From assembly GCF_013368755.1 (NCBI RefSeq), contig NC_049566.1:2232001-2296000 (forward strand): a stretch of DNA of 64,000 nucleotides, read 5' to 3'. The notes beneath the pieces were generated by a model that was not told where the DNA came from, made no database searches, and saw only the letters and a program-made list of their open reading frames with translations. Positions 1-64,000 of the stretch are shown here, piece by piece (the stretch's first letter is position 1; each line of letters opens with the position of its first letter). This DNA is from Talaromyces rugulosus (Eukaryota; Ascomycota; Eurotiomycetes; Eurotiales; Trichocomaceae). A program made the position numbers and the translations under genes.

Positions 1-1428
1 ATCCGGACCTTCTCGAAAATGGAAAGACTCTTTGCTAGCTGTTCGTTGCTGGTGATCTTAGACAAAGACCGGCAGAGGGCCAATCCGTCTTCGACAGCCA
101 TTGCAGCGCCTGTTCGAAGTTGTTAGTAATTTGAACTACAGGCTCGCATGATAGAACATACCTTGCGACATGTATGGCAACATGGCGTGTGCAGCGTCTC
201 CCAGGATAACAAGTCTATCCGACACCCATCTGTCGAGAACAGAACCGCTGATGAGAGGCCACTTGAGTGTCTTTTCTACCATGCCAATAATCCTGGTAAG
301 TCTATTGGGAAATGGTTAATTTGTGTTCCTCTCAGGAAAGAAGAAGGAAATAAATACACTGGATCCCAGCCTTCGAACTCAGCCTTCATATCGTCAACAG
401 CCTTGACCGGGTCCCACGTAGATGGGTCAGTGGTGTCTGGATGAGATAGCACCATGTTGAAGGCCTTGCCCGCCCCAATGGTATAGGTCATGACGTGTCT
501 CAAATTACCAATCCTATGATCAAAATTAATATCCAAGATATTCATGTTTCTAGTCGCCATACCAGATATTCAGAGCCGGTCTCTCGAGAATCCACGAGAC
601 CTCGGGATCATTTCGCATCCGCTCCACGTCTACTGTGGCGCGGTAAGCAGCAAAACCAGGCCGGCGAAAGGCCATATCCTTTCCGCCGAGCACCATTTTG
701 CGAGCAACAGACTTGATTCCTGTAGCGATGAAGGTCAGGGTAATTCTCAAATAGCTCTGAGCATGCGACCAACCATCAACAGCAACCACCAGATCTCCAT
801 AGTAAGTTGTGCCATCAGCAAGCGTGATGCTTCCCGCAACCGGATTGTAGTTTTCAACTCTCGCCCCCAACTTGATTTCAATTCCCATATCCTGCACCTT
901 TTGGCACATAGCAGAATGGAAGTCGGCTCTGTGGATCACATAGTAGGGGGTACCGAAGTTCTCTGTGAAATCAGGGACTAATTTTGTGCTACCAATGACC
1001 TTGCCGCTCTGCCATCTTCTAAAAGAAATGGATTCAGGTTCAGTCACATAGGGCTTCAGGTATGGTTTTAGCTTTAGCTTAAAAAGGGCTCTGGTAGAAT
1101 TAGATGGAACTTGAATACCAGCTCCCACCTCTCCAAGCACGGGAGTCTGCTCGTAGATCGTTACTTTGTGGCCACTTTGTGTGAGCGCGATGGCTGTGGC
1201 AAGGCCTCCCAGACCAGCACCGACAAGGAGGACATTTAAAGACACTTTGGCCTTGTCCACGCCGCAGTCAGACTCACTGGTTTCCGGGGTCAAAAACGGC
1301 CTAGCAAACTCCAGGCAGTTACTGGGGTATGTTGGCATCTATAAGGCATGAATAAGAACAAATACACCATCATGGAGGTGGGGACTCACGCTGAGTGCCG
1401 GAGCACGCGAGACTCCGTTGGAGGGCAT
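1..1428 (-). CDS. FAD-dependent aromatic monooxygenase (salicylate/3-hydroxybenzoate hydroxylase type), 3' end cut off
   Basis: Group A flavoprotein hydroxylase, expected to use NAD(P)H and O2 to hydroxylate an aromatic acid. Exons read on the minus strand: 1390-1428, 774-1338, 563-719, 358-513, 162-301 and 1-109 (continuing past the window). Visible motifs are the N-terminal FAD Rossmann loop VGAGLGGLATAIAL, the RADFH segment, the DG motif before the third intron and GDAAHAMLPYMSQG for FAD ribityl binding. The joins restore the frame at all five introns (49-56 bp). The start at 1428 gives a 13-codon first exon, MPSNGVSRAPALS. The intron at 720-773 is 54 bp and has no stop, so a simple ORF reading would retain it as 18 extra residues. 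The divergent gentisate dioxygenase suggests that the product is gentisate, which favours a 3-hydroxybenzoate 6-hydroxylase or salicylate 5-hydroxylase role. The exact substrate is inference. Confidence 0.9.
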
Positions 1429-1722
1429 AATGATGTAGTCTAAGAATGATGGATGTAAGTTTGTTGAAAGACATTCTCACTCAAAGTGTCCATATAATTT
1501 AATTCTTGTATTTCGAGCTGCATTGCCGCTCTTTCCGCTCTTTCCCCAGAGTGGGTAACTTTTCCCGGGGTATCCCCGATCGCATCCACCTTTTGGTAAT
1601 CGTATCTATATATCCCTGTATACTCAAGTCTCAATTCAATACAACTATGTCAGCGCCATTCGGGCTTATATTTTCACTCTTTAAAATTTCCTTAGGATCT
1701 GCTTTTTACCAGCCTCTTGATC
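1429..1722. promoter_or_regulatory. Shared divergent promoter, FAD monooxygenase / gentisate dioxygenase
   Basis: This is the 294 bp between the two start codons of a divergent catabolic pair. It must carry both promoters and probably both 5' UTRs. The most obvious element is a GC-rich palindrome at 1566-1578 (separate entry). Pyrimidine-rich tracts such as CCGCTCTTTCCGCTCTTTCC lie near 1526-1545. Confidence 0.75.
1566..1578. promoter_or_regulatory. CGGGG-TAT-CCCCG palindrome, candidate Zn2Cys6 binding site
   Basis: A 13 bp perfect inverted repeat that can be read as CGG-N7-CCG, the everted/inverted triplet pattern bound by dimeric Zn2Cys6 regulators. It starts 138 bp from one ATG and ends 145 bp from the other, so it sits at the centre of the divergent promoter. 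CCGGGG at 1565-1570 also fits the CreA consensus SYGGRG. Function is inferred from position and symmetry only. Confidence 0.5.
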
Positions 1723-2859
1723 ATGGCTCCGTCGGTGGAGGAAAAGCCTCTCAACGGTGTTGACACACCAAAGCAACTTCTTCAAGATCTCGAGAACAGC
1801 AAAACTCTCCCATTATGGACTCAGATGGCTCGGCTAAACCCACCTGCCCCCAACCCAAAGACAATCCCTTTCGTCTGGGAGTACGGAAGCATTCGCCCAC
1901 ACTTGGTGCGGGCCGGCAGCCTCATCTCTGAGAAGCAGGCTGAGAGGCGAGTGTTGATGTTGGTCAACCCCGCTAGAGGTATATCAAACATTCTTACCAT
2001 CTTGTAATCCGGGCCAATGGGGCTATTTTTTGTTTACAAGCTAATACCAATAAAAAGACGCTCCGTACACAACTGATACCATCTACGCTGGCCTGCAGCT
2101 TGTCATGCCCAATGAAACTGCCCCAGCCCACAGGCATACTGCTTTTGCCATGCGTTACATCATTGAGGGTAACGGAGGCTTTACCGCAGTCCACGGCAAG
2201 AGAATTAAGATGCAGAAGGGAGATGTTATCCTTACACCGACCTGGAATTGGCATGATCATGGAAAGGATAGCTCTGGGCCTATGATCTGGCTAGATGGTC
2301 TGGATTTGCCTAACTTCCGCCATTTCCCCGTCCACTTTGTCGAACACTTCGAGCAGCCTAGATACCCTGCTGAGAATGTTGATACCAGTGTTTCGCCTAT
2401 TGTGTTTCCTTGGGTTCGCATGAAGGCCAGACTTGATCAGGATCAGGGTAACTGGGCCACTCAGCGATACCTGAAGGATGACGGGCGGGAAGGTATTCTA
2501 TTCCCTTCCCTTTCCCTCTAAGCTGTGTGACTCATGATGCTAATGGTATGAAAGTGAGCCGTGTGCTTGGTGGCTGTGCAGAGAGATTGGATGCTTCCAC
2601 CTCGTCCCCCGCCCGGCGCGAGACTACTTCTGCCGTCTACCACGTTATCGCAGGAAGCGGCACTTCCCAAGTTGGCGACGTAAACCTCACATGGAATACT
2701 GGCGATACTTTCTGCGTTCCTTCATGGTACAAATACCAGCATGTCGCTAATGAGGGCGAAACTGTGTATCTTTACCGCTTTGACGATAAGCCAATGATCA
2801 CAGCTCTTGGATTCTATCGTACGGAACAGACCGAAGTGGAAAGCCTTGTCTCTGATTAA
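1723..2859 (+). CDS. Gentisate 1,2-dioxygenase (bicupin)
   Basis: Ring-cleaving Fe(II) dioxygenase that opens gentisate (2,5-dihydroxybenzoate) to maleylpyruvate. Exons 1723-1978, 2058-2492 and 2555-2859 give 331 residues, close to the family norm of about 340-350. The N-terminal cupin carries the metal-site signature ETAPAHRHTAFAMRYIIEG and the WNWHDHG segment. The C-terminal cupin carries AVYHVIAGSG and the later QHVANEGETVYLYRFDD segment. The ATG at 1723 is chosen because the codon two before it (1717) is TTG. Introns are 79 and 62 bp, both phase 1. It is transcribed divergently from the flavin hydroxylase, forming a hydroxylate-then-cleave pathway step. Downstream pathway genes (maleylpyruvate isomerase, fumarylpyruvate hydrolase) are not in the window and may lie to the left. 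Confidence 0.92.
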
Positions 2860-3362
2860 GCACATGTACAGGGGTTAACTAGCTAGCTTAGCTGATTATG
2901 ATAATTAGTCACCCAACCAAAGGATATCTACATTAAGGGATATATTTGTTAAGGGATTTCTCATTGAGATTAAACCCAAAGAATAGGCCTGAAATTAACT
3001 TATATCCCGCGCATATAGATTCATATCTAAATTTCATCCCCCCAGAATTAAACTAGAAGATTTTTAGACTCTCAAATATAATAATAGCAATATTCTTAAA
3101 AAATACTGCCTATTCTAGAGTTATTATGAAGAGTTAGTCTCTAGATAACTACTAACTAGTACGCTTCAAATGTTTAGAATATAGTCCACTATGTCTAAAT
3201 ATAGTAGGCCGTGTGTTCCTGTTGTCTCTCTATTAACCTGATCCCCTTTCCTACCAGTGGGAGAGTATACAAAGGCCATTTGAGGCTGTACACAGAGGAA
3301 GAACAGCTATTGCACTCATTTCTTTGCTTATTTCGTTCTACACATGCTAGATAGTAAAAAAT
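2860..3362. other. Convergent intergenic AT-rich spacer
   Basis: Lies between the 3' ends of the gentisate dioxygenase and the first kinase gene. AT-rich with simple CTAG/TTAG-type repeats near 2880-2960. No coding or RNA gene seen. Confidence 0.6.
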
Positions 3363-4807
3363 TCAGGGTCTCACACGGGTCTGTTCCATAGCCGGTTTCC
3401 CCCATCTCTCCATCCATTCCGATGTAACCGCCGCACTGGAAGTGATACGCTCAGAAGGCTCATAAGTCAGCATTGATGTTAGAAGCTTCTGGAGACATGC
3501 CATTTCATCCACACCAAACTCGCACGTCGATTGTTGCTCGCCTCGTCCCATGATACGCAGTCGCTCTGTCAATGGCCTATAATACGGTGCATGACTTCGG
3601 TGTGTGTCTATTTTCCAAGAACCGTTTTCAAGAAAAAAGTCCGACTTTCGCTGCCATCTGTCCCACCAGCGTTTTGGAAGTTGTCCCAAAGTGCTTATCA
3701 TCTCCGCAATGACATGGTCTTGGTCAGGCATGAACCCCTCAAATAGAGGGCGTTCTCCTAGAATCTCATAAAGAGTGCAACCAAGAGTCCACATGTCTAT
3801 AGGCATGCCTAGATGCTCACCGAAGAATACTTCTGGTGGGAGGAGCATAATTGGTGTGTGTAATTCATTCCGGGTTTCATCTTGAAGAAACGCCTCACCA
3901 AAATCTGAGATAATGATTCTTGCATCCACAATTTCCTCGCTCGACTGAAAGATCATAGCGGGTGGCACGCAATATTCAGGAACTCCGGGGCCGTTAGGAG
4001 TCTTATCTAGACGCTTTACAGGTAATTTCTGAGGCTCGCCTAGCCTGTAGTAAAGCTGCTTGGTAGAACAAGTTTCCAAGGCTGGATTTAGAAATAGGAT
4101 ATTGTTACAATGCAAATCTGTTTCTTAATTAATAAGTCATTTGTAATATTAGTAGATAGGGTTTTAGACGTACCACTGTGCACCACCCCGCATGAATGAA
4201 CGTAGTCCAATCCTAATAGAACCTGGGCTGAAATGGATTTTGCTACACTTGCCGGGAACTTCCAAGTCATACTAGCTTCCTTTGATTGTGCAACACTGCA
4301 TCCTGCAGCCTCGCTCACGATACATAAATGGCTTCCATTTGGTCCGTCGATAACAAATTCCTCCAACAGCGATGGCACGTGGACACGTCCTTGATGGTTT
4401 TGCTTCCCTGAAGCTAATTGACGCAGAATTCTGCACTCCGAGCTTTTTTGAGAGACAGAGGAAACCAGTATCTTCAGTGAGACATGTGTATTTTCCAGGT
4501 GATCTTTAGCAAGCCAGACAGTTGAATAGCTCCCATAACCAAGCTTGTGGACGACTTCATAGCGACTGTCACGGTATTGATCGCCGATGTGAGTAGGATG
4601 ATAGCCACCGGAGCGGTAGCTTTCAAGACTTTCGACTCCCTCTTGCCATTGATATGTTAAGTAGGGAGGGGCATTTGCATGCATTAAATACTGCCTCAAA
4701 TAACGACGGGAAGGCTGATGATAGAATGTGCCAAAATGCGTTCGCAGAACGCGCGCAGGAATGTTATAGGTGACGCTTTCGAGCGCATAGGAGATTACCG
4801 GTGACAT
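3363..4807 (-). CDS. SRPK-like serine/threonine protein kinase
   Basis: Exons 4174-4807 and 3363-4117 with a 56 bp phase-1 intron give 462 residues. The kinase fold is visible in order: glycine loop LGYGSYSTVW (about residue 89), beta-3 lysine in THVSLKIL (about residue 112), catalytic loop HSDLHCNNILF rebuilt across the intron, DFG motif ISDFGEAF, APE-like LLPPEVFFGE and the F-helix DMWTLGCTLYE. The linker between N- and C-lobe and the DxWxxGC pattern resemble the SRPK family, which is expanded in filamentous fungi. The usual HRD arginine is Ser (HSD), so regulation by activation-loop phosphorylation may differ; the catalytic Asp is present. The substrate is unknown. SR proteins are the canonical SRPK targets, but these expanded fungal members are mostly uncharacterised. 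Confidence 0.85.
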
Positions 4808-5259
4808 TTGGCGGAAGGTTGATCACATCGAGTTCGTTTTTTTTTGTGCTTTAGCTTAATGTATGTTGGAATGCTTTGTATGAAGCCGGAGGACGGAGCC
4901 CCTAGGGCAACATTCCAATTGTAGGAGTGATTGTTCTCCGAAGGTGGTAAATGCTATTCTTGCATTGGAGCTTATGTGGAGCTAAATGCCCTAGCATTTG
5001 TGGGATTAAACATATTTCTGCTGTATTGATATTAGGTGTAACCGTGTAACAGTGAACCGAGTGTATTTAATGAATAGAATTGGTTTCGTAAAAATGTTAC
5101 AAACCAAGCCAAGAATGCTATACCTAAAATAGACAAGTTCGCTGTCTTGTCACGTATCGACCTCAAATTTACCACCATACCAAATAGGGACCCCGTGGTG
5201 GGGAGATTATATGTAGAGGGTGATCATCAGAAACTCACCAGTACAACAAGATCGATGAC
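4808..5259. other. Divergent intergenic region between two kinase genes
   Basis: 452 bp between the starts of the two divergently transcribed SRPK-like genes, so it should hold both promoters. No further gene or clear operator seen. Confidence 0.5.
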
Positions 5260-6495
5260 ATGGAGGACTTCGAGGACTTTGTGAGCAATGAAGACGATCA
5301 AGTTGACCTCGAAGACATTACAGAGCCCTGGCATAAATATGATCTAAAGGAAACGTCGCACGTTTTCTATCCCATTTGTGTCGGGGAAGTGCTTAATGGG
5401 AGATACCTAGTAGAGCATAAAATCGGCTTTGGCGGCTTCTCCACTGTCTGGATGGCGCATGACCTTCAGAAAAAGAGGGATGTGGCTCTCAAGATACTGT
5501 GCGCTGGGAGTTTGGGAGACAATGAGGCCCGGATGCAGGACGAAATCCTTCAAAATGTGCAGGATACCTCTCACCTTGTGACATATTTGGGGAGCTTTCT
5601 ACTCTCCTGAACGGAGAGCTATCACAGGGTCATGGTGTTTCCCTTACTGAGGTCATGTATTTCCTATATCACCCTGACAAAGATGCCGATGGCGAGTCGA
5701 ATGTCCGCGGCTCAGCATTTGCTGGTGGCCTTGGAAAATTTACACAAAGCCGGAATTGTTCACCGCGGTGAGATTAGCCCCTGACCCCTTATTTTGGTCC
5801 AGCATTCTGATGAACATTTGATAGATTTGAATGAGAGGAATTGTATGTGGGGGATGGTTCCTATCCACAATCTCGACAGGAGTGCTAAATACGAGGCGCT
5901 CGGTCGACCATTAAAGGAACCCATACCGTACGCCAATCTCCAGAGGCAGGGAGAACTTGTCGGGCCCATGACGGTCCCTGAACGCTTACGCACCGAGGAT
6001 TTTTATCTCGGTGACTTTGGTCTAGCTATGAAGTTAGATGATCCCACGCTTCCACGCGGCCATCCGCCTATGGAGGTTTGTTCCCCAGATCGACTTCATG
6101 GGAAAGATCCAAGTCTTGCCTGTGATATGTGGAGCTACATGGTTCTTTTCGCAGAGCTTTACCTTGGCTTCGTGCCCTTCAAGTCCTGGCTTGATGGTGG
6201 AGTAATGAGTGGCATCGTCAAATGTATAGGACTAGCCCCTGAGCATTGGAAAGACCTTTACATTAACCCTGGCGGTCTTGATTCTTGGTACGATCAGAGT
6301 CAAACGCCCGATCATAACAATGATCTCGCATCAAGAATCGCATACTTTCGTCCGGAAGCTGACCCAGTCGAGAAAAAGCACGTGCTCCCCATTATGAGCA
6401 GAGTATTTACGTACTTCCCAGAGGAACGTCTGACCGCAACACAGCTTCTGCGAGATCCTTCATTCAGAGCTATCATGGACACATATGGTTGTTGA
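5260..6495 (+). pseudogene. SRPK-like kinase gene interrupted by one in-frame TGA
   Basis: Exons 5260-5767 and 5825-6495 (57 bp phase-1 intron) read as one kinase of about 392 codons, except for a single TGA at 5608-5610 (codon 117). The same frame continues on both sides: glycine loop IGFGGFSTVW, VALKIL with the ATP lysine and HLVTYLGSFLLS lie before the stop, and YHRVMVFPLL follows it. Downstream, the intron join restores the catalytic loop IVHRDLNERNCMWG, then LGDFGLAM (DFG), a CSPDRLHG APE-like segment and DMWSYMVLFAEL. Every other kinase motif is intact, so decay would be recent, or the TGA could be a sequencing error or strain polymorphism. No GT-AG intron of suitable length removes the stop. 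The TGA is followed by A, not by the CTA context known to promote readthrough. Confidence 0.65.
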
Positions 6496-7285
6496 TTCTT
6501 TATTTAACCGTGTTTTACTCCACGCAGGTTTTGCTTTGCGGGCGTGATCTACGTGTAGTGCCTCGTTGTTCTAGCTCTATGAGTGGTGCGACAGATATTA
6601 AATTTATAATAATATTTATTCACCTCTTCTACTTTCAAATGTTAAATTCGTTACCGTACAAGTTGTCGACAGTAAGTCGGTGGAACCAGGTCACCCGACC
6701 ACGCTTCTCCTGAAAACCCACCGCTTGCGCACAAATAATAGTTCCTAATATCTTTTGAAACAGGGAGTGGCGGATTGAGAAGTTGTACGGTCGTTTTTCT
6801 TTGCTAGTATGACAAGGGGGGAAGGAAAGTGATACCACATGTAGCTTTTCGCTGTCAAATAAACATGAAACGGATGGAACGCATACACATTGATATCTAG
6901 CTAGGAAAAGAACCCATCCCTCCAAATTGATAAAAGCGACTACGTCTACTCTTAGGAGCCTACTTGGTAGACACATAAGTTTACAGCATATAACAGTATA
7001 TTCTCTCCAGAAGATATTTGACCGAATAAACCAGTGTGTGCTAGATCCAGAACTTTAGTATGAAAGAGCCATATAATCTTCCTAGAGAGAGTTTTCCAAC
7101 ATCAATTGAACTGTTGTTCTTAGGTTAGAACAAGTCTTGATCGGAGAAATATCCGATGGCGCAACCGACCCTAGTATGGCCGATACCGCATCGATATAGC
7201 AATTAATACAAACAACATATATACCATCGTTCATTTAAAATAAAACATCATTGAATCCTAGTTTCAAAAAAAAAAAAAAAGAAAA
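6496..7285. other. Intergenic region upstream of the methyltransferase
   Basis: 790 bp, AT-rich. An A-tract of 14 bases ends just before the methyltransferase ATG (about 7267-7280). Short ORFs here have no recognisable motif. Confidence 0.5.
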
Positions 7286-8341
7286 ATGGCCGCCCAAACC
7301 CTCGCCCCCATCGCCCAAAGCGCCTTCTCCCAAGCCTCTGCCTACGACAAAAACCGGCCAGTCTACACCTCGACCGAAGCCGATGCGCTTCTCACTCTGA
7401 TCGGACTCAATGGCCGCCATGGCGCACGCGTAGTCGATCTCGGCGCGGGTACGGGCCTTTTTACTGAGGCACTGGCAGCGCGCGCCGAAGAGTTTGATAT
7501 TGTTGCTGTTGATCCGCATGATGATATGCGCGGGGAGTTGGAGGGGAAAGCGCTTCGAGGGGTGACGGTGAAGAAAGGGTGGGGGAGTGAGATTGCGGTC
7601 GAGGATGGGAGTGTGGATGCTGTATTTGCGGCACAGGTGAGTTTCTCTGTATACTTTGAATGGTTAATGGATTCCTGATGTTGAACAGGCGTTTCACTGG
7701 TTCGTGGTCAACTCTATAGTAGTTACACATGGATGGAGTATTGACAGAACAGGTTCGCCAATTTGGACGCTTTGAAAGAAATCCGTCGCGTTCTCAAGCC
7801 CAATGGCTATCTAGCGCTTTTATGGCATGTCGATGACTGTTCGTTTCTCTTTTCTTTTCTTTTTTTCATATCAAGCTAACAACTCAGACAACGGATTCCA
7901 ATCCGACATCCCCACCACCGAATGGGAACGCATCATCAAGGAGCACATCTGGCAGCACGACGACAACGTACCTCGCTTCCGCCACGGGAAATGGAAAGCC
8001 ATTTTCAATGCACCTGGACAGACCTTTTTTGAGCAGCCAGTGGAGGAAAAGGACGTGCCGTTTACGTACTATGCGGACGTGGATGCGCTGTGGGGGAGGT
8101 TGAGGACGTACAGTCAGTTTACAAATCTGGAGGGTGAGGAACTGCAGGTTAGTTTTTTTTTTTTTATTACTATTATTTATTGGAACATGTTTGTATCTCA
8201 ATTGATGCTCAAATACTAACAAATTAGGCGTTGAGAGAGAAATTTGATGCAGCGCTGAGCTGTGACAATGTCCCACGGAATGAGGCTGGTGATGTGGCCG
8301 TCCATGGGAGGACGCATTATGTGTGGGCTAAGGCGATATAG
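7286..8341 (+). CDS. Class I SAM-dependent methyltransferase (Methyltransf_11 type)
   Basis: Exons 7286-7636, 7689-7699, 7753-7838, 7888-8147 and 8228-8341 give 273 residues. Motif I VVDLGAGTGLFTEALA, the acidic post-I VAVDPHDDM and a DAVFAAQAFHWF post-II segment are typical of small-molecule methyltransferases such as the TMT1 trans-aconitate methyltransferase-like group. The second exon is only 11 nt (GCGTTTCACTG). It is needed to rebuild AFHWFANLDALKEI with correct phase on both sides, and the flanking introns start GTGAGT and GTTCGT and end CAG. The ATG at 7286 follows a poly-A stretch and is the first in frame. Substrate is unknown, and no neighbouring gene suggests one. Confidence 0.85.
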
Positions 8342-8543
8342 GTTTGTTTTTTATTCTGAATTATTAATATTTTAAATCTCATCATAATGCAATACATCAA
8401 TTGATATCAATCGTGAGTTGCGATGTATGTATATACATGATAGATGCATGCAAACAGTGCAAACATAAAACTACATGTAAACTTCTCCGCTCCGAATCTA
8501 TCTTAACAAAAGACACACAACATCATTTGACGGAGGAATCACC

Positions 8544-10298
8544 ATGATTCCTCCTCAAGCCACAGTCCGGCGCATGCCTGGCCTGCGACCACGGCACAGC
8601 AGCGCTCGATTAATATTCTCTCATCGACCGCCACTCTCTCGACCGCACCCCTTCACCCACAAACCGCAACGACAATCCTTCGTCTCCCAAACACCCTTTC
8701 GCCCACAACTACCATTCCTCTCGCAAACCCAAGGGAGACTACCTCTCGCAATCCATCTCCGACAACATTTCATCCGCCTAATCAACACCAACCGACGGGA
8801 GCAGTACAAGCGCGGCCTTTTCCGAGGCTTGAAAATCGCGCTGACCTCGTATGCGATTATTTTCATGCTGTATCTAATCGACACGGGGATTTATCAAGAA
8901 GAGATTGAGCACAGATGGCCAACGCCACCGGAATGGAGTTTGAAGAGCCGCTGGGCCTTGAGGTCGGCGATTGCGCTGCAGCATCCGAATGAATCCGGGC
9001 AGGTGGTTACTCAGTGGCACAATGTCTATGGGTATGTCAAGGAGTTGCTGGAGCGGCTGGAAGACCCGAATATCGATGGAAAGGAGATAAAAGAGCCAGC
9101 CGAGGGAGGAATATTCATCGACGGGGTTGGTAGGGCTGGTTTCGATGTTTCGACGAAAAGCGAGCCCTGGAGAAGAGGATATTTCCAGGCTCTGATGAGC
9201 GCAGCCAAAGCAGCCGAAAACCTTGAAGGCTTTATGACCGATACAAAGCAACGCGTTACTGCCAAGGCAGAATATGTTCATGGCCCGTCTAATCCAAACG
9301 CGAAAACCCTGCCAGGTCGAACCAACGCGGTCATGCACGAGGAGGACTGCATTCCCGCTGCGCCGCCGGCGGAGACTTTTTACATGAAGATTCTGACGAC
9401 AACTGGGTTTACGGCAAAACAGAAAATCGACGCGGCTCTCGCCTACGCCGATTATTTGGACTTCAAGGGACTGGGCGCCACAGCGGGAGATATGTATACT
9501 TGGGCTATGGACATTGCTGCATCGGGGCTGCCATACGATGCTGCTCGGGTGGTTGATACAACGACTGGCGTGTTGAAAAATAATGGCAAGGACGCTGCAT
9601 CGGATAATCTGCTACGAGTGTCTACCGCTCTCGCCGTGCACAACGCAAAGATTGGCGATCTGTCAACCGCGCTGGCTATTTTCACATCCGTCCTAAAAGC
9701 TCGCCGCAGCTTACCGGGTTCTGCTCCACCAAAGCCGTCACAATCGAACTTGGAACGGGGCAACCTGCCCTTTGATAACTTTGTGCAGAAGATCAAGAAC
9801 ATGTTTGTACCTTCTGTATACCCGTCCGATCCGTCGGACGGTAATGCACCACCAGTCCGGCAGCTCGGATCTCCCTGCGAGGAAGCCGGGTTGATGACAT
9901 ATATCGGCGAGATCCTCTACGCGACATCATCACGAGAGACCGGGCTCGCCTGGACGCGCGACGCGGTTGACATTGCCGAATCCGAGCTACTCGACATTGC
10001 GCGCCAGACAGAAACCCTCGACACGCGCGATCGATGCTCGCAATGCCTCAAAGTAGGTGTCCAGAACTGGCGCACCATGGTGCACAATCTCATCACCAGC
10101 GCTCGTGCGGCAGAAGAAGAAGCTGTCGCGCAGTCGGGTAAGGCGTGGTTTGGCGGTGCCAGCAAGGCAGCAAAGAAAACATCGGAGCGCAAGCGATGGG
10201 AGGCTGAAGAGATGATTATCGACGACCGGTCTGAGCGGATGCTGCGGTTGACGAATGATTATAGCGTGTATAAGCCGCGGGGAGGGTTGTTTTCATAG
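8544..10298 (+). CDS. Probable mitochondrial inner-membrane TPR-like protein (Mgr3-like?)
   Basis: A single exon of 584 residues. The N-terminal ~90 residues are rich in Arg, Ser, His and Pro with no acidic residues, as expected of a mitochondrial targeting sequence. A predicted membrane segment follows (IALTSYAIIFMLYLIDTGIY, about residues 97-116). The remainder is helical and Ala-rich with repeated A-x-x-Y-x-x-A spacing around 290-390 and 450-510, suggesting TPR-like repeats. This architecture (presequence, one TM, TPR domain) resembles Mgr3, an adaptor of the i-AAA protease Yme1 in yeast, but I recognise it by layout rather than by a diagnostic motif. Such proteins are often mislabelled as transporters; a single TM segment argues against that. 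A (GGTT)5 microsatellite follows at 10317-10336. Confidence 0.6.
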   Translation: MIPPQATVRRMPGLRPRHSSARLIFSHRPPLSRPHPFTHKPQRQSFVSQTPFRPQLPFLSQTQGRLPLAIHLRQHFIRLINTNRREQYKRGLFRGLKIALTSYAIIFMLYLIDTGIYQEEIEHRWPTPPEWSLKSRWALRSAIALQHPNESGQVVTQWHNVYGYVKELLERLEDPNIDGKEIKEPAEGGIFIDGVGRAGFDVSTKSEPWRRGYFQALMSAAKAAENLEGFMTDTKQRVTAKAEYVHGPSNPNAKTLPGRTNAVMHEEDCIPAAPPAETFYMKILTTTGFTAKQKIDAALAYADYLDFKGLGATAGDMYTWAMDIAASGLPYDAARVVDTTTGVLKNNGKDAASDNLLRVSTALAVHNAKIGDLSTALAIFTSVLKARRSLPGSAPPKPSQSNLERGNLPFDNFVQKIKNMFVPSVYPSDPSDGNAPPVRQLGSPCEEAGLMTYIGEILYATSSRETGLAWTRDAVDIAESELLDIARQTETLDTRDRCSQCLKVGVQNWRTMVHNLITSARAAEEEAVAQSGKAWFGGASKAAKKTSERKRWEAEEMIIDDRSERMLRLTNDYSVYKPRGGLFS

Positions 10299-10665
10299 TT
10301 GCGCGACTGGTTTGTTGGTTGGTTGGTTGGTTGGTTGCATTGCATGGCGTTGGCATTGGGTGTATAATAGTACAATATCAATTGAATATTAATGATCAAG
10401 TCTGTAAATAAGAAATCAACATCACAGCTTCAAATGCCATGACTCCCTAAGGGACTCGGGAGTAATACTAGGAACACAGGGTGGGTCGCACCTTCCGTGC
10501 ATGTTCTACAAGCCCCTTCCCAAACAGTCAACAAACACCACAACCACCGCTTTTCTTCTCTCTCTTCTCTTTCTTCTCTTTTATCTCCTCTCATATTCTC
10601 TCTGCCGCATTGATATTCAACTATGTGACCTTTCACTCGAACCTGTCCGTCTATCTGCTGTCAAT
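10299..10665. other. Intergenic region with pyrimidine-rich tract
   Basis: Contains the (GGTT)5 repeat just after the upstream stop and a long CT-rich tract at about 10550-10605, immediately upstream of the acetyltransferase. Such tracts are common in fungal core promoters. The reading frame open from 10501 is only the 5' extension of the acetyltransferase frame. Confidence 0.55.
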
Positions 10666-11501
10666 ATGCATCTCCGACCCTATCGCAACCAAGACGCCAA
10701 CGCGATCGCCGCCATCAAGGCACGCTGCGACTTGGCGGATCCACTCGTCCTCTTCTACCGCCGAACCAGCAGCCCGGATACGCAGCAAAAGGGCGACGAC
10801 AAGAGATGGCGAGCCCATGTGAAATCGACCCGGCGCGCGCTGTGTCTGGAGATTCTGATGCCGGGCAATGTTTGTTGGGTTCTTGTGCTGGATGACGAGG
10901 ATGTGGAGGCGATCAACAACCATCAAAACCAGCAGAATAAGAAGCCTAAGCATAGTAGTAGGACGACTAATGATGAGACGGTGGCTGGGTTTACGATTTG
11001 GTCGCGGTTTGGCTCGTCGGATATGGCTCGGCGGTGGCAGGGGCACGGGGAGAAGCTCACTACTCGTAACTCTCTCTCTCTTGCATTCTTCCTGTTAGCT
11101 TCCTAGACTAATAAAAAACAGGTGCCAAAGCATTCCTCTCACACATGAACTTGTCCATCCAATACCCCTTTGACTCCAGCATAGACCGGCCACGCATGGC
11201 ACAGTTTATCAGACATCTCAAGACCGGGCCTTCTCCAGGTCCATTAGAGAAGGAAAGATGGGAGCTCGAGGCAATGTACATCCATCCGCTTTACCAACGG
11301 AGAGGCTTTGGTGGAAAGGCGCTGGAGTGGGGGATCGAGAGGGCTCAACAGGAGGATGTGAGAATCTGGGTCTGGAGCACAGATGCAGGAAAGCCGTTGT
11401 ATTTAAAAAACGGCTTTGATGAGGTTGGCAAGGTGGACTTTGGCGGCATGATTCCCGATAGCGAGGGGGTTACGGTGTCTGTTATGGTCTGGGGTATTTG
11501 A
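10666..11501 (+). CDS. GNAT-family N-acetyltransferase
   Basis: Exons 10666-11065 and 11122-11501 (56 bp phase-1 intron) give 259 residues. The C-terminal half shows the acetyl-CoA fold: LEAMYIHPLYQRRGFGGKAL contains the Q/RxxGxG/A pyrophosphate loop (QRRGFG), and WSTDAGKPLYLKNGFDEVG is the usual GNAT motif B with Y-x-K-x-G-F. The N-terminal MHLRPYRNQDANAIAAI matches the start of many fungal GNATs acting on small molecules. The ATG at 10666 is preferred over an upstream in-frame ATG at 10501 because the extra 55 residues would be hydrophobic low complexity from the CT tract. Substrate unknown. Confidence 0.85.
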
Positions 11502-11640
11502 AGAGGAAGAAGTTGAGCATTTCTTTTACAGGTGAAGGGAAGATGAAGAAACATTAACTCATTGTATAAATACAGAACATGCATGCATAATCAATTGATA
11601 TCCTACAGAAAAAGTTTATTCTGTACTTTGTATCTTTGAA

Positions 11641-13416
11641 CTAGGAAACTGTTTCCTGTCTCGTCGACTCGGGCACCTCGGCCCGTTTCCCATTTTGCTC
11701 CGAGGCTAGGTCTCTTCCCAAAGTAACGTCGTCGGGAAAGACATACTTGGAACTCTCCCACGGCTTGACTCGGCGCACATACATGGTATCAATCTCCTCC
11801 AGCGTGCGGTCTTTACCCTCAATAACCGTGAAATAAACCATGCCCGCAGCCAAAAACAGACATCCGGCAAAGACATAGCCAAACCGGAAATCAATGGCAC
11901 CGGTAATAAACGGCGTGAAAAAAGCCAACAGGAAATTCCACAACCAGTTGGATGCGGTCGCCAGCGACATGGCACGCGCACGGTATTCAGAAGGGTACAG
12001 CTCAGCAATGATAGCCCACACCATGGGTCCCCATGTCGAGGCATAGCCCAGGATAAAGAAACAGGCAAAACAGACCATGACAATTCCTGCGGTTTTGGTT
12101 GATTCGGGGTTGTTTTGGTCGAGTTTGAAGTGGCCCACCGAGGCAAAGATCATGAAGCAAACAAACATCCAGATTGCGCCTGCAATCAGAGATTTGCGAC
12201 GGCCAAAGTTTTGGATGTTGTACAGACCCAAAAAGGTACTGCCGAAATTGACACCGCCCAGAATCATCTGGGTGACAAAGGAGTTTTGAATTCCGGCACC
12301 CTTGAAGATGGTGGTTCCGTAGTAAAAGAAGTAGTTGGCGCCTGTCAGCTGCTGCAGAGCTTGCAAAGCCACACCGACCAGGATACGGTATTTCATACGA
12401 TCCGAGGTGAGCATCATGCCCCAGGTGATTTTGCCACGGCTCAGTTCGTATTCGTATTTCTCCTTGATCTCGTCAAACTCTTGAAGAAGCGCGCGGTGGT
12501 TTTCGGGGATGCCGTAGATCTTGGCCAAATTTGTGACGGCCTGCTCGCCTTTCCCATGGCGATAGTCGTAACGGGGGGACTCGGGGAAAAACATCATCCC
12601 AACACCAAGCACAATGGCCCAGAGGTACGTGATACCCATGGGAATCCGCCACGAGCCCGTGTCGGGGCGGGCCTCGGTGCCAAAGTCGATACAGTACGCC
12701 ACAAAGATACCCAAGGTGATGAATAGCTGGTACGTACTAATCAGAGAACCTCGAATGTGTCGCGGACCGCTTTCACCCTGGTACATGGGCACCAGCAGCG
12801 ACAGAGCACCAACACCGAGACCAGCGATGAAGCGTCCAACCACGACTTGGTACCATTTTCCGACCGGGGACGAGATTTGCACCGTGATGCCCACGCAGAG
12901 CACCACGCACCAGCCTGATATACACCATTTTCGGCCAAAGCGGTCGGCGATCGGGGCGGCGATTAAAGCGCCTAAGAGCGTTCCGACTGACAGCTATTTG
13001 TTTTCGTATTAGTTTTTTTCTTGTGTGTTTTCAGTATACTTAAAAACAAAAAGTAGAAAACATACCAAGGCCACAATAAGCCCACTCCGCACGTTCGTAA
13101 AAGCATACTCGGTGCCATTCCACTCTCCAAACCGCTCCAAAAAGTCCTTTGTCTCGAGGAAACCCGAGATCTGGCCAGTGTCATAACCGAAAATGAAACC
13201 GCCCATAGAGACCAAGATGCCCATGATGACCGAGCGCCATGTCAGCAGCGGGATGGGCGAGTCGATCAAGTCGACGCCTTTTTCGACGAGCGGGTTGGTG
13301 AGGTGGGGGGTGGTGTTGTTGCCATTGTATTCACGATGTTCTGGGTTTTCTTGGTGTATTTTGTCGGTGGTGTTGTGCTCCGGCGAGACGGAAGAGAACT
13401 CATTTGAGGATGACAT
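11641..13416 (-). CDS. MFS sugar (monosaccharide) transporter
   Basis: Exons 13066-13416 and 11641-12993 (72 bp phase-0 intron) give 567 residues, normal for the fungal sugar porter family with 12 TM segments. Signatures are GGFIFGYDTGQISG in TM1, DRFGRKW in the loop after TM2, GRFIAGLGVGALSLLVPMY, PESPRY before the central loop, QQLTGANYFFYYG in TM7, NFGRRKSL and ELYPSEYRARAMSLA. The C-terminal VIEGKDRTLEEID replaces the usual PETKG-x-x-LEE box. The start at 13416 is the first ATG in frame (the codon at 13428 is GTG). A 10-codon upstream ORF, 13432-13400, overlaps this start in another frame. Proton-coupled hexose uptake is the family role; the exact sugar is unknown. Confidence 0.9.
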
Positions 13417-13432
13417 GGTGGTCGCCACTCAT
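13400..13432 (-). promoter_or_regulatory. Short uORF overlapping the transporter start
   Basis: ATG at 13432 opens a 10-codon frame (MSGDHHVILK) whose TGA lies within codons 5-6 of the transporter. Ribosomes using this ATG would bypass the transporter start, so it could lower translation. It matters only if the transcript starts upstream of 13432. Confidence 0.4.
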
Positions 13433-13883
13433 GGATGATCGACAATATATACGTATCAAGGTACTATTGTATATAAAAAAGGTAGAAAAGGGTGATTGTA
13501 TGCAGAAAGTATAAAAGGAATTGTATATACAAGTGAGAGTAACAAGAGTAAGGTGGAAAAGAGAAAAGAAATTATAATCCAGGCAGCCGATGGCAATTTA
13601 TACGCACATCCCCATGGGCGGTTCACGGCTTGTCTGTACCCCGAATCCGGAAAGTGGGCCTCCGTTTTTGCCTTTCTCGGCATCCCGCGTGCAAACGCCC
13701 AATCGTCATCATATGCTTGGGCGTGGAGACTATTTCTCAGCAAATGACGTGGCTGTACCATACGAATCAGTTGCCTCTTTACTTAGAAGAGAACTGCGGT
13801 GTGAGATTTTGTTTTCGTTGAGTTGATTAAGTTAACCCAGTTTTCTAGTTTTTCTCCGCCTGAGAGATTTTTTCTGGAGCTAC

Positions 13884-13901
13884 GTACTCCGTACGGAGTA
13901 C
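13884..13901. repeat. 18 bp perfect palindrome GTACTCCGTACGGAGTAC
   Basis: Self-complementary over 18 bp, with degenerate copies of the half-site (CTGGAGTAC, GAGTCCGGAGTC) within the next 40 bp. It could be a binding site or a relic of a dispersed palindromic repeat. Function unknown. Confidence 0.6.
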
Positions 13902-14512
13902 AGGCGTATTGGCACAGACTCTGGAGTACAGAGTCCGGAGTCTATGGGGAAAGGGAACGTGGTCTAATCGTGGGTATCTAGATCTGGTTGACACTGACAG
14001 AGTTTTTTTTTCTCTTTGCCACCACGCGCGCCGAGACCTGGACGAGATGCCGAAACAATCCCTCCCTTGCCGAGCCGAAATACGTGCCGGATACGCTACA
14101 AGGAATATTGCCTTTGGAATCAACCTACTTACATTTAACATTCTGTATGATTAGATGAAGACAGACTTGTAAAGTAATACACAATGCAACGGTGCTATCT
14201 GCATTGCGACATTTTCCCCCTCTCGTCTGTCGATCTTTGATTTCATTTTGTCATAGTATCTAGTTAGTATTAGATTATTTACCCTCCACCTCAAGCCCAG
14301 GCACAAACCCTCATTCGACAAGATCCCAGGGATCTCTGCCGGGGAAGTGCCGATATTCTTTCCAATTCTCCTGTTTACTCCGGACTACTCCGGACTCTCT
14401 CCAGATTATTATTTGCACAAAAAAAAGCATGAAAACCATCTCCCGGACTTGCCGGATTCAGCGGGGACTTTGCGATCCCGGGCTTCCGATTGGCCGCTGC
14501 GGTTGAATCGGG

Positions 14513-14520
14513 TGACGTCA
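14513..14520. promoter_or_regulatory. Full CRE site TGACGTCA
   Basis: Exact palindromic cAMP-response element, the consensus bound by ATF/CREB-type bZIP factors (AtfA in aspergilli), 20 bp from an inverted CCAAT box. The nearest downstream start on the minus strand is the transporter, about 1.1 kb away, so the target gene is unclear. Confidence 0.4.
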
Positions 14521-14713
14521 TATTTTTCCGGTTCGGTTTATTCAGCTGAATAAATAAATAAATATTATTAAAAAATGAAAACAAGGATGATGGCCAATTG
14601 TTTACTGTTGGATTTTTTCAAAATGGTGGTATTAACAGAATAGGATGAGAGAAAATATACAGCGACAGAATAACTACCTCTGAAATGAATGAAAAATAAT
14701 AGACCCCAAGAAC

Positions 14714-16930
14714 TTAGGATGACCCCCCAACAACACTTCCGTCCGGCAACGTAATGGTAAAATTGTTAAAATTGAGCACGAAACTTTGCGTCTTGTCTGC
14801 CATCGTCACCTTCATCTTCGACATGCTGCTGTCATCCGACTCGGACAGCAGAGACAGTGCAATGTCGCTTCGGGCAGTCGACGCAGAGTCGACGTTCTTC
14901 GTCTGTTCCAGGATGAAAAGCACGGCAACCCGCGCAAAGTCAAAGACACGCTGGCGGCGCGTTGTCGTCGACCTTGCTGTTGTTGTTGTTGCAGACGCTG
15001 TTGCGGATGTCGTCGTCTTGCTCGGTTCTGATTTCGTCGATGCTGACGCAGTCTCCATGGCGCCTCCCACCAGCGTGTTGCTCGCTGTCGTGCTACTACT
15101 TGACGGGACACTCAAAATCGGAGGCGGCGCGTCGGCAGAAGCGCTCTCTTCTCGCAGTTGATTGGGGCTCCCTGTTATCTGCGCTCCCTGGACAATCGTG
15201 GGCGATGATGGTACACGTCGAATTTTCGAATTTTCCGTGTTGAAAAACACCAGATCGTTCTGCACCGTGCACGAAACATTCTGCGAATTAAACAGCCCCA
15301 CAATCTCGGTTTCATTCAGCGATATGCTGAAATTGGACTTTGAAGTAGCAAACAAATCCGGAAGAGAGCTTCCAACCGTGGCATTGGCAGTATCAGAGAC
15401 TTGGGTGGTGGTGCAGCTACCGTCTGTAGCGGTGCCGCACTGGGCCCCTGAAAACCCGTTGACACAGACACACGAACAGCTGTTGCTCGCCGAAACACTG
15501 ACACCGCCATTCAGACACGGCAGCGTTTGATCGCAGCTTGTGGAATTGCCGCCAGACATAGTAGATGCTGCTGCTGCCGTTGATGCTGTTGTACTGTGAT
15601 CTCTTGTCCGGGGGACCACCACAAGAACGATTGGGATAACAATGGCGGCTATCACAATGCATACTGCAATCATACACAAGATGATAAAAAGCCGTCGAGA
15701 CATCCCACAGAAGCGTCTTCCCTGTGCTCTCTCTGGGTCGTCCTCATTGGTTTGCATATTCCGTAACCTAGACCTTTCAGTAGCACCGACAGGAGGAAAA
15801 GGCCACGATCCTCGAAAGCCTTCATCAGGGGTATCAGTCCGAGGCGGTGGAAAAGACGCTAAAATATCAGAAAGAGACGCAGACGAGCGAGCATGGGCGG
15901 GCTTTGGCTGTTTAGGATCCCTTCCCGAACCAAACATATCCAGTATCCCAATCCTACTTGCCGTTCGTCCGTGCTCCAGGTTCGATGCCACTCTCGTAGC
16001 ACGTCGAATCAGGTCTGGTAAACTCGTGAGACTGCCCCGTGCTTCAGCGTTCCGCACAGTGCCAAGGTCCAGTCGAGGAGGTCGACGTGCATTGCGTTTG
16101 CTGCTGAAACCCGGGCCTGGCATAGCCAGTCTAGCGTTCTTCTGTTGCTCGTTTTCAATAGAGAGTCTCCGCTTTTCCAAGTCGATCGAGTCGGTAGAAT
16201 CAGAGTCAAATGATTTTCTGGCTTGCGAATAATCCCCAGGAGTATTTGCCTTCGGAAGGTCAGGTACTGGGTCACTTAGAGGGCTCTTCACCCCTTCGGA
16301 TGTTGCCTTGCTGATGGTACGCAGAGATGGTTTCCCACGTTTGCCCAAACTGGCATGGCGCACAATAGTCGTTGGATCAGCGTCATGCTCCGCATCATCC
16401 CCGGAATCGTAATAGTCGAGAATGTCCGACGCAGGCACACCGGATCCCCAGCTGGACGGAATGGCAGCACTTGAGGCGAACGACCCCTTCTTCCGTCTCC
16501 TTCTGTCAGGCACTTCTTCCGGAATCGGAGAGACAAAAGTCCCACGAGAAAACGATGACATTCGTCCTCTTCTCGAACTTGGTGGGGGGGCGGTTTGTCT
16601 GGGTACAGGCAGTCCTTGGATTGGCAAGTAGGGTACGGGACCGCGGGGATCGCTGTCGACTTGGTATCCAATGTTGATCTCTCCGTCGGTTGAGTCATCT
16701 GGCCGGCCTTGATCGTAGTAAGATGGTCGCTGGGGTCTCTGGGGTCGCTGTGGCGGCGGACCACGCGGGTTCGGTCCTTGGGCGAAAGGAGGCACTGGCA
16801 GGTTCTGAGCGTTATTCCCAGCAGCCTGAGGACGTACTCCAGCCTCTAGCATTTCCCTCGCTCTTTTCACCGAGCCCGGCCCTCTACCTGGGTTTCTCCC
16901 AGGCCCAGGAGCCGGCGGATTCCAGCTCAT
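14714..16930 (-). CDS. Single-pass membrane protein with disordered cytoplasmic domain and EGF-like motif
   Basis: One exon, 738 residues. Residues 1-~400 are Pro/Arg/Ser-rich and predicted disordered, with many candidate phosphosites and basic clusters (DRRRRKKGS). A single strong TM segment, LFIILCMIAVCIVIAAIVIP, lies at about 415-434. Beyond it are a Ser/Thr-rich stretch, a six-cysteine EGF-like module (about 460-490, ending CVCVNGFSGAQC), an N-glycosylated domain with repeated N-x-S/T, another long Ser/Thr-rich O-glycosylation-type region and a hydrophilic end. The topology is probably N-in, C-out, with no signal peptide. Similar proteins are conserved in Eurotiales and sometimes called glycoprotein X-like. 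A wall sensor or adhesion role is only a guess from the layout. Confidence 0.8.
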   Translation of the reverse strand: MSWNPPAPGPGRNPGRGPGSVKRAREMLEAGVRPQAAGNNAQNLPVPPFAQGPNPRGPPPQRPQRPQRPSYYDQGRPDDSTDGEINIGYQVDSDPRGPVPYLPIQGLPVPRQTAPPPSSRRGRMSSFSRGTFVSPIPEEVPDRRRRKKGSFASSAAIPSSWGSGVPASDILDYYDSGDDAEHDADPTTIVRHASLGKRGKPSLRTISKATSEGVKSPLSDPVPDLPKANTPGDYSQARKSFDSDSTDSIDLEKRRLSIENEQQKNARLAMPGPGFSSKRNARRPPRLDLGTVRNAEARGSLTSLPDLIRRATRVASNLEHGRTASRIGILDMFGSGRDPKQPKPAHARSSASLSDILASFPPPRTDTPDEGFRGSWPFPPVGATERSRLRNMQTNEDDPERAQGRRFCGMSRRLFIILCMIAVCIVIAAIVIPIVLVVVPRTRDHSTTASTAAAASTMSGGNSTSCDQTLPCLNGGVSVSASNSCSCVCVNGFSGAQCGTATDGSCTTTQVSDTANATVGSSLPDLFATSKSNFSISLNETEIVGLFNSQNVSCTVQNDLVFFNTENSKIRRVPSSPTIVQGAQITGSPNQLREESASADAPPPILSVPSSSSTTASNTLVGGAMETASASTKSEPSKTTTSATASATTTTARSTTTRRQRVFDFARVAVLFILEQTKNVDSASTARSDIALSLLSESDDSSMSKMKVTMADKTQSFVLNFNNFTITLPDGSVVGGSS

Positions 16931-18842
16931 CGTTGCACACTTTGGTTTTCACTGTAGTAAGACGACGTTGTACTGTTGTTAAAGCCAGCCTCTCAACTCA
17001 AAAATATCAAAGTGTCAAGGTTGGCTGCTGAGTAAAAAGACATGAAAATATTTTTGAGAGAGAGTGCAGCTGCAATAGATACCGGCAAACGGCAAAAGTT
17101 TGTGAACAATAGGTATCAACAAGAATGGTATTGGTAGAAAGTGATTGTGAATGGTTGGATGCCAACAATAGGTAGGCTGTGCCGCAAAATGAATGACAAT
17201 AATGAATGAATAGTTGAAAGAAATAAAATGACTGGCAGTCAATGCCTGCAGCGCTCTATCAGTAAAGGGTTCAATAGGCTCATCCGAAGCGTGAAATCTT
17301 ACCCTTGTCTCATAAAACAAAATCCAGAAGCTCTGACCAGAGGGGGCACTCAACACCGATCCACGGCCAGGTCAACGAGAAAGGAAAAAAAAAATCAAAA
17401 ACAGAGCCTCTGGCTCGAGAGGAAAGGAGTGCAGGATGCAGAAAGGTTGGAGGATGGAAGAATCCTGGGCGGCAAGCCCCTCCTCTTAGAGGCCATCAAC
17501 GTCTAGACACACTCGCCCGAAGTGAGAAGCTGCGCTAAATTGCCGTGTTCCATACTAATTTATTGCTAATATAATATATAGTGTAACTAGGAGGTGGTTG
17601 GGGTTTCGAGGCGCTGCTAGTCTGCAACTGTGACCTCCAGCTACGCCTGTAACGAGCTAGCAGGGGTCGTTGCTACACATGGAGCATAGTCATTCTCTGC
17701 TTCGTCGAGAGTCACCCCCAGCCATGGGAAAACTCATTAACGTGGGGCCAGCCTGTCAGGGCCAAAAGATGCAGAGAAGTTGGCCATTTGCTCCTTTGCC
17801 ATTGTTTTCAGCGCACATTGTTTTGACGCTGCCATTATGGCAACTGTCACTGGTGGGCATCCTTGGAAGTATCAAGCAATCAGAGGAATCGGCGATCGGT
17901 CTCCATTTTTCGCACCCGAAAGCCTTGGCCCAGACATCGAATTAAATGTCGACGTCGCGTATTCGGGGTTGATTCTCGCGTGGCGACCGCCAGCTCCAGG
18001 CGTCCAAGGTGCGACAGACTCATTCAAGCTGGCTCTGGCGCCGCTGGATAGCGACGGCGTCGTTTCAAAGTGCCCCGGAAGCCTCCACTTTTGCCCCCAG
18101 TCAATGCGCCATCCAGCAGTCAACGTATGATTTATCGTCTTAGCGTCTTAGTAGTGAAACATATTGCGCCTCTCGCCCAAGCGTCCGTTGGCCGGCCCAA
18201 TAAAACGAGGCAGCGGTGATTAAAGTACATCGCAAGCAGAAAGTCTGGCGCCTATCACGTTTCAACTGTGTCGCGATTGGTTTTGATGTAAATAAGGTGC
18301 CTGCAGAGTCGACAAAGCGTGACGATATCGCCTGACGACTTTTCATTTTGAATTGGATGTCGACATTTCCAAGTGATCCGATTCTCAAGCAAATCGTATA
18401 TAGATATCGACAGGCATCCCTAGCCAGATGGGGTGCCATTGGGGGCGCGGCGTGTCTCGGTGGGTTAGCGTGCCACTTGCAGGGTCAATTGATGATGGTG
18501 GTCAGCCGGGGAAAACGAATACATATGTCATACATATGTCGATATAATAGAAATGCCGGCGAGTAACGACAATAATTGATGATTGATCATGGGGCAAGAG
18601 AAGAACTTGGAGTCGAGATGGAGCGTGCAAGTGTTGTCGTCAGGTCGTTAAGTCGCGGGGTCACGCGTTGCTCGTGCCTGCCTCAGGCGGCCAGCGCTCT
18701 TGCCCTCTTTGTCTCTCTCTCTCTCTCTCGTCTCGTTCTCTTTGCTTGGTCCATCTCGTCGCTCATAATTGCATCTCTTTCGAATTCATCTCATCCATCT
18801 AGACTTAGCATCGCTGTTTGGCCGTAGCCACTGATCATAATC
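16931..18842. other. Large divergent intergenic region
   Basis: 1.9 kb between two divergently transcribed genes. It contains a purine-rich stretch near 17380-17450, a (TC)n tract at 18711-18730 and several ORFs of 60-116 codons with no domain or intron-compatible extension. I see no convincing gene. Long 5' UTRs of both neighbours are the likely content. Confidence 0.5.
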
Positions 18843-19915
18843 ATGGACAGATTGACAGGTGCGGTTGAGAAACCTCAGACCAAACTGTATACTTATCAAA
18901 CCCGGCACATCCCCTCCATCTTGAACTGCCAGACTCATTTTTCATAGCTCCAGAGAACGACTATCAGCAAGCCTCGACAACTGGAGGCTATCCTGTCCCC
19001 AATTCACATTCGAACATCGACCTTAGTGATGCAAGTCCAAATACCCTCGCAGTCCCTGGTTCTGCTGCTCGGCCTGTGTCCACACTCCAGCGATCCAGCT
19101 CACTCGATGTTCATGTGCCGTCTCCACCGCCATCACCGCCATCAGAGGATCAGCCCTCCGAATTTCAGTCTGCATTTAAGGATATCTCGAATAGTGCCCC
19201 AGACAAGGCACCTGCTGCATCAGATACCACGTCTCCCTTCAATGGGGAATGGATATTTTTGCGAAACCAAAATCTGCAATCGGGATATACTTACTCTGAC
19301 GCCGACACTGGATCAAATCAGTTCTCCATGATCGCACCTGGATCGTCTTATGTTGGAATTGCAAACTCTCATATTTCCAGCCCCAGGCTTTCCTCTTTGC
19401 GCTCAGAGGGTTTCACTGTTATAGACAGTTATCCTCATGCTCAACGACACACACCACGAATTGACACTCCGTCGGGGCCCAGCCGCCTATCATCACCACT
19501 CATGCCAGGATATACTGTACCTCTGGATTCTGAAAGCGGATCTCTCCCGTATCCAACACTCCCAACTAGCAAACCGAATGGGGGAAGACTACACCTGCCG
19601 ATTTCTCAGCCTCCAAAGTATCCACCATGTCGACGTACTGAGGATGGGTTACTTATAGTCCCCAGCGTGCCAGGGCCCCCTAGTGACGAAACTGAAGGCT
19701 CTCGCAAAGGGGGAAACAAATCACTCTCTCATCACACGGCACCAGTGCGCAAGACCAGAATTGCTTCAGACATCCAGAGAAAGTCGATACCAGAAGAAAG
19801 CGATGAAGCACCTGCACTCTTCGATCTGAGTCCCAACGTGATGCCATACAGGAAGGGCAAATACCCCCGGAGAAGGCGGTGCCCCAGCTATTACGATTCT
19901 GATATCATCCCATGA
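18843..19915 (+). CDS. Ser/Pro-rich protein of unknown function
   Basis: A 16 nt first exon (18843-18858, coding MDRLT plus one base) joins through a 74 bp phase-1 intron to 18933-19915, giving 332 residues. The join is supported by GTGCGG...CTGCCAG boundaries, and the frame is open right up to the acceptor. The protein is low-complexity, rich in Ser, Pro and Asp, with PPSPPSED, repeated SSPRLSSL-type stretches and a basic C-terminal patch (YRKGKYPRRRRCPSYYDSD). No domain, TM segment or signal peptide is recognised. The basic-plus-acidic end could be a nuclear or membrane-binding signal; that is speculation. Confidence 0.7.
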
Positions 19916-20478
19916 AGCGTGTTTCTTTATCCAAGGACGACAGATTGGCTCTTTCTTACACGAAAATCTGGAAAGTTATGACCTAGCCATGTTGCAAGGC
20001 TTATTCTTATCAACTACACCGGTATTATCCAAAGACACCGCTCATTGACAATGTGTTCAATACAGACTACTTTAACATTACATGCTTTATTTAATAAATA
20101 GAATTAATCAACTTTTGCATGAAGTTCAATTTCTTTTCCATCCAACGTGTGCTGCATAAATAGTTGGGCACTTCTTAATATACTCCATTGTGCTTACAGC
20201 CTCGACCCAACATTGAGCCAATTCAGCAGAATATTTGGCATTTGCTTCTATCAGGCCATGGTTCCAATAACTCTTTGTATAAATCTAGTCGATAGAGAAA
20301 ATCTATACATTTCAAATGCCTCAACTTGCACTTTGTAGTGGCTTAGTTTACCCTTACTACTACTATATAAAATAAATCCACTTTTGGGCACCAACAACAT
20401 TTATTAAGACTGGAGATAATATATTTTTTCAATAGTGTACAAGATGAAACAACATTGAAGTCCAACGGCATTGCTGTC
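19916..20478. other. AT-rich spacer before the repeat region
   Basis: 3' flank of the Ser/Pro-rich gene followed by AT-rich DNA with no gene recognised. GC content drops sharply and stays low to about 23.6 kb. Confidence 0.5.
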
Positions 20479-21612
20479 AATACCGGGAAATGCAGGAACG
20501 CGGATACCGTTCAGCAACGTTGCGGCGACGTTGTGTGGGTTTGCAACGTATCAAGGAGACTACACAAGCATGACCGTTGCAAATGTCACTACGTATCCAA
20601 TTTTCTAAGCGTAGTGACTTTTTGCGACATATCAGCAATATGGTAACATTACAAAGTGCGAAACGGTTACAAACCACTTTCTACGTTACAGAATTTGATA
20701 CGTCTATATTTCTTAATATGTTATAAATTAATTATAATTTAAATAGAAGCCACTTAAATTTTTGATATTCTAATTACAGATAGAGAAGCTATAGCGAAGC
20801 CTATACTAAGCCCTACAGAACCAATATAATAGTGTACTCAGAACGCTTGCAGGGTAGCCTGCAGGCTTGTATATATTGATTTAACTAAATTAAGAAGTCT
20901 GTAAGCTGGTTAGTAAGGCTATATAGGGGGAAAGATTAACAACATACTAAGAAGCTTACAAGAAGCTTATAGGGTGGCCTGCAGCGAAGCCTACAAATCA
21001 GTTAGTAAGGCTATATAGAGAGGGGTTGACAATATACAGAGGAAGCTTTCAGGGTAGCCTGCAGGCCTGTATATACCAATTTAACACTCTGAAAAGCCTA
21101 TAAGCTGGTTAGTAAGGCCATATAGAGGAGGGTTGACAACGTATTAAGGAAGTTTGTAAGGTGGCCTACAGGCCTGCATACACCAATTTGACACTCTGAG
21201 AAGCCTGCAAGCTGGTTAGTGAGGCTTTAGGGAGAGAGGGGGTAAATATATATATATATATATATCTAAGTATGGTGTTGATATATATATTCAATGTTTA
21301 CAACGGTCAGGGTAAACGCGTCGACGCGTGTGATTTGTTTTATAGGTCTATCAATTCAAAAAATCAGGTTTTATTGGTTCTATATATGAATTATATGATT
21401 GCATGATGGTTGCAACATTTAAAACGTATCGAAATTAGATACGTTGTGGTTTTATGATACAGAGAACAACGCTGATACGGTCAATAAATTGGCAATGTAT
21501 CAATAATTTAACGGTATTAATACCATTTTTTGGTTGTATGACTATTACCAAGCCTATCAACGTTGCCGCGACGTTGCTAAACGATATCCCCATTCCCCCA
21601 AAAACCGGTATT
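20479..21612. mobile_element. Candidate non-autonomous TIR element with internal minisatellite
   Basis: The left end (20479-20535) and right end (about 21558-21612, reversed) share an imperfect inverted repeat. Both begin AATACCGG, then GGATAYCGTTYAGCAACGT, then GCGGC and ACGTTG. Mismatches between the arms are mostly C/T transitions. The TA inside AATACCGG on each side could be a mariner-type TA target site, but the exact border is uncertain. No transposase frame is visible, so it would be a MITE-like or decayed element. Inside are a 9 bp perfect hairpin stem (GTCACTACG / CGTAGTGAC, 20585-20618) and a tandem repeat block. Confidence 0.55.
20845..21240. repeat. Degenerate minisatellite, about four units of 90-110 bp
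   Basis: Units share the order GCTTnCAGGGTAGCCTGCAG, CTTGTATATA, CAATTTAACACTCTGA, GCCTnnAAGCTGGTTAGT, AAGGCTATATAG, GGGTTGACAACnTA. Copies differ largely by C/T and G/A transitions, compatible with RIP-type decay. A (TA)n run follows at about 21245-21266. Confidence 0.75.
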
Positions 21613-21648
21613 GGTTTGAATCAAATCGCCCTGACAACAACCAACTTG

Positions 21649-21966
21649 TCAAAAGCGCCATAGGAATAAAGCATCAAACTTAGCGTGTTTCGCTTGACAC
21701 AGAGCTGTCCTTCTACATATGTAGAATGTCCTCGCCGCCGCCGTAGATGCTAACATTATGGTGTGCGCCAAAGGTATCACATGACGGACTTCGATCTGCT
21801 GCTCGTCATCGTAGAGCATCAAATGGCTGTTCCTCAGCACGATCACGTCGTGGGGGTGAATCTGATCCTCCAAACCGTCGATACCGGGAGCCATCTTACG
21901 GTTCACTACGACAGCAGTAGTGCCCTTGCTGTTAAAAACCTCTCCGTAAAAGACGTTCTGAGCCTA
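21649..21966 (-). other. Open frame of about 105 codons without start, possible gene fragment
   Basis: The frame begins after a pyrimidine-rich AG (GTTTTTTTTAG) and reads FYGEVFNSKGTTAVVV, then IHPHDVIVLRN, then LYDDEQQIEVRHVIPL. The amino-acid texture looks coding, but I do not recognise the family. No ATG precedes the conserved-looking part. It lies directly downstream of the DUF4267-like remnant in another frame, so it may be a separate fragment or a distant exon. Confidence 0.35.
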
Positions 21967-22296
21967 AAAAAAACTTTGCAGTATACGACCCCCGAGCCTC
22001 CTTGACAAGCCATCCATCTACAGCCATGAAAATAGCTCCGGTTGCAAGGAGGATCCCGATAGACTTGGGCTCGCCCAAAGCCAGCAACGTCACGATACCA
22101 ACACCAGAGGCGACATTTCTAGCAGAGTAGGCACGTACAAGTGGGAGAACTTTGGGGGAAGTATAGTAATTGAGAATAATGCCGAGGGTGGTAGCAGATT
22201 TCGCTGGGTCGACGAAAAAAAGGCGTCCAGTGTTGTGAATGCTACTACAAGGTTAGCGCCAACGTTCGAGGCGGATATCTAGGTTCTAGCAGTCAT
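21932..22296 (-). pseudogene. DUF4267-like small membrane protein, broken
   Basis: From the ATG at 22296 the frame meets TAG after five codons (22279-22281), continues with a hydrophobic segment, then needs a frameshift at the A7 run (22215-22221) to enter FVDPAKSATTLGIIL. That frame then runs through a VRAYSARNVASG segment, GIVTLLALGEPKS and GILLATGAIFMAVDGW. The D-P-x-x-A, A-R-N-V-A-S-G and A-x-D-G-W pattern is what I associate with DUF4267, a roughly 130-residue four-helix membrane family. One early stop plus one single-base frameshift indicate a pseudogene. The low-GC, transposon-rich setting fits that view. Family assignment is tentative. Confidence 0.45.
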
Positions 22297-22299
22297 GTT

Positions 22300-23669
22300 A
22301 CGTGGTTTCTTGGTGAAAGATATCAAAGAAAAAATACTCGGATATTATTTCAGTCTCTATTGGGCTATGAGAATGCGTGCTGGTTGCTTGACTGGTAGAA
22401 ATAGGATGTAATATACCAGCGATCTTAAAATGCAGGGTCGATTGACACTTATCTAAACATAATCCTCAACAGAATATTGATCATTATCCCATTTATTGAC
22501 ATTCTAGAAGAGAATAAAGACTAAAAATGACGACATGCATATGTAGAAGTTAGTACATACTCTTCTACTCTAATGGGCATATAAAGACACATATACCCCA
22601 TTGTATCTCAAACTACACAGTCCGACTAAGTACCGCGTAAAAGAATCGTCTTGTTCATTTTAATATTTTAGAAGCTAGAATTATGTTATGCTCCGGTTTC
22701 TCGTCATAATACTAGAATAATAAACATGTGGTTATCTTACTGGTTGACATCATTGGTTAAATAAGGTACGTAACACTTCGATCGGCGATTTTGATCTAAA
22801 ATTTAAGTTGCAATCCACACCACTTGACAGATCCTTTTAATAATTAGTGCTGTACTATATGATTCATGTTCCTACGCTAGTGTCATTTTGCTTTACCTAA
22901 AGGGCTGCTGCGGAACGAACTGGCCCCCAAAATGCATTGATGCTATTGCTGCAAGGTCAGGTTTCATCTCCATTCAGATAAGGTGGCTCCACCTGAGAAA
23001 ATGCTAAAAAGTGGAGAAAGTAATTACCACTAATCCGTAAGTAGCTATAGGGTTCGGCGTTGTAATTTAAAAACCTGGGGCCAGATCCATCATCACATCG
23101 ATAGATGATCTATAATTTGCGCACAAGAGAGTGTTTTTTTTTTTTTTTAAAGGCAGAAATAAGATGTCAAGTAGATTGTTTCTATAATATCTTTGCTGAT
23201 TGCCCTTTACGGGTGTTTTTCTATAAGGGGATGCAAACACAACAGCGTTCGGATTCATACCATAGTGACGACAATTGGGCCGAATGAAGAAAAGCTACTA
23301 AAGAATATAGGAGCTAGGGCTCCGGTTAGTTTACCCAGAAACTTAATTTTATGTGGCCTCTTTTGTATTTAATTCCTGTCAAAAGGTTACTAGTATGTAA
23401 AAATTTCAAAAATACGCCTCATAGGGCAAAGGGACTTCTCACTTTTGGTTAGCTATCTTCAGCCGGCATGTAATTCACATCCGGTCCCCGATGGTGCCGA
23501 TTTGGGTTTGTACCACAATCTCTCAAAGCGGTTATGCTTTTAGCCCTAATTATTGTTTCCTCCGCCCGAGCAACTACTATAGATACCGCTTGTGTCCCTG
23601 AGTTTTTGACGAGGCGGCCACAGCTACAACTTCCTTCCAAGTCAAACTCAACTTCGCCATTCATTAATT
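22300..23669. other. AT-rich intergenic region upstream of the GH76 gene
   Basis: 1.37 kb of low-GC DNA with a T16 run near 23134-23150. No gene, tRNA or repeat family recognised. It separates the transposon debris from the start of the mannan-degradation cluster and should include the GH76 promoter. Confidence 0.5.
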
Positions 23670-24873
23670 ATGCGGTCCATTCTGAGCGTCTCGTCACTTC
23701 TGCTGGCTACCACCTTGGTGTCAGCTGATGACTCAACTTACAATGTCAACGCTATCTGCACTAGGTTTGTTTGTCCACATTAGTTGATAATGCTTGTTGG
23801 GGAGTACTTGCTAATTTGAGTGTCTATGACAGTGACCAGATGATGCGTTATTACGGTACCTCTAATAACGGTCTTTGGGGTGGCTCTTGGTGGCAATCTG
23901 CTATCCTAATGGCCTCTCTCGCTGACGTCGGGTCCCTCGATTCCAGCTACAATGGGACTTACTTCGACGCCTACGCCAATACTTATAGCAATGCTCCCAG
24001 CTTCAACGGCTATACCGGTTTCATTGATCAATTTTACGATGACGAGGGCTGGTGGGGAAACGCATGGCTCACCGTATATGACTTGACCCAGAACCCAGAC
24101 TATTTGAACTTGGCGATTAGTATTTACGACGACATGGCTGGAGGACTAGGCTCCCCATGCGGTGGAATATACTGGCAAAAGGATGCTGACTACATCGCTT
24201 CGATCGCCAATGGTAAGATATCTAGAACTTCTTTCTGCTTGCAAAATAACAGTAACTGATATCGAGACCAGAACTCTACATTGCCCTCGCAGCCGGCCTG
24301 GCCAACCGCGTCTCTGATGACCAAAAACAAGGCTACCTTGACGCCGCAACCACCGGATGGGACTGGTTCTTCAACATCGGCGTTGTTGGCGACGACTGGC
24401 TTGTCGTAGATGGTGTCGACAACAGCACATGCGAACCAACTGGAAACAAATATTCATACAACCAAGGTGTCATTCTCAGCGCAGCTGTTGACCTCGCTAA
24501 AGCCACCGGAAATTCTACCTATCTCGATCTTGCAGGAAACATCGCCAATGCCACTACTACAACAAACGGTACCTTTGCTGACGAAAACGGGATTCTCAAG
24601 GACTGTGATAACGATAGCTGCGATATCCAAGGTGCGATGTTCAAGGGCCCTCTATTCCGTGGCCTACGCCAGTTGCAGCTTGCCAGTCCTCATGACAACT
24701 GGAAGGACTTCATTACAACCAATGCCAAGTCTCTTTGGAATAACGATCTAAACGTCACAGATGGAGATTGCAACACTGGCTCGTCTTTTGCTGGACCTGT
24801 GACTGGTGTGAATGAAGTAACCCAAGGTGCTGCTCTTGACTGCCTTGTCGCCGCGTGGGCTGTTACTTCCTAG
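23670..24873 (+). CDS. GH76 endo-alpha-1,6-mannanase, secreted
   Basis: Exons 23670-23764, 23833-24212 and 24272-24873 give 358 residues. A signal peptide (MRSILSVSSLLLATTLVSA) is followed by the GH76 barrel: WGGSWWQSAILMASL, YDDEGWWGNAWL with the adjacent catalytic Asp pair, GGIYW and a YSYNQGVILSAA segment. Family members cleave the alpha-1,6-mannose backbone of fungal mannan (endo-acting) or act as Dfg5/Dcw1 wall-protein transglycosidases. This copy is shorter than Dfg5-type proteins and stops at CLVAAWAVTS with no Ser/Thr-rich tail or GPI-anchor signal, so free secretion is likely. It is the left-most gene of the mannosidase cluster and is convergent with the acid phosphatase. Confidence 0.9.
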
Positions 24874-25397
24874 ATGTGAGCTTAGAAACATCGGGAATTC
24901 CATGGCATTTTGTCATGTTATACTTGAATAGACCACTGTTAAATTCACTGTATCTAGTATTAGTTGGGGTCTTATTGTGATCGTGAAAAAATGCTTTAAG
25001 AACCAACTTCAAATTTATTTCTTCTTGGCTATGCAGATATTAGTGTTGACGACTTAATATTGAAGGGAATAGCTGTAACAGATTGTTATTTTATTGTCTC
25101 GAAAGTACCGGGAAAGATGAAGATCAATGTTATACACCGGTGCCCCTACACGTAACATCGAAGAACGAGAAAACAAATATAACATTGAAATAACATTTGA
25201 ACCGAAGACATAGTACATGTATACTTAACTACATGGAATAATGACTATCGTCGAAATATTGTCGAAAATTAATACCAGACTATAAACACAAGGGGCATTA
25301 AATACCACAGCACTAAATAGTTATTTATTCCAAGTCCGCAATCCTCAGCTATTACCAGGACTATAGTGTGCAGACAGTTCCAAAGTTCGATTCAGAA
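24874..25397. other. Convergent spacer between GH76 and acid phosphatase
   Basis: 524 bp of AT-rich 3' flanking sequence with no gene recognised. Confidence 0.55.
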
Positions 25398-27134
25398 CTA
25401 TGAACTCGGGATCGCGCCATCAGTAATATTACCGTAGCTTGGTGTAGAGTAATCACCAAAACAACTTTCGTTATAGTTGGCTTTGTCGATATTTTCCTGC
25501 TGAAACTTGATGAAGGTCTGCAATTCACACCAGCCATCGTCGCGTTTCCCACAGTCAGGGATGCTCTCTCCAAGCGGAACAGTTCGCTGGTTTATTAACA
25601 TGTGAACATATGTCGTGTTGCTCCCAGAGGTGTCGTACGGAGATTCACTCGAATCTTGTGGTCTTTTCTCCAAAACAGGGTATGGAGCTTTGATTATTTC
25701 AAAAAGGAAGTAACCAGCAAATGGAACAACTTCGCTCACAATGGCAGACCGATTTGTTGCTACTTGAGTCGGGGAAAGATATTCTCCAAATTGGGAGAGT
25801 CCCAAAGCCGTGATCATTGCAAAGATCTCAGTGTCATGGCTGAAATCAAAATAAATTGTCTGATTTAGGGGGAACGTAGAATTGCTGCCGTCGAGAGTCG
25901 TGTTGAAGGCGATTGAGCCGTCTGACGGATCTGGCAGGTGTTGAATCAACCTGGCCACGAATTCTTCGACAAATCCTAGCCCTATTGCTCGACCCACAGG
26001 AGAACCCATCCCATAGTTTCCGTAGAATTGAATATCAAAATTATACTCAAATCCAACCCACTCATCCCACGTGAACAGTAGGCAGAACGGGCTGTAGCCA
26101 AAAGCAGAAGTCTCATATGCGCACAGGGACTGTATGTCGTTCAAATCGTCTACCGTCCAGTTGGCACTGCCACCATTGGTCTGACTTTGGAAGCGTGCCG
26201 TCGCATTTTGCAGATAGTTGGATGTCCACTCACTAGTCGCCGAGTCAGACGTCTTGCCTTGCCCGCTCACAGCATTTGCACACATCTGGTCACCACCCAT
26301 ACTGTTGTTGAATCCTTGCGAATCAATCACCACCTCGAGAGTGACGTTCTGGGTCCATTTGGAACCAAAGAATCCATACATAAAAGCTTCAGCAGACTGG
26401 ATCATCCGCATCATAGTTGTTGTGCGAGCGATCAGACCCGAGCCTGGGTCATACAGTTGGCCATAGTTGTAGTAATGAAGGATACCACTATCAAATAGTT
26501 CTTGACGTCCGCGAGCCGTCAATTCATTCTCCCCAAGCTGATAAGTCCAACTGTTCAGAAAAGATAGATTGCCCGTGAAGACTGTGCCATTTTGAATAAA
26601 GCTGTTGATTTTGTCGACGACACCTGGCTGGGAAGTCGGATACCGAGATCCATGGCGATGAACCATGTGAATTTGGCTAATATTGGATCCAGATGGTAAA
26701 GGATACTCATCGGCGCCGAATCCATTTGTACTTGGCTTGTAAGGGCTAGTGTCATTGCTTGTTAGCTGCCGTTTCCTTTCTTCCCCCTTGTTTTGTTGTC
26801 AAAAACTAAAGCACATACCTCAAGTTACCCATATTAGAGAATATACTAGCCCCATCTGGCTTTCCAGGGACCGGAATGTCGGTCACTAAAGGCCCATTGG
26901 GGACGTACGTAGGTTGCGCCAGTGCTGGGTTTGTCTGTGCCAGGAATGGGACACGTCCAGTTTCATATCCCCCTAATTAACGAAGTTAATATTGACAGGT
27001 TTCTTAAAAAGACTAAATAGAGTATACGTACCGGCATACGGCCCATAACTGGTCTGGAAATAATCCGGGATTGCTGTTGTTGTTGCATCAGCTATTACTG
27101 TGCTTGCAAAAGCCAAAACCCAGATAGGCACCAT
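25398..27134 (-). CDS. Secreted histidine acid phosphatase (phytase-like)
   Basis: Exons 27032-27134, 26819-26972 and 25398-26745 give 534 residues. A signal peptide (MVPIWVLAFASTVIADA) precedes the catalytic motif IHMVHRHGSRYPT (RHGxRxP, phospho-accepting His) and, near the C-terminal third, IYFDFSHDTEIFAMI (catalytic HD pair). There are many N-x-S/T sites. It belongs to the branch-2 histidine phosphatases, secreted enzymes that hydrolyse phosphomonoesters. Placement between GH76 and GH92 suggests it could release phosphate from mannose-6-phosphate or phosphomannan fragments; that is inference, as phytate or other esters are also possible substrates. Introns are 59 and 73 bp. The 62-residue segment before RHG is longer than in compact phytases. 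Confidence 0.88.
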
Positions 27135-27675
27135 GATGCAAACAATGAAATGAAGTCTTGTTTAATCGGTTTTTAACTCGCAGAAGATAGGGAACGGGTG
27201 TGTTTATATATGCCGATGTTTCCTTTCACTGTAATTACATGTAGACTTAGTCCGGGTGAGATGGGGTTTCATTTAGCATGGGTAGGTACATGGGGCCCCT
27301 CAGCAAGCCGCGTATTGAATGTAACGTTCCCACATTTTGATGGCAATTACTCCGTTATTCCACTAGCTACTTAGGGAGACTGGTTATTTACTTATCAGCA
27401 ACCGTGCTTTACTTCACTCTTAGTGTGAATGAAATAGAATATCAAAAAAATTTCTACATGCGATACATTATACATCATAACTGCAGCAAGCAACAATGCT
27501 CTTGAAAACGAAAATAAAACAAGAGGAGTAACAAGAGAGATGGAATGGTGCTCTTCGTAGCTTTTTAAATTTGATTCTGATCGGTTGATGCCTCACTTAG
27601 TTATCTCCCTTCAATAGGGTGTAAATATGTACACAACTCTCCCACTGTAAAAATTCTCTCCTAGGAACAATACAC
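27135..27675. other. Upstream region of acid phosphatase / 3' flank of GH92
   Basis: 541 bp, AT-rich. Nothing beyond promoter and terminator sequence is apparent. Confidence 0.5.
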
Positions 27676-30207
27676 CTATGAACCCGTGCTCTCGGATGCT
27701 GGGCTTGGGGGCAATGGGCCCATTGCCCACTGCTGTGGTTCATCACCCAACTCAAATTCTAGACTTCCTCCATCCTCAAAAACATCTTGCCATGTCAGCC
27801 AAGTTTGGTTCCAGCTTTGACCGTTCACTCGAAGCTCCTGTACATAATACTGGCTATCTCCGTTATTATCGCCTCCAGTGGCTGTGATGTTTAGTTCCTT
27901 TCCGGATCCTAGATCGATCACCATCTCATCAAACCACGGTGAGTGAATTAGGAACGTATTTTGACCAGTCACTGGGTACAAGCCAATCATGTTCCATATC
28001 AGCCAAGTCTGCATTGCACCAGCATCACTGTTTCCAGGAAGTCCGCTACTGCTCGTGGAGTAATTGGATTTGGCAATTGTGCGAGATTGAAGCACTGTGA
28101 GATCCGGCCGATTGATGTAGTTGTACAGATAGGGGACTGCGAACATACTATTGGTTTTGTCAGATCCGTCATTCTCGTGCAAATCAAAAACTGGTATAAA
28201 ACCAGAATAATATGTGTCCAGGTTACTTACGGTTCATTCGTTGGGTCAAAAATGTTCGATCCGTCGTTAGCCCCAGCCTCAAAGGTTTTGTTCAGGCGCT
28301 CTTCAAAGGCAGTCGAACCACCCATAAGATCGATCATAGCTGCTGCATCGTGGATATCAGTGAATGAGTATGCCCACGCGCTACCTTCGTATAACAGATC
28401 CCCCCAATATCCGGTGCTGTCCATAACGTCTGTTTCCTGGAATCCAGAAAGATTCCGGGCGGTGACGAATCCAGAAAACCCCAGAGCAGTGGCATCAGGA
28501 TTGAAATGATTGCGCCAATTGCGAGACCGGTTGAGGTATTGGTCCGATTGTTCTCCCAGCCCTTTGGCTACCTGATACAAAGAAAAGTCGTTGTATGCGT
28601 ACTCAACCGCCCGAGATACGGAACGGGTATAGTTGGGACTAATAAACCCATATTCCAACCAGTCTGGAAGTGCTCCACGCCCTTCTTTGGTGGATGAATC
28701 AGGGGCCTGTGGGTCCACAGGGTCGGTATTATTAGGTTGTACTTCTGCGTCCTTGACCATCGCAGCGAAGCCATCATGCCAGTTGATCTGACCCCGGACC
28801 CCTTTCACGTATGCATCGGCAAGCACGTTATCTGCATTGGATCCCCCTTGGGTGCGACCATTGTAGTTGGATGATCGTGCGTCTGGCAGATAACCCTCGT
28901 TGCGCCAGATGTCAATGATCGAGCGGAGTTGTTCCTCGTACGCGACGGGCTGAAGAACATGCATGAGGGCCGTTCCGCAACGAAAGAGATCCTATGCAAC
29001 ATTAAATTAGTTTTGTTTCATCCAAAGAAAAGTCGGACAGTGCAAAGCAATAAAAAGTGCACAAACCCAAAATGTGAAAATGTCTTGGTAGTAAGGTTCG
29101 GTCGAATTCCATGCTGGTTGCTCGCCTGTTTGGTTTGTTGGAATTAAGTGCATAAAGTAAAGTGAGCTATAGAGCAGTTGTAAACTTGTTGTATTTGTCG
29201 CAGAAGTCTTAATTTTTGATAAGACATCGTTGTTCCACTCTGTTTTTGTTTCTTCGATGAGCTGAGTAAAATTGCTGTTGGGTGGAATCTCGTTCTCCAA
29301 GTTTTGGCATGCCCGAGTTGTTGATATCCATGAAATTCCCACGCGAGAAACAACATCGGAACTGTTGAAGGAAAAGAGAGCTCCTACTCTGGTCTCGGAA
29401 GAGTTGGAGAATGCTGATCCACTGGACTGAGCAATACTACCAGTCGAATCAGTAGCATTGTACGTAGTATTGGTTGTAATCGTTGTATCAAAGTAGCCAC
29501 CTAAAGATACGTAGTATACTATGTTAGACACTAACAATTGAAACGAATAGAAAAGTTGGATTCTTACAAAAATATATACTCCAGTCTGGAGAACGATTCC
29601 ATCCGTTGTTATACGCCCCATTTCCCTCGTAGTGACCGTCATTGAAGACAGTGATATTACCGCCTTGATATGTCTGCGCAAGACCACTACCACGAAAATC
29701 AGGAAGAAAGTGCGAGGCATCGACTAAGACATTTTTTGTGTCATCAGAGCTAGGAAAAGTATAACGAAACATTCCGGCCCGATGTGTACCGGCCAGTTCA
29801 ATCATCACACTTTCGTTTGTCCACGCATTGTAGTAGCCCACGGAGGCTTGGTCGGTCCCATTGCGTCCAACCGTAATATTGGACAATGGATCGGAGATGT
29901 TACCAACTAGAGGCAATTGAGTAACTGTGCCGTACTTTGGAGCTCCTCCAGTGCCTTGCTCATGCATCAGACTAAATCCTGAGAAGTTTCCAGTGCTTGC
30001 GTAACCTGAGTAGGCATCATTCTTCCCATTGAGAACATCGGGACCTAGTTTCACCATGCCAAAAGGACGCGAAACGCCTGGGAAGTCATTCCCTCCCCCA
30101 TCAGTGCCTATGAATACGTCAACGTATTGGGTATAATCATCGGCTTGACAAGAGACGGTCAACACCAGGACTAAATAAACAAAATGTCTCAAGATACTTC
30201 CAGCCAT
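27676..30207 (-). CDS. GH92 alpha-mannosidase, secreted (copy 1)
   Basis: Exons 29568-30207, 29067-29500, 28231-28991 and 27676-28147 give 768 residues, a normal GH92 length. It has a signal peptide, then YVDVFIGTDGGGNDFPG and FSLMHEQGTGGAPKYG in the N-terminal beta-sandwich. The catalytic alpha/alpha barrel contains TQGGSNADNVLADAYVKG, SRAVEYAYNDFS, LLYEGSAWAYSF (YEG Glu, proposed general acid), DIHDAAAMIDLMGG and GLPGNSDAGAM. GH92 enzymes are Ca2+-dependent exo-acting alpha-mannosidases for alpha-1,2, -1,3 or -1,6 links. Compared with the second copy in this cluster, GNDDSG is GNSDAG and APHD is DIHD, so specificity probably differs. The last intron (83 bp, 28148-28230) contains an open stretch starting MHENDG that is not coding. 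Confidence 0.92.
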
Positions 30208-30787
30208 GGTTTATATTTCCTCAACATAAAGAAGACGTAGAATATTGGAAGTAGACAGGAAGACAACAAGTGACAGTTTGAGAAACAGTAGTATACACAA
30301 ATAGGAAAACGTTCAGACAATAGCGAACCTTACGATACCCAAAACGGAAACATGAATACTTCACACTCAGCTAGTCATTCTAATTCAGATGTAACCTTTT
30401 GGTTTTGTACGTTATAGCTAGTAATTACAGAGACTAGAATAAAAGCCACTGGTGCATATTAGCTAGTATGACCGCATTAGGGGCTTAGCCACCATGCTAC
30501 TGCTAATGTAGGAATTTCATAGCCAGATTATCAGTGGGTACTTGGGTTTTCTTAATTTAATTTCTTGTCCAAGGAGTCTATAGAGGTTAGCGTTTATGCT
30601 CTGAAATTAGCCACAGATTCCTTCTAGTAGGGGTTGCATTGAACATAGGCCAAACTCGGTGCGGTTTTCATCCTTCCAAGGAACAGAATGAATTTCTGGT
30701 TCCGTCGGTGCGATTTAACACACAGTTACACTATAACTCGATAAAACTGTACAAAATCTTAAAACTATGTAAGAAAAATACTAAATA
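30208..30787. other. Upstream region of GH92 copy 1
   Basis: 580 bp between the GT8 3' end and the GH92 start. AT-rich; no gene recognised. Confidence 0.5.
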
Positions 30788-31738
30788 TCATACAATACGG
30801 TCCTGCATACGTTGCAAGGCATCCTGAATAGAGCGTTCTTTCTCTTCATCATCAAGAGGCTGCCACCATTTGTGATGCAATGACAAGACATCAGCGGGGT
30901 ATTTCTGTCCCAGAGCAGTAATTGAATTCCACGACGAATTTAGCCCTTTCCATGGCATAGGACCGTCAGTGCGGTAGGCATAATTTATGAGATTTTGTTC
31001 GGGATAGGACGTGTCAAATTTGTCTGGCTGGTCCAACAAACTTAACAAGTATTCATACATGTCCACTGATGGAGCCAATGCCATAAATCCAGCATTTATA
31101 TAATTCTTTGGCTCGTAGAATTCTTTTCCGGGTGGTGGCTTCAGGAAACTTTCGACATACCAGTCGTGAATCCCAGCTAGGAGATAGTGTTCGGGGATAG
31201 AATTGGTATCTTCAGTAGTCGACTTGGTTTCTTCGATCATGCTAACGGAGTCCATGAATATGTCATCCAACGAGTGGAAAAGGACAGTGTCTGCGTCCAA
31301 GAAGGCGACTTTCTCGTAGTCAGTCAGGGTCCATAGTTTAAGCTTGGCCATAACGCCATTCCAGCGCTCCCATTTTGGTTTGATCCAGTCACGATCAGGA
31401 GAATCGACCTGGATGACTTTTGCGCCTATTTGATTCATCTTTTTCCGCTTGTCTCCAGGCACATCTTCTGTAACAAGAATTACGAATGGAAGACCGGTTT
31501 TAGATGATGTGAGAGGGTCGTGGAGAAGCTGGTAGGCGAGCAGCATAACAGCTGTGAAGTATTTGTCCGAGTCGGGCCCGTCATATCCGGTCAATATTGT
31601 TGCGTATGCGTACTTCGGGCCCCGGAAAGGTATTGTGAGATTTTGGAAGGAGGCCGTATAGAGAGTAGACCAACCCCAAAATAATATCACGACACTTAGG
31701 GTAGATAGAAAGAGAACAATTTTCATTTTATTGATCAT
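30788..31738 (-). CDS. GT8-family glycosyltransferase, type II membrane protein
   Basis: A single exon of 316 residues from the first true ATG at 31738 (the frame is open further upstream only through a TTG codon). A short cytoplasmic tail and one TM anchor (IVLFLSTLSVVILFWGW, about residues 6-22) precede a GT8 domain: YAYATILTGYDGPDSDKYF, the DxD metal/nucleotide-sugar site in VAFLDADTVLFHSLDD, NYINAGFMALAPS and YPEQNLINYAY. GT8 includes glycogenin and Golgi GlcNAc/galactosyl transferases, and the anchor suggests the Golgi lumen. It is the only biosynthetic enzyme among the degradative genes, and it is intronless. It might modify the cell's own glycans or the cluster's secreted enzymes. Donor and acceptor are unknown. 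Confidence 0.85.
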   Translation of the reverse strand: MINKMKIVLFLSTLSVVILFWGWSTLYTASFQNLTIPFRGPKYAYATILTGYDGPDSDKYFTAVMLLAYQLLHDPLTSSKTGLPFVILVTEDVPGDKRKKMNQIGAKVIQVDSPDRDWIKPKWERWNGVMAKLKLWTLTDYEKVAFLDADTVLFHSLDDIFMDSVSMIEETKSTTEDTNSIPEHYLLAGIHDWYVESFLKPPPGKEFYEPKNYINAGFMALAPSVDMYEYLLSLLDQPDKFDTSYPEQNLINYAYRTDGPMPWKGLNSSWNSITALGQKYPADVLSLHHKWWQPLDDEEKERSIQDALQRMQDRIV

Positions 31739-33689
31739 CGTGGAAATCTGAGTAGCATGGGTAATGCAATCCTGGAAGCGAAAAAGATGGATAATTTTTA
31801 GCAACTACTGATTCCAAGATTCTACGGAAATTTTTTCGGGGGGCATATCTCAAGCAAGGACATAATAGAGCACGTAATTTTAGTTAACTTGAAGAAAGGA
31901 AATATCCACTTTATTCAAGGGCATAGTGATTTCCTTGAAGGGAGAAAGGGCTGACGATCTGCTTAATTATGGTTTGATCAGCATTGGGATTAATGGCAAA
32001 CTTCCTAAAACACAAAAAAAAAAAAAAAGACGACCACGAACGTGCTGGTGGGTCAGAAGGGTTTGGAGTCTTCGGACACTATTGTCAGGGAACGTTACAA
32101 TACAATATCATAATAAGTTGTGTATGGCTTGTCGGTACACTGTATTAAAACAGCCCCCAGATCTCGATTCAGGATACTTTGACGATCTATGGAACTGTTG
32201 GCATCAACGCCTAAATCATCCTAGTCGCATCTTGTAATAAACCAATATCAATCCTACAGCTAAAGACATCAAATTTTACCATCCCTGCCAGATAATATCA
32301 AGTATTTCCTAATGTAACAAAGAAGGAACGCTGTGGCTTAGTGTTATCTCATGCAGTCATTACTAAATAGAGCGAATGGAAGCAAGAGGTCAAGGCTGGC
32401 TGTATCAAGATGCTAGATAAATTATTGTAAACCATGCATCTCTGGGGCCAAGCACCGATAAAAGTTACGTCGGTATTTAATTAGATGCCGTTTAGAGTCT
32501 GAATTAGTTTGTATATTCAGTGTAGACTGAAACATAGCCACAGAAACCTAGTTAGCTGTAAATCAGGTAATACTCCGTCATTAGCATATAATTGCTCTTA
32601 AGGCTTGAGTTGACTTGGTTGTAATGCTAGGCCTCTTGGAGAACTCGGTCAGTCAATAACATCTGGAGTTTCTGGGTGAAATCGATAGGTCAGTCCCTAG
32701 ATACACCAAGGAATGAAACTGAGGCATATAACAACAGATTTAGCGTACTCACTCACAATGCACTTTTATACAGTTTTTAAACTGGCTAGAAATTTACCTT
32801 TGGTTTTACTATTGTGAACTGGGGGTGTGAAGACAGTTTAAAACTCTCAATATTTTTTTTTATGTAACCAAAGACATCAAGAATAGATAGGCTACTTACA
32901 TTATTAAATAGAGAATCAAATAGAGAATCGAAGTTTCTCATGTCAATCAAATATCACATGTCATTGTTTGCCTACCTACATGTGCTTCGACTGACTCGGG
33001 TATCACTGGAGATCTTCGCCACACCGGGAATCAGAAGTGAAACTCAAATTTATAAATTACAGCTGTCTTGTTACGAGCTAAGTTAGCGTCTCAATATTTA
33101 TCTCGATCCTCTCAGTGACAGCTAGCGGATACGACGATCAGGGGTCCTCGCTATATATCTAGAAACGCAATAGACAGATGCCATCGTACAGTTTTGGGAC
33201 TCGAAGGAAACCCAGGGTTGCATTCGCATGTCAACTAGTGGGGAAAACTTTTATTAGGGCGTTTTTTTGGCTTGGACTACTGGACCCTGAACATGTGATC
33301 TGACTTTTTAGCTGCAGTAATAATGTCTAATCCCTAAGGTTTGCTTACGGGAAATAATGTTGGATAATAAGGATTGATCAAAGGCGATGGTTTTGATAAC
33401 GGCACCAGCTTGATTATTGGCGCAGTTAACGTGCTGGGAAATAATATGAGATTTTGCTTGGGTCTAAGGATCAATGAGTGGTGTGTTATACTATTACTTT
33501 GAACTGTACATGTGAAGGGCTTTCAATATTTTTGTATACCAGTTACATCTATATAAAACATTGAGCTCAATGTTATGTTTCCATAACTGAAGATATAACA
33601 ATACATGTAGGCACGAATAGTTTATGCTAGGTTAGACCAGAGTGTGCTCATCTCTAGAAGTTTGAAACCCCGCCGATGGTTTGTAAATC
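31739..33689. other. Large AT-rich intergenic region with transposon remnant
   Basis: 1.95 kb inside the mannosidase cluster. Apart from the copia-like remnant near 32130-32237 and an A16 run near 32012-32027, no gene is seen. It is the largest gap in the cluster. Confidence 0.5.
32130..32237 (+). mobile_element. Ty1/copia pre-integrase remnant
   Basis: The frame ends DDLWNCWHQRLNHPSRIL followed by a stop. The LW-x-x-WHQRLNHPS block resembles the gag_pre-integrase motif LWHxRLGHxS just before the integrase zinc finger of copia elements. Only this short piece is recognisable; no integrase, RT or LTR was seen around it. It would be a very old fragment. Confidence 0.4.
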
Positions 33690-35373
33690 CTATTCCTGGA
33701 TCAAAAATGGGTGTGCTTCAGTGTTGAAGACGAATTTGTTCAATCCATTTGCTTTGACCTGCCAGTCGGCATCTTTTGTGGAAGTTAGAAAACGGCTAGG
33801 GCTATCAAATGAGGAGACTTACCATCGGCAAATGTGAGATAGCAGTATTTCAGCACTTCAGCAAAAAAGAACGAGTCTTGATTATTTTGGTAACCGCCAC
33901 CATCAGCATCGTACACGTTGGCTAACTCAGCATTCCCGGAGCCAGCCGAGGTGGTTTCGTTGATTGCTACGTAGGCATCCCAAACCCAGTCACGGTACTG
34001 TACGGATTTGTCAGTTCCATTTTATCGCATACAAGTATTCCGAAAAAACAAAGATACTCACCTTTTCATCACCTGTGATTCGCCATGCATAATAGTAGCT
34101 TTCGATAACTTCAGGTCTCAGGATGTAGTTGCCATTAGTGGAGTAAATTCCGGTCTGGTTGTAGAATTCCTGTTGGTCGTCTGGGACTTGAGTTTCATTC
34201 CAGCCGAACGAGTCAGGTCCAACATGACTAGTCGATGATGCGTAAGTGTGATGCCAGGCTGCTGTTAGATTGAGTCCATACTCAATCAAATCGGTACGTT
34301 TGAGAACAGTGCCACCCAATATGAAGTTGCCACCAATAAACCCAGTAAGGTGTTGAGAGCTATTATCCCAGGAGCCGTTGTTATAGTTACGAACAAAAGT
34401 CAAATCTGGGCGCAGAGGTGGATGAGAGGTAAGATTTTCAATTGTTGAGTTTGCAGCAGCCTCCCAACGATCACGATAATCAGAGAACCGCGAAGGACTG
34501 TAAATATAGAACTTGATGAGATACTCATAGAAAGAGTCATCACCACCATTCCATGTTACCTGGTCATCCTGAAACTCTCCTGACTCAATATCGATGTTGC
34601 TACCAACGAGACCAGGAAAGGGTTCAGCCCACGAGGGCTGGGGACTCATCAGATATGATTGAGCCTTCTGGCTAAGATTGGCGTAGGTCTGGTTGCCGGT
34701 CAGATCAGATAGGCGCGTCCACTCAAGGACTAAGGTCCCGATTGTTGCCAGGCCGTTAGTCGATGAGTCATCCCAGCTCTGGTTATTCAGAAAGATGTTA
34801 TTGTGTGGAATGCCAGATCCTGAATTGAAGCTGAATGCTAGTGAGTCGGCCAATTCTGTGGCCTTACCCAGGATAGCATCCGTTTTGTTCTGGTCATTGA
34901 TCAGGTGAGAAGCAGGGCCATTAAGCAGGTCATAACCCGCCAACAAACCACCGAGGTAACGAATGGTGGTTTCAAACAGACTAATGGTGCCATCTGTTGG
35001 GGTTTGAGTGAAATCAACTATCGGTATATAATCGAGTATTTGGTTGACAATGTCGGCATGGCCCATGATAATGGCAGTTGACAGAGCATCAATCGCCGAA
35101 GCTCCCCAACCGTCGCTTCCCATCAGTCAGCCAATGACTTGCTCACTTTCCGGGCAGTAGCTGGACTTACTAGTTATCATTGTAGGTGTTGTCCAACGGT
35201 TGGAGTTGGTCATGGGGGAAAGCAAACTCATAATAGCCATCCCACGCATGGTGAAATGTAGCCTTGACAGCGGCTGCGCGTGGTTCACTGGTATTGGAGG
35301 TGGCCGTCGCCGTAATAGGCTCGATGGCAGCGAAGATGGCAGTTGCCAAAGGAAAGAACGACGCACGCATCAT
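33690..35373 (-). CDS. GH47 class I alpha-1,2-mannosidase, secreted
   Basis: Exons 35171-35373, 34062-35115, 33823-33997 and 33690-33772 give 504 residues, typical of the secreted GH47 enzymes of Aspergillus and Penicillium (about 510). Signal peptide MMRASFFPLATAIFAA is followed by FHHAWDGYYEFAFPHD, the intron-spanning [72 protein letters not shown] and the C-terminal FNTEAHPF, all GH47 landmarks including the catalytic acidic residues and the Thr that coordinates Ca2+. It trims alpha-1,2-linked mannose from high-mannose glycans by inversion. No ER-retention or TM anchor is seen, so it is extracellular rather than an ER glycan-processing enzyme. The last exon is short (83 nt) and supported by frame continuity. 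Confidence 0.93.
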
Positions 35374-36330
35374 GATTGGAAAAGAGCGGTGGCTGGTAAA
35401 GAGCCTGGGGGGGAACGAACGAAAGAATGAGATGTAGAGCATAGAAATATCAAAGACTGCCTGACCTTTCCTTGGTTTATACCTTTCTAAATCATACTCC
35501 GCTTACAGTGGAGTCTCTCTTGCCATCTCATAATTAGGATTGACAAGGATTTAATTTCCGCTACCCTTGATCAATATTCCCCTTCATTACATCCAAGGCA
35601 GAAAATACCGCTTTATCGCCGATATTTAGTGGTACCGCTTGTAAACCCTAGTATACCAACACAAATAAACTCTACCATTGGTGGGCGCTAACATGTTCTA
35701 GCTTATAACCCGTGCACACATGTTTTTCTAGATTTCTCCATTTATTAGTTCTGGGGCTGGGAAATAGAACTAACTGTATTACACGATTGGTAATGACCCA
35801 ACCGCATGTTATTTATAATACCATGTGGCTAGTAAGTGAGTTCCTTATATCCGTAGCTAAGCGAGGCTGGGGGAAATACTGTACTATCAGCCGTGGAAAT
35901 TCGCCGACGTTCAGGCCGCGACCTGACACCAGCATCAGCCCCCAATATTTTGACGTCACGTCGCAGTTTGTTTGCCCTTGTACTAAACAGTACATACTTT
36001 TGACTCAATAAGATTGTTCCTGTTGTTGTACAGAACAATAAGATTCAGAAACCACATAAATTTCATAAAATAACGGAATCTATATTCCGCTATTTTATGA
36101 AAAAAATTCAAAACCACTACAGCCGTAACTTGAACATTGAACAATTGACTCCGAGGAAGGCTTGGTGAACAAATCAATTAATAATAAAGGGCAAACGAAA
36201 AGTTGCTTAAGATTTGACATATTTAAGTACAGAAATTTTGTAGATATTGGCTATATAGTAAAACTTGATGCCTATATATATCTAGATAGTAGTCATTTCT
36301 ATATAAGTACAAAAATATCCATGGTCAGGG
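35374..36330. other. Intergenic region between GH47 and GH125
   Basis: 957 bp, AT-rich. It contains a near-perfect hairpin at 36061-36102 (separate entry). Short ORFs here show no domain. Confidence 0.5.
36061..36102. repeat. 19 bp inverted repeat (hairpin)
   Basis: TTTCATAAAATAACGGAAT (36061-36079) and ATTCCGCTATTTTATGAAA (36084-36102) are complementary with one mismatch around a 4-base loop. It may be a foldback relic or a transcript 3' structure; it lies 229 bp downstream of the GH125 stop on the minus strand. Confidence 0.7.
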
Positions 36331-38047
36331 CTACTGGAAGCTGTGTTGAAGGATATGCGGCTTCCTTTGGTAGAGTTCAAGAATCATTTGACCGAAGAGG
36401 CCGTTGGCCCAAGCAAACCTACATTGGCTGTTAGTAGACTTTCGTTGAATTCACACAGGAGATAAGTGGTTGGGACAGATATCACTTGAACATACCATTG
36501 TCTAGAAAAATCGCCGCCATCGTTTACGTTGACGCTCTCGTGTATAAGCCCTATAACACAAATTAGCGAACTCACTCAGAATAAGGTATCAATTAATATA
36601 GGTTGGGTACCAGTTCCTCCAGTGCTACCGAGCAATAGCTCCAGCGTACTGATTATTTCCTCGTCATCGTCACTCGTCATAATGCGTACGATCAAGCTCA
36701 TCGGCCACACGCGACCGAAACCTGTATGCGGACTTCCAATGCCGGCAATGACGGAACCGTTGCCATAGTATGGATTTTTGCTACTAAGAAGAAGCTTTCG
36801 AGTTGCCTGAAAGGTGGTGTCATTTGTCCCTACGTAGCCATAGACAGGGGCACCGAGTAGGCTTGGGAGGTTGGCATCATCCATGATGTTCTGACTACCG
36901 TATCCGTCCACTTCAAAGGCATAGACAGAAGTCGTCTGGCCATCCACTGTTGTCACTTTCTTAACTCCCCATTTCTGGATAGCCTTTGAAACAGTTTTGG
37001 CCAAAGTTGACATTTGATCGGCGAGATCAGATTCACCGATCGCGTTAGCAATTGACACACTAGATGACAGGGCACTCGAAAACATCATATTGGCCGGAAT
37101 GAAGCCCTGATAAATGGTGGCGTCATCAGATGGCCGGAACCAGGAGCGGATGAGGCCAGTATTCTCGAATGCGTTACCCGAGCCACTGTTGTCCTGGGTG
37201 CCTTCACTATCGCTTGATAGTCGCGTAAATGTATAGGGCGTAGTTGTCACACTCCCATCGGCCGAGTACGTGCTATTTTGTAGATAGTAGGATTGGTTCA
37301 ATATAGACTGCACAGTCTGCGTCCATTGATAGTTGCTGAAGAACGAGGAGTCATTTGTCACCCGATAATAACTGGCTGACAGGTCCAAGAAGGAAGCGAC
37401 AGAATCTAACTCCCATTTGCACTCGAATACGGTATTGTTGTTGTATGATGGTGTCACATTGTCATTGTCAACGGCTCCGTTGGCGGTAGCTGAGATCTGA
37501 GACTCCGCTGGTGGTTGAAAAGCTTGACAAAAGAAGCTCTCATTGAGATATCGTGCTTGCAAATTGATCGCTCCACGGTATAGAGAGCCGATAGTATTGT
37601 TGGCAGACAAAACCGGAAGATAGGATTTCAACTGATTTGCCGAGTCTCGCAACCACATTGCATCGCTTGCCTCAATCAGCAGGGATGCTCGCATCCTCTT
37701 TCCAAAGGTACTCACATATCACCTGTTATTATGAAACTCAATTCCTCTGACGTATCGTCACTGGAATTGCCAACCCATCTCACCGTCGTATCCAACGTGT
37801 TAGGCCATGCATTCTGGAAAAGCTGGTAGAGGTCTGGGTCGGCTATCTTCTGTTGCATGTCGGTAATAACACCTTCGACCTCGGATGAGCTGAACGACCT
37901 GCATTCTTCAGGCGGACGCATTGACGAGAAGTTGTATTTGCCAGAAGAGAAGGGAGCATGCGCTTGGCCGGTGTACGACACATAGTCCTGGCAGTCTTGG
38001 GCCGCTGCAACGGCGGCCAAGGCGAAAAGAATCCACGTCGATACCAT
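36331..38047 (-). CDS. GH125 exo-alpha-1,6-mannosidase, secreted
   Basis: Exons 37716-38047, 36611-37665, 36496-36550 and 36331-36418 give 509 residues. A signal peptide ([16 protein letters not shown]) is present. GH125 motifs, rebuilt across introns, are [89 protein letters not shown] and [16 protein letters not shown]. The enzymes are metal-independent inverting exo-alpha-1,6-mannosidases that remove backbone mannose after side chains are gone. The third exon is 55 nt and the fourth 88 nt; both are required to reach the conserved C-terminal NGLFGQ segment, and phase holds at all three introns (50, 60 and 77 bp). It complements GH76 by finishing the alpha-1,6 backbone. Confidence 0.93.
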
Positions 38048-39216
38048 CTCTAGTTGGGTTTTCTACGTGATGGCTTGTGTGGATGGTATAGTGTTTCTCA
38101 ACCTACGTATACCGTGATACTCTTGCAAATATTATAGCTAAGACGAGACGAACCCACGCACTGAACTCACGCACCTGCTCTCACACTCGTCATTGGACGG
38201 CTGCACACAAGACAAGACAGTGTACGTTCCTGCATATGATATTCACAAGTCTTGCCCAATTCGGAGCGAACTGGAGAAATTGGAGAGATATCAGCCCTGA
38301 ATATCCGTGCCGTGTAGCCGCTGAACTTGACGGGTTCGATGTAACTGGGGCCAATGCACTAGACTCCATAAAGGTCAAAAATACGAGACCGGGGATGTAA
38401 TTTTAATACGATCTACGATCCGGTCTCCGCCATGCGCCATGTGGGGTCCGTAAGGGAACGTGGCAGGTGCCGATCTTTATACCTTATTCGATATAGCGCC
38501 CCCCGTCTTGGTAAATTACACGACGATTTATCGCACAACGGAGCCTTCCTATGTCCGATCACTTCAATCGTTCACAGTAGCCCTATTCCGTATCGGGTAA
38601 TTAAACTAACAGACCTCAATGACAATGTACTCTTTGCGGCGCATTTTGTAATTCCATGGTTACACACATATAGTCATCACATGCAAACTAATAACCTTTG
38701 TTGCTAGATAGAGGGAAAATAAAGGCAAAATAAAATTAATATTATTCCAAATGTTACCTCAAAAAACGAACGAAAAGCCATTTCAGCCCCATTTTGAATG
38801 TGGCTTGGGATGTTCCTTGCAACAAAGTAGAAAGATGTTTGCGGAACAGACACTTATTTGCCTTTGCTGTCAGATTATGGTCCGTAGCAGTATATACCTG
38901 TAAGAAGCATTGAATTATCTCGGTTTCATCTAGACCCTTTGTGACAGTATGCAAAAATAAGTGGTTTTATCAAAAAGGTAGTTTTATGGCATCATCCTAT
39001 TCAATTCTGAACATCGCTGTGCTGTTAAAACATGGCTTTTCTACAGCGATCGCATATCCTATAACCGAAGAAATACAATGTACATGTGATGTCCTAACTA
39101 TAACAATACAGGGAATATATTCATGCGCACGGAAATAGGTATCTAGCAACTCTAGCCTAGATATTGGTCAAGATACACCTTCCTACTTCTCCCCTTTTAT
39201 ATCCTTCTTTTGTTTT
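38048..39216. other. Intergenic region between GH125 and GH130
   Basis: 1.17 kb. It contains a 54-codon plus-strand frame from ATG 38236 to the stop at 38400 (ANWRNWRDISPEYPCRVAAE and more) whose composition looks protein-like but matches no family I know. Otherwise AT-rich with no recognised gene. Confidence 0.45.
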
Positions 39217-40281
39217 TCAAGGCTGCACGGGGGCGGACGCAACTCCCAGGTATGTGTCGGCCTCGCCAAAATACATTAGCCACTGGCCTTTGAACTGGAC
39301 TAATCCTTCACTGAATAACACATTATTCACCTGGCCTTCCTTCTCATCCGTGGTGTTTGGGGTCAGGATCGGGGTTTCCAATCGCGCAAGGGGGGGTCCA
39401 TATGGAAACAGACTGGGGTCAATGAGCATTTGACCGGTTGAATATTGGCCCTCCACGTAATCCCCTTTTGTCTCATCGGCAACGCCGTTGTATACCTTTA
39501 ACCATTTGCCATCACGTGTCTTTACTGGAGGCGGACCGGACTCAATTAATTTCTGCTCCCATTGCAGCAGGCCTGTTGCATAGGTGTCATTTGTCGGCAT
39601 AGTCCAGTGAACCAAATCAGGTGATACAGCCAGGTAAATCTGTTCATCGCCCCAGTGCATATGATAGTTGCCATCAGGTTGACGCTCATTCAAAATAGCA
39701 CCTGATTTGCTATGCTCAATATCAGGTAAAACAGGGCCTGTTTTGTTCCAGTTCAACAGATCAGTCGATGTTGCTTGGCAAAGCTTAACCCCATCATCGT
39801 CACTCCAACCAGTGTAAGTCAGATAAAAGGTTCCATTAACCCGGATCAGTCGAGGGTCTTCAGTTCCTTTGTTTTCATATGACTCGGTTGGGTAAAAAAT
39901 GGGCTCGGTATAGCGAGTGAAGTTGAACCCATCAGTAGACCATGCAAGACCCAGAGTCGAGATAAGGCTCGAGTTCTGCGCGCGATAGACAACAATCACC
40001 ATGTCATCAATCACCATGGCTGTCGGGTTGTAAACATAGGAGGCTTCCCAGCCACGGTTTTGATTGGCGCCTAAAATCGGATTGTTCTCGTACTGAGTCC
40101 AGTTGAGGATGGGGAATAATGGAGCCTTGTAGTTCTTATCCCCCTGGGTCGAGTTAGATGTAATCTTTGGCGGCGTACTGGACTCATACACGGGCGGGGT
40201 GCCATCGTTTTTTACGAATGACACACTTCCCGCAAGGGATTGTGCAAATAGCAAAGATAACACAAGTAGGGACTTAGCCAT
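39217..40281 (-). CDS. GH130 beta-mannosidase / mannoside phosphorylase, secreted
   Basis: A single exon of 354 residues. After a signal peptide (MAKSLLVLSLLFAQSLA), the five-bladed beta-propeller shows YVYNPTAMVIDDMVIVVYRA, KGTEDPRLIRVNGTFYLTYT, HMHWGDEQIYLAVS, LIESGPPPVKTRDGKWL and the terminal WLMYFGEADTYLGVA, all GH130 landmarks (EDPR loop with the proton-donor Asp). GH130 enzymes either phosphorolyse beta-1,4/beta-1,2-mannosides inside cells or hydrolyse beta-1,2-mannosides outside them. A secretion signal argues for the hydrolytic beta-1,2-mannosidase mode, because phosphorolysis needs intracellular phosphate. That fits removal of beta-1,2-mannose caps of yeast mannan. It is intronless, unlike all other GH genes here, and is divergent from GH92 copy 2. 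Confidence 0.9.
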   Translation of the reverse strand: MAKSLLVLSLLFAQSLAGSVSFVKNDGTPPVYESSTPPKITSNSTQGDKNYKAPLFPILNWTQYENNPILGANQNRGWEASYVYNPTAMVIDDMVIVVYRAQNSSLISTLGLAWSTDGFNFTRYTEPIFYPTESYENKGTEDPRLIRVNGTFYLTYTGWSDDDGVKLCQATSTDLLNWNKTGPVLPDIEHSKSGAILNERQPDGNYHMHWGDEQIYLAVSPDLVHWTMPTNDTYATGLLQWEQKLIESGPPPVKTRDGKWLKVYNGVADETKGDYVEGQYSTGQMLIDPSLFPYGPPLARLETPILTPNTTDEKEGQVNNVLFSEGLVQFKGQWLMYFGEADTYLGVASAPVQP

Positions 40282-40863
40282 CCTTGATCGAAGCTGGTGG
40301 TCTAATCAATACAGGTCAACATTGAAAACATAACAAAGATGAGCCAAGACAACAGCAGCACCGATAAAATATATACTTCATGCTAACACCGTTCCCTGTG
40401 ATATCAATCTAATCTAAATACAGTAATTCGATCTACATCAGCTAGGGTCGCTGTAATTAATCTTTCAGGGACAAGTTGACGTGGTATTGAAACACTAGTA
40501 CAAAAGTTTATCATGCATGCTGCGCCACTAGGGTTCCTTGGACCAAGCTCAATAATACGAAACGGAGTTTAATCCTACGCCGGCCTTGTTAGGTTAGACC
40601 AACAATTAGTATATCCGCAGGTGCCTTGTAATTTTGTATTTTTCTCTCATTGGGCGATAATGATCCGAACATCCTAGAGAGATATTTATGTATTGATATT
40701 CTCAAAGAACAATATAATTGATTAGTGTGGTTTTAAAAAAGAACAATGATTATAGCAAACAACCAAAAAAAATACACCCAAAAATATCAGCATCCCTCTT
40801 ATTTTTATGACTCCCCATCAATCTAGTTGACCTACTTGCAACATTCGAAGTATACAACAATAG
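40282..40863. promoter_or_regulatory. Divergent promoter region, GH130 / GH92 copy 2
   Basis: 582 bp between two start codons that face away from each other. It is the only divergent promoter in the mannosidase cluster, so the best place to look for a shared regulator site. I did not find a clear CreA or CGG-triplet palindrome by eye. Confidence 0.55.
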
Positions 40864-43545
40864 ATGATGAGGCTTTTTGCTGTATCCACGGCTCTATTGG
40901 CACTGACCAGTGTCAATGCTCGTTCATTGGCAAATACATCTTTCAATCCCCTTGATTATATCAACCCATTGATTGGAAGTGCCAACCAAGGTGTGTAATC
41001 AAATGAGTTGATCTGTGCTGGCCAGTGGCATTGCTAATATGCTCGTGGTAGGCCATGTATTTGCTGGCGCTACATTACCCTTTGGTAAGAAGTTATTGCT
41101 TCCCAATATAGCCAAATAGAAACAGCTGACCAGATTTCTTCTTCTAGGCATGGTGAAGGCGGTTGCAGATTCGGATTCGGATTCTGCGGGTGGTTTTGCC
41201 TCTGATGCTGGAAATATCATTGGGTTCTCGCAATTGCATGATTCTGGTACTGGAGGGGTGAGCACACCAGTCATAAACGAAGTTATCCGATTAAAAACGC
41301 TAATTCGTAAAAAAATCAATGTTTCTAGGCAAATTCGCTAGGAAATTTTCCCATCTGGCCGCACCCGAACTGTACCGACGACGACATAACGAGCTGCAAG
41401 TACAGCTCCGATAACAGAAGGACCGGCTATTTCAATGATTCATTGGTTGCCACAGCCGGTTATTTTGGCCTCACGCTCGACAATGGGGTTCAGGCCGAGA
41501 TGACGGTGTCAAATCATACAGCAATCTACCGGTTTACTTTCGACGCCGATGTGTCTCTCAACTCGCCGGTCATCTTGGTCGATGTGAGTGACTTGGAAGG
41601 TGGCCGAGTGAATGGATCTGCTTCGGTTGATTCTTCTTCTGGCCGCTTGACGGCCGCCGGGGTCTTCTCTCCGAGCTTTGGCGATGGCAGCTACCCTACG
41701 TATACTTGTATCGACTTCCAAGGGGCGGAGGTACGCAACACAGGTAATTTTGCCAACGAAGCCGTGGGAACAGGTAATACATCCATCAGTATTCCTGACC
41801 AGCAGTCGCTAGGTTCTGGGGGTGTCTGGACGCAATTCAAGGCATCTCAAAACAACACCATCCTGGCGCGAGTAGGAATGAGTTTCTTGAGTATTGACAA
41901 CGCTTGTCAAAACGCCGAGTCTGAAATCCCTAACTTCGATTTTGATGCCACACGCAAGGCGGCCGAGCAGGCTTGGAAGAAGAAGTTGAGTGTCATTTCC
42001 ATTGACCCAACCGGTGTATCGACAGAAAGACAGATACTCTTCTGGAGCAGTCTCTACCGAGGCTTCATCAGCCCTCAAGATTACACGGGTCAGAACCCAT
42101 TGTGGAACAGCTCTGAGCCGTACTATGACAGCTTTTATTGGTAAGAATAATTCATCACCCTCATTTTTTTCAATTTGGGTTATTTTTTTGCTAATTCACT
42201 TGCAGTATCTGGGACTCTTTTCGCGCAGCCCATCCGCTTCTCACTCTAGTTGATCCTTTATCCCAATCATACATGGTTCGCAGCGTAGTCGACACCTATC
42301 GTCACGAAGGATTTCTTCCTGACTGTCGTATGTCTTTCTGTAAAGGCTATACCCAAGGTGGCTCTAATGCCGACGTGCTCATCGTGGACGCCTATTTGAA
42401 AGGGGTTCCCGGTATTGACTGGGACACGGCATACGAGGCAATGGTAAATGATGCGGAGAACGAGCCGACAGACTTCACCATCGAAGGCAGAGGAAATTTG
42501 ACGCAATGGAAAGATCTTGGTTACATTCCTACGCATGATCCAGCCAGCCCGACACCAGGTAACGCTGCATTATATACGCGGAGCATCTCGAGAACTGTCG
42601 AGTACGCCTATAACGACTTTTGTATTTCCGTCATGGCCAACAAAACCGGGAAGCAAAACGATTATGAGAAATATACAGGTCGTGCAAAGAACTGGAAAAA
42701 CATGTTTAATAGCGATCAAACTTCAAAAGTCCAAGGATATGACACTGGCTTCACTGGCTTTCTACAGCCCAAGTATGAGAACGGAACCTGGGCCGAACAA
42801 GATCCAGCCTTTTGCTCCCCGATAAGCAACCCTGACAGCTGTTACTTCGGTAATACCAACTATGAGACCTACGAGGGCAGCGTGTGGATGTATACATTGT
42901 GCGTCCCAAATCTTCCTTATACCTAAGTTCTCCACTGACAGACTTTCAATGTACAGTTACGCGCCACATGACATGGGTGATTTAATTACTACTTTGGGGG
43001 GCAGAGAAGCCTTTACCAATCGACTTTCCTTTCTGCATTTTTCTAATCTTGCAAATATCGGAGATGAACAAGCCTTCTTGCCTGTCTACCAGTTCCACTA
43101 CGCCGGCCGTCCTAGTTTGTCGACACAGCGAGCTCGCGCCTATATAGCGACATCATTCAACACTACTGTTTCTGGAATCCCAGGAAACGATGATTCAGGA
43201 GCAATGGGTTCTTTCGCCGTCTTGACGATGCTCGGCATTTGGCCTGTGCCGGGGCAAGACGTTTACCTTCTCAACCCTCCTTTATTTAGTGAAGTTTCTA
43301 TCACTAATCCGTTGACTGGGAAGACTGCAACAATTCGTAACAAAAACTTTGACCCATCCAGCTATTCATCGAACATCTACGTTCAGAGCGCCACCAGGGA
43401 CGGTAAAGCTTGGTCGAAGAATTGGATTACCCATGACTTTTTTACCGAGGGAGGTGTTCTGGAACTGACTCTAGGAAATAGTGAGAGTAAGTGGGGGACA
43501 GGAACGGATGACTTGCCTCCAAGTTTGTCAGACTATGACTTTTAA
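40864..43545 (+). CDS. GH92 alpha-mannosidase, secreted (copy 2)
   Basis: Exons 40864-40990, 41052-41084 (33 nt), 41148-41257, 41329-42140, 42206-42898 and 42957-43545 give 787 residues. Signal peptide MMRLFAVSTALLALTSVNA is followed by YINPLIGSANQGHVFAGATL (across intron 1), FSQLHDSGTGG, FYCIWDSFRAAHPLLTL, YTQGGSNADVLIVDAYLKG, SRTVEYAYNDF, ETYEGSVWMYTFYAPHDM and IPGNDDSGAMGSFAVLTMLG. The YEG Glu and GNDD Asp pair expected for GH92 catalysis are all present. The first three introns cluster in the first 470 bp, an intron layout unlike copy 1, so the two GH92 genes are not a recent tandem duplication. Both ATGs (40864, 40867) are in frame; the first is used. Confidence 0.92.
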
Positions 43546-44317
43546 GAAACTCCATACTGGATTGTCTATCCTTCTGTTGAGTAGACGGTGACAATTTTTA
43601 GAATACCGTTAAGCAAAGTTTTATTTACTAGAACACTGTCTACCGGATTTCCACGGTTGGAGTTTCTATAACTAGAAGTTGTATTTATTAGAGATTTTAC
43701 TTTCAAATGTTATCACATCTACTGATATCTTTCATAAAATTAAATCCGGTTCTAATATCAACCTCTCTAAACATGACATTATACCGCTTTCGCCTGACTT
43801 CTAGATTTAAGGCTTGACTCCTTATTAGCTGATTTTTTTCCCCTTTTCTTTTCTTTTTTTTCTTTCAATGAATTGCAATTAATATTTCATTTCGGTCACA
43901 GTCATGAGCTTCAAAGTCATCTATCCCTTCCACTGTCCAACATTTGAAGAAATGTTACGCTTATACTCCAAACAATGGAGTACGTATTTCAAAGACTCCT
44001 GGAGCATCAATTCCACAAATTCTTTGGTTTCTAGCTAGAATAGCATAATATGGTCACGTAAGTAGCGAATAACTCGCCTACGCTTAGGATCAAACTTTTG
44101 AGAATGAGTTTGCCACGGTCTAAACTTTTCAACAGGGGAAAAGGTTTCCCATCGAAACCCCTCGAACTCCGGGGCCGACTCTATCTATAATAAATATACG
44201 AGTAGTCTCTAAGCCTGTCTGAACATAAGATGGCGCCACACGGGATCGCACATATTTTTTTATGTAGGTAGTCCGCGTCTCTATATACATGCAACCTATG
44301 CGAACCACCCGACAAGC
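43546..44317. other. Convergent spacer at the right border of the mannosidase cluster
   Basis: 772 bp, AT-rich with a T/C tract at about 43828-43866. No gene recognised. Confidence 0.5.
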
Positions 44318-45185
44318 CTAGGCGGCCTCTATATCCTTTCGCAAACGATATATGAGGCTCTCAATCTGCTTTATCTCGTTTATTGTCGTGACAAGCTGCG
44401 GTATGTCGCTGTTGACAGATTCCGTGAAAGATGTTTGCGCAGTTCTCAAAGATGGCGGTACCAGAATGCCATACCAAGATATAGGGTCGTCAGACCGAAA
44501 ACGCTTGATTTTGGGGGTTTTTATTTCTTCAGCAGGGTTTTCTTTGGAATCTTGGTTTTCCGGTAATGTTGGAGGAGTTGTGGTCCTTGTATCCTGGCCT
44601 TCGTCCTCGGTCTCTAAAGTTTCGTGTTCTCCGTTGGCTTTTTCAGATTCAAGAGTCGTCTTGTCGGATTCCTGAGTGGTGCCCTTGTCTTCATCTTTGG
44701 GTAGAATCGAATTGTATTCTACGTTGATTTCGATTTGTTCTCCCAATGGCTGCTTTGTTTTTGCCTGCAGGTCTTGCCACTCCTGGGTCGTAATGTGTCT
44801 TAATCATAGTTAACTAAACTGCTCCCTGCTCCACAGAATTTTTGGTAGTCTCACAATCTTCGTGTCGCCTTCATGCGCTCATCATAGAAATCTTCGCCAA
44901 ACCGTCGACTAGGCGAGCAGTAGTTGGCATGTGTAAGTGAAAAAAATCCCTTTTTGACCTCGTTAGGCTAGTCGAGGTACGTATTCTGTCAAGTCATAGG
45001 AAACATACCGAGGATAAGTTCTTCCCAAGTTTCTTTTGTAGAGCTTGGTAATTATCAATCAACTGAAGATATCGTTCGAGAAGATTGTCGAGTTCTTGCA
45101 CTTTATCGGTCGCGATATATTTAGCTACTTTGACGGGCTCCACGGAGACTTCGCGAGACAGTGGTGGCGTTGGGACTTGTGCCAT
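44318..45185 (-). CDS. VMA22: V-ATPase assembly factor Vma22 (CCDC115 homologue)
   Basis: Exons 45009-45185, 44855-44949 and 44318-44798 give 250 residues. The N-terminal coiled coil LDNLLERYLQLIDNYQALQ, the conserved LSSGFFSLTHANYCSP joined across intron 1, then RFGEDFYDERMKATRR, and the C-terminal ISWYGILVPPSLRTAQTSF with a final leucine-rich helix are the CCDC115/Vma22 signature. In yeast, Vma22 works with Vma12 and Vma21 in the ER to assemble the V0 sector. The middle (about 130-185) is an acidic Glu/Thr linker typical of fungal copies. The start at 45185 is chosen because upstream in-frame sequence is low-complexity Asn-rich. It is head to head with ISD11, sharing 614 bp. Confidence 0.88.
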
Positions 45186-45799
45186 TGCTGCCTCGAAACT
45201 AGTTAAAATATCAACCACGCAGGAAAAATTTTCGTAAACCGATGACTGGCGTTTGTTGTTGTTGTTGTGTTTGTTGTCGGGGTTTATCTCCCAAGACAGC
45301 GATGACGTTTCCCTACAAGGCAAATATAGCCGGCGCCACATAAGTCCGACTCCGCCGCGGAGAGTGCGGAGCGAGCCCAATTTATTATTCATGATCAAAC
45401 CTAAAAAAAAAAAGGACTTGCTGACCTGTATCGCAAATTTGGAAGTGGTGAGTATTCTCTGACCCCTATAATACAGCTATTCCGATGCGAAAAACTGATG
45501 ATACTTGTGACCTTTAGCTGATTTCGCCGGTCCTGTCGCAGTTTGAAGAAAAACCGAAAGCCAAATCCATCTCCATGCGCCACCTTGGTTTTTGCTGTTT
45601 CCATAGATATACGACGCAGTGACATCCGACTTGCTCTCATCTTTAAGGCTCAAGCTTTGTTTCGATAACACGAAGAGCCTAGGTCTGATTGCCCTGTGCA
45701 AGCACCAACTATCCAGCGAACGAGGGATACCACGACCAACCCATCTGTATAACGGTCAACTTGCTTTATAAAACTTCGTTTCTCAATCCGCTTTTCAAA
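45186..45799. promoter_or_regulatory. Divergent promoter region, VMA22 / ISD11
   Basis: 614 bp between the two start codons. Contains a GTT/TTG-repeat stretch at 45251-45274 and a run of A at 45401-45412. It must serve two housekeeping genes, one for the V-ATPase and one for Fe-S clusters. Confidence 0.6.
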
Positions 45800-46411
45800 A
45801 TGTCTGTTACGGCGCTACCTCGCGACACCGCCTATCAAGTGCGGTCTTTGGTATGTGATAAATTTGCTCGCTCTCCCAACAGTGACGGATGATCGCAACT
45901 GAGATTGATGATGACAAAACTAACGATACGGGCTTTGGGTTCAGTTTCGCTCCTTACTCCGCCAATCTTCGCAATTCTCCAGTTATAACTTCCGGGAATA
46001 CGCTCGGCGAAGGACGAGGGATGCTTTCCGTGAACACCAGAAGGAGAACGAGGAACGCAAGATCCAAGAATTCATACAGAGTGGACTGAAGGAACTAAGG
46101 ATGATGAAAGTAGGTTCCCCTTTGATTTGGGAGAAACAACCAGTTGCCCTTGTTTGGATGGCAAGCTAATAAGTTTGAATAGAGACAAACCACCATTAGT
46201 CAATTCTACCAGCTCGATAGGCTCGTCGTCGAGGGACAGGAGACGGTAAGTGCCTGTGTGAATTGCCTCTAAAATAGATCTAACTGTGTGTAAAGGGCAA
46301 GCAAGTCGGGAATAAAGGTGACATTGTCCGTCAAAAGGATACTGGGTACGTTTGAATCCCCCCAAGCTTACTTCCTTCAAACGCTGACTTGTTCGTTCTA
46401 GCTGGGACTAA
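45800..46411 (+). CDS. ISD11: Isd11 (LYRM4), Fe-S cluster desulfurase partner
   Basis: Five exons, 45800-45850, 45945-46109, 46183-46245, 46296-46345 and 46402-46411, give only 112 residues, so no single frame reveals it. The product reads [20 protein letters not shown], then [20 protein letters not shown], then [20 protein letters not shown] and RLVVEGQET. This matches Isd11: a LYR-type helix start, NFREY, the LxxLKRQxxISQ block and the FDRLVVE-like segment. Isd11 binds and stabilises the cysteine desulfurase Nfs1 with acyl carrier protein in the mitochondrial matrix and is essential for Fe-S cluster assembly in yeast. The LYR tripeptide is LFR here. The last exon codes only two whole residues, W-D, and is the least certain part. 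Confidence 0.85.
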
Positions 46412-46929
46412 GAAGCCTCCTCCTGCTTACTCTCGACATGGAAAGTGTCGAATTGGACTCTGTTCAGTATAGTCTGTTCAGTGGAAGAATACCAAGTCGT
46501 CGTCTGTATACATAGAACTCTATATTCCATCGATTTTTGCATGTTCTTTTGTTAGCAACTGCAAGTTCTCTCTCTACTCAAAATAATAAATACAGCAAAC
46601 ATGTATCTTTGAACACAATCTGTAATTTGTTCGGTTTAATCTCACAATTTAATCACCGATTCGAGGACCATCTAAACCACGCTATTCCTAAACAGGACGT
46701 CACGTGTAGCCTCCAGCGATCATTTGCGACGCTCCTCCGCGCCTGGGCGTATTCAGCAGACCTCGGTCGACCACGCGTTGTCACTTCGACTTAGGGACAT
46801 CGATTCCTAAATTTCTATGCGCATTGCTTAATTTAGTATCGGATAACCATACCTTAACCTTTTTTTTGGCTTTGCGACGCTAATTGAGCTGCACGGGAGC
46901 GTGTTCTACGCCACGCCATACATCCAACC
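46412..46929. other. Intergenic region
   Basis: 518 bp between ISD11 and the acidic unknown gene on the same strand. A T9 run precedes the downstream start. No gene recognised. Confidence 0.5.
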
Positions 46930-49121
46930 ATGGCGCCAACAGTAAGTAGTAGCTCGTTCTTACCAGTTGTTTCAATATTCGATTCATTGAATCGCGCCAT
47001 GTTATACACGCAAGCGTTTTATTCCTGCCGCTAACGTCTGCACAGTTCAGGTCCTCGCGGTCCGGTCGTCAATTTACAGAGAATGCGTCTCGAAGCCGAG
47101 CAGCAGACCACGACGTGTTCGAGGGTCTGCCCATTCGCCGCTGGACCCGTCAGAACCACACCGTTTCTCAAGATGCCCAGATAAATATACCCAGCAACAC
47201 AGGTCGCGAGCCACAGGCCGACTATCCCTTTCCAGAACTGCCCATGCCAAAGGATAGCCATTTGCTAGCACCTCAAAGTCGCGCATTGCTTCGTGCTGCT
47301 CGCGCCGGCTACATTTATCTCCGCGCCCCGTCGAAAGAATCGCAGGCAACAGAGGAGAAAGAACCAGCCGAAACAGACGAGACGGCCAATGTCGCGAAAA
47401 TGGAGAGGAGCTATACGGCTCGGAAATGGTCGCAATTACCGAAGCATGTTGAAGTTCCAGAAGTCGAGTTCTTGGCCAAGAGGAGAGCTGGTTTACCTTC
47501 TCTTTACGGTGCTGCCGGGGCACTTACGGCATCAACGGCGAATTCTGCGCAAAACATGAGGAAAGTCAAGGTGAAGAAGACCGATCCTATTTCAGGCAAT
47601 ATCACCATTTACGACGCCTGGGTTCCAGAGGGGCAAAAAGTCGAAGGCGAGATCAAAGACGAATCCCAAGTGGCCCCTACTCAACAAGATGCCACTGTTA
47701 CCAGGGTAATTCCGCCTCCGGGTACTGTGGTAGATGGCGTTGGGGTTGCAAATGCCGAAGGAGTTGTGGTTGCTCCTCCAGCGCCGGCAGAGTCGCCCTC
47801 CAAACGCTCAGGGCCTCCGCCACCGAAGCGAAAGAACAAAAGCATTGGCGGTAAAAGCCACAAGCGGGTCATGTTCGCACCTGGTGAAGGGGGAGAAGCT
47901 GGCGAAGGAGACTCCATGGTTATTGATGGCGAACAAGACGAAGACATGGAAGACAGCGAAGACGCTATTAAAGCTGAAGAGAAGACGCCAACTGAACAGG
48001 CCCCGCAACCCAGTGAATCAGAACCAACGCCTATGGCTTTGGACCAGTCCGTCACACCAAGCCTTCCACCTCCCGCAGATATCACTACCCCATCATTAAC
48101 TCACGAACCTACACCTTCGACTGATGTGATTTCTCCAGAGAAACCTGTATCATCGCCAGAAAAGCCGTCTCTCGAGGAGACACCAGCGCCTCAGCTTCCT
48201 GCAGATATTCCCAATATGGAGCCTACTACGAATATAGAGCAACAGCCACAATCTCCTGTGCGGCCTCAGTCCGAACAGCTCACCCCCCCAACTCAACCAT
48301 TGACGGCTATGCCAAGTGCCATGGACATTGACAAGGAGCCTGCAGCAACAGTTGATCAAACGCCGAGTGTGGAAACTGAGGTCAAAGCAGAGAACCCTAA
48401 CACACCTATTCCTCCTACTACCGAAAACTCGGTGGGAGATCAACCAGTTGCAACCACTATAGCTCCAGAACCTACACCGCCAAGTGAATCTTTAGCTCCT
48501 GTTGTCGAGCAAGTCGATATTGTCGAGGCTGCTCAGCCAACAAAAGAGGAGCCAGATACCATTCCAGCAGATACAGAAAACGCACAATCCCAACCACCAG
48601 CCGTCGCTACCACTACCGAAGAAGTTGCTCCTTCTCAACCGATCACATCAGAACCGACTCCCCAACCCCCAGCGGCTTCTCTTCCGGAAACCACTGACGC
48701 ACTGAGCAATGTTGAGTCGAACGTTGACGAGAAACCCAAACCGTCGGATAACAATGTTTCTCCCCCTCCTACCCCAGTGACGGAGGCTCCGGCGGATGCT
48801 CCAGAACAGGCAAATCCTGCTGCTTCCGCTCCAGAACCAGAGCCGGTAGCAGCTCCACCTCTGTCTGAGCCTACTACTGATGCTGCTGCACCCATCGCAC
48901 CTGCGCCCGTCGAACCTACACCGACTGTTGAAGCCGCAGTGCCAATCGAAGCCCCGCCAGTCGTGGCCTCTGAGCCCGTCCCTGTAGCTGAACCGGCAGC
49001 AGTCGTTTCCGATGAAAGTAAAGGAGCCGAAGCTTCGCCAGAAGAAAAGCCTGAGCCTGCACCGCACGTCGACGAAACACCCGACCTGCCTACTGAAAAC
49101 CCTCCTCCTGCCGATCAATGA
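46930..49121 (+). CDS. Conserved fungal protein with Pro/Glu-rich disordered tail, function unknown
   Basis: A 12 nt first exon (46930-46941, coding MAPT) joins at a 104 bp phase-0 intron to 47046-49121, giving 695 residues. The first ~160 residues look folded or at least conserved: FRSSRSGRQFTENAS, DVFEGLPIRRWTRQ, DSHLLAPQSRALLRAARAGY, WSQLPKHVEVPEVEFLAKRR and AGLPSLYG. A basic cluster (KRKNKSIGGKSHKR, about residues 249-262) could be a nuclear signal. The remaining two thirds are Pro/Glu/Ala/Thr repeats of the PEPTP, PAPVEPT type with no hydrophobic core, so disordered. No domain is recognised. Nuclear scaffold or chromatin-associated roles are possible but unsupported. Confidence 0.75.
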
Positions 49122-49469
49122 TGATGGCAAATCTTTTGCACAGAGGATGTTTCTGCTGGTGCTCTATTATTTGGCTGTCTCTCAACATAATGTATTATTT
49201 GACGAATATAAGCGTTTTGATTTTCTCTTCCTTTTTTTCCCTGGTTTGATACAGGTGTTTTGCTAAGGGGTATGTACAAGATATGGAAACCGGGCTCAGG
49301 CGGGCTCTTTTTGAAACTTTCAAAAATATTCTATTTTCCATTTTGTATATCTTACATCGACAGGGTATTGGTACATAGGCGAATTCCTTGAAAATCATTG
49401 ACTCATCAAGAAGAGAGAAAAAGAAGAAGAAAAAGAACAAGAAATAAATTTTTCAACGTAACAAGGTCT
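49122..49469. other. Convergent spacer
   Basis: 348 bp between the convergent unknown gene and the NIPA transporter. A purine-rich run (AAGAAGAAAAAGAA type) lies at 49409-49446. No gene recognised. Confidence 0.55.
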
Positions 49470-50865
49470 TCAGTTTGACCTCGTCGCCGTACCTTGCAAC
49501 TCAAAGGCCTCGTCGTCTGCTTCGTCAAGAGGCCTATAATCTGCCTTTTGTCGATGAATTGCATTCTCCTCTTTCTTTGACAATGTCAACACAGCAACAC
49601 CGGTAAAGTCCAAGAGGAAACCGCACACTATGGAGAAGATATTGGTGACGTCGTCGGTATTGATTCCCTTGTAGAAGATGAATGAGGCGGAGAGCGTACA
49701 GGTCGTGAAACCGACATAGAAGATGGCGTTTACTCTGTATCCGGAAATTAGATTTTCGCAAGGACGAAGGAGGACAAACGTACAAAGATGCAGGAAAATG
49801 ACTCATCGCTTTATTCAAATAATGCGTTTGCGTAATCGTCGTAATAACCACAGCAATAAGAAATACATAGGTCGAGGCACTCGTGAATTGGTTGTCGCCG
49901 GCAATCGTGAGTTTCACGGCGATGCTAAAGGCCTTGATGGACATGACCGAGAGTGATCCTACCAAGGAGCAGATGCTAATATAGATAATGGGATTTGTTG
50001 ACCCGCTGCGAGGCGCCAGGCGATAGATTGCGTATATGGTGAAGGCGAGGACAAAGGCGAGATATAGCAAGAATACTTGTGGTCGAGTTTTAGAGAAAAG
50101 AAAACCTTTACGAAACGAGGACGTTCAATGCTTACATGGTTGGGTAGCCAGATTCAATATCTGGTCAATCGTGGTTAACTCTGGATCGGCCGGGGCATGT
50201 AGCACGATAAGAATCGATCCCAACAGGCAGGTTGCGCAGCCAAGACGGCCGACTGTGTTTAGATGTTCCTCGAGAAAGTATGCTCCTAAAATAGCTCTTG
50301 AATATCGGTTAGCTGGTGTTCATTTTTCCTCATAACTTCGAGAGGTTATACCCTATCAAAACGCTCATTGCTCCCATGGGCGTGACCAGCACGGCCGGGG
50401 CAAAAGCATATGCAGCGGTATTCATCAATTCTCCAGAGACAACTGTGATTTTCATGTCAGAAATTAAGAAATTAAGAAATTAAGAAGGAAAAGAGAAACA
50501 TACGGGTGAGAGTGCCACACCACCACAATGGATTTTTAATATACTGGATTCCCGAGCCATCGAATCCATGTCGGTCGGATGATTGTATCAAGCTCTGTTT
50601 GGCAATAGTGTGAGCAGAAAATGCATGATAAAAATCCAAAAGGTGAATATACCTTTTTGGTTATAACATAGCTAGAGCCTAGTCCGTGATATCAGCTAAA
50701 GTTCATCTGTCAGACGAAGCGCATACAAGTGCTTACCAGTTGCGACCGACGATAACATGGCCAAGGCCAGGCCAATAAATCTGCATACATAGCGCAATCA
50801 GCAACGGTATTGTTTTTCTGCGTTGTCCGTGTATCAGCAACATACTTATCATGCGCCGAGCCCAT
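49470..50865 (-). CDS. NIPA-family magnesium transporter (DMT superfamily)
   Basis: Eight exons: 50846-50865, 50737-50780, 50653-50678, 50504-50594, 50352-50442, 50136-50296, 49784-50075 and 49470-49734, 329 residues. All seven introns (49-65 bp) keep frame. Landmarks are [99 protein letters not shown] and [13 protein letters not shown], the classic NIPA/DUF803 pattern with about nine TM helices. The short 20-44 nt exons at the 5' end rebuild the first TM helix, so an ORF-only view would miss the N-terminus. Human NIPA1/2 carry Mg2+; fungal members are inferred to do likewise. The tail after the last helix is polar and acidic ([12 protein letters not shown]), presumably cytosolic. Confidence 0.88.
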
Positions 50866-52005
50866 TTTCTACAAGTATGTCGTGTCCGTTGTGGGCTGAG
50901 GGAGAAACAACAATCGATTAATCCCTCATCGGCACTTTTTTGATCGGGCTGTCGCGTGACCTTTGTTTGGCCGATCAAATGATGTATGGACAAGTCAAGA
51001 TCTTATTCGTGGACAATTTGTTGTGGATATTTACAGTATTCCCAGTCGATGCTTACAGGAACAGGAAATCATGCCAGGTTTCGCGTTTCGAGCTAGGATA
51101 AGCCGCCCTTGGTTACGTATGATAACAGTGTTTCAGAATCTCGCGGGATGATCCTGTGCAAATTACGGTAATTCCATTACACAAATACAACGGTCACGTG
51201 TAATACTATTTTTAGATCTACATGATTAATTGAGCCTCATATAATAATCATTCTAGAACTTATTTAGACTTTACACGAATCGAGTATTCTGTCGTGTTGT
51301 CGTTACAGCCCAAATTCTTGCCCAGGGACTTTCGGGGCACTAACTGTACTCCTGACCCGGTATTGTGATGAGTGCGAGTCGACCACAATATCAATTCATA
51401 GAAACAACGTATGTTGATCATTAATAGCCGTGCCAAAAGATCGAAGGTTCCAGACGCTACATGTAGGCTATCAATAAGGCTAATTACATTGAAAGTTGGC
51501 CCCGAGTCTCTCTATAAAGAGAGAACACTGCCGCCCGTATCGGGCTTTTGCGGTTCTGAATACATCACCGTTACAGGTGTAGAGCCACAAATCAGGATTC
51601 GCACCCAATGTGACCGCCTTTTGGGAGGCTTTGTTCATGTATGCTGAATAGCTCCGCCTAGAACAAAGCATTGCTAGGTTTATGTTTGTGGCGCATAAAC
51701 AAAGGGGATACATATCGGTTGATATAGCGGATCTTTCCAATGTTGTTCCGCAATTAATCAAAGTTTGGTATAGAAATAATAGTCTGTACTCTCATCAATT
51801 TTAGAGCTGCCGTCAGTGCTCAATATTCCTTCTTCCACCGAACCACGACTTCGAACCTCATCACTCTCAGAGACTTCGACTACATGTACAAGGCGCTAAT
51901 ATTTCGGGCCTAGGAGAAACGAATACTTGCAAGGTACAACATTATTCCGTTTCTAGATACTATGTCTAACTAAAAAAGGCGCTTTACTTGTAGGCCAAGG
52001 AGAAA
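50866..52005. other. Divergent intergenic region
   Basis: 1.14 kb. ORFs of 60-93 codons inside have no recognisable motifs and no conserved splice extensions. No RNA gene seen. Confidence 0.5.
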
Positions 52006-53034
52006 ATGGAACTTGGAAGTTGCATGATGCCCGATTCCACTGATTACGAAGCGTGGTTCATGCAGGCAGAAGAGGTAAGAAAGCAAGCAGAGGACGATAC
52101 CAGCCAGGCAGTGGAGCATATGCGGGAAAAAAACTTTGAGACTCGAGACCACGCCTGTAAAAGTGATGCACAGGCACATCTACGGATTTGGGAGAAGACT
52201 TCAGGTCACATAGTCCCTGGAAGTGAAGATCACCCAAACAGTGTTCTCGGCGAGGGTCCGTCCGGCTCGAATCATGACTCTTCACAAAGCAACCCACAAA
52301 CATTTCGAGCCGACCAATATCGTCCTCATATTTATGGATTCTGCACACAAAGCTGCCTCCTTGGCCTGCAACAGGGCGGCATATTGGATATTCACTGCCC
52401 TAATGTGAAGTTCCACCAGCATGAGGATCAGGGGAATCAACATCCAATCAGTGCCCAAGACTTGGTTCAGATACTTGAGCAGCAGCTTGGTGAGGACTTG
52501 GATCAAGGTGTTACGCCGATGGGAGGCTGTGGATCGTACGCGGCGCCATTCAAAGTCACCTGTATTGCATATGGCTATACTGTTTTCGCTAAAGGAACAA
52601 CGTCACGACGCTGGAAAAGGGTATCACGCGAAGCCGTCATTTACCGTATTCTCCAGCGATTACAAGGATCTGCCGTCCCCGTCTTTCTCGGAAAGATCAA
52701 TTTGGCCATGACGTACTTCCTGCATGGCGCAGGTGCAATTCGTCACATGCTTCTTATGGGCTGGGGAGGCGAGAATATTGAAAATGTCCAGTGCGACAGG
52801 ACCGTCCAAGGTGCCGTCTCACAGGCTAAAGAGGAAATTCTTTCTTTAGGTGTCTTGCATCAGGATCTTCGATCAGCACACATTCTGTGGAATACTGAGC
52901 TGCAAAAGGCCCTGATCATCGATTTCCGTCGATGCAAATTAGATCCACTACCGAGGCATATGCGACCCCAGCCTCCCAAGAGACAACCACACGAGTTGGA
53001 ACTTCCATTAACAAAACGCCTACGTAATGCCTGA
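52006..53034 (+). CDS. Kinase-fold protein of an expanded fungal family, probably degenerate
   Basis: A single exon of 342 residues. The C-terminal half has kinase-like landmarks: YGYTVFAKGTTSRRWKRVSR, EAVIYRILQRLQGSAVPVFL, MLLMGWGGENI, a catalytic-loop-like LGVLHQDLRSAHILWN and ALIIDFRRCKL in the DFG position. This pattern (V/I-P-V-x-L-G, M-x-L-S/G-W-G-G, L-H-x-D-x-x-x-x-N-I-L) is typical of a large family of kinase-like proteins in Aspergillus and Fusarium that often sits in accessory DNA. DFG is DFR, and no clear glycine loop is visible. The N-terminal ~150 residues are polar and unrecognised (EVRKQAEDDTSQAVEHMREK, possibly coiled coil). Whether it is an active kinase is doubtful. No intron is needed. 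Confidence 0.7.
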   Translation: MELGSCMMPDSTDYEAWFMQAEEVRKQAEDDTSQAVEHMREKNFETRDHACKSDAQAHLRIWEKTSGHIVPGSEDHPNSVLGEGPSGSNHDSSQSNPQTFRADQYRPHIYGFCTQSCLLGLQQGGILDIHCPNVKFHQHEDQGNQHPISAQDLVQILEQQLGEDLDQGVTPMGGCGSYAAPFKVTCIAYGYTVFAKGTTSRRWKRVSREAVIYRILQRLQGSAVPVFLGKINLAMTYFLHGAGAIRHMLLMGWGGENIENVQCDRTVQGAVSQAKEEILSLGVLHQDLRSAHILWNTELQKALIIDFRRCKLDPLPRHMRPQPPKRQPHELELPLTKRLRNA

Positions 53035-53429
53035 GTTATAGCTACAGAACGCGCCAGAAAATGTCCAATTAATGGGTCCAGTGAGGCCTCTGCATAGCCT
53101 GCAATACACACATGACTGAATAGTCAGCCATATGCCCAGTTAGTGGACTATTTCACTATCAAATATATACAGAATGAGTAACTCTTTTGACTGGAATCTG
53201 TTCCCGACCATATTGAGTTTTGATTCCTATCATATTCACGAGATATTCTAGAAATATTCGTGTATCAACAATACAAACCGAACTAACCCAAAAAGGAAAT
53301 TTTGGGAATTTGCAGTTTTCTAGTGTTCTCAGCAGCCAATCAGCGTATTTTAGTTTTTCCCCCATATTAATAATCTCCTTGATAGCGGAGAACTTTCTGA
53401 CATCCAAAATTGCTGATTCTACAAAAATC
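53035..53429. other. Intergenic region upstream of the Zn2Cys6 gene
   Basis: 395 bp, no gene recognised. It should contain the promoter of the regulator. Confidence 0.5.
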
Positions 53430-54876
53430 ATGGGAAGAAGTTCCTGGCGTGCTAAAAGTTGTCGAACATGTATCGCAAGAAAGGTCAAGGTAAGAATATC
53501 ATACAAGATTTCTCACAAACGGCGCTGAAGACCTTTAGTGCGATAAAAACCGGCCCCAATGTTTGCGATGCCAGTCATCAGGCAGGGCCTGTGATGGCTA
53601 TCTATATTCAAACCTGTAAGTGCATGGTTTTGTAGGTATTAGAGCCATTCCGACATACTAACTGGCCATGGAGGAGCAGCAGAGAAAGAGTCCAAAGATC
53701 AAGGAGTTTCAGTTTACATGGAAATGAGCAATCCCTAGCAACACGTCAATCGCAAAGACAGCTCATCTCTCAATTTCTAGATGATTATCTTCCACCGCGT
53801 GCATCTGGCTCAGTCTCATATCAATCACCAGTCTACTGGGCTGAGACGTTCTTCAGTTTCCTTGATTCTCAGTCGGCCATCGTCAATGCTTCCCTATCTG
53901 CTCTAACTCTAGCTCACCTAGCCAATTCAAAGTGCGATGCCGCACTAGCACAGCACGGTAGACACCATTACGGTCAAGCAATGCAACAAATCTGCGCACT
54001 ACGACAAGTAGAACATCCCACAACTCTAGTTCGCACAGGCATGATCTTGGCCCTCTACGAGATCTACAACCACCCGCTAGGTTGTGATAACCCATGGCAG
54101 GTACATGTGCAGGGCGCTTATAATCTCATGCGGGAGTTGGAGTTCCCACACCAAGCTCTCAGCAAGCATGACTTCCGTCGACTTTGCACGATTGAGGTAG
54201 GATTACGGCCCTCTAGTCCTTCGGTGATAGTACTAGCACTGACTGTATCCAGTTTCTCCGTCTGTGCATTAGCGGACAAAGCATGGCTTGTCCCAATCTT
54301 TACTTTCAACCAAAAGGACCGTCAGCCGATACATTCGATCGTCTTTTAGAAATCTTGTCCCAGACTACCTACCTACTTGCGACCATGCGACGGAGTTCCT
54401 ATGGTGGGCTAGACAGAAATGGCGCCAATTCCTTATTACAACAATCCGTATACAGCAAAGAAGAACTTTTAACCTGGTTCCATGAATTTCAATCTGAAGA
54501 GGACAGTCGGCCTCTTTTCTTCTCTCAAGATATGACGGACGATACACTAGAAAGGCCGCAAGAGACGATAAATTTTACGAACCCTTCTAGCATACCGCAT
54601 TTGGTCCTATATTGGCTAGGTTTGGTGGCAGTCTATGCTTCAATGGCCAAGGCACTACGTGTCCTCGTTCGGACAGATGAGCGTACATGCTTGAAGGAGA
54701 GACTGGAAACAGCAGAGCTTCTTTGCTATCGCTTCACCAACCGTCTTTCACAATCTCATACAGGATATGTGGGGATGGGTCAAGGGAATACTATATTATT
54801 GATGGCGACATCTTTAGCGGCGCAACAGATCTGTCAAAATTCGCAGGACGAAACAATAATTGTAGCTAACAAATAA
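53430..54876 (+). CDS. Zn2Cys6 fungal transcription factor
   Basis: Exons 53430-53489, 53539-53615, 53680-54196 and 54253-54876 give 425 residues. The N-terminus carries a canonical binuclear zinc cluster with Cys at residues 11, 14, 21, 28, 31 and 38 (C-x2-C-x6-C-x6-C-x2-C-x6-C), including CRTCIARKVKCDKNRPQC joined across intron 1. The rest is the helical fungal regulator domain (SFLDSQSAIVNASLSALTL, then GMILALYEIYNHPL), matching the Fungal_trans_2-like group. The third exon's acceptor is ambiguous (CAGCAG, differing by one codon). It is immediately upstream of a convergent short-chain dehydrogenase. A link to the dehydrogenase, the hydrolase or the mannosidase cluster about 10 kb away is possible but not shown. 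Confidence 0.88.
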
Positions 54877-54985
54877 TTAAGCCTTCGATCAAACAGGTCC
54901 TCACTCCTCATGCCTGTATACCAAGGCTTCCATTCATATAGTATGAAACAGGTCTTTCAAAACCCAAATACATAGTGATAGATAA

Positions 54986-56208
54986 CTAGTAAGAGAATTT
55001 TTGACCAACCAGTTCCTCACTCAGAGCCCACAGCCTTTCTGCATTCTTCGGGTCCAGCGCATAGTCGGCCGCTTCACCATTATTCACCTGGTTGTTGACC
55101 ATGTACGATCCGTTGCTGCCTATACGGTATCATTCAACATCGGGCATATAACTAACAGACGATGGCTAGACGAGGACTTACCTTCAATACTTGGATCGTA
55201 CGCCGCCACGATCAAAGTAGCAGCTGCCTGGCTCAAAGACCTCCAGTTCAAATCTAGATCATGATTTATTGACCCATCTTCGTGTTTCCATCCTTTGTCA
55301 TAGTCAACAATCTTCGTTTGGAACTAGACCAGGCTAAAAAGGAAAGCAAAGAGTCGGACATACCAGCTTTCACCCACTCCTCCAGTTTCAAGTGTCTCCC
55401 AATCCCAGTTTCAATACGCCCTGGGTAAAGACTAAACGACTTGACGCCTTTATCGCCAAGTTTTTCCGCCAATGATACTGAGAATAGCATATTGGCAGTT
55501 TTACTTTGACCGTAAGCTTGCCACTTGTCGTAACATTTTCCATCCTGCAATCGAAGTTAGCAATACTTTCTGGGGGAAAAGGCAAATGTGAAAGAAAAAA
55601 AAAAAATAAACTAACCTGAAAGTTATAGTCGTAGAAACGGACCGGTCCTCTTTTATGTCCAAGACTACTCACATTAACCACCTTTATCCCACAACTCAAG
55701 TCTTTTTTGCTCAAAACCAGATTGGTGAAAAGAAAATGGCCAATATGGTTCGTTCCGAATTGTAGCTCCAACCCCTCTTTCGTAACGCCATACGGTATAG
55801 CCATAGTGCCCGCGTTATTGATGAGAATATCTATTTGCTCGGGCAGGGCATTGACCTCATCCGCAGCTTTCCGAATGCTTTCCTGCGAACTGAGGTCAAG
55901 TGTAAGAAGCTTGGTATTGGCACTTGGTGTGTCCGCTTTGATTGCGTCTTCGATTGCCCGGAGAGTCTCGATTGCCCGGCCAGCGAGGATGAGCAGTGCT
56001 GGCGAGTATCGAGATATTTGCAGCGCTGCCTCTCCTCCTATGCTTCCGGGAGTTACGCCCGTGATGAGAACTGCATTGGTCAGGTTTTTCTCTCTTTCCT
56101 GTTAAAATCCTTTCATTTTAGATATATCTTACCTCTGCTTCCCTGTATTTGGCCCGAGAGGTCCTTGCAGACCTCTTCACTGGTGGACTGTGCCGTATAG
56201 CGAGTCAT
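54986..56208 (-). CDS. Short-chain dehydrogenase/reductase (retinol dehydrogenase-like)
   Basis: Exons 56133-56208, 55616-56091, 55374-55544, 55182-55323 and 54986-55119 give 332 residues. SDR motifs are the cofactor loop LITGVTPGSIGGEAALQIS, DILINNAGTMAIP (NNAG), VVNVSSLGHKRGP (catalytic Ser) and the YGQSK (YxxxK) active site in KWQAYGQSKTANMLFS. The C-terminus ends LWALSEELVGQKFSY, common in fungal SDRs of this size. Two joins are less certain. The first intron is only 41 bp (56092-56132) with its acceptor at the second AG. The third uses a GTGAAA donor instead of a nearby GTATGT that breaks the frame. Substrate unknown. Fungal members reduce or oxidise diverse secondary metabolites and lipids. 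Confidence 0.82.
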
Positions 56209-56760
56209 ATTTCCAATGCTTCTCTACTTGGAATGAAAGAATGAATACAAGAAGAGTGATTGTTAACTGGGTTCTACATACGGCATGTAGAGATGTTTAA
56301 ATACCTATCTTCCTCTCTCTCTACAGCCCTTGCTGACGAATAGCTCCTACATGGGGTCTCGGTATTATAATAGCTATGATTGGCGGCTATCAAACAATCC
56401 GGAATTACCCTATTAACTCCTTGTAAAGCCAATTGTAGGATCAAAAACACCTCTATTGCATGGGGCTAAACCTTCCCGGTTCTCATCCACGGCCCTATTT
56501 TAGCAGTTTCACTGCTTGTCCCATATTTTTACTCAATCGGATGATACTTGATGGACTTTTATTTTCAGGCCATGCATTAAAAGAGTATATACATAGATTA
56601 GAAGTTGTCTTACCAGACTACTTCCTGGCACTCATTGTCACGCTACTTGTGAATTGGAAGTAATTGGCTTTTGTATAAGATGTAGACTATCAATATTTTT
56701 CCAATCTAGCAGAGCCCCATTAATTACACACAATGTACTCCGATAGTAACTCGCATATGA
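56209..56760. other. Intergenic region
   Basis: 552 bp between the SDR start and the alpha/beta hydrolase 3' end. CT-rich tract at 56311-56325. No gene recognised. Confidence 0.5.
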
Positions 56761-57803
56761 CTAAGAATCCACCTTGTCAAGAAACTGTCGAATGTCGGTG
56801 ATGCATCGCTCTCTATCTGTCTGATACAGCCCTATTACAAAGTTACCTTTATTAAAAACCGTTCGTGATCGTAACAGAGGTAGAGGAGAAGGAAAAAAAA
56901 CCTACCATGTGCAGAACCTTCATACACCTTCAACTCACTGTCACTATTCGGCAACAGATTCATAACATACGCCGGACTCCTATCGACCGGATTCGCCAAA
57001 TCCTCCGAACCATGAAGCATCAAAACTGGAATATCACACCACTTTTCCCCAAACTCGCGCAGGGAGTCGGTAAGATCTCTATCGAGAAATATCTGTACAG
57101 TACGCTCAACAGCCATAGGATCAGCTTCAGCGATTGCCATTCGTTCAAACCGCGCTCTTTCGTGGTGGGTCATGGTGTTCTGAAACGCCGAGGCTCCAAA
57201 AATCACATCCATGCACGACTGAAGCGCCTCGCCAGAGTTTTGGCGTATTCGACTGAGTAAATCATCCCAATACGCACGTGGAGGTCCCCAGGGTTTTGAT
57301 TCTGTTTGCATAGGGATGGGCAGAGAAGAGCAGAGGAAAACAAGGCCCTTACATCTTCGGCCCAGGGCACCGGTTGAGTCATTTATTATCATCTGAACAA
57401 TCTCTCCACAGCCAAGACTCGTTCCTATACCAACAAATCCTCCTTGTCCTGAGGCGAATTCAGCAGAGTCAACTATATGGCCCAAATCGTCCGCGAATAC
57501 GGAATAGTCGATGCTCGACTTTGTAGCAGAATCAGGTCCGCTCCATTCGCTTTTGCCAAACCCGCGTCTGTCGGGCAGAATGCACTGATAGCGATAAGAC
57601 TCGCAGAGGGGGGTGGCAATGACATTGTACATGTGGCTGGAGAACGGCCAGCCTGCTGAGAATACAAGAGCTGGCTTGTGGTTGTTGGGTTTTGTTTGAC
57701 TAGTAGTAGTATCGTCGATGCGGAAGCCTAGTGGTGAGAGCTGCGGTACGTAGTTACGATAGGACAGCATTGCACCATCATATTTGCTTTTAACGTATGG
57801 CAT
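56761..57803 (-). CDS. Alpha/beta hydrolase
   Basis: Exons 56906-57803 and 56761-56831 (74 bp phase-1 intron) give 322 residues. The fold is shown by ALVFSAGWPFSSHMYNVIA (oxyanion-hole region), LPDRRGFGKSEW, the nucleophile elbow VGIGTSLGCGEIV (G-T-S-L-G), the acid in VLMLHGSEDLANPVD and the His in VYEGSAHGLYQTDRE. The second exon supplies the last helix (ITDIRQFLDKV), so a simple ORF reading through the intron ends wrongly. The triad Ser-Asp-His is complete. It resembles non-haem chloroperoxidase/epoxide hydrolase-like esterases; substrate unknown. The same strand as the upstream SDR and the nearby Zn2Cys6 regulator make a small accessory metabolic group conceivable. Confidence 0.85.
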
Positions 57804-58507
57804 TTTTGGCTAAGAATTAGTATCGGTGTAGTTGTGAGAGGGTGCCTTGTAAGGAAAGGTCAACATATAAAAGGAAGAAGGTACAATGTAACAAAACAGA
57901 GAAATGAAACCCGCTTCAACCATATATTTATAGGCAATCTGACTCCTAGATTTGAAATCATTTTCAGCCCAAACGTTTTTTCGTCCTTGATGATCATGTA
58001 TCTGATGGATCTCGGTTTTATTCAAGCGATGATTGGCTGTTTGGATAGTAGTTGTCTAGTAACGCGCTAGTAATTTCTGTCAACAATCCGATATTGCGTA
58101 TTCTTCGGGAGAGATCATCCTTAGAATAATGTTATGTTGTCAAATAGTGATAGTGAAAAAATTAATTGATACAATTCTAAAATATATCAAGAATACAATC
58201 CCCATTACTAGTAATCGCAAAAACACATTATCACACCCCCAGATCACGGCGACTCGCAACATGTCAGAGCTAACGTGTCTTACATGTAAATTGTGACATG
58301 TGAAGAGATTCCTCAAATAATAAAATGACAGACAGCAAGAAAAACCGATACATAGTACATCTTCAGTAATTCCCCAGTCCATGAATAAATAAAATGCCTA
58401 GCCATTTCCCCTGCAACGCAGCCACTGACAATCACCATAAAAACCCGAACTCCGGTAAACCGAATCAAGCAAATTGAAGGAGAAAAATAAAATGAACGTG
58501 CGTGCAC
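57804..58507. other. Intergenic region
   Basis: 704 bp, AT-rich, between the hydrolase start and the ASH1-type gene 3' end. No gene recognised. Confidence 0.5.
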
Positions 58508-61235
58508 TCAGGACATCAATGCCCGACCAGAAGGCTTCCTGCTTCTAGTGCTCCCAGGTCGGGTAGGAGTCTTGACAGGAGTGGCTTTCGATGGCGTTTT
58601 CTTACCTGTCTTCTTGACCGCCGGGCTTTTCAGCTTGAGCGTCTGAGTGCCCTTTTTGAAACTCGTGGAGCGACGTGCCGTGGCTTTCAGCTTGGTTTTG
58701 ATCTTCTCAGAAGCAGACATGGGCTTGGCCTTGGTAGCTTCCTGGCTACTCGAAGATCGCGAAGTAGCCTTCGCAGTTTGTGTCTTGGCCTTGGCTTTAG
58801 GAGATGATCTGGCCGCCGCCGTGGATACTCTGGTGACCCTTGACTTGCTAATTTTTTTGGCGGGTGATTTGGCATTCGTCTTTGTCTGAGCCTTGGTCAC
58901 GGTAACGTTCTTTTTAACCTGCATAGGCCCCTTCTTGCCGAGAGAAGCCTTGGCTTTGGTGACTACCTTGGTGATGGTCTTCTTGACCGATTTGCTAGTC
59001 ATCACCTTGCGCCTCTTATTCAACGCCGACGTCGACTCATCAAGGACGTTGCCCAGCTTGCGTTTAGTTCCCGACAGGGTTGCCTTGCTGCCTTTCTTGA
59101 TTGGCTTCTTCTTGTCATCAGATTTGGTCGGGCGATCCTTTGGTTTAGGACCGAGAACGCCGCGACATGTCGGAGCACCACAGCGACATTCCTGCACGTT
59201 CTTTTGGGAAAAGGGACTTCATAAGGTCAGCTTAATTTCTAGACATCGGGCTTGTAGCACTCACTCAAAGTTGTAGTCATAAGTTAGCTCCTCTCCGGTC
59301 ATGATCCCTCTGTCTCCCGCAAAAAGGGCCATTCGTGGCTTGCCACCGACTGTCCATTTCTCCATTCTGCAGTTTGGCTCACACGAATGGTTGACGAATC
59401 GAGCAATGGAGCCACGGGTTGCATCGATAATCATGTTCTGGTCGAAATACATCAAATAGTAGCACTGTTTTCTATTAGAACCGAATATAAAATCGTACAA
59501 ACACAACTCACTTCGTTATGCTTGTAGACGGTCCTCATGCGTCGCTCACACTCCGTCTGTGTGATGATTTCGCCGGTGTATTCCACAATGACCTGGTTTG
59601 ACTCAAAGGTGCGGTTGCTTCGCACGCCATATCCTCGATCTCCGGTCTTGATAACCTCGACACCGATGTTGTATTTGCCTCCGGCTTTCGTTCGGTGTTT
59701 CAGCTCATCAAAACTTCGGTTACCACAGTGGGGTCCGACGCGGCAATTGCTGTTGTCACATTCATAAAACATGAACCTGTTCTGGCAGTTCTCGTCGCAG
59801 CCCGTCTCGTCGTCACAAAGGCAAGTGGAAAGTTCAATCTTCTTATTTTCTCGCCAGAAGCTTGCAGCATCTCCAACGAACACATCTGTAGAATGGTTAG
59901 CTTCAATCTTTTTCCGACATTCCCACGATGCTTACTCCTGTTGACCTTCTTCCACTCATCCGGCTTTGGTTGGCCTGGCGGAAGTGGTGAAAACACGTCG
60001 AAAGGTAGCTTGAAATCCCGTCCATTCTTCAAAAGACGCTCCCCAGCAAACATGGGTAACGGGAGCAATTTTCGCTGGGTGTTCACTGGCGCGGTGCGTT
60101 TGGAGAATTTGATCTTATTATTAGCCTCGTTGAGACGTGCGTCGTAATCACGGTGTTGTCCAGTGTAGAGGCCTTTATCCAGCCATCGCTTGGGCTTATG
60201 TCGAACGGGGCCAGGTGCAGCCTTGGCAGCTCCCTTGTCGGATTCGTCTTTCTTTAACGGTATATCGCTATCGGAAAGTCTGCGCCGTTTGGAGTCTGGA
60301 GTCTGGGTCGTGTTGGATGAAGCCAGCTCTGAATTTGCTGGGAGAGAATGTCGCGGACGCAAGCTTGCCCGACGCTTCATGACAGCCTTCTCCATAGCAT
60401 CTCGAGATCGTTTGCCCAGAACACTAGCAGCTCTGTCGAGCACTCCCGTAGCCCTTGTAACCAAACTAAGCCGAGATGATCGCCGTCGAGGCGTTGCTTT
60501 CCCTGCTTTCCCTGGGGAATCGGTTGCCTGCTCATCCTTTCTTTGTGTCGGTTCATCTGTTTGCTCATCCTGTGGGTCTTCTACTACACGAGCACGCATA
60601 GACCGACGTCGAGATGACTCTGGTGAGTCCTTCAACTCTTTAGAGTCCTTCGACTCTGGAGTATCAGGTCGAGCATTCTCGTCGTTCTGGGCGCCTTCGC
60701 GCAGAAGCGTGGTCTGGCTCCACGAGTTCTCCGCGATAGGAGCGCTGTGCCTCAAAGAAGACCGCGAGGCACGGCTCCCTATAAGGCTGTTGACGAGTGT
60801 TTCTCCCGAGACGGTACGATTTTTGGGCTCGATTGACGCCTCTGAGTCGTTGGGTTCGTTGTCCTCTTCTGTTTCGCGCAGTTTATCCATTCCCGGCAGA
60901 GACGAACGCGTGACGCGTGTCGATCGTCGTCGTGACACGGGCTTCTCATCGCTGGCAGCGAGCTCATTGTTGCTGGATGTTTCAGAACGGCTGGCCTCTG
61001 GCGTCAATAAAGGACCGGAGAAGTCGACACCAATAATGGCCTCGTCGGCGCGAATCGGCGCATTGTCATCGTGCTGTTCGGAGGGCGTAGCGGCAGCGGC
61101 AACCAGCTGAGCGGGTGCTTCCAACGAGGAACGGGTGCTGCGGCGAGTCATCTTGGAAGCCGGGGTGGCCACCTTGCGTGAAGAGCGTTTGGTCAAGGCC
61201 GCAGGTGAGAGGAAATCAACAATTGAGCCGAACAT
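58508..61235 (-). CDS. ASH1: SET-domain histone lysine methyltransferase, ASH1 type
   Basis: Exons 59936-61235, 59512-59885, 59265-59464 and 58508-59216 give 860 residues. Residues 1-~430 are Ser/Arg-rich and disordered with basic patches. The AWS domain follows (CLCDDETGCDENCQNR and CRVGPHCGNRSF), then SET (GDRGYGVRSNRTF, IVEYTGEIITQ, the intron-spanning YKHNECYYLMYFD, RFVNHSCEPNCRM, GEELTYDYNF) and post-SET (ECRCGAPTCRG). A Lys/Ala/Ser-rich basic tail of about 200 residues resembles linker histone and probably binds DNA. AWS-SET-post-SET without WW or SRI domains points to ASH1 rather than Set2. Fungal ASH1 methylates H3K36 in poorly transcribed chromatin in Neurospora and Fusarium. Introns are 47-50 bp, and the four joins restore invariant SET residues exactly. 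Confidence 0.9.
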
Positions 61236-62399
61236 GGAGGTTGAAAGGAACGGAACGCTACGGGGGGGAGAGATGGAACGGGCGAGGAGGTGGAGCAGGC
61301 GGGCTAGTCTGTGGTCCCTGCTTGCGAGCCTGCAAGTTGGCAGCTGGAGCCTGGCAGTGATAAAGTCGAAAACAACGAGTCAGCAAGTCTCCAGAGCTGG
61401 CAAAAATACTGGCAACCGGTTGGCCTGGCTGTCACACGCGTCCAGAGGCTAAAAAGCTAGTGCTGAGGCGCAGAAACTCGGTCTAGAGCGTGTAATCAGA
61501 ACATCATCATCCAGACCGTGTCTCTTGCGTGTATATACCAGTGTTGTTGAATAGTCGTACGATGAACAGCAGTTGATGATGAGAGAAAGGATGCAGATGA
61601 CAAGATTGCAGTATTCTTGTTTGTTGGTGGAGGAGAGGTGAAAAGTTGAAAGAGTGAAAGAAAGAAAGAAAGATGCCCCCTGGAAGGAACAATGGCCGCG
61701 CATAAACAGCTTGGAATGCAAGGCATTCTCACCCCGCCCGTCAGCATTCCGTGCTCCCGTCAGTAAAGGTTTCCTCAGAACAAATACTGGGTCGATTTTG
61801 TAGAATTCAATATTACTGTCTCTTCAGTCCAGTCACTAGCCTAGGGCTTCTTGCATATTGATATGTATAGGGCCATTGGACACGTTGATGGTCCAGCTGG
61901 TCTTCTAGTCTCATACGGATTACATGCTGATAGAGGCTACATACAATATGAACTGATATATATACAATGGCACATAGCCAGTTTTCAAATACAAACACCA
62001 GCACGTCGTCAACTTGTCAATTCCACGTGTGACGATAGCTAGCACCTCGCGTTGATGCAATAAGCAGCCTACAAAGTCTACTAGTGGAAAATATGCATAG
62101 GATATCCAGCCTAAAGGATTCAAAAAAGATTGCCCGAGGCCTAAAGTACACGAGATAGTAGAAACAAAAGAGTGAAGATTTCGGGAGATTGCTCAACAAG
62201 TCCCCAAAATCTCATTAAATAAGATAACCAAAGAAAATCAGAGCCATGTCATCGCTCGCTAGGATATTGTAACGGTTCAAAGCCGTTAACACACATATAT
62301 AATAAGAATAAATGAAATATATAGTATAGTGATCTCAAAATGAGAAATCAAAATGTAGAAGAAGGGAAGAGATTATCGGATTACAAACCATTATTATCA
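61236..62399. other. Intergenic region
   Basis: 1.16 kb between the ASH1-type start and the ERF2 3' end, containing a (GAAA)n microsatellite at about 61653-61671. No gene recognised. Confidence 0.5.
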
Positions 62400-64000
62400 T
62401 CAATTTTCGGCATGAGAAGCATCTAATGCAGGAGTGGGCTGCACAGTCTGCATCTCCATTCCAGCCTGGGACTCAACATCCTTGGGCAAATACTTGCGCT
62501 TCTGTGTCGCGAACCGTTGATCGCCTTGGTGGTAAGGTTGCTTGAATTGCAAATAGGTAGGAGGACGGGGCCTTCCGAGAACCGCAATCCAGTTCCATAG
62601 AGCGTTGCCTTGGGTGAAAGGGCGATGGCGATCTGTTTTATTGAACTTTTGGGAGTTGAGGTACTCGCGAGTAGTCTCTCCTCGGCCCATCAGAAAGAGG
62701 TGGTATGCCCAAAGAGATGCTGGGTAGGGAGCGGCGACTGCTCCGTAAATAACCATCGCAAATGGCAATCTCAAATGGTCGATCGCACTTTTGAATGAAA
62801 TACCCTGTCGATGTTGGTAAAGGAGAACGTGGGCTAGAGACGCTCCGAGTAGAAATAGTGACAAGATTGTCGCAGAGCTGACAAAGGCAAAGAAGTAGCG
62901 GTAGTTGCGGCGACCGACGCAGTTGTTTAACCACACACAGTGGTGGTCCAATGTCTCGACACAGTTATCGCATGTTCGGCAATGGTAGCATCGGGGAGGG
63001 CGCCAGATGTTGCATGTCTTGCAATATTTGACCGGCACATCCATAGCAGCGACTTCGGAAGTAGCCAATTTGATCATCACCCAGTCGTTCGTCGGCGGCC
63101 CGAGGGTCAAGGGATCGGCCGATGGGTCTACTGTGGGCATTGGATGTAAATTTCGGGGGAGTATCTTCGCGAATAATGAGTAAAAATGTTTGTTTCCAAC
63201 GTAGAATATTGCTACTCACACCAGGGTCCACGACTGAGGCGTGCAAAAAAGACGACATACATATATAGAATACGTAGCCAAAAACGATGGGGATTGCTGG
63301 TGAAACATGATGCCATAGCCAAGGCGCCCTAAGTACGGTCAGTTTATCATCTTAAATCCGGTTCAATTGGCAACGTACGAAAAAGCAAAGAACAAGGCAG
63401 ACGGAAGGGCGACAAGAATTCCAGTTGCAATGTTTACTGGCTTGTCTCGGGAGTTCTGAAATCTACCCCTACCCCAGAACACAGTATTGCCAGTAAAGTA
63501 TTCATAGTTCTTGCCGAGGTTTGCCGGAGGCACTGGGGGACGGCCTTTGATTGATTTAGGTGATGAAGATGCGGCCGAAGATAATCTTTCGTGGCCTACA
63601 CTGTCTGGTCGCAAACCTTCGTCGTTCTTGCCGTGTAAAGAAAGAAAGCCCGATCTGAAGGATAATGGCGACCTTTGTGGCGGATCGCGTGCAGAAGGAG
63701 CATTGATTGCTTTGCTGATGTTCAGATGTTCCGGAGCTGGTTTCCTTTCACGCTCATGTAACAGCCTGACGCTTTCGCCGAGACTCCTTACTGTTGTGTT
63801 CCCCGTTGGGCTCGCATTCGACGTATTCCGGTCGGGGATAATCGGATCCGTGAATTCAGTCCCACGTGATGGAGGAATTTCAGCATCAATAGCCTGAGCG
63901 CCCAGACGAAGGGTGCTGCTCGAAACAATACTTCGCCGATGCAAATTCTCCTCGTCTTCGACGTCTTCCGACGCGACGGTTCCGGTCCCGGAAAGTGCTT
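62400..64000 (-). CDS. ERF2: DHHC palmitoyltransferase, Erf2 type, 5' end cut off
   Basis: Exons 63379-64000 (continuing past the window), 63220-63328 and 62400-63164. The frame remains open to the window edge with no ATG, so the N-terminus is missing. The DHHC cysteine-rich domain reads KYCKTCNIWRPPRCYHCRTC, then CVETLDHHCVWLNNCVG, with TM helices on both sides (GILVALPSALFFAFS, PIVFGYVFYICMS, FFAFVSSATILSLFLLG) and the TTREYLN motif after the fourth helix. Erf2 with Erf4 S-acylates Ras in the ER/Golgi membrane. The intron-spanning VVDPGILPRNLHPMP is a conserved Erf2 segment and fixes the 55 bp intron. The long polar N-terminal region (KSIKGRPPVPPANLGKNYEY) is typical of filamentous-fungal Erf2. 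Confidence 0.92.

Follow-up and report, generated by a model that had tools for sequence, protein, structure and literature searches.

In this study, we asked why genes of so many mannose-active enzyme families lie next to each other in the genome of Talaromyces rugulosus W13939, and what such an arrangement may serve. Within the 64,000 nucleotides analyzed (hereafter the window), a purpose-written gene finder that models splicing, with the splicing of GH125 assigned by hand, predicted eight intact genes side by side over approximately 20 kb at 23670-43545. Their order is GH76, histidine acid phosphatase, GH92, GT8, GH47, GH125, GH130 and GH92. The outer ends of the models coincide with the limits given in a first-pass annotation of the same DNA, and Pfam placed each of the eight proteins in its family above the curated cut-off, confirming the adjacent genes which that annotation had named. 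It had also stated that unrelated intact genes are absent between them, and none besides the eight was predicted within 23670-43545; the largest gap (31739-33689) carries no gene model, and 1801 searched bases of it occur only once in the genome. Its count of six GH families has to be corrected to six GH genes in five families, with GH92 present twice. Comparison with public proteins covered three of the eight models: GH125 matched TRUGW13939_11152 of T. rugulosus at every one of its 509 residues, while the GH130 and GT8 models, at 354 and 316 aa, agree in length with proteins of a near relative to which they are 95 and 96% identical, respectively. Six genes carry introns, the exceptions being GT8 and GH130. 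At third codon positions, G+C is 0.47-0.55 in the cluster genes, at the low end of the values of the other scored genes (0.44-0.70), and no single cluster gene looks foreign by this measure. No tRNA gene was detected in the window by ARAGORN, and no RNA family exceeded the threshold in 19000-45000. On the left flank, a degenerate repeated element was seen in the sequence (20478..21613, without strand); its terminal inverted repeats of 69 nt are 74% complementary, and many partial copies of it are spread across the genome.

The arrangement departs clearly from chance. Merging of exon-wise matches gave 8 GH92, 18 GH76, 9 GH47, 2 GH125 and 1 GH130 loci in the genome, these counts being lower bounds for the large families. 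Six of the 38 loci fall within the 20 kb of the cluster, elsewhere there are at most two per 20 kb, and at least five loci in 20 kb were found in none of 20,000 random placements. Contiguous enzymes, presumably for one substrate, are thus assembled beyond chance, as in fungal CAZyme gene clusters, and since the other genes of the five GH families are dispersed in the genome, the compact set would offer a defined enzyme mixture. Tandem duplication was ruled out as the origin of the cluster because identity between the two GH92 proteins is just 33.5% and each has a nearer match on another contig: GH92a (27676..30207, minus strand, 764 aa, three introns) has its closest own paralogue at C5:2924k (71% identical), and GH92b (40867..43545, plus strand, 786 aa, five introns) at C4:3883k (66%). 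Judged from their sequences, these two exo-alpha-mannosidases belong to different subfamilies and are not local copies. It could be argued that the genes are neighbors without a common function, brought together by rearrangement beside a gene-poor, transposon-bearing stretch and regulated separately; the absence of a local regulator, the lack of a common 7-mer beyond the search-wide null, the degenerate, transposon-like element to the left of the cluster and the indication of linkage solely in a near relative would agree with this. Such an explanation is nevertheless distinctly unlikely given six genes for one substrate class in 20 kb, the absence of unrelated genes between the members and a GH92 pair that is not a local duplicate.

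The locus is probably a catabolic CAZyme cluster for fungal alpha-mannan-type glycans, built in the T. rugulosus lineage from existing dispersed fungal families. This degradation reading agrees with the complementary linkages of the cluster families; the most likely targets are wall mannan or galactomannan, mannoproteins, high-mannose N-glycans, necromass and yeast wall. Fungi take part in the decomposition of soil necromass, of which fungal mannan is a component. In the proposed sequence of steps, GH130 would take off beta-1,2-mannose caps, GH92a, GH92b and GH47 would trim alpha-1,2 (perhaps alpha-1,3) side chains, GH76 would cut the bared alpha-1,6 backbone internally and GH125 would shorten the backbone from its terminus; the acid phosphatase would remove phosphate freed from phosphomannan or, more broadly, necromass, and mannose would be imported via transporters encoded outside the cluster. 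The eight genes may be induced jointly. Secretion is suggested by simple hydropathy, which found a hydrophobic, signal-peptide-like N-terminal segment in all seven hydrolase and phosphatase proteins, in line with the signal peptides predicted earlier for the six GH proteins and the phosphatase.

Individual enzymes fit this reading to different degrees. First, GH47 (33690..35373, minus strand, 486 aa, four introns), a predicted secreted alpha-1,2-mannosidase, best matched chain 1KKT, whose source organism we take to be Penicillium citrinum. The putatively secreted acid phosphatase (25398..27134, minus strand, 534 aa, two introns) is phytase-like by sequence and contains RHGxRxP and HD, which we take to be the motifs of histidine acid phosphatases. 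Second, GH76 (23670..24873, plus strand, 358 aa; introns 23765-23832 and 24213-24271) keeps the DD motif and has no hydrophobic C-terminal (GPI) tail by hydropathy. Among solved structures, the CtGH76 entries 9R4K-9R4T are closest to it, and it shares with them the DD motif and the absence of a GPI-type tail, although it is N-terminally shorter, its residue 33 aligning with chain residue 91. The available part of the CtGH76 report describes this subfamily, mixed from Fungi and Bacteria, as secreted glycan degraders, and states that CtGH76 binds GPI-core glycans and also alpha-1,6-mannobiose (PMC12295086). The cluster enzyme therefore looks like a secreted degradative enzyme and a candidate endo-alpha-1,6-mannanase, as had been proposed; a Dfg5-type wall transglycosidase is disfavoured by the DD motif, the signal peptide, the missing GPI tail and an identity of only 22% to an own GH76 with a GPI-type tail. 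Third, GT8 (30788..31738, minus strand, intronless) is a misfit: its N-terminus is membrane-anchor-like by hydropathy, its D-A-D at 148-150 is invariant in 25 aligned sequences, and as a membrane-anchored transferase it stands outside a degradation pathway.

GT8 bears directly on the possibility of self-directed remodelling, in which the fungus would trim or recycle its own wall galactomannan and N-glycans as it ages, autolyses or sporulates, GT8 being the partner on the side of wall synthesis. GT8, with its membrane anchor and intact D-A-D, makes one gene of the cluster biosynthetic, the hydrolases would presumably attack the fungus's own mannan too, and the binding of GPI-core glycans by the closest solved GH76, as given in the accessible text (PMC12295086), points the same way. 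We nevertheless regard self-directed remodelling as unlikely: the cluster GH76 lacks the GPI-type tail and is remote from the tailed GH76, linkage is limited to a small lineage, contrary to a general wall function, and, according to the part of a Trichoderma study available (PMC11625536), necromass supplied from outside induces genes from four of the five GH families in that fungus. There, Trichoderma reesei grown on fungal necromass up-regulated three GH47, three GH76, four GH92 and one GH125 genes and down-regulated one GH76 gene, so that GH47, GH76, GH92 and GH125 are common to both sets, and the up-regulation favors the catabolic reading; physical clustering and GH130 go unmentioned in that part of the account.

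GH130 (39217..40281, minus strand, intronless) is the sole GH130 match in the genome, and it is separated from GH92b by a divergent intergenic region of 585 bp (40282..40866, unstranded), which from its layout may be a bidirectional promoter. The solved structures closest to it come from Bacteroides-type enzymes; one of them, 3QC2, is BACOVA_03624, a demonstrated beta-1,2-mannosidase according to the text available (PMC4599007). The lysine of beta-1,2 specificity (Lys199 of BT3780) is present as K192 and invariant in 14 fungal sequences, its equivalent also being common to most phosphorylase-type rows. Of the glutamate pair of BT3780, Glu268 is kept as E247; at the position of Glu227, each of the 14 aligned fungal sequences has aspartate (D212 in the cluster enzyme). 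The G and H of phosphorylase-type rows correspond to E247 and N265, and the basic phosphate-binding residues were scored absent, the three not being mapped singly. The cluster enzyme thus shares with BT3780 and BACOVA_03624 the signal peptide, the beta-1,2 lysine, the glutamate at the Glu268 position and the absence of the phosphorylase-type histidine, and differs from them in the Asp for Glu227. In the tree, which like the residue table comprised 77 of 80 loci (three, including actinobacterial L055, were removed by the length and stop filter), the fungal GH130s nest within an actinobacterial clade, apart from the Bacteroidota rows. A phosphorylase is disfavoured by residues and tree, though NCBIfam scores GH130 about equally as mannosidase and phosphorylase, both far under the cut-off, and so does not discriminate between them. 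With mostly hydrolase-type residues, GH130 resembles secreted beta-1,2-mannosidases, which agrees with the beta-1,2 activity assigned to it in the first-pass annotation, and the cluster would supply a fungal candidate for the removal of beta-1,2-mannose caps. We consider it highly doubtful that the locus is, more specifically, a eukaryotic counterpart of the bacterial yeast-mannan locus for beta-1,2-capped, phosphorylated mannan, with a GH130 anciently acquired from an actinobacterium and a GT8 that caps the fungus's own mannan and so spares its wall from the secreted mannosidases. No relatives of an Aspergillus GH130 were found in viral contigs.

The catabolic reading invites comparison with bacterial systems. 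A SusC/SusD-like importer pair and a local sensor-regulator are features of Bacteroidota-type alpha-mannan PULs; neither was found at the fungal cluster by Pfam among the eight cluster proteins and 12 of 22 rough flanking models. The cluster does encode GH76, GH92 and GH125 together, as does the Salegentibacter Hel_I_6 locus in the available part of its description (PMC9213526). GH125 (36331..38047, minus strand, three introns), a predicted exo-alpha-1,6-mannosidase, has 2P0V (BT3781) as its best solved relative; BT3781 is one locus number away from the GH130 BT3780, whose locus in Bacteroides thetaiotaomicron handles yeast mannan according to the portion available (PMC4599007), and GH125 and GH130 are likewise neighbors in the cluster. 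The model published for such loci, as far as the accessible portions go, has side chains removed and then the backbone cleaved (PMC9213526, PMC4599007). By comparison, the fungal cluster consists of separate eukaryotic genes, also includes GH47, GT8 and a phosphatase of phytase-like sequence, and gives no sign of a shared block origin. The co-occurrence of these families in bacterial mannan loci, seen in the available parts of the same two sources (PMC9213526, PMC4599007), and the position of the fungal GH130s inside an actinobacterial clade would be expected had a bacterial locus entered the fungus as a block. Yet block transfer is extremely improbable and was rejected on the GH130 locus survey and the tree: among 80 bacterial or archaeal GH130 loci (up to 10 kb on each side), none had GH125, GH92 and GH76 together (GH92 occurred at four, GH125 and GH76 at one each), and the nearest were actinobacterial. 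Introns in most of the genes, GH92 paralogues at 66-71% identity in the fungus's own genome and GH125 relatives with fungal names wherever named, among the 120 matches listed, also argue against it.

The cluster instead looks recently assembled from fungal genes, as judged from linkage in a near relative and separation in other fungi. In the near relative (95-97% identity), the counterparts of GH130, GT8 and GH125 each lie on a 222,650-bp contig, an indirect proxy that indicates linkage. By the same kind of proxy, GH130 and GH125 are on different contigs in all five other species that could be followed, GT8 and GH125 in all three, and GH130 and GT8 are on separate contigs in Talaromyces proteolyticus. 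Scattered orthologues in close relatives had been proposed as evidence against a functional cluster; they are indicated in T. proteolyticus and other fungi, whereas the three genes appear linked in the near relative. So far as checked, the arrangement was seen only in T. rugulosus and this relative. No such fungal cluster was found in the literature searched; the families themselves are already known. The idea of an alpha-mannan toolkit assembled in a eukaryote is upheld in its families and in clustering beyond chance, and the locus offers a testable case of catabolic cluster formation in eukaryotes.

With regard to regulation, Pfam revealed no regulator or transporter among the eight cluster proteins. 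The best shared promoter 7-mer, GGGAACG, occurred in five of seven cluster promoters, a result equalled by 10.7% of 150 random promoter sets; no 7-mer beat the search-wide null, and a shared promoter motif is thus not supported. GGGAACG had six sites in 5.7 kb of cluster promoters and two in 46.9 kb of 57 other promoters. Over whole stretches, there were seven sites in the window at 22-44 kb and two in its other 42 kb, while ten other loci (98 kb in all) held six, including one about 0.6 kb upstream of the GH92 at C3:5152k. The extended version RGGGAACGTTACA has a single match in the genome, which lies upstream of GT8; its backward control has two. For the 6-mer TAATTA, the figure was 2.7% of random promoter sets, but this word is AT-rich, and the promoters of the cluster have less G+C than the background (39.5 vs. 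47.0%). No enrichment in the cluster promoters was seen for sites resembling those of the carbon repressor, PacC or Zn2Cys6 proteins. GATA-like sites were somewhat denser in these AT-rich promoters, at 4.2 vs. 2.9 per kb.

The cluster at 23670-43545 lies on one of the six contigs (C6) of the 35.76 Mb genome of Talaromyces rugulosus W13939, a member of Eurotiales, section Islandici; the window as a whole spans C6:2232001-2296000. A codon- and splice-site-based gene finder, together with one manual splice assignment, resolved eight complete genes in the order GH76 (+), histidine acid phosphatase (-), GH92a (-), GT8 (-), GH47 (-), GH125 (-), GH130 (-) and GH92b (+), GH92a and GH92b being the two GH92 genes. 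All eight proteins scored above the curated Pfam family cut-off, and the GH125 model was identical across 509/509 residues to TRUGW13939_11152 of the same species. No additional gene was predicted by the gene finder between 23670 and 43545. The first-pass annotation had described eight adjoining genes of these families without an unrelated gene in between, which our models bear out; its count of six GH families needs correction to five, as GH92 is present twice among the six GH genes.

Merging the exon-wise matches locus by locus gave 8 GH92, 18 GH76, 1 GH130, 2 GH125, 9 GH47, 4 GT8 and 12 histidine acid phosphatase loci in the genome, the counts of the large families being lower bounds. For the five GH families, 6 of 38 loci fell within the 20 kb of the cluster, which is located mid-contig, and the maximum elsewhere was two loci per 20 kb (C6:1123-1131k and C1:4414-4432k). 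Random placement (n = 20,000) reproduced four or more loci per 20 kb at a frequency of 0.0001 and never five or more. Local duplication of the GH92 pair was ruled out, because GH92a and GH92b shared only 33.5% identity, against 71% between GH92a and its paralogue at C5:2924k and 66% between GH92b and its paralogue at C4:3883k, and the two genes fell into separate, fully supported groups in the tree of the eight GH92 paralogues. The cluster GH76 was 73.5% identical to the protein at C6:1131k and 22% to that at C1:4414k, the two GH76 proteins of this genome compared, and the cluster GH125 was 42% identical to the second GH125 (C3:411k). At C6:1123-1132k, a GH47 gene lies about 6 kb from the GH76 most like that of the cluster among those compared. 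In addition, C3:5149-5168k holds a GH92, a Zn2Cys6 regulator, a histidine acid phosphatase and two genes judged transporter-like by eye; in Trichoderma harzianum, a Gal4-like regulator is reported 2.6 kb from a GH92 (PMC4383378).

The cluster most likely serves to degrade fungal alpha-mannan, a reading that draws on the response of Trichoderma reesei to necromass, on bacterial mannan loci and on the GH130 residues. On fungal necromass, three GH47, three GH76, four GH92 and one GH125 gene of T. reesei are reported as up-regulated, and one GH76 gene as down-regulated (PMC11625536). The cluster resembles the alpha-mannan locus described for Salegentibacter in combining GH92, GH125 and GH76 (PMC9213526), and the Bacteroides mannan loci in having GH130 (PMC4599007). 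The word phosphatase is absent from the main text of PMC9213526 on bacterial alpha-mannan loci. The enzyme families themselves are already known; we found no fungal alpha-mannan cluster in the literature, mostly open main texts, and one may be in print elsewhere.

By hydropathy, all seven hydrolase and phosphatase proteins carry an N-terminal hydrophobic segment, and the GT8 N-terminus is membrane-anchor-like. GH47 was close to chain 1KKT (E 1.9e-182), GH125 closest to 2P0V (BT3781; E 3.7e-89) and the phosphatase closest to phytases (best E 6.8e-46). GH76 was closest to the 9R4K-9R4T entries (E 5e-29), one of them named CtGH76, whose subfamily comprises secreted glycan degraders, in contrast to the GPI-anchored Dfg5 enzymes (PMC12295086); the cluster protein has no hydrophobic tail. 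Both GH92 proteins exceeded the NCBIfam GH92 subfamily cut-off. GT8 showed weak similarity to glycogenin and kept the D-A-D motif, invariant across 25 aligned sequences; several relatives are named alpha-N-acetylglucosamine transferase in one source.

The best solved relatives of the GH130 protein were 3TAW, 3QC2 and 5A7V, the last of which we take to be BT3780. Structure 3QC2 is BACOVA_03624, which, like BT3780, hydrolyses beta-1,2-mannosides, and GH130 enzymes of this type are recognised by a lysine, a glutamate pair and the lack of the basic residues that bind phosphate (PMC4599007). By motif alignment, our protein keeps the lysine as K192 and one glutamate as E247, with an aspartate in place of the second glutamate (D212) and an asparagine at the phosphorylase-type histidine position, a K-D-E-N set also found in 13 other aligned fungal sequences and 12 bacterial or archaeal rows. 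Where BT3780 has Glu227, all 14 aligned fungal sequences have Asp. NCBIfam scores were about equal for BT3780-like mannosidase (171.7 bits, cut-off 550) and beta-1,2-mannobiose phosphorylase (168.0 bits, cut-off 450). A fungal GH130 is not novel in itself, since one is already given for a Cercospora genome, along with 9 GH47, 7 GH92 and 3 GH125 genes (PMC8496228).

The GH130 tree comprised 91 sequences, namely our protein, 13 further fungal proteins and 77 of the best 80 of 139 loci found with fungal-sequence patterns; it was midpoint-rooted, with some long branches, and its 14 fungal rows were drawn from more than 1000 relatives. It splits into halves of 33 and 58 rows. In the former, the motif ends in Gly-His in 32/33 rows, and in the latter it reads K-(D or E)-E-N in 53/58, the exceptions being KEEC, KHAA, RHEN and RHEQ (twice). 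All 14 fungal rows belonged to the 58-row half, where they shared a clade with 8 of the 9 actinobacterial rows (support 100/98); their neighbours in it were Streptomyces, Amycolatopsis and Saccharopolyspora (99/94). This nesting of the secreted fungal GH130 within an actinobacterial clade suggests, as the simplest reading, one old transfer from actinobacteria into filamentous ascomycetes. In the Saccharopolyspora spinosa locus (10001-13335), among the actinobacterial GH130 loci that most resemble the fungal ones, a GH92-like gene lies directly downstream of GH130; GH130 and GH92b also adjoin in our cluster, but are divergently oriented.

Linkage in relatives was approximated for three of the eight genes by matching, by eye, the size of the longest contig reported per homologue (120/1095 GH130, 50/50 GT8 and 120/6222 GH125 proteins listed), orthologues and paralogues being not always separable. 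Homologues of GH130 (95%), GT8 (96%) and GH125 (97%, a 360-aa partial) report the same 222,650-bp contig size, which makes linkage of these genes in a near relative very probable. The T. proteolyticus GH130 (79%) lies on an 811,580-bp contig and the GT8 proteins of this species (51, 44 and 40%) on three others; none of its GH125 proteins was among the 120 of 6222 listed. GH130 and GH125 were on different-sized contigs in all five species common to both listings and represented there by a single contig each (Coniochaeta sp. 2T2.1, Halenospora varia, Geosmithia morbida, Rhizodiscina lignyota and Bogoriella megaspora); Hortaea werneckii was left out, its entries representing several contigs or strains. 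GT8 and GH125 were likewise apart in 3/3 species (Penicillium cinerascens, Neophaeotheca triangularis and Lecanosticta acicola). By this proxy, the three genes are probably linked in one near relative and apart in the other species followed, a pattern suggesting that the cluster was assembled in a narrow lineage.

Pfam identified no regulator or transporter among the eight proteins. A sugar transporter at 11641-13416, ten kb off the cluster, was the only one among the 12 of 22 rough flanking gene models scanned, and a Vma22-like gene adjoins the cluster on the right. GGGAACG occurs upstream in 5/7 cluster promoter regions, a sharing that showed no excess over the search-wide null. To the left lies a degenerate element of about 1.14 kb (20478-21613) that is repeated in the genome and ends in imperfect inverted repeats (69 nt, 74%); a query with 20100-23400 gave at least 86 further partial genome matches (40/61 candidates scored), all but two inside the element. 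Another copy, at C4:3888804-3889573, is 3-4 kb away from the paralogue most similar to GH92b. Furthermore, a FAD/NAD-binding oxidoreductase-like gene adjoins a cupin gene at 550-2521, a pair that we guess to serve aromatic-acid (gentisate-type) degradation.
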